Part shown: positions 1-23,968 of the stretch, one piece after another
Numbering within the stretch: position 1 is the stretch's first letter
How the letters are laid out: the number at the start of each line of letters is the position of its first letter
Virus record (IMG/VR): IMGVR_UViG_3300027522_000037
Span: 1-23,968 of that record
DNA: 23,968 nt
Strand: one strand, 5' to 3'
Origin: a virus
Position numbers and translations under genes: made by a program
Notes under the pieces: generated by a model
The model's input: the letters and a program-made list of their open reading frames with translations, nothing else
Told to the model about the DNA's origin: nothing
Databases searched by the model: none

Positions 1-433
1 CTTTAGATATAATAGTACTCTTAGCTAAACTACTATTGGGAATACTTGCTAGTGCAGTAACACCTGTAGAGCTATTATAAGTAACACCTGTTGCTGTAGT
101 TGCGCTAAGTTGATCTCGGATTTCAAGATCGGTTAATGTAATAAGTCCCGTAGTACTATTATAATCTAGGTTGCCTCCTGTTACTGAAATTGCGGCTCTT
201 GATCTAGCGTCTGTATAGTACATAGTGCCACTGGTAAGTGTTGCATTAGAGTCTTCTTGAACATTTACTGTGGATATGTTTGCCTCGGTGCTAGCCGTAG
301 CAACAAGCCCGTCAATTATTGTAATATAGCCTGTTTCTAATGTAGTAGTTCTGGTGTCTAAGTCACTAAAGTTACCGTCCATTTCTGTATGGGTTAGGGG
401 AACGCTTAGACTACTTCGTAATATAATTGCCAT
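1..433 (-). CDS. Tail-fibre-like structural protein, N-terminal part (runs off the window)
   Basis: An open frame of 144 codons starts at ATG 433 and continues past the left edge, so only the N-terminus is visible. It opens MAIILRSSLSVPLTHTEMDG, an opening of the kind (short basic start, then PLTHTEMD-type) that I know from T4-like phage fibre and virion appendage proteins. It contains a module with MYYTDARSRAAISV followed by GGNLDYNSTTG, a sequence type that recurs in tail-fibre shafts of marine T4-like phages. The role inferred is a fibre or baseplate-attached appendage that contacts the host. It follows the giant gene by 60 bp and has its own late-type promoter and a weak GAGATGG ribosome-binding site. 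The distal, host-specific part is missing, so fibre versus other appendage cannot be settled. Confidence 0.7.
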   Translation of the reverse strand, partial: MAIILRSSLSVPLTHTEMDGNFSDLDTRTTTLETGYITIIDGLVATASTEANISTVNVQEDSNATLTSGTMYYTDARSRAAISVTGGNLDYNSTTGLITLTDLEIRDQLSATTATGVTYNSSTGVTALASIPNSSLAKSTIISK

Positions 434-460
434 TAATTTTCCATCTCACTACTATTACTA

Positions 461-468
461 TATTTATC
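461..468 (-). promoter_or_regulatory. T4-late-type promoter element before the fibre-like gene
   Basis: On the minus strand this reads GATAAATA, differing from the T4 late consensus TATAAATA only at the first base. It sits in the 60-bp gap between the giant gene stop (494) and the fibre-like ATG (433), about 27 nt upstream of that ATG. T4 late promoters consist essentially of this single -10-like box recognised by a phage-encoded sigma factor. Function is inferred from match and position only. Confidence 0.5.
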
Positions 469-493
469 GTGGTGTTTAATAATATATTTCATC

Positions 494-3400
494 CTATAAT
501 TCTAAATCTTCAACATAAAATTCTGCTACGTATCCGTCTATCATGAACCTTGGATTCTCTAGTTCTTGAAGATAGTTAGGAACAAACGTTTCAGAAGCCT
601 TGAGGAACTTAGCATTTGAGCTTAACGAGCTTTGCAACCCAGATCCGTTTGCTGCGGTTGATGAACCAACTGTATACCATGTTTGTGTATGTGTATTAGA
701 TTGCGGCAACTTCTGTGCATCAGTTGTATCGTATACCTCTGTACCAGCTCTATGGCGACTAGCAAATCGTGTTCCATTTGTAGCACGTCTAATCTGAGTA
801 ATATAGTTTTCTTCGTAACTAATCTGCCAGTATATAATTCTTTCATTACCAACATATACTACACCTGGAATGTCTGAATCAGTGCTTGGCTGAGGAAGTT
901 TGCTAGTATCTTTAAGATAAATCTTAGTATCAGTTGGTAGAAGATCTGCGGTTAGTCTAGTAGCGCCATCTGCTGATATTCTAAAGTATTCATAATTGCC
1001 CAACATGTTGTTAATCATTCTGTAGCCAATTGTTGGCTCAATAGTTTTTTCACTAAAGTGTGTTACAATAATTTCACTTGATCCGCCTACTGTTTGGTTT
1101 AGTAAGTCAATCTTTCCAGTATTGCTAACGGCATACTCACCAGCATGCAGTCTTACTCCATCTAAGGTAATCCACAAGTTATCAGTATTTGTTGGAACAC
1201 GATCCATTCCATATTTGCTTATTGCATTACCGCCTACTGCTAGCCTATCAAAAGAGGCACTATCGAATGCTACTTGATCAAATCCATCAATTTCTTGTGT
1301 AACTTCTGAGCCTTTTCCAATGTATACCTTGGTTTGTATACGTAGAGGATCATAGTTATTAAAGCTAGTAACACGAAGTTTATCATTAGCACTAAAACTT
1401 ACACTACTATTAAGTCTAATTGTGTTTGCACTGCTATCAATAAAGTATTCGTTAGCATTGCTAACTGACACTACTAGTGTATCATTTGAAAAACTATAAG
1501 GATCTAATAAGTTTACTCTATGAAACAAGGTGCTATCAGTATCTTCTATAATGGATATAGTATAGTCTTGTATATTAATCAGATTATGTGTAATATTCGT
1601 GGCCGCATCAATCCTTGAAACTGCAATATCCCCTGTAGATACGTTTGTCACAGTCTCTCCAGCAGTTACTGGTGTTCTAAATGCTGTAGTTGACCCATCT
1701 AATATATAATGTCTTGCATTAGCAGGACGTAATCTATGCCCGTTTAGTTCAACAATTACATTACCAGTTATTGCGTTGCTAAACCCTGGATCAAATGAGT
1801 CTGTTAAACTATAAACTAAAGAACTGCCATCTAGCGTAATCTCTTGTGATTCGCCAAACGTAAACGCTGATTTATCTGTATCCCTGCTACTAATAATAAC
1901 ATGAATTAGTGACCCGTCACTGCTAACATCGGAAGTTGTAAGTATGGATCTACCAGGAGATCCCTCAGTAATAGTGTGCTCAACACTTACCCCATCCCTA
2001 AGTACTAAACTTTGTGTATATCTGCTAAAGTTAATACCCATGGTAAATGCAAGAGTGCTACCATCTCCAATAAATGATTGTTCAAAAGTAATTTTTTCAC
2101 CAGTAACTCCATAACCATAAATGTAGATATTGGTGTTAGCTGTTGGTACTGTATTAAGCGTTATTGTCCTATATTCATAATCAACAGTAAAGTCATATGA
2201 TCTGGTTGCGCCAACGTACACTATTAAGAAGTCAACTTGTTCACGTTGCGCTGTTCCAGCATATGAGAACTGTTTTTCTATTCCGTCAGCAGTATAAGAT
2301 CTAGAAACTGTAGTAAAGCTATTTCCGTCTCCTGCAAAATCATCACTTGGATCGGTGTATACTTCCATGTCTAAGTTATCAAACACAATACCAGGAACTA
2401 CTTCTTCCGGAGCATGACTTGCATATATGTCAACAAAGCCGCCGCCATCAATATTAATATCTTCAGGCCGTGTGCCAAGTGCAACGTCTGTAAACACACT
2501 AGAAATAGTAGTGTCAAATGCATTAGATCCACCTAAAACTGCTAGGCCGTCTCCATCAACTTCAAAGTCATCAAAGCCTAAGTTGTCAAAACTTGCATCA
2601 TCAAATCCTGGCTCTCTATCAAATCCTATACCAGAAACTTTATTGCCTTCATAGCCTGTGCCTGTTTGAAGTAAAGCTAAATCGTCGCCAACCATGCCTT
2701 CTGTGGGAGCATAATAGGCTGCAATTCTATCCGCAGCACTTGCTAGATTAGCGTCAGCATATACCACAAGAGCAACTGCGCCTGTAGTATCTTCAACAGT
2801 GAATGTTGTGCCACTGGTAAATCCGCCTGATGCGTCAACTTGATATACATCTTGCTTTTTAGTATTAGTATTATAGTAAGAGATTAAGTCTAAATAATCG
2901 TATGACGTAGATGCAGCCCAGTCTTTAACGGTAGAGCTATATGTAATTCTGTCAAACTTAATTGTTGTATCAAAGTCTCTTATCGTGTCGTTTTTAATCC
3001 TTGGTAGCAATACCAATCCAGTGCCATTGCTGTTAACTGAACTGGCAATAGTTGGAATTTTAGTATATCCACTGCCTTTATTAGTGACAGTTACACGAAC
3101 AATACTATCACCATTGGTAACCGCTGTTACAACTGCCTGAGTTCCTGTTGTTAAATCAGGAGCACTAACTGTAATAACTGGATTATCAGTAAATCCTGTT
3201 CCTGCGTTGTGCAATACAACACTATCTAAATAATAACTATAATTTTCTGACCAAGGCGTATCAACTGTGCCAGTTACACTTCTAGAAACATCATCACCGG
3301 CATAGTCGCCGCTGTATTTTCTAAAGTGTCCATTGGTGCTGTCGTAGAATGCATGTAAATCAAAATCAGTAACGTCACCTTGGAATTTGTCATCACCGTC

Positions 3401-6400
3401 ATACTTTGCAGTATACTCACGGATGTTAGTGTGGTAAGGTTTTACTTCGTTAATATACTCTTCAATAAACGTTGAGTTATCAAGTTGATAAGTTGGATAC
3501 TGGTTTAAATCTCTAACTTTATGTAATACTTTTAAGAAACTAGTTTTTAGAACCCAATCTGTACCGCTTGCGTGTAACTCTTGCATAGCAAACTCTGTCA
3601 TTCTAAAGAATAATTCGTTACGCTTGTTTGCTAGTTCATCTTTAAAGATGTCATTAAAGATTGCAGTTGCAATATTTCTAACTTCCTGGTGTGGAACTCT
3701 GTCAAACTTTTCAAAGTCATAGACACCGCTGTCAAATCCAATGTAACTACCGCTTGCTGCATTAGCAAAGTCATACAATGTACTCTTTAGTTCAACAGTT
3801 CCTTTTTCAATAATAACTTCTTGCCAAGTGCCAGTATCCCCTAGGCTAAAGAAGCTAAAGTTACCATCGTCGTTGCTTCGAACCTTGGCAGTTTCTCCTG
3901 ACACTGCTTTAGTAAGTGTTAACAAGTCTGGTTCAGTTGCTACTGTGTAAGTTGGAATAGTGGTACTATCAAAATTAGTTGCATACCAGTTTGCATAATT
4001 CCAATACCTAGCTGTATTATATGCCTGAACTTGTAATAAGAACCAATATTTAATTCCAGTACTAGTTGCTCTAAGTTCGTAAATAGCCCAATCATCGCCT
4101 ATTGTACTGTCTGACTCAACTATTACTTTATATCCTACTGCAAAGGTAAACAAGTTCAAGTAATCTCTAGTAGTAATATCTGCTACCTTCTTATCCCATG
4201 CGCCACTTGCCTTCGTTGGTTGGGGATCACTTAGGAATAGTGTATCTAATGTATATTGTCTTGCAATAGGAGTTGCTTTGAAAGCTGTATTGCAGTAATC
4301 AATAAATGTCTTTAGTGCCTGTTGCCTGTCATCAAATAATGTTTGACGCGGCCGTATACTAATACCATATTTCTCGCCATCACTAAGAGTTGGGTCTGGA
4401 ACAATCGCACCAGTTACGTCTGAACCAGATAGACTGTCGATAATCTTGCTTTGTATTCTAGCAGGGATTGCTTGCCCTGGGTCGCCTTCGCTAACTAGGT
4501 CAAACTCTGAATGTACTATGCCTTCGTTCTTAACAACGTCATAGTTGATGCTTAATATAGTATCTTTGTCTGAAAAACTATTTGTTAGGTTATTAAGGAC
4601 AACAGTATTCTGTGCTACAATACTTAGGTACTTACTTCCTGTTGAAATGGGATTTTCAATAAGTTGTCTAACACTTTCAGTGCTAAGTTGTCTGCGTTCA
4701 TCACTAGGGAATGTGTTAACGCCAGTTACCCAGTAATAATACCGTATTGCAGTTGAGTTTGTAGTACTATTATAGTATGGAGCAGTACAATAGTTACTGT
4801 CGTCTTGGAACTTAGGTGTTCCTAATAGTCCACTACTAATGTGTTCACTTGGTAATACATCAGTTTCTACCCATTCGTAAATGTCAATGCTTGATCCTGG
4901 GAAGAACTGGTTCCAATGCTGGACGCGATAATCAATGTCGCCTTGCTCGTATTCAATAACTCTACAAGTAGATAGGTCCCACCAAACTCTGCCAATTTTC
5001 TCATTGTTCCATCCGCCTGTTTCAGAGAATGTAACACTATCCCGAGTTGTGCTAATATTGTATGTCGCTGGGTCAATTGGTAGAATATAATCAAGTTCTT
5101 GTTGTGCAAGGCCTGGTAATTTGTTTTTAAATATATCAACAGTGTCGACAAAATCAATAATTTGATTGTTTGTTTTGTCGTAAGTTACAATACGGTTAAT
5201 AACTTCAGGATCTACTTTAGGAGTCTGCACACGGGTCTTTTCCCACGACAATGTATTTGTAGTGTTTTCAAAGTAGTAAAAACTACCTGCATTTGTTAAC
5301 CACTCGTTGTCTGCAGGACTACCAACTAGTAACCTTCCTCGGTTAATTGCTAAACTTCCTCCAAACTGATCTAGTTCATTAATCTTTGTGTTTTGCATCT
5401 GTTGTCCAAACGCAAACTTAGGTGGATTAGTTATGCTTTTTACTGTTCCTGGAGATACACTGCTATCTAACAAATCGTATATGTAAGCAGCTCCACTTTG
5501 TGATACTTTATCAATATATTTGGTACTGTTAGCATCAAATGTAGTTGTAAACTCGTCATGTGTTGCGCTATTTGTATCTGTGTCGCGGTCTAATCCCATG
5601 CGTAGTTGTGTGCTAGCACGGTCACTGCTAATTACTAATCGTTGCTCGCCAACAGAATCAAGCGGAATATATTTGTCAAATTCAAGCACTCTACCAAAGT
5701 TTTCGTTCTCTGCAAGTAGCGGATGATTTAGTTTTTGTGTAAACTTAAATGGCTCTATTTCTGCTCGGGCACGGAACGTATCTCCAGTTCCAGGACGTAC
5801 TTTAAGTATTTTGTTAGCAACTCCAGCACTGCCAGTAATTAACAAATTAGTTGTGCCAATTGTTTCAGCAACTATAGTAGTAAGATTTAAATTATTAATG
5901 TCATCTACTAATCCAGTTGAATCAGCACTAGTGTTTAAAGTAATTCTTACTTCAAAATCATCAATAAACACAGAGTCGTTTTGCACAGCAAACGTACCAA
6001 CGTTTGAGTTCTGTGTAGTAACACTACCAAAACGTAGCCCTTCGTCAATAAAGATGCTTGCCGAGCCTGTATTAGGATTAAGTTCATCTTCGCCTGGGCC
6101 GCCAACAGCAACAATAGCACCGTATGCATCAATACTTACATCAAAACCAAAGTTTTCGCTGTCTGTTGGTTCGTTGCTAGTACTAAGTTGATTTAATAGT
6201 TGTATTTCAGCAAAAACTCCAGTATATACTTTAACTATACTACCGCTTGCTGGAACATACCTAAATGATATTGTATTACTACTAACTGTGTAGCGGTTTG
6301 TACTACTATCAGTATCAAATCCACCAAATCTTCCGTCAGTAAGTGTTTGTAAAACTCCGTCAACTTCAACATAAAACTGTTCAGGTAGTGTATTTGTTGT

Positions 6401-9400
6401 GGTGAACGCAACCGCTGTTCCATCAGCAGTAAATTTTTCTGCAATGTGGTGGAACAAATAAGCCTCACCAGCATCAGTAATACTTGCTGAACTTGAGTTT
6501 GCTACTTCTGCATATGGAGCGCCAACTACTAGTGTATCGCCAGCAGTATCACAATCAATGCTAAATCCAAATTGATCACCTGTTGCTGAACTGCTACCAG
6601 TAATAGTATCTACTAACACGTAATGAGTGCCTTGTCTTACAACAACTTTTAGTCCATTGGCAGGAGCAGTAGTAAATGTTAGCACTGCACCATTAATATT
6701 GTAATCTTTGTATGGCACATATTCTTTAGAATTTTCATCAACAACATGAAGACTGTATACACTACTTGGTGTCCACGTTAGTGTAAAGGCTGTTGCTGAA
6801 CCGGCAGTGCCGGTTACAGTTTGTACCTCTTCATCAACAGTAGCAATAACTGTCTGTGCAAAGCAATAAACAGTATTTTCGCCAGGTGCTGAGACAAACA
6901 AGTATCTGTCATCCTTGCTCATAGCTAAATTAAAGCCAAACTTAGGTGAATTATTACTGTGTGGCCCAATACCTAAACATTGTTTTGGATCGTAAATTCC
7001 ATTAGATGCTCTTTGATATACTATCACAAGTCCGTCGCTACTAACGCTATCTGGAGCACCAAAGGCTGCCCACGTCTTGCCTGCTGCACTGGCTGTACCA
7101 AACCCAGATACGTCGTTTGCAATCGTAGCTGGCGCTAGTGTAGACCCAGGATTATAAATGCCTGTATCATCTTTGAGATATGGATAAACAGCACCATTAC
7201 TTTGATTTGGAGCACCAGAGAAAACACTTAGTGAGTCGTCTGATATTGCTAGACTAGATCCGTTATTAGAGCTGCCGGAGCTATCAATGTTAAAAATTAA
7301 CTTGTTAAAATCCCAGGGCTCTTGTTTTTTAAAAGCCGCCCAAAGTTGTTTTTCATCATAGTCTACCCATACAACTTCGTCCTCGTCCCATCCAAAAAGT
7401 GGAGTGGTATCTGCAATGCTTGCTATGGTTTGAAAACGTGAACTTACTAGTTTAAAGATTGGCAATCTTAAATTAGTAATGTCATCAATCTCATTTTCAC
7501 CAACACTAATGTTAAAAGTGCGTGGTGAATCAACACTATCAACAGTTTTAAACCCGCCAACGATCCCATTGTTTGTCTTAATTAGGACTATATCATCTTT
7601 AATAAGACCGTGATTTGCTGTAGCAGTTAACGTAATGAATCCGGTTGCTCCTTGTGCTACTTCACTGATCTCTACGCCTACTTCTGTAACTCTGTATACG
7701 TTCCAATCAAAGTCGTTTTTAGCTGTCCAAATAGTTGTGCCGCGTCCAATCCTATCAATGTCAATGTTAAGTTCTGCAATGTTGTTTAGATCAAACAGTG
7801 TATAACTTACATCATCTAGTCTTGGATGACCAGCGCCAACAATGTCTTTTTTCTTAACATTTGCATCTCTAGTAAAGAAGATATTTTTGCTGAAGTTATT
7901 GGGTAACTTATGTATATCTTTCTTTTTAAATGTGTAGTAGTTTGAATCTGCCGTGTCGCCGCTATCTAATAGTTGAACCACTGATTGATTTTCTTGGACA
8001 CGGGCTTCGTCAATAATAAGGTCAATAACCTGATTACTATCAATGCTACCGTATTCACCAACACGGAATCCCCATTCTTCGTAGAAGTTAATTTCTTGAT
8101 CTAAGTTAGTTAAATTAGCACCAATCAACTTATCAATAACGTTAGGCGTTCCTTTAGTCTTGATCATTCCTTGATAAAACTTAACTTGGCTAACATCATC
8201 TAACCCAAGCTGGTCTAAATAATCTCTTTTTCTAAATCCAATCTGTCCTTTTGCAGCGGCATCAGTGGCATTTTCTAGGTTAGATTCATTAAAGTCATAA
8301 AACTTATTAAATCTATCAACTTTTTGTGTTATGTTTGGCAACATTCCGGTTTTCATATTATCCACTGGACGCCAGTTGTTGAAATCAAACCTAGGTTTAC
8401 CTTCATGATTATCTCTAGCAACATAGAGTTTGTTGTTGTGGATTATTATGTCAGCTTTTTTGTAGTCAGTGTTCTGTGTCCAAACATTAAACTCATTCTT
8501 GTTGATAATAAACCCAGGAGCATGCAACGTACCGTTCCAACTTCCTGATTTATATCCAACGAACTTTACTCGTGCCTGTCTATTTCCTAGTTCAGGCTGA
8601 TAAATTACATCATTAAAGATAGTCGTGTTATCTAATATAATATAATGCTCGTATTGAATTGGATCAACTTGGGCTGCATACAAATAGTTCTTGCTGTCAT
8701 CAACAGTAATAGTAGTTGTGTTGTCTATTCTTTCTACATTGTATTGTGTAGGGCGGATTGCTTTACTGTCAGTATTTTTAAGTGACCCAGTTTTGCTTAA
8801 ATCATCTATAGTTGTAAGAGCTCTATCAATTACTAGTGTTTCGTATGCCGGACTTGCGCCAAACACTGAGTTATTACCCCAGCCTTGTTGTGTCCAGAAT
8901 AAGAATTCAGAAACTGTATTTTCAAAATCAACAGTTTTGCCATCACTATTAACAGTATCAAACTTAAATCCTTTTACTTTTAAGTACCTCGCATACGCAA
9001 TTAGGAAATCACAAACTTGTTGAACACTTGTAATTACGCTACCATAAGGAACGCTAGTAATATAGTTTTGACTATCACCGTAAATTATTGCACTGCTGCT
9101 ACCAACAGTTATAATGCTTTTCTTGTCGCTTCGGACACTAGGAACAATCTTAAAGAATGGATTTTTTGTATCATATCCACGAATCTCGTAACCATTGGCT
9201 CGTTTAATAATGCTAACACCACTGTAAAATACTCTCTCCAATGGGGTGCTCTTATTAAGATAAACGCTCATGTTTTCATCTGGGATAAAGATATTGTTAC
9301 CAGTACTGCTAGGACTAGTAGATTCGATAATCATTTTAGATAACGTTAAGTCAGTAAATCCGCCAACAGCGTACATCAATTTAAGTTTTAAATTTTGAAC

Positions 9401-12400
9401 AGTTGATCTTAATTCAACAAGATTTAAACTAGTGTATTGGTAGAAGTTAGCCATAAACTGATTATAGCCTTCTACTCTGTCAATAACTGTAGAGTTTGTT
9501 CTTGTTACTCCGTTAATTGTTAAGTCTGCAATATTAGGTCTATAACTCTTGTAACGACGCAACACCTGATCATATTCTTTGTTGTACTCTAGTAAGTTTG
9601 TGTCCCATAGCAATGACATATATTTCGCTGGACGTTTCAGTGCAGCAATAATTTGTATTGCAAAAGGCCATTCACTGCTACGTTTCCAAGCAGTTTCAAC
9701 AGGAGCATGATCGCCAATTCTCCAACTTCCTTCTGTATTGGTGGACAATGCGCCTTGCACTAAGAATTGATTAGGAGCAAGTAGTTGTCCTTGGTCGTCG
9801 GTTGGAATATAATTATAATCATTAGTTGCCAAACCTGGGCGAACACGGTATGGATCAATGGTATAGGTTGAAGACCTTAATGCTCCGTTATAAATTCTAC
9901 CAAATTCTAAATCTTCCCATAAAACACGGTTGCCGCGGGTATAAGGAGCGGCGCCATATCGTTGGTCCCACCAATCAGGTTTTTCAGAAATTCCAAGTAA
10001 TTCCCATGGAGTTAAATGCGGAGTTTCTGTGTCATATAGCCACTCGTAAATACCTCTCCAATAACCTGGCATCTTTGATCCAACGTCAACAGTTAGAGCA
10101 CCGCTGTAATTCCAAGTAAAAGAGTTATTCGAATCATGTATATCATTGTTAGCGGTATCTAATGCATTCTTATGTGACCAACTTGACATGTATTGTGTAT
10201 ATATCTGTGTAGTTTGTTCTAGATCAGTGTAGCTGCTTCTAAAGTACCCAGGCAATACTTCAGCAAGGTCAAAGGTAGTAGAATCATATTGAGTTTTTAT
10301 GTTGTTATACACACGCTTTTCAAACTCAATTAATATGTTATCTCTGCGATCTTTATACGCAATCCAGCGACTACCGTCGTGTCCCAGTATTACCGGAGTA
10401 TAGTTTGAATACTCTGCATAAGCATCACTGTCTACTGCGCCGTGGTTCGCTGCAGAACTTGGCATATAGAACAGTCTGTCACTGCCTACAAATCTGTGAG
10501 CATGCGCTGCGCTGCCTACGTCGGCCGCCTGTGCCGCGGCTTTTGTTGTGTACAATGGATAGAACCATCCGCTAACACCTTGCGCTTTTTGTGTAAATCT
10601 TGAATCCGCTGTACCGTAAATCTTAAATGGTCCAGTGCCTGTACTAGCACCAGTTTGATATGTATCATCAAGAGTAATCGCTGGTTGGAATTTAGAATAT
10701 AATCCTAGTTTAGTTGGGGTTGGCGGAATAAAACTGCCGTCTGTATTCGAGTATTCAACTATTTCAATAATATTGCCAACTGATAAGGCAACTGCTGAAT
10801 TTAAAGTAATCGCTGGTTCTATAGAATCAAACGTGTAATCAAGACCTTCTGTCAACTGAATTTTATCTGCATTGCTTCCCGTTAGGTAAACGATAACTCC
10901 GCGATTACTAATTTCTGTTAAATCAAATTGAGTAGTAAATTCAAATACTCGTTCAGTTGTTTGATCAAGCGTTATCGTTGTTGTAGTTTTTTGACTTCCC
11001 CAGGGTAACATGTCGGAATAGTAAAATGGAAAATCACTAGTTTTTGCACCAGACATAAATGTTAGGATAGTATCTAGCGCAGTGTCTGGGTTTCTTAGAT
11101 CAATGTCAAGTTTGTTAATATTATCAACTAACCTATTCTTAAATCTAGTATATTCTTCCATACTAAATCTTAATGATTCAATTAAACTATTATTTTCTTG
11201 ACCAAGCAGGAAGTGTGGAAGTGTAACACCAGCACTATGCTGTTGGATCTTTCCAGGATATTTCTTGTAGTCAAGATCTCTGGCATTATTAGTGCCAAGG
11301 CTCTTTCCAATTAACGTTGGTATCTCTCTAGTAATTTGGACAAAGTGGTTGCGTAACTGTCCTAGAGTTAACTGTTTAAAGTCGTCATTATTAGCATTAT
11401 TCTCAAGGTTTGAAGGAGTTTCATAAAACGCTAATGGATTCACTGTTTCGCTATAAGCTCTAATAAGAACAATATCATCTTGTGTCAATGCTGCTACAAA
11501 ACTAACATAGTACTTGTCATTAGTTGTTAGTTGGACATACTTGCTAGTAGTTTGGAACGCACCGTTAACAAATACCTGTAGTGTTACTTGGTTAGTATCT
11601 ATTTTGGGCATTGCGCCAATTTCAAAACTGTATAGTTCAGAATCAACAGTGTACTGAACTTGTTGCCATTGTCTGCTTTCGCTTAATACTTTTGTCCAGC
11701 CATTCTTTAATTCTTTAGTAACTACACCATCAAGCTCAGTATTTTTGTGAATGTGTCCGCTTCTAATGATAACATCGACAGCACCAACATTATCTTTTGT
11801 ATATGTAAACTTGTCGTTAACATAATTGTTTTCAAAAAGTATGTCGCCCACGTTATTGATATTTCTATAACTTAATCCGAAGCCTAATACGGTATCAGCA
11901 CTAGCATTGGTATTTCTCTTGTAGCTGAATAATTTATTTCCAAGAAATACTGTACTTGGATATTTTGTTGTATCGCCAAAACTAACATTCTGTGGGTCAA
12001 GCACGTCAAACAATGGCTCTTGGTTAATTTTTGTTTTTTGTTGGCCAAGTGTCCAGGTGTCTGTCAAACTAGTATAGTAAAACACTTTGCCTTGATTCGA
12101 TGTGCCTGTGTTACTAAGCAAACAATCACCGTCTTTAACCGTAGCAATTTTTGTTAGGTTAATAATTGGGTCAGTTGCTAAATTACTATCTTGGTCAATG
12201 TAACTAACTTGGTAGATATTTTGCTTAATATCTGGATCAGCCGTAAAGCATATAGTTACCCCTGGAGTTAAATTAATACCATCTGAGAAGTATCCATTTT
12301 TTCCATTAACATTACTAAACGCATCTGTTTCTGTAGTGTCAATCACATTTACAGGAGATTGACTAGTAGTTCCCATGTTAAAGAGTTGTAAGCCAGCATC

Positions 12401-14050
12401 AAATTCAATTATAGGACGTTTTGCTCTTGATGTATCATCAATTACTAGAGTAAAGTTATTATACCTTGCTGTATCAGTAATTACTGAGCGATGGAACCAT
12501 CTATTTCCGCGACTCCAAGCATTGTTGTCTAGGCTTGCACGGTTACTAATAATATAATCCTGTAACGTTGGGCTATTTAACGAGGCTTCATATCCCCCAA
12601 CATCAAAGTTCTGTGAATCGTAAGGTTCATTTTCAGTTACAGCATATGTTTCTGGTGTAGATAATAATGTCTCAGCAACTAGTTTGATACTAGTTCCAAC
12701 ACCTTCTACGTAAAAAACGGCATTTTGAAAAGTGGTTGGAGTAACACTTGTATCAAATTCAACTTTAAGCCCATTCGTAAATACTACGCCGTTGGGGCTA
12801 GTGTACGTTTCTTTAGATATAATTTCCTGATCAACGTCGATACTTACACTTACGCCTTGGTCAACAAGGACAATTTTACCATTTCTATTTGTATCTGTGC
12901 TGTCTTGATAAAAGAACTCAGATTGGCTAGCAGTAATAGGTGGAATTAATTCAAGTTGTCCACTTGCGTTTTTCCAAAGTTGCTTGTTACCATAAACATT
13001 ACCCTGTTTAACTTTTACTTTGTTGCCAGCTGTAATATCTTTAAGATGTGATAAAACAATAGTATCAGTACCCTCGACCGCGCTAATTGTGATATTAAAA
13101 ACACTGTATCTCTCAACAACCGTTAGTCCTGGCCAATCTGTCTCATCTAAACTTTGGTTAGCAAAAACTAGTGTCTTTCCATCAATTTCAGTTAACCCAT
13201 CAATACCGGTTGGGTAGGCGGCTAGGAAAACACTCAGTGCTTGGTTGTGTACATTTTTGTATGATAAGTCTGTTGCAAGATCAACGTCTGCGTCAACAGT
13301 CATACTTGTAAAGTTATTTTGATCATCAGCTTGAGGAACGCGCCAAGTAACAGTTCCAACGTCTTCGCCGTTATTAACTATACCAACTACGTCACGGGTG
13401 CTGATGTTTGTTTGTGATTTGCTTACACCAGTTGTTCCTAATTCTGTTTGAATCCAAAAAGGATTATCAGTCTGATCAACCTTAAATTTGTATTCTCCGC
13501 CACGAGCCAAATATAGCACTGGATTAGGAGTTGCCGTTGCGTTATCAAATCTGTAGTTTGCAACACCGATTTCTCTAAATATCGTAAAGTCTTGAGTCGC
13601 ATCAACGTCATTTGCAAAAACTTGCACTGTATCTGGGCCGCTGGGTAACCAAAAATATTCACCATAGTTAATTAACTTATCTAGGTCAACATATCCACTC
13701 CAATTATAATACTGTTGTCTATAAAGATTATCTTGATTTGCTGCTTGTCCGCTGTTATACTTAATAGTGTTCAGAGCATCGTTAATACTACTAACACTCT
13801 GGACTGCACCAGACGCATCTTCGTAAACTACCCCAGGCTCAAGTTGATAGTTTTGTCTAAAAGCTGAAGTTTCAACTAGATAGTTATCACCTTTTTGAAA
13901 GTTCTCAGCACTCTTTCTGCCAATAAATCCATTAACTTTTACTTTGTTGTCTTCACTAATTAATTGATCAAGGGTAGCATTTAAAAATTTGTTGTTTTTA
14001 CTAGTGCGAAATACTTCAGGTAGTAACTGTTGTGTTTTTCTTATTGCCAT
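494..14050 (-). CDS. Giant 4518-residue baseplate/virion structural protein in the gp7-gp8 position
   Basis: One uninterrupted frame of 4518 codons starts at ATG 14050 and ends at TAG 494, more than half of the window. The start overlaps the gp6 stop by one base (TAATG) and has GGAGGG 11 nt upstream. The N-terminus (LLPEVFRTSKNNKFLNATLD) and a Trp-rich stretch near residues 1344-1390 (HLTPWELLGISEKPDWWDQR) look like large structural proteins of marine T4-like phages. So do HAPEEVVPGIVFD near 3876 and the GNERIIYW...ATNGTR segment near 4396-4443. I recall some relatives being annotated VrlC, but cannot confirm that here. Seven FG-GAP-like blades lie at about 2260-2943. Beta-rich modules ending in 'V.VDGV...Y....I.F...P..g..V.V' patterns recur before, within and after them. 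I see no signal peptide or membrane segment. T4 gp7 is about 1030 residues, so this is over four times longer. A wedge/host-contact role is inferred from position. Confidence 0.85.
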   Translation of the reverse strand: MAIRKTQQLLPEVFRTSKNNKFLNATLDQLISEDNKVKVNGFIGRKSAENFQKGDNYLVETSAFRQNYQLEPGVVYEDASGAVQSVSSINDALNTIKYNSGQAANQDNLYRQQYYNWSGYVDLDKLINYGEYFWLPSGPDTVQVFANDVDATQDFTIFREIGVANYRFDNATATPNPVLYLARGGEYKFKVDQTDNPFWIQTELGTTGVSKSQTNISTRDVVGIVNNGEDVGTVTWRVPQADDQNNFTSMTVDADVDLATDLSYKNVHNQALSVFLAAYPTGIDGLTEIDGKTLVFANQSLDETDWPGLTVVERYSVFNITISAVEGTDTIVLSHLKDITAGNKVKVKQGNVYGNKQLWKNASGQLELIPPITASQSEFFYQDSTDTNRNGKIVLVDQGVSVSIDVDQEIISKETYTSPNGVVFTNGLKVEFDTSVTPTTFQNAVFYVEGVGTSIKLVAETLLSTPETYAVTENEPYDSQNFDVGGYEASLNSPTLQDYIISNRASLDNNAWSRGNRWFHRSVITDTARYNNFTLVIDDTSRAKRPIIEFDAGLQLFNMGTTSQSPVNVIDTTETDAFSNVNGKNGYFSDGINLTPGVTICFTADPDIKQNIYQVSYIDQDSNLATDPIINLTKIATVKDGDCLLSNTGTSNQGKVFYYTSLTDTWTLGQQKTKINQEPLFDVLDPQNVSFGDTTKYPSTVFLGNKLFSYKRNTNASADTVLGFGLSYRNINNVGDILFENNYVNDKFTYTKDNVGAVDVIIRSGHIHKNTELDGVVTKELKNGWTKVLSESRQWQQVQYTVDSELYSFEIGAMPKIDTNQVTLQVFVNGAFQTTSKYVQLTTNDKYYVSFVAALTQDDIVLIRAYSETVNPLAFYETPSNLENNANNDDFKQLTLGQLRNHFVQITREIPTLIGKSLGTNNARDLDYKKYPGKIQQHSAGVTLPHFLLGQENNSLIESLRFSMEEYTRFKNRLVDNINKLDIDLRNPDTALDTILTFMSGAKTSDFPFYYSDMLPWGSQKTTTTITLDQTTERVFEFTTQFDLTEISNRGVIVYLTGSNADKIQLTEGLDYTFDSIEPAITLNSAVALSVGNIIEIVEYSNTDGSFIPPTPTKLGLYSKFQPAITLDDTYQTGASTGTGPFKIYGTADSRFTQKAQGVSGWFYPLYTTKAAAQAADVGSAAHAHRFVGSDRLFYMPSSAANHGAVDSDAYAEYSNYTPVILGHDGSRWIAYKDRRDNILIEFEKRVYNNIKTQYDSTTFDLAEVLPGYFRSSYTDLEQTTQIYTQYMSSWSHKNALDTANNDIHDSNNSFTWNYSGALTVDVGSKMPGYWRGIYEWLYDTETPHLTPWELLGISEKPDWWDQRYGAAPYTRGNRVLWEDLEFGRIYNGALRSSTYTIDPYRVRPGLATNDYNYIPTDDQGQLLAPNQFLVQGALSTNTEGSWRIGDHAPVETAWKRSSEWPFAIQIIAALKRPAKYMSLLWDTNLLEYNKEYDQVLRRYKSYRPNIADLTINGVTRTNSTVIDRVEGYNQFMANFYQYTSLNLVELRSTVQNLKLKLMYAVGGFTDLTLSKMIIESTSPSSTGNNIFIPDENMSVYLNKSTPLERVFYSGVSIIKRANGYEIRGYDTKNPFFKIVPSVRSDKKSIITVGSSSAIIYGDSQNYITSVPYGSVITSVQQVCDFLIAYARYLKVKGFKFDTVNSDGKTVDFENTVSEFLFWTQQGWGNNSVFGASPAYETLVIDRALTTIDDLSKTGSLKNTDSKAIRPTQYNVERIDNTTTITVDDSKNYLYAAQVDPIQYEHYIILDNTTIFNDVIYQPELGNRQARVKFVGYKSGSWNGTLHAPGFIINKNEFNVWTQNTDYKKADIIIHNNKLYVARDNHEGKPRFDFNNWRPVDNMKTGMLPNITQKVDRFNKFYDFNESNLENATDAAAKGQIGFRKRDYLDQLGLDDVSQVKFYQGMIKTKGTPNVIDKLIGANLTNLDQEINFYEEWGFRVGEYGSIDSNQVIDLIIDEARVQENQSVVQLLDSGDTADSNYYTFKKKDIHKLPNNFSKNIFFTRDANVKKKDIVGAGHPRLDDVSYTLFDLNNIAELNIDIDRIGRGTTIWTAKNDFDWNVYRVTEVGVEISEVAQGATGFITLTATANHGLIKDDIVLIKTNNGIVGGFKTVDSVDSPRTFNISVGENEIDDITNLRLPIFKLVSSRFQTIASIADTTPLFGWDEDEVVWVDYDEKQLWAAFKKQEPWDFNKLIFNIDSSGSSNNGSSLAISDDSLSVFSGAPNQSNGAVYPYLKDDTGIYNPGSTLAPATIANDVSGFGTASAAGKTWAAFGAPDSVSSDGLVIVYQRASNGIYDPKQCLGIGPHSNNSPKFGFNLAMSKDDRYLFVSAPGENTVYCFAQTVIATVDEEVQTVTGTAGSATAFTLTWTPSSVYSLHVVDENSKEYVPYKDYNINGAVLTFTTAPANGLKVVVRQGTHYVLVDTITGSSSATGDQFGFSIDCDTAGDTLVVGAPYAEVANSSSASITDAGEAYLFHHIAEKFTADGTAVAFTTTNTLPEQFYVEVDGVLQTLTDGRFGGFDTDSSTNRYTVSSNTISFRYVPASGSIVKVYTGVFAEIQLLNQLSTSNEPTDSENFGFDVSIDAYGAIVAVGGPGEDELNPNTGSASIFIDEGLRFGSVTTQNSNVGTFAVQNDSVFIDDFEVRITLNTSADSTGLVDDINNLNLTTIVAETIGTTNLLITGSAGVANKILKVRPGTGDTFRARAEIEPFKFTQKLNHPLLAENENFGRVLEFDKYIPLDSVGEQRLVISSDRASTQLRMGLDRDTDTNSATHDEFTTTFDANSTKYIDKVSQSGAAYIYDLLDSSVSPGTVKSITNPPKFAFGQQMQNTKINELDQFGGSLAINRGRLLVGSPADNEWLTNAGSFYYFENTTNTLSWEKTRVQTPKVDPEVINRIVTYDKTNNQIIDFVDTVDIFKNKLPGLAQQELDYILPIDPATYNISTTRDSVTFSETGGWNNEKIGRVWWDLSTCRVIEYEQGDIDYRVQHWNQFFPGSSIDIYEWVETDVLPSEHISSGLLGTPKFQDDSNYCTAPYYNSTTNSTAIRYYYWVTGVNTFPSDERRQLSTESVRQLIENPISTGSKYLSIVAQNTVVLNNLTNSFSDKDTILSINYDVVKNEGIVHSEFDLVSEGDPGQAIPARIQSKIIDSLSGSDVTGAIVPDPTLSDGEKYGISIRPRQTLFDDRQQALKTFIDYCNTAFKATPIARQYTLDTLFLSDPQPTKASGAWDKKVADITTRDYLNLFTFAVGYKVIVESDSTIGDDWAIYELRATSTGIKYWFLLQVQAYNTARYWNYANWYATNFDSTTIPTYTVATEPDLLTLTKAVSGETAKVRSNDDGNFSFFSLGDTGTWQEVIIEKGTVELKSTLYDFANAASGSYIGFDSGVYDFEKFDRVPHQEVRNIATAIFNDIFKDELANKRNELFFRMTEFAMQELHASGTDWVLKTSFLKVLHKVRDLNQYPTYQLDNSTFIEEYINEVKPYHTNIREYTAKYDGDDKFQGDVTDFDLHAFYDSTNGHFRKYSGDYAGDDVSRSVTGTVDTPWSENYSYYLDSVVLHNAGTGFTDNPVITVSAPDLTTGTQAVVTAVTNGDSIVRVTVTNKGSGYTKIPTIASSVNSNGTGLVLLPRIKNDTIRDFDTTIKFDRITYSSTVKDWAASTSYDYLDLISYYNTNTKKQDVYQVDASGGFTSGTTFTVEDTTGAVALVVYADANLASAADRIAAYYAPTEGMVGDDLALLQTGTGYEGNKVSGIGFDREPGFDDASFDNLGFDDFEVDGDGLAVLGGSNAFDTTISSVFTDVALGTRPEDINIDGGGFVDIYASHAPEEVVPGIVFDNLDMEVYTDPSDDFAGDGNSFTTVSRSYTADGIEKQFSYAGTAQREQVDFLIVYVGATRSYDFTVDYEYRTITLNTVPTANTNIYIYGYGVTGEKITFEQSFIGDGSTLAFTMGINFSRYTQSLVLRDGVSVEHTITEGSPGRSILTTSDVSSDGSLIHVIISSRDTDKSAFTFGESQEITLDGSSLVYSLTDSFDPGFSNAITGNVIVELNGHRLRPANARHYILDGSTTAFRTPVTAGETVTNVSTGDIAVSRIDAATNITHNLINIQDYTISIIEDTDSTLFHRVNLLDPYSFSNDTLVVSVSNANEYFIDSSANTIRLNSSVSFSANDKLRVTSFNNYDPLRIQTKVYIGKGSEVTQEIDGFDQVAFDSASFDRLAVGGNAISKYGMDRVPTNTDNLWITLDGVRLHAGEYAVSNTGKIDLLNQTVGGSSEIIVTHFSEKTIEPTIGYRMINNMLGNYEYFRISADGATRLTADLLPTDTKIYLKDTSKLPQPSTDSDIPGVVYVGNERIIYWQISYEENYITQIRRATNGTRFASRHRAGTEVYDTTDAQKLPQSNTHTQTWYTVGSSTAANGSGLQSSLSSNAKFLKASETFVPNYLQELENPRFMIDGYVAEFYVEDLEL
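5221..7275 (-). other. Seven-blade FG-GAP-like propeller inside the giant protein
   Basis: Between residues about 2260 and 2943 the protein repeats a pattern of (FG)xx(L/V)(A/S)xxxxxxLxV(G/S)(A/S)P followed by an aromatic-rich strand. The cores, in order, are SVFSGAP (about 2275), AAFGAPD (2328), LFVSAPGEN (2385), LVVGAPYAE (2507), IVAVGGPGEDE (2647), LVISSDRAS (2805) and LLVGSPADN (2907). Several are preceded by FGF, FGR or FGG. This is the signature of integrin-alpha FG-GAP beta-propeller blades, and seven is the usual count. Blades 3-4, 4-5 and 5-6 are separated by inserts of roughly 80-110 residues. Blade 6 is the weakest match because it has SSD instead of GAP. The fold assignment is by motif reading, not a profile search. 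Confidence 0.7.
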
Positions 14051-17000
14051 TAGTAACCATACCCTCCGGAACTTGAGCCACTTGAACTACTCGAACTACT
14101 CGAACTACTTGAACTACTCGAACTACTTGATGCTGAACTTGTTGATGAAGTCGTTGTGTTCGTTGTTGCCTCTAATGTAGTAGTTGTGCCAGAACTACTA
14201 ACACTTTCTATAGTCGTAATTCCACTAGTAGTATTTACAACATTTCCAGACGCTTGTAATTGAGCGGCAGTAATAACATCAATTATTTCAACATCGTTAA
14301 CTGTCGCTGCACTAATAAAGATCTCATCTCTACTACTAGAAATTTGATACAAACTACCAAAACCGCTGGTGCTAGACTTAGGTACAATGATTACACTGAG
14401 TACATCCGGAGTCAACGTATTGTGCAAATAAGCACCTAGTTCACTGAAGTAGAAAGTGTCACCGAAGTCCCAATTTGATAATGCAAAATAGTTGTTAACT
14501 TCCTCAATTATACGTGCTTTGATCTCATTGTCACTTACTAGCGTTGCAGTATTTTTTACTACTTTAAATGTTGCTTGCAATTCTGTGTCTGCCTTGTCAC
14601 CAAATAATGGTCGATACCTAACACTGTTGAATACAATGGCGTCACTAACACTCTTAGAGTTTTCTAAATCGCCATATGCATCTCTTAATTCGTTGGTACT
14701 CGGCTTAATTGGTTTAGTTGTGGTGCCTGTTAAATCAGTAATCCAGTTTCTAAAGTCAGCATCATAAACTTTTGTTAACAAGAACAAGTCAATAATATTA
14801 CTAGGACTTGGATCAATACGTCTGGCATTTGGACTATTATGTGTATATTGGAACAGTAGATTATCTCTTCCAATTTTGGTGATATAATCAGTTGTTTGTG
14901 TTAAGACCTTTGCGTTTACACTGTTGACTGATAAGATATAAAAACTGCCAGTCCCGGATGCATAAAATATCTGTCCGCTAGCATAAGTGTCCTTGACTGC
15001 GGTAATAGCAGTTAGAGTAGTATAACCGCTTTCAACTTTGTTTTTTGCCACTGGTTCATATCTAGTATACCCACTGTTATCTAAATATGTCTTATAGAAA
15101 ACAACTTTGGTCGCTAGCGATGTGTCTGGTGCTACTACTACATCAAACACATCGGGATCATCAATAACTCCGTCACTATCTTGATCTGGAAAAGTTACTT
15201 TGATACGCTCTGTTAATATATATCCATCATCTTCAATTACAGTGTTGTCGACATTCATAATATAATCTTGACCAAATGCGGTATTAGAATCAGGCAGGCT
15301 GTTAACTTTAAGCATAACAATCTTATCTTTAATAGTTTTGCCTGTTCTTGGATCAAAGATTTTTAAATCTTTGTCAAAGTAAAAACGTGTTTCAAGGAGA
15401 CTTTCAAATACATACTCTAAACTTCTGTGCTTGACTGTATATGTTTCACCGTCGTTGGTAAACAAGAACAACCAACTAGCATCTTGATTGGTTCCAGTTG
15501 AATCGCCTGCAAATTGTAGTCCAAATGTGGTTGTTTGATTAAGGTTAACCCCTAAAACAACAACCCATGCCTGTGTGTCAGCATCATAACGTAAACCAAA
15601 CGTTTTATAATTGCCAATATTGTCAATAAGTGTCTGTCTAATAGTGCTTGTAAAACTAGTGTTCCATGGATAGATAATCTGTTCTAATTTTGCAGTATTT
15701 GGGATAACTTCACTAAGTGTTACTGGCCCAACACCACTGTCTAGATTTCCTACTCCAAGGTTAGTTCCGTCATCAACAACATTACTGCAACTAGCCCAAA
15801 TATAACTTTTGGTATTAAGCGAACCAGCTGTACCAAGTGCCAAGTTATTGTTTATATCAAAAACATAGCCTGATGGAGCAGCAAACTTAACAAGTGTTCC
15901 TTCTTTGAAGTATTTCAAGTTGCTGCTAGTAAAACTTCCAATTTGCTGTGGATTTAACGCGGAGTTTTTAAGAAACCCAGTACACACCCCTGTGCCAATA
16001 GTTGTTTGATTCCAGGTAATACTTAGGCTACTTAAATTAATCCTCTCATAACTTTTTAAGAAGAAGTGATACATTGGATTCGCTTGCATTACGGGTTCAA
16101 CACTAGTTGATAGTGTATTACTAATATCACTGTCGGTAATAAAAGTAAAACTAAATGTTGGTAATGTGTCTTCTTTGTAGAAGATGCCGTCCTCTGCAAA
16201 GATATTAGTTGAACTATACTTTCCAGTAGTGTCTCTGACATCCAAGTAACGGCTAACGCCACTGCTAGTTCTGTTAACAGCCTTGCTTTTAATAATGTTG
16301 TTAAAACTTGTAAAAGGATAAATTTGATAGTCTTCGCCAGTAATCATACGATCCTGTGTGTAGTATTGCTGTTGTGCTCTGGCCTTAACATCATTTAAAT
16401 TTTCTCTTGCACTAGCATTTGCTACAGTCTGCTTTAAGCTCATGTTAACTGTTAGTGTTTCAACCTGTGCGCTATGGCTTACATAAGGGATACTTAATGT
16501 AACAGCATTCATGTCTGCTGGACTAATTTTATATGTAAACCCGTTGCCAACACGGAAATAAACCCTGTAGTTTCCTTTAGGGATATTTGAAAATACTCCG
16601 TCGCCAAATACAAGGCTAATCCTATCTGCACTACGACTTTGAACACTGTACAACGTTTTAATGTCTTTGTTAAGACTGTTAAAGATAGCATTGTTTCCAG
16701 TTATAGCAGGAATTTTATCCCAAAGGGTTTCCTCTTTGCCATCGCTGTCTAATTCATACAACCATACGTCATTATTTTCTATTCCGTTAACGTCAACTTC
16801 AACAACACGGTTTGGTAATGCTTCATCAACATTAAAATCCAGCGTTTGCAAGGCGCCTTGTTTGAAGTAAAAAAAGAATCCAGTATTAACACTGTTGAAC
16901 CCACGGGTATCGTTTCTGTAGATTGTATTAATAGTGCTACCCGGTCTAGGTGCAACTTCATACAGATAATCTGTGCCACTGAAAGTTCCGTTGACAATTT

Positions 17001-17637
17001 CAAAAGGAAATTCTTGTGTGCTTACATCGTTTCTAAAATCATATACCGGAATAGTGTTTGGTACTGTACTGATATTGTATTCTTGTATTTGTATCCCGCC
17101 TACAGTAGTTTTAAGAGCAGGGTTACCAAATCTCTGTGTCTTAACCATACTAGCGTTCATAATAGTAGTAAACTGTTCTAGGAAGTCTGGATTAGTCTCG
17201 TCGCCCCAAAAAATCTCTGTGTTTTCAAGGTTGTTTCCGTTGCTGTCATTAATAACTTCTGTTGTAGATACACTGTCAATTTTAAGCATTCCACGTGCAA
17301 TTTGACTACGTTTAGGAAAATAGTTAAGCATCTTAGCAAGGCGGAGAATACTGTCTCTACGCTCTGCTGTTTCAAGGAAGTTTTCTCTAGCATTTAAGTC
17401 TGTTCTAAAACTTAAACTCTGTGCTACATACGCAATCATGTCAATAAGTGCTACATATTCACTGGATTCAATGTAATCGTTAAAATCTTCTGGATAGTAG
17501 TTGCGCAAATAGTCAACCATGCTCTTACGAATAGTCTGGAAATCGTAACTTTGAAAGTCGATTTCCTTGAATGATTCGTAAACTTTTGTCCAGTCTTCAG
17601 TAGCAAAGAGATTGCTTGATCGTGTTGTGTTAGCCAT
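14050..17637 (-). CDS. 6: Baseplate wedge protein gp6
   Basis: A 1195-residue protein. The N-terminus (residues about 20-115) carries the gp6 signature: IDFQSYDFQTIRKSMVDYLR, then NYYPEDFNDYIESSEYVALI, RTDLNARENFLETAERRDS and LRLAKMLNYFPKR. A second conserved block at about 403-483 has QDRMITGEDYQIYPF, then KAVNRTSSGVSRYLDVRD. A block near 1009-1135 has RPLFGDKAD and NWDFGDTFYFSELGAYLH, consistent with the C-terminal part of gp6/baseplate-J-type proteins. In T4, gp6 dimers join neighbouring wedges into the inner baseplate ring and drive the switch to the contracted state. T4 gp6 is about 660 residues, so this is nearly twice as long. The C-terminus is an unusual polyserine tail ending GGYGY. 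A late-type promoter and a GGAAGGTGA ribosome-binding site precede ATG 17637. The stop overlaps the start of the giant gene by one base. Confidence 0.94.
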   Translation of the reverse strand: MANTTRSSNLFATEDWTKVYESFKEIDFQSYDFQTIRKSMVDYLRNYYPEDFNDYIESSEYVALIDMIAYVAQSLSFRTDLNARENFLETAERRDSILRLAKMLNYFPKRSQIARGMLKIDSVSTTEVINDSNGNNLENTEIFWGDETNPDFLEQFTTIMNASMVKTQRFGNPALKTTVGGIQIQEYNISTVPNTIPVYDFRNDVSTQEFPFEIVNGTFSGTDYLYEVAPRPGSTINTIYRNDTRGFNSVNTGFFFYFKQGALQTLDFNVDEALPNRVVEVDVNGIENNDVWLYELDSDGKEETLWDKIPAITGNNAIFNSLNKDIKTLYSVQSRSADRISLVFGDGVFSNIPKGNYRVYFRVGNGFTYKISPADMNAVTLSIPYVSHSAQVETLTVNMSLKQTVANASARENLNDVKARAQQQYYTQDRMITGEDYQIYPFTSFNNIIKSKAVNRTSSGVSRYLDVRDTTGKYSSTNIFAEDGIFYKEDTLPTFSFTFITDSDISNTLSTSVEPVMQANPMYHFFLKSYERINLSSLSITWNQTTIGTGVCTGFLKNSALNPQQIGSFTSSNLKYFKEGTLVKFAAPSGYVFDINNNLALGTAGSLNTKSYIWASCSNVVDDGTNLGVGNLDSGVGPVTLSEVIPNTAKLEQIIYPWNTSFTSTIRQTLIDNIGNYKTFGLRYDADTQAWVVVLGVNLNQTTTFGLQFAGDSTGTNQDASWLFLFTNDGETYTVKHRSLEYVFESLLETRFYFDKDLKIFDPRTGKTIKDKIVMLKVNSLPDSNTAFGQDYIMNVDNTVIEDDGYILTERIKVTFPDQDSDGVIDDPDVFDVVVAPDTSLATKVVFYKTYLDNSGYTRYEPVAKNKVESGYTTLTAITAVKDTYASGQIFYASGTGSFYILSVNSVNAKVLTQTTDYITKIGRDNLLFQYTHNSPNARRIDPSPSNIIDLFLLTKVYDADFRNWITDLTGTTTKPIKPSTNELRDAYGDLENSKSVSDAIVFNSVRYRPLFGDKADTELQATFKVVKNTATLVSDNEIKARIIEEVNNYFALSNWDFGDTFYFSELGAYLHNTLTPDVLSVIIVPKSSTSGFGSLYQISSSRDEIFISAATVNDVEIIDVITAAQLQASGNVVNTTSGITTIESVSSSGTTTTLEATTNTTTSSTSSASSSSSSSSSSSSSSSSSGSSSGGYGY
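14062..14067 (-). promoter_or_regulatory. Ribosome-binding site of the giant gene, inside the gp6 3' end
   Basis: The minus strand reads GGAGGG 11 nt before ATG 14050. It lies within the last codons of gp6 (the GGY part of its C-terminus), so translation of the giant gene is probably coupled to gp6 through the TAATG overlap. Confidence 0.6.
14084..14128 (-). repeat. 9-bp tandem repeat (five units) coding polyserine at the gp6 C-terminus
   Basis: On the plus strand the unit is GAACTACTC or GAACTACTT, repeated five times without interruption. On the coding strand each unit gives three serine codons (TCG/TCA plus AGTAGT-type). Flanking codons extend the serine run to about 17 residues. Unit length is a multiple of three, so copy-number change would lengthen or shorten the tail without a frameshift. 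Confidence 0.9.
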
Positions 17638-17650
17638 AGATTCACCTTCC
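17638..17650 (-). promoter_or_regulatory. gp6 ribosome-binding site
   Basis: The minus strand reads GGAAGGTGAATCT directly before ATG 17637. The purine core GGAAGG/AGGTGA is at normal spacing and supports this start. Confidence 0.6.
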
Positions 17651-17657
17651 TATAATG

Positions 17658-17665
17658 TATTTATT
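17658..17665 (-). promoter_or_regulatory. T4-late-type promoter element before gp6
   Basis: The minus strand reads AATAAATA, one mismatch from the T4 late consensus TATAAATA. It lies in the 55-bp gap between the gp25 stop (17693) and the gp6 start (17637), about 20 nt upstream of the ATG. This gap is long for this otherwise compact block. Transcription would start just upstream of the gp6 ribosome-binding site. Inferred from motif and position. Confidence 0.5.
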
Positions 17666-17692
17666 GCTGGAATAAACTACTACTATTAAAGG

Positions 17693-18064
17693 CTAGCTTA
17701 CTGTGCCGTCTTGTCTATCGAAATTAATAACAAGGTTTTCGCTCTGGTTAGATTGCACATATAATAGATTAATTTGTGCTTGAAGTCCGTTTTCGTACTC
17801 TTCGATAACAAGTTGTTGTAAAGAAACACGGGGATCTTGTGCAATAGTCGATGTAACTTCCTCAAGAAGTAAGTTTTTTACCTCTTCTGTTAGTGGTTCC
17901 ATAACTAAATCTAATACCCCACTACCATATCCCGGGGTTCCAACTTTTTCGCCTTTGCGTATAGCAAAAGCATTTAACAAATCGCGTTTAACTAACTCTG
18001 TATCTACTACTTTAGTAGATAAAAAGTTTCCTTGTAATGTGCTAAAACCTCTATACATAGCCAT
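17693..18064 (-). CDS. 25: Baseplate wedge/sheath-initiator protein, GPW/gp25 family
   Basis: 123 residues, close to the T4 gp25 length (132). The family hallmark is near residues 24-60: TELVKRDLLNAFAIRKGEKV then GTPGYGSGVLDLVMEPLTEE. This is the 'L.N....RKGER...P.FGSGL.dl.fePl' pattern of gp25 and phage P2 gpW proteins, also found in type VI secretion (TssE) and R-type pyocins. gp25 sits at the inner edge of the wedge and acts as the platform from which sheath polymerisation begins. It forms the core wedge bundle with gp6 and gp53, both encoded in this window. ATG 18064 has a strong AGGAGA site 6 nt upstream and lies 12 nt after the gp5 stop, so the two genes are likely co-transcribed and coupled. 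Confidence 0.95.
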   Translation of the reverse strand: MAMYRGFSTLQGNFLSTKVVDTELVKRDLLNAFAIRKGEKVGTPGYGSGVLDLVMEPLTEEVKNLLLEEVTSTIAQDPRVSLQQLVIEEYENGLQAQINLLYVQSNQSENLVINFDRQDGTVS

Positions 18065-18070
18065 TGCTGT

Positions 18071-18076
18071 TCTCCT
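18071..18076 (-). promoter_or_regulatory. gp25 ribosome-binding site
   Basis: The minus strand reads AGGAGA immediately after the gp5 TAA and 6 nt before ATG 18064. It fixes the gp25 start. Confidence 0.75.
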
Positions 18077-20434
18077 TTAAGCCCAAGACGCTGATAGGTC
18101 TTCTTTATCAGTGTAACTGTACCATTTATCTGTATATCCCAGATTATCTGTAGTGCCTGCCATGTTGGCAGCAGACACTCCTTTTTGATACCATGATGTT
18201 AATTCTTTATTCATATCAGTGTCACTAGTTATATTTACTGTTCCAATGATTGGTTTTGGTTCAATAGTTCTTCCTTGTCGGAAATCTCCTGCAACTTCTG
18301 CATTAGCGGCACGGGCAACCATAACCATTCCAGCAATAGTGCTTTCGTCATCATTATTTTGAATAGCGCCACTGAATACTGCATTTTGATAATCGTCAAC
18401 AACATCTGTTAAAAACAAATCTTCTTGAATATTACCAGCACCAAGAAAAGCATTTAATCCATCAATTCCTAACTTGCCAGTCCACATCCTTGAATTAGCA
18501 AGTTCGCCGTTAAAGAATGCCTCGGGTCTAACAAATCCATTATTAATTAAAGATACCGCATCTGCACCATACTTTCCAATTGCACTAGTTACCGGGTCAA
18601 TGAATGATAGTAATCCCCCAGTGCCTGCTTTTTCTATAGTTGCTGCTGATAAGTTTTTAATTACGTTACTAGATAAATCTCCTACATTAATATTAATATT
18701 AGGCTGTTTTAAAATAGTCGCTGCTGAGATCTTTTCTTTGTTTGGTAATGCGTTAACTAAATTAAGACCAGAATCGGATTTAATAGAGTTGAAGTCATCA
18801 ACATTAGCACCCAATCCAGAAGCAATTGCCAATTCGTCGAATTCATCAACATTAGCACCACCAATTGAGCTGAAGCCATCAACATTAGCACCCAATCCAG
18901 AAGCAATTGCCAATTCGTTAAATTCATTAACATTTGCAACAGTTGGTTTAGGTCTAATCTTAACCGTACCGCTTGTGGGTATGTTGCCAACTTGCACTGA
19001 TCTTAATACTGTTTCCTGTGTAGTAGTGTTATGTTCAGAGTATGGTTCATGAGTAGGAACTCTGTCTACTGTGGTTTTTAAGGTTCCTTTGGCTTCCCAG
19101 AATCCTTTAAGGTCTTGTGTAGTTTCTTTCTTGTCAAGTACAAGGGCAGCCTTTTGCTTGGCCGCAGAACTAGCATTTCCCTGTAGTGCCAAACAAGTAG
19201 CTTGCAAGTCCATGTTGCCGCTGGCTTTAATTCCAACTTTGTTTCCATCAACATTTAATGTTGAACTACTTTTAATGTCAACGCTCTTTGCGCCGTACAT
19301 TTGTGCTTGCCCGTCACTATACATATGAGCTAACGTCCCGCCTTCTAACTGCAATGTCTTTGCTGCTACTATTTGAATATTATTTCCAGCATGCATCTTA
19401 ATACTAGAATCAGCATGCATGTTTATGTTTTTACTTCTTAGGTTTATATTAGTTTTGCTGTAGACATCAAGCTGTCCGTCTGCATCCATTTGTATCCAGG
19501 ATGTTCCTTTGCTGTTGCCGATATAAATTAAATCTTCTGTATCGTGCAGTAATATCTGGTGTCCAGCGGCAGTTCTAAATCGTATTAAGTTGTTGTTACC
19601 CTCAATATCACCGTCGTCCATTACAAGACTGTGACCATGTTTCCTTGCAACTCTTCCTTCAACTGCGTCTGCGTCAGATTTAGATAAGTCAACGTTGTTT
19701 TTTAACTTACCAATAAGACTAAGATTATCTTTAAGATCACGCCCAGTTTTGTCAATACGGCGACCTTTAGTGGTAATACCAAACAGTTCACTTGGTGTTT
19801 CACGCATATAGTTACTGCTGGTTAGTCCGCGGATCTCGTCTTGATCTATTCCCTGTGTTTTTAGTATATCGTGAGTATTCTTGTCAAATGCTCTCTTAGG
19901 ACTTAAATAATTTGTTTTTTTGTCTGTTTTAAAATCGATGTCGTTAAACTCGCCGCCTGGTGCTTTGGTTCCTCTAATCTGTCCTGGTTGTGTAGTAATA
20001 TTAGATGTAAACGCAGGCTCAGGTATGCTTTGCATCATATAGGTGTCAGGCGCACACGCAAACCAAAACCCATCCTGGTTTCTACCTTCTGGAAAGAAGC
20101 ATAACACTTTAGTTCCTATATCAGGACACGGGTAAACCATACCAGAGGTATTCTTTGTTACTATAGAACTATCACCAGACCCTTGAACTTCTGTTCTGCT
20201 ATAGAAAGGAGTGCAATATCTTACTTGGCGCCATTGGGACTTGTCGTTCGGTCTACTGTTGTCAGCAAAGGTAGGAATGAATACACTTAGGTTGCCCATA
20301 CTTGCAGGATGAGCATTTGCCTTAACCTCGCCAATAACGATTCCTCTTTCTTCCCTGATACCACGGTTGTCTTCAGTTTGGAAGTCTTTATCACCGCCTT
20401 TGCGGCCACTTGCGTTTGGATCACCAATTGCCAT
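18077..20434 (-). CDS. 5: Baseplate central spike, gp5/VgrG-like, without lysozyme domain
   Basis: 785 residues. Residues about 28-130 (RGIVIGEVKANAHPASMGNL through DIGTKVLCFFPEGRNQDGFW) match the gp5 N-terminal OB-fold that docks on the hub. A linker with SELFGITTKGRRIDKTGRDL leads to RKHGHSLVMDDGD and GHQILLHDT. These are followed by a needle of short beta strands at about 310-420 (DVYSKTNINLRSKNINMHAD, then repeated 'I.I.a...l.l.g' steps), the gp5/VgrG beta-helix. The lysozyme domain that T4 gp5 carries between OB-fold and helix is absent. After the helix come a 27-residue tandem duplication (about 497-550) and a C-terminal region with NSRMWTGKLGIDGLNAFLGA (about 650) and STIAGMVMVARAANAE, reminiscent of a domain seen in other phage tail proteins but not assigned. 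The role inferred is the membrane-puncturing tip of the tail tube. It starts 34 nt after the upstream gene and has only a weak purine-rich site (AAAGTGAAAGA). Confidence 0.9.
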   Translation of the reverse strand: MAIGDPNASGRKGGDKDFQTEDNRGIREERGIVIGEVKANAHPASMGNLSVFIPTFADNSRPNDKSQWRQVRYCTPFYSRTEVQGSGDSSIVTKNTSGMVYPCPDIGTKVLCFFPEGRNQDGFWFACAPDTYMMQSIPEPAFTSNITTQPGQIRGTKAPGGEFNDIDFKTDKKTNYLSPKRAFDKNTHDILKTQGIDQDEIRGLTSSNYMRETPSELFGITTKGRRIDKTGRDLKDNLSLIGKLKNNVDLSKSDADAVEGRVARKHGHSLVMDDGDIEGNNNLIRFRTAAGHQILLHDTEDLIYIGNSKGTSWIQMDADGQLDVYSKTNINLRSKNINMHADSSIKMHAGNNIQIVAAKTLQLEGGTLAHMYSDGQAQMYGAKSVDIKSSSTLNVDGNKVGIKASGNMDLQATCLALQGNASSAAKQKAALVLDKKETTQDLKGFWEAKGTLKTTVDRVPTHEPYSEHNTTTQETVLRSVQVGNIPTSGTVKIRPKPTVANVNEFNELAIASGLGANVDGFSSIGGANVDEFDELAIASGLGANVDDFNSIKSDSGLNLVNALPNKEKISAATILKQPNININVGDLSSNVIKNLSAATIEKAGTGGLLSFIDPVTSAIGKYGADAVSLINNGFVRPEAFFNGELANSRMWTGKLGIDGLNAFLGAGNIQEDLFLTDVVDDYQNAVFSGAIQNNDDESTIAGMVMVARAANAEVAGDFRQGRTIEPKPIIGTVNITSDTDMNKELTSWYQKGVSAANMAGTTDNLGYTDKWYSYTDKEDLSASWA
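18786..18947 (-). repeat. 81-bp tandem duplication inside gp5 (two copies)
   Basis: Copy one is 18786-18866 and copy two 18867-18947. The first 50 or so bases differ at only two positions; divergence rises towards the far end. In protein this is two 27-residue units, each with an ELAIASGLGANVD core between ANV(N/D)EF and FxSI. The near-identity, including synonymous positions, suggests a recent duplication. Confidence 0.88.
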
Positions 20435-20468
20435 TTTTAATATCTTTCACTTTCTTATTAAATTAGTG

Positions 20469-23321
20469 TTAGTCTTTAAGTAATTCAGTAAATTGATCTA
20501 CGCTAACAATGTTATTGTTATCTGTTAACTCAACAGGCGGCTCTTCATCGCCTATTCCTTCTTCAAACCGACCTTGATCAGCTTCGTCAGCTAATCGTTG
20601 TATTCTTCTTGCCTGGAATCCAGTAATCCTACTTTCTCCCACTGTTGACAACACTGCTGATCCTTGACTTAGTAACGATGGCGCCGGGTTTATTCCAGTA
20701 GCAATAGAATCATCAAGTGCGCTAGGGCTGTCTTTTCTAATCTTAGTGCTTCTTCCGTAGCCGCCTACCTTTCCATTAATAGGTTGCGCTTTTTCTCTAA
20801 AACCGGATAGTCTTTGAGTAAACATACCGCCACTAAAAGATGAGTCAGTTTCTGTAACACGGTAAACACCACTAAACTGACTACTAGCATACTTTCCGTT
20901 ACCGGAAAGGTCAACAAGTCCAGTAAGATCGTTATAGTCAGTCGGCGTCTTTAAATTTAGTTGGACGTAAGGCGGAGTTAAGTCATAGTTAATAGTGTCG
21001 TCTGGTAAAAAAGCATTATCATAAACTGCATTACGATTTCCCTGTGTTTGGAAAAATGCATCACCTATTGGTAAGAAAGCGGGGTCACCTAGAATAGCTA
21101 GATCAAGCTGTATCAAATCATAACCATCATACATTAAGGAGGTCATTAAATCCTTGCTTCGTTGCTTTGTAATAGTTTCGTCATTACTAATACCTTGTTT
21201 GTTTGGTGGAATAGCCTTGCTTTTTGCTGTTAGGTTAAACTTATCTTCTTTGTCGCCTTTAGTGACGCCAGTACCTATAGTGTGTGCATTGTAATACGCA
21301 TTATCAAATTGCAGCGTTAAATCAGTAATTTCCGTGTTATTGCCACTGAAGATATAATCATATATTTTATGTACTCCCGTACCTTTAGGTTTAGATTTGG
21401 GTGCCCAAGGAAAATCACTGTAAAACATTCCGTGAACTGATATAGTCCATTGTATACTAAACTTATATCTTTTCTGTTTGTTATCCCAGCCAATAAAATC
21501 AATAATTTCTGGTACAATTTTAAACCATTTAATACATACGTTATCTTGAGGCGCATCTTCTGTACCTAGTTTTTCAGCTTCCGCTACTATATTTTTATCA
21601 ACATATTCACTTGCCACAATAATATAATTTATTAATGATACTATGTTTGTTCCAGCCATAACTTTGAACAAATTAGTCTTTGAATCTAAAGTAACTTGGT
21701 TCTTAAGTCCGGCTGCTGCCTGTTGGTATACTTTTTTAGTCTGTTGCGGAGTATTGAGAGCATCAAATTTTGAACCAACTAGTTTAGATCTCTCAATTTC
21801 AGGAGCAATATTAAAACTCCACTTATCAGCAATCTCTGCACTTGATGCTATTTTCTTGCCATCTTTGTCAGTAGTTTCTTTTGTTTGTGCTTCAAAGACC
21901 CCGTTAATTGCATCAGTTAATGTAGATTTAGATCCTAGAAGAAGTAGTTTGTTGCCAGTTGATACAAGTTCCTCATTAACCCGTCCTAGCTCATCTTCAA
22001 CACCTTTAAGAATTTTTTCTTCTTCAAATTTAAATGTATTAGCAGTTCCTCCAAAAATATCTTTCACTGTGCCTGCACTAACTTGTATATTGATAGGAAT
22101 AGTACTAACCAATGAACTGAACACGTCTTGATGAAAAGGAATTGCTTTAACTTTGTATACAGTACCAGTAGATTCAACTCTAAAAGTTAAATCTGTTATT
22201 TTTATAGGAACATACTTAGGTTTAATAGCCCCTACTATTTCCTCACCAAAATCATCGTAACCTTTAAACGTAATCTCTAACAAGTACGGAGTGCTAATAT
22301 AGTTTTCATCTTGTTCAAGAGAGTTTTCTGCTTCTGTTTTTAAACGCTCAACAAGTGTTACGCCCATTGGTTCAGTAATTTCAAATTTAATGTCAACGGC
22401 ATTGGTGTTAGAAGTTTGATTGTTAGGACTAACACCAATATTTCTCATCTGTAGATTATCAATAAAAAAATCTACGTCGAAGTTATCGCCGCCGTCGTTA
22501 CCAATCCCACCACTTCTCATAAGTAGTTGTTTGGGAATCTGAGCTATACTAGTGGGATTTTTCAGTAACTTTACATAATTAGCAGGTTGCAGCATATAAA
22601 GCGCGATATTGTATGTATGAGAGGCATAACTACTTAGTTGATTTGGTTTTGGATTAATGACAATCTCGTTAACCTGTGGGCTTAATCCAGTAGACCCGCC
22701 CCCGGCACCAACGCCTATGGCAGTCCCGCCAGGGGTCGTAATATTTGGAGAGTCTATTGGAGCTCCTATTTGATTTCCGATACCTTCGAAGTTATCAACC
22801 TGAGGTGGTCCGAGTTGATCTGGCGCTCCCGGTTCTGGAACACCAGTTCCGCCGCCGTCACCTTCGCCGCCACCTCCGCCGTCACCTTCGCCGCCACCTC
22901 CGCCGTCTATTGGTTCGGGATTATTGTCTGGCGGAGGAATGAAAGGGTCAGTGTCTGGGGGCGGACCGCCCTCAGGCGGTTGAACAATAGGCGGACCAAT
23001 GGGAGTTTCTATAAGTTCTATTGGCCATGATGGATCGATTATAAATCCCGAACGCGAGATAACACCCGCGGTGGATCCTACGACTACCGCTGGAAGTTGG
23101 CTAGCTATACTAGTAGTTAAATCTGTTTCTAGTCCAGCATTAATAAATCCCCCATTGGGATCAGGGTTGCCATCTATATCAGTTCTAACTTCAGACTCCC
23201 GTCTCAGTCGTTCAGCTGCAGCAAAGGCAAGTTGTTTATTTGCCTCAGCCAATGCAAGAGCTGGGTTTCCAGAAACGTCATCTGCATCTAAGAATTGACG
23301 CCCGTTTACTATTACAGCCAT
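20469..23321 (-). CDS. 950-residue virion structural protein, probable baseplate hub component
   Basis: The N-terminal ~95 residues begin MAVIVNGRQFLDADD and include an Ala/Arg-rich helical stretch. Residues about 105-166 are a Pro- then Gly-rich linker (GPPIVQPPEGGPPP, then GGGGGEGDGGG). The core begins near 230 with YASHTYNIALYMLQPANY and continues with mixed alpha/beta sequence. Near 739-758 is LAILGDPAFLPIGDAFF, and near 814-844 FSGVYRVTETDSSFSGGMFT followed by QRLSGFREK. This last 'G.Y.V....s.F..G.F.Q.L...R' pattern is typical of gp27/gpD-like hub proteins that hold the spike. It lies between gp53 and gp5, where simpler contractile phages place their hub gene. I therefore infer a hub or hub-associated function; a separate gp27 elsewhere in the genome is not excluded. 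The start at 23321 follows the gp53 stop by one base, with AGGAA 6 nt upstream. Confidence 0.72.
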   Translation of the reverse strand: MAVIVNGRQFLDADDVSGNPALALAEANKQLAFAAAERLRRESEVRTDIDGNPDPNGGFINAGLETDLTTSIASQLPAVVVGSTAGVISRSGFIIDPSWPIELIETPIGPPIVQPPEGGPPPDTDPFIPPPDNNPEPIDGGGGGEGDGGGGGEGDGGGTGVPEPGAPDQLGPPQVDNFEGIGNQIGAPIDSPNITTPGGTAIGVGAGGGSTGLSPQVNEIVINPKPNQLSSYASHTYNIALYMLQPANYVKLLKNPTSIAQIPKQLLMRSGGIGNDGGDNFDVDFFIDNLQMRNIGVSPNNQTSNTNAVDIKFEITEPMGVTLVERLKTEAENSLEQDENYISTPYLLEITFKGYDDFGEEIVGAIKPKYVPIKITDLTFRVESTGTVYKVKAIPFHQDVFSSLVSTIPINIQVSAGTVKDIFGGTANTFKFEEEKILKGVEDELGRVNEELVSTGNKLLLLGSKSTLTDAINGVFEAQTKETTDKDGKKIASSAEIADKWSFNIAPEIERSKLVGSKFDALNTPQQTKKVYQQAAAGLKNQVTLDSKTNLFKVMAGTNIVSLINYIIVASEYVDKNIVAEAEKLGTEDAPQDNVCIKWFKIVPEIIDFIGWDNKQKRYKFSIQWTISVHGMFYSDFPWAPKSKPKGTGVHKIYDYIFSGNNTEITDLTLQFDNAYYNAHTIGTGVTKGDKEDKFNLTAKSKAIPPNKQGISNDETITKQRSKDLMTSLMYDGYDLIQLDLAILGDPAFLPIGDAFFQTQGNRNAVYDNAFLPDDTINYDLTPPYVQLNLKTPTDYNDLTGLVDLSGNGKYASSQFSGVYRVTETDSSFSGGMFTQRLSGFREKAQPINGKVGGYGRSTKIRKDSPSALDDSIATGINPAPSLLSQGSAVLSTVGESRITGFQARRIQRLADEADQGRFEEGIGDEEPPVELTDNNNIVSVDQFTELLKD
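22854..22907 (-). repeat. 24-bp tandem repeat coding the Gly-rich linker of the hub-like protein
   Basis: Two perfect 24-bp units (22854-22877 and 22878-22901) followed by six bases of a third. Each encodes eight residues of the GGGGGEGD type. It is GC-rich compared with its surroundings. Confidence 0.9.
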
Positions 23322-23322
23322 G

Positions 23323-23625
23323 TTAAATTCCTAATGCTTGAGAAAGGGTATCCTGCTTAGGTATGTAGATTTTTTTACCTATAACAAAATCCCAAATTGG
23401 ATCTTCGATTGCATTGGGGTTCCTAACCGCAAAAACCCACCATAATCTTTCATTGTTGTACAAGTCATATGCAAGAAGATCAGGTCTATACTGGTATGTT
23501 GTATTAATAGTAAACAGAACATCATCAGCATGACTTGGAATAGGCCTGTGTTCATAAATGTCTAAAAATGTTCCTTGCATTCTTGTCTGTGCATATGGAC
23601 TATCTTGTCTGTATTCTACAGCCAT
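23323..23625 (-). CDS. 53: Baseplate wedge protein gp53
   Basis: 100 residues. The core TINTTYQYRPDLLAYDLYNN followed by ERLWWVFAVRNPNAIEDPIW and DFVIGKKIYIP is the gp53 family signature: 'YRPDLLAYdLYg...LWWvFa.RNPn.i.DPi.Df..G..I.iP'. T4 gp53 is about 196 residues, so only the conserved core is kept. In T4, gp53 clamps adjacent wedges together around the hub and is needed for six wedges to assemble into the ring. The C-terminal part resembles a LysM-like fold. The start at 23625 overlaps the upstream stop by one base (TAATG) and has an excellent AGGAGGT site 8 nt upstream, so this start is secure. The next gene begins one base after its stop. Confidence 0.9.
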   Translation of the reverse strand: MAVEYRQDSPYAQTRMQGTFLDIYEHRPIPSHADDVLFTINTTYQYRPDLLAYDLYNNERLWWVFAVRNPNAIEDPIWDFVIGKKIYIPKQDTLSQALGI

Positions 23626-23968
23626 TATGGCATACCTCCTTCTCGAGTTGCTTCGCCAATAAGCTCGCCTCTAGCATATTCTGCGAGGCTAAATCTAGTT
23701 TGTGCAGATCTGCTGACAACTGGCAACAAGGTAACGTTTATGTTAATTAAGCTAGGAACTCTAGTTGTTGAGTCAATGCCTCCTCCGCCAGATGCAATGT
23801 CGGCATTAATATAGTCAATGGATCCTTCAAAATCTTGACTAGTATTTGCAATTACTACCGGAACACTGTTGAACATATAAGGGCCATGTGCGCTAAATCT
23901 AAGCACAGGCGGTGGTGTTCCGCGGTTTGTATCTTGGCCAAAGAAACTCTTAGTAGCACTTTTTAAGA
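23625..23968 (-). CDS. 48: gp48-like baseplate tail-tube protein, C-terminal part (5' end outside window)
   Basis: The frame is open from the right edge of the window to TAA at 23625, giving about 114 residues. A GTG at 23906 could be read as a start. However, the same frame continues upstream without a stop (LKSATKSFFGQDTNRGTPPP), and the sequence across that point is continuous in character, so this is most likely the end of a longer gene. The visible part has PVLRFSAHGPYMFNSVPVVI, then TSQDFEGSIDYI and RVPSLININVTLLPV. This resembles the C-terminal region of the T4 tail-tube/baseplate junction proteins gp48 and gp54 of marine T4-like phages. Those proteins sit on the hub and start tube polymerisation. 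gp48 is preferred over gp54 because it precedes gp53 in relatives as I recall them. The family is more certain than the number. Confidence 0.62.
   Translation of the reverse strand, partial: LKSATKSFFGQDTNRGTPPPVLRFSAHGPYMFNSVPVVIANTSQDFEGSIDYINADIASGGGGIDSTTRVPSLININVTLLPVVSRSAQTRFSLAEYARGELIGEATREGGMP
23634..23640 (-). promoter_or_regulatory. gp53 ribosome-binding site
   Basis: The minus strand reads AGGAGGT, the best Shine-Dalgarno match noticed in the window, 8 nt before ATG 23625 and inside the 3' end of the upstream gene. Confidence 0.75.

Follow-up and report, generated by a model that had tools for sequence, protein, structure and literature searches.

Integrin-like propellers are already known from animals, bacteria, giant viruses and free-standing proteins of jumbo phages, and the usual role of the FG-GAP family is ligand binding. 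In bacteria and large DNA viruses, proteins of the FG-GAP_2 repeat family (PF14312) are usually free-standing or linked to collagen. The alpha heads of integrins consist of seven FG-GAP blades, and integrin propellers bind Ca2+ via DxDxDG motifs located where a loop connects strand 1 to strand 2 (PMC3192720; PMC8023676). Among jumbo phages, gp213 of the Sinorhizobium phage AP-J-162, called a hemagglutinin, is reported to be similar to the human integrin 3VI3 (PMC11242549); this protein and gp320 of Atu_ph07, also called a hemagglutinin, are separate products of 375-393 aa. The latter, at L251 5019-6200, is a free-standing FG-GAP propeller whose gene adjoins tail sheath genes. Sinorhizobium phage Phosso encodes two adjacent giants of 3162 and 3692 aa that consist largely of FG-GAP repeats (L252 4339-24979, corresponding to Phosso 48338-68978). 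In the open-licence papers searched, we found no report of an FG-GAP propeller inside a baseplate protein.

The window analysed here is the whole 23,968 nt of a 24-kb virus record, which is a fragment. It carries baseplate genes in the T4-like order gp53-gp5-gp25-gp6-giant:

23323..23625, minus strand: gp53-like baseplate wedge gene (PF11246 E 1e-4, phrog_7145 E 9e-28)
18077..20434, minus strand: gp5-like baseplate hub gene (phrog_13211 E 7e-22)
17693..18064, minus strand: gp25-like baseplate wedge gene (PF04965 E 5e-8)
14050..17637, minus strand: gp6-like baseplate wedge gene (phrog_10646 E 6e-298, and phrog_219)
494..14050, minus strand: single ORF for a giant 4518-aa baseplate-region protein (phrog_10938, virion structural protein, E=0, five stretches)

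The C-terminus of the gp6-like protein bears a long serine-rich tail, with an uninterrupted run of about 20 serines ahead of GSSSGGYGY. Through its scaffold, the giant protein belongs to phrog_10938 together with the giant proteins of PA5oct, RaK2, 121Q, SCTP-2, Atu_ph07 and Phosso, with which it also shares the gene order after gp25 and gp6; the order is identical in PA5oct, where a gp10-like gene then follows. Contigs behind L002-L005 encode giant proteins of identical architecture that are 77-88% identical across their full length. The original prediction had assigned the protein to the gp7/gp8 region of a T4-like baseplate. Its gene neighbours are indeed those of a T4-like baseplate, but profile searches with alignments of the giant-protein scaffold (A6-A9) returned no PDB or Pfam match to T4 gp7 or gp8, and a single weak Gp7_5th match in L245 (E 0.029) lay below the cut-off; the gp7/gp8 assignment is therefore positional only. 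When the whole giant protein was used as a single-sequence PDB query, it gave a chance match only (LolD, E 0.88), and a profile was needed.

Synteny and the presence of relatives in virions suggest that the phage is a jumbo myophage and that the giant protein forms part of its baseplate. PA5oct gp355 is recorded as detected by ESI-MS/MS, and phAPEC6 gp245 (382 kDa), which adjoins the baseplate wedge protein gp244 and is orthologous to the giant protein by position and size only, was detected in virions (PMC7247149). The five genome contigs come from marine MAGs of mixed taxa and are probably binned phage contigs, so that a host cannot be named.

Within the giant protein, the original prediction had placed a seven-bladed FG-GAP propeller at 5221-7275 (residues 2259-2943). 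Profile and model together confirmed a complete propeller of this kind, spanning residues 2226-2944. The features are listed below; blades were delimited by strand order in the model and alignment (A3 for blade 1), and blade 4 gave the best single FG-GAP_2 match.

5219..7375, minus strand: seven-bladed FG-GAP propeller with the preceding N-terminal hairpin, residues 2226-2944 (PF14312, AlphaFold, PDB profile and fold matches)
7133..7261, minus strand: blade 1, residues 2264-2306 (no FG, core FSGAP)
6968..7111, minus strand: blade 2, residues 2314-2361
6596..6940, minus strand: blade 3 including insert I, residues 2371-2485
6629..6847, minus strand: insert I, a small beta domain in the blade 3 C-D loop, residues 2402-2474
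6188..6583, minus strand: blade 4 including insert II, residues 2490-2621
6239..6427, minus strand: insert II, in the blade 4 C-D loop, residues 2542-2604
5720..6163, minus strand: blade 5 including insert III, residues 2630-2777
5774..6040, minus strand: insert III, in the blade 5 C-D loop, residues 2671-2759
5393..5710, minus strand: blade 6 (degenerate GAP core), residues 2781-2886
5495..5617, minus strand: blade 6 B-C loop with a TTFD motif conserved in the alignment of homologues
5219..5377, minus strand: blade 7, residues 2892-2944

FG-GAP_2 was matched at E 6.3e-12 (45.9 bits) in the whole protein and at E 2.6e-14 (53.6 bits) in the subregion, far exceeding the 23-bit gathering threshold of Pfam, as well as in 57 of 61 homologues. 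A profile of these 61 homologues, searched against the PDB, retrieved integrin alpha-4 (E 6.9e-17), followed by alpha-6, M, L, E, X and 5. Seven spaced GAP-type cores had been proposed; the GAP-core pattern occurs far more often than by chance (5 observed versus 0.14 expected; maximum of 2 in 5000 shuffles). The cores are FSGAP (residue 2277), AFGAP (2329), FVSAP (2385), VVGAP (2508), VAVGGP (about 2648), LVGSP (about 2907) and, in blade 6, which has no GAP core, a degenerate VISSD (about 2805). FG pairs occur at residues 2317, 2371, 2494, 2634, 2785 and 2896, and the combined pattern FG-x(6-30)-GAP was observed five times versus 0.016 expected from shuffles. The claim that FGF precedes several cores held for three blades only, and blade 1 has no FG at all.

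An AlphaFold model of residues 2215-2965 reached a pLDDT of 88.8 and a pTM of 0.90, and its strand groups, assigned to blades by reading the DSSP list, are consistent with seven blades of four strands, in agreement with the seven FG-GAP/Cage blades found in the sequence. Foldseek ranked integrin heads as the best PDB matches of this model, with a TM score by target of 0.27-0.58 depending on the alignment, a spread that arises because the inserts disturb the superposition. The minimal homologue L063, modelled with its flanks (pLDDT 84.9), matched integrin alpha-V with a TM of 0.57 by target length, although Ski8, paraoxonase and other propellers were matched too. The propeller fold is thus firmly predicted by the models, whose top Foldseek matches have the closed ring of integrin heads, and the integrin type is its best, though not its sole, fold match. 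That the region might instead consist of generic beta-sandwich repeats could be suggested by inserts I and II, which resemble the small beta domains often seen in phage fibres, and by several other beta repeats in the C-terminal third of the giant protein. Such an arrangement is already contradicted by the seven four-stranded units of a confident model and by the integrin propeller matches, which leave it hardly credible. Inserts I and II showed no significant relation to the beta repeats of the C-terminal third.

The expected likeness to integrins was borne out, integrin alpha heads being the nearest solved structures by both profile and fold. Unlike these heads, the propeller of the window has no DxDxDG motif in its A-B loops, carries inserts in its C-D loops, and is set in a phage scaffold with no beta subunit. 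One DxDxDG-like string occurs in the window, inside insert I, and 12 of the 61 homologues have one anywhere. Given A-B loops without the motif, the domain is best described as an FG-GAP propeller, a member of that family but not strictly an integrin domain. By the curated cut-off it shares the repeat family of the bacterial and large DNA virus FG-GAP_2 proteins, and giant-virus FG-GAP proteins are among its fold matches, but here the repeats form a domain built into a baseplate protein. Atu_ph07 gp320 also matches the propeller profile (E 8.6e-30), whereas the giant baseplate protein of Atu_ph07 itself has no propeller. The fold list further bears on whether the propeller could be an enzyme-like or depolymerase domain acting on surface polysaccharide, as some phage tailspikes use propellers and endosialidase NF appears low in the list. 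We consider such an activity improbable, since integrin heads lead both the profile and the fold matches, the repeats of the FG-GAP_2 family are non-catalytic, and no catalytic family was matched by Pfam in the window.

Inserts of 80-110 residues had been placed between blades 3-4, 4-5 and 5-6. In the model they lie instead within the blades themselves (3, 4 and 5), in the loop that joins strand C to strand D, and measure about 73, 63 and 89 residues by the segment boundaries used. Among the 61 homologues, blade lengths are nearly constant (standard deviation mostly 2-5 aa), while insert I varies from 8 to 217 aa (median 20), insert II from 8 to 65 aa (median 17) and insert III from 4 to 151 aa (median 7); with such medians, most homologues lack the inserts. 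The expectation that these segments vary most was therefore borne out for presence and length, but only mildly for substitutions: the inserts are optional among homologues and not hypervariable between close relatives. In two lineages (L163 and L245), CBM5/12 modules are found inside the insertion. Insert III resembles a Flagellin IN motif by eye, and Flagellin_IN was called in two of the 61 homologues. A further insertion, smaller and conserved, occupies the B-C loop of blade 6, where Asp 2839 (window 5534-5536) of the TTFD motif is invariant in all 61 homologues. Neither the free-standing propeller of Atu_ph07 gp320 nor the Phosso arrays contain the motif, and from the alignment the loop that bears it may have either a structural or a ligand-binding role.

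The propeller interrupts a scaffold shared with cultured jumbo phages:

7646..10453, minus strand: conserved N-side scaffold flanking the insertion, residues 1200-2135 (homologous in PA5oct, RaK2, 121Q, Atu_ph07, SCTP-2 and others)
3221..5275, minus strand: conserved C-side scaffold flanking the insertion, residues 2926-3610 (sequence comparison with relatives)
8405..8482, minus strand: CBM5/12-like module in the scaffold, residues 1857-1882 (CBM_5_12 in 21 of 25 members; E 0.0038, below the cut-off, for the window sequence alone)

The CBM5/12-like module is also present in relatives without the propeller. Cultured jumbo phages match residues 1-2128 and 2927-3600 of the giant protein, but not the region between, where RaK2 and Vibrio phage 2.275 have only about 85-150 aa and PA5oct, SCTP-2, Atu_ph07 and Phosso have unrelated domains. 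The SCTP-2 insert looks LamG-like by eye, without a Pfam match. Two related inserts at the same site (L159 8762-9889 and L010 9995-11497) are 33% identical to each other; their likeness to a LamG-type jelly roll was likewise seen by eye only, and Pfam gave no match.

We surveyed the insertion site in 241 ORFs (120 clusters) obtained from three scans centred on different relatives, the viral scan being made with a C-flank query. A propeller was present in 101 clusters, other inserts in 11 and almost nothing in 8, counts that are not unbiased proportions because each scan was limited to the 80 best matches among at least 585 relatives. In a tree built from the two flanks with the insert left out, all 101 propeller-bearing rows fell on one side of a single branch (SH-aLRT 98), and propeller presence required one change versus 17.8 with shuffled labels. 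All cultured relatives lay outside this clade. A tblastn search of isolated phages with the propeller as query gave almost no matches apart from Phosso and S-MbCM6, so that no isolate of the clade is present in the collection searched. Some members are found on contigs of 221-322 kb (L179, L138 and L081), indicating that the clade includes jumbo phages. The simplest reading of the flank tree is that the propeller was gained once, with no loss seen in the 101 sampled lineages.

When the window is compared with L003, dN is 0.209 for the propeller and 0.096-0.117 for the main scaffold blocks, with dS being similar, so that the propeller changes in protein at about twice the scaffold rate; residues 3901-4518 evolve as fast as the propeller. 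Nucleotide identity to L002 is 76% around residues 1201-1500 and rises to as much as 96.5% in the propeller. This difference (96% versus 76-90%) is suggestive of recombination of the propeller between related phages, but the whole gene is mosaic and we did not rely on it.

Taken together, these observations are best explained by a role of the propeller in host-surface binding, a reading to which we give about even weight. It is favoured because a ligand role is usual in the family, CBM modules are plugged into the propeller, the propeller evolves faster than the scaffold, and relatives dispense with it. On the flank tree, the seven-bladed integrin-type propeller entered the conserved scaffold once, in the common ancestor of a large clade with no isolate in that collection. 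It would project from the wedge and offer a platform for binding the host surface, the likeliest partner being a glycan or a surface protein. Its blades would form a fixed frame, the optional small domains in the C-D loops of blades 3-5 would tune the contact, and the conserved TTFD loop of blade 6 would be a fixed structural or binding element. A rapidly swapped head is ruled out by the single gain and by retention in all 101 sampled lineages. More specifically, we tentatively propose that in this isolate-less jumbo-phage clade the propeller may be a permanent receptor-contact head of the baseplate, with swappable lectin-like domains on one face of the ring. By analogy, the loop position counts against host binding, as C-D loops in integrins lie on the Ca2+-site side and not on the classical ligand face (PMC3192720, PMC8023676 and general knowledge).

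The permanence of the propeller in the clade makes docking the chief rival: the propeller might be mainly an internal structural element that holds another baseplate or tail-fibre protein, with no direct host contact, in the way that the alpha propeller of integrins carries the beta I-like domain. Retention in 101 lineages and several near-invariant columns fit a structural role equally well, and one gain without loss, the invariant Asp of the blade 6 loop and the baseplate gene neighbourhood all agree with docking, which we regard as a real possibility while leaning somewhat against it. Close relatives assemble without the propeller, RaK2-like scaffolds having only about 85 aa at the site; moreover, the scaffold evolves more slowly than the propeller, whose inserts, including the CBM5/12 modules, suggest outward faces.

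As a fixed domain within a giant baseplate protein, the propeller defines a large clade of environmental jumbo phages. Should it contact the host, it would mark a host-contact part in phages without a known host and would provide a well-delimited domain for expression and testing. The site of insertion, which holds different domains in related phages, offers a natural comparison of baseplate remodelling in giant phages.
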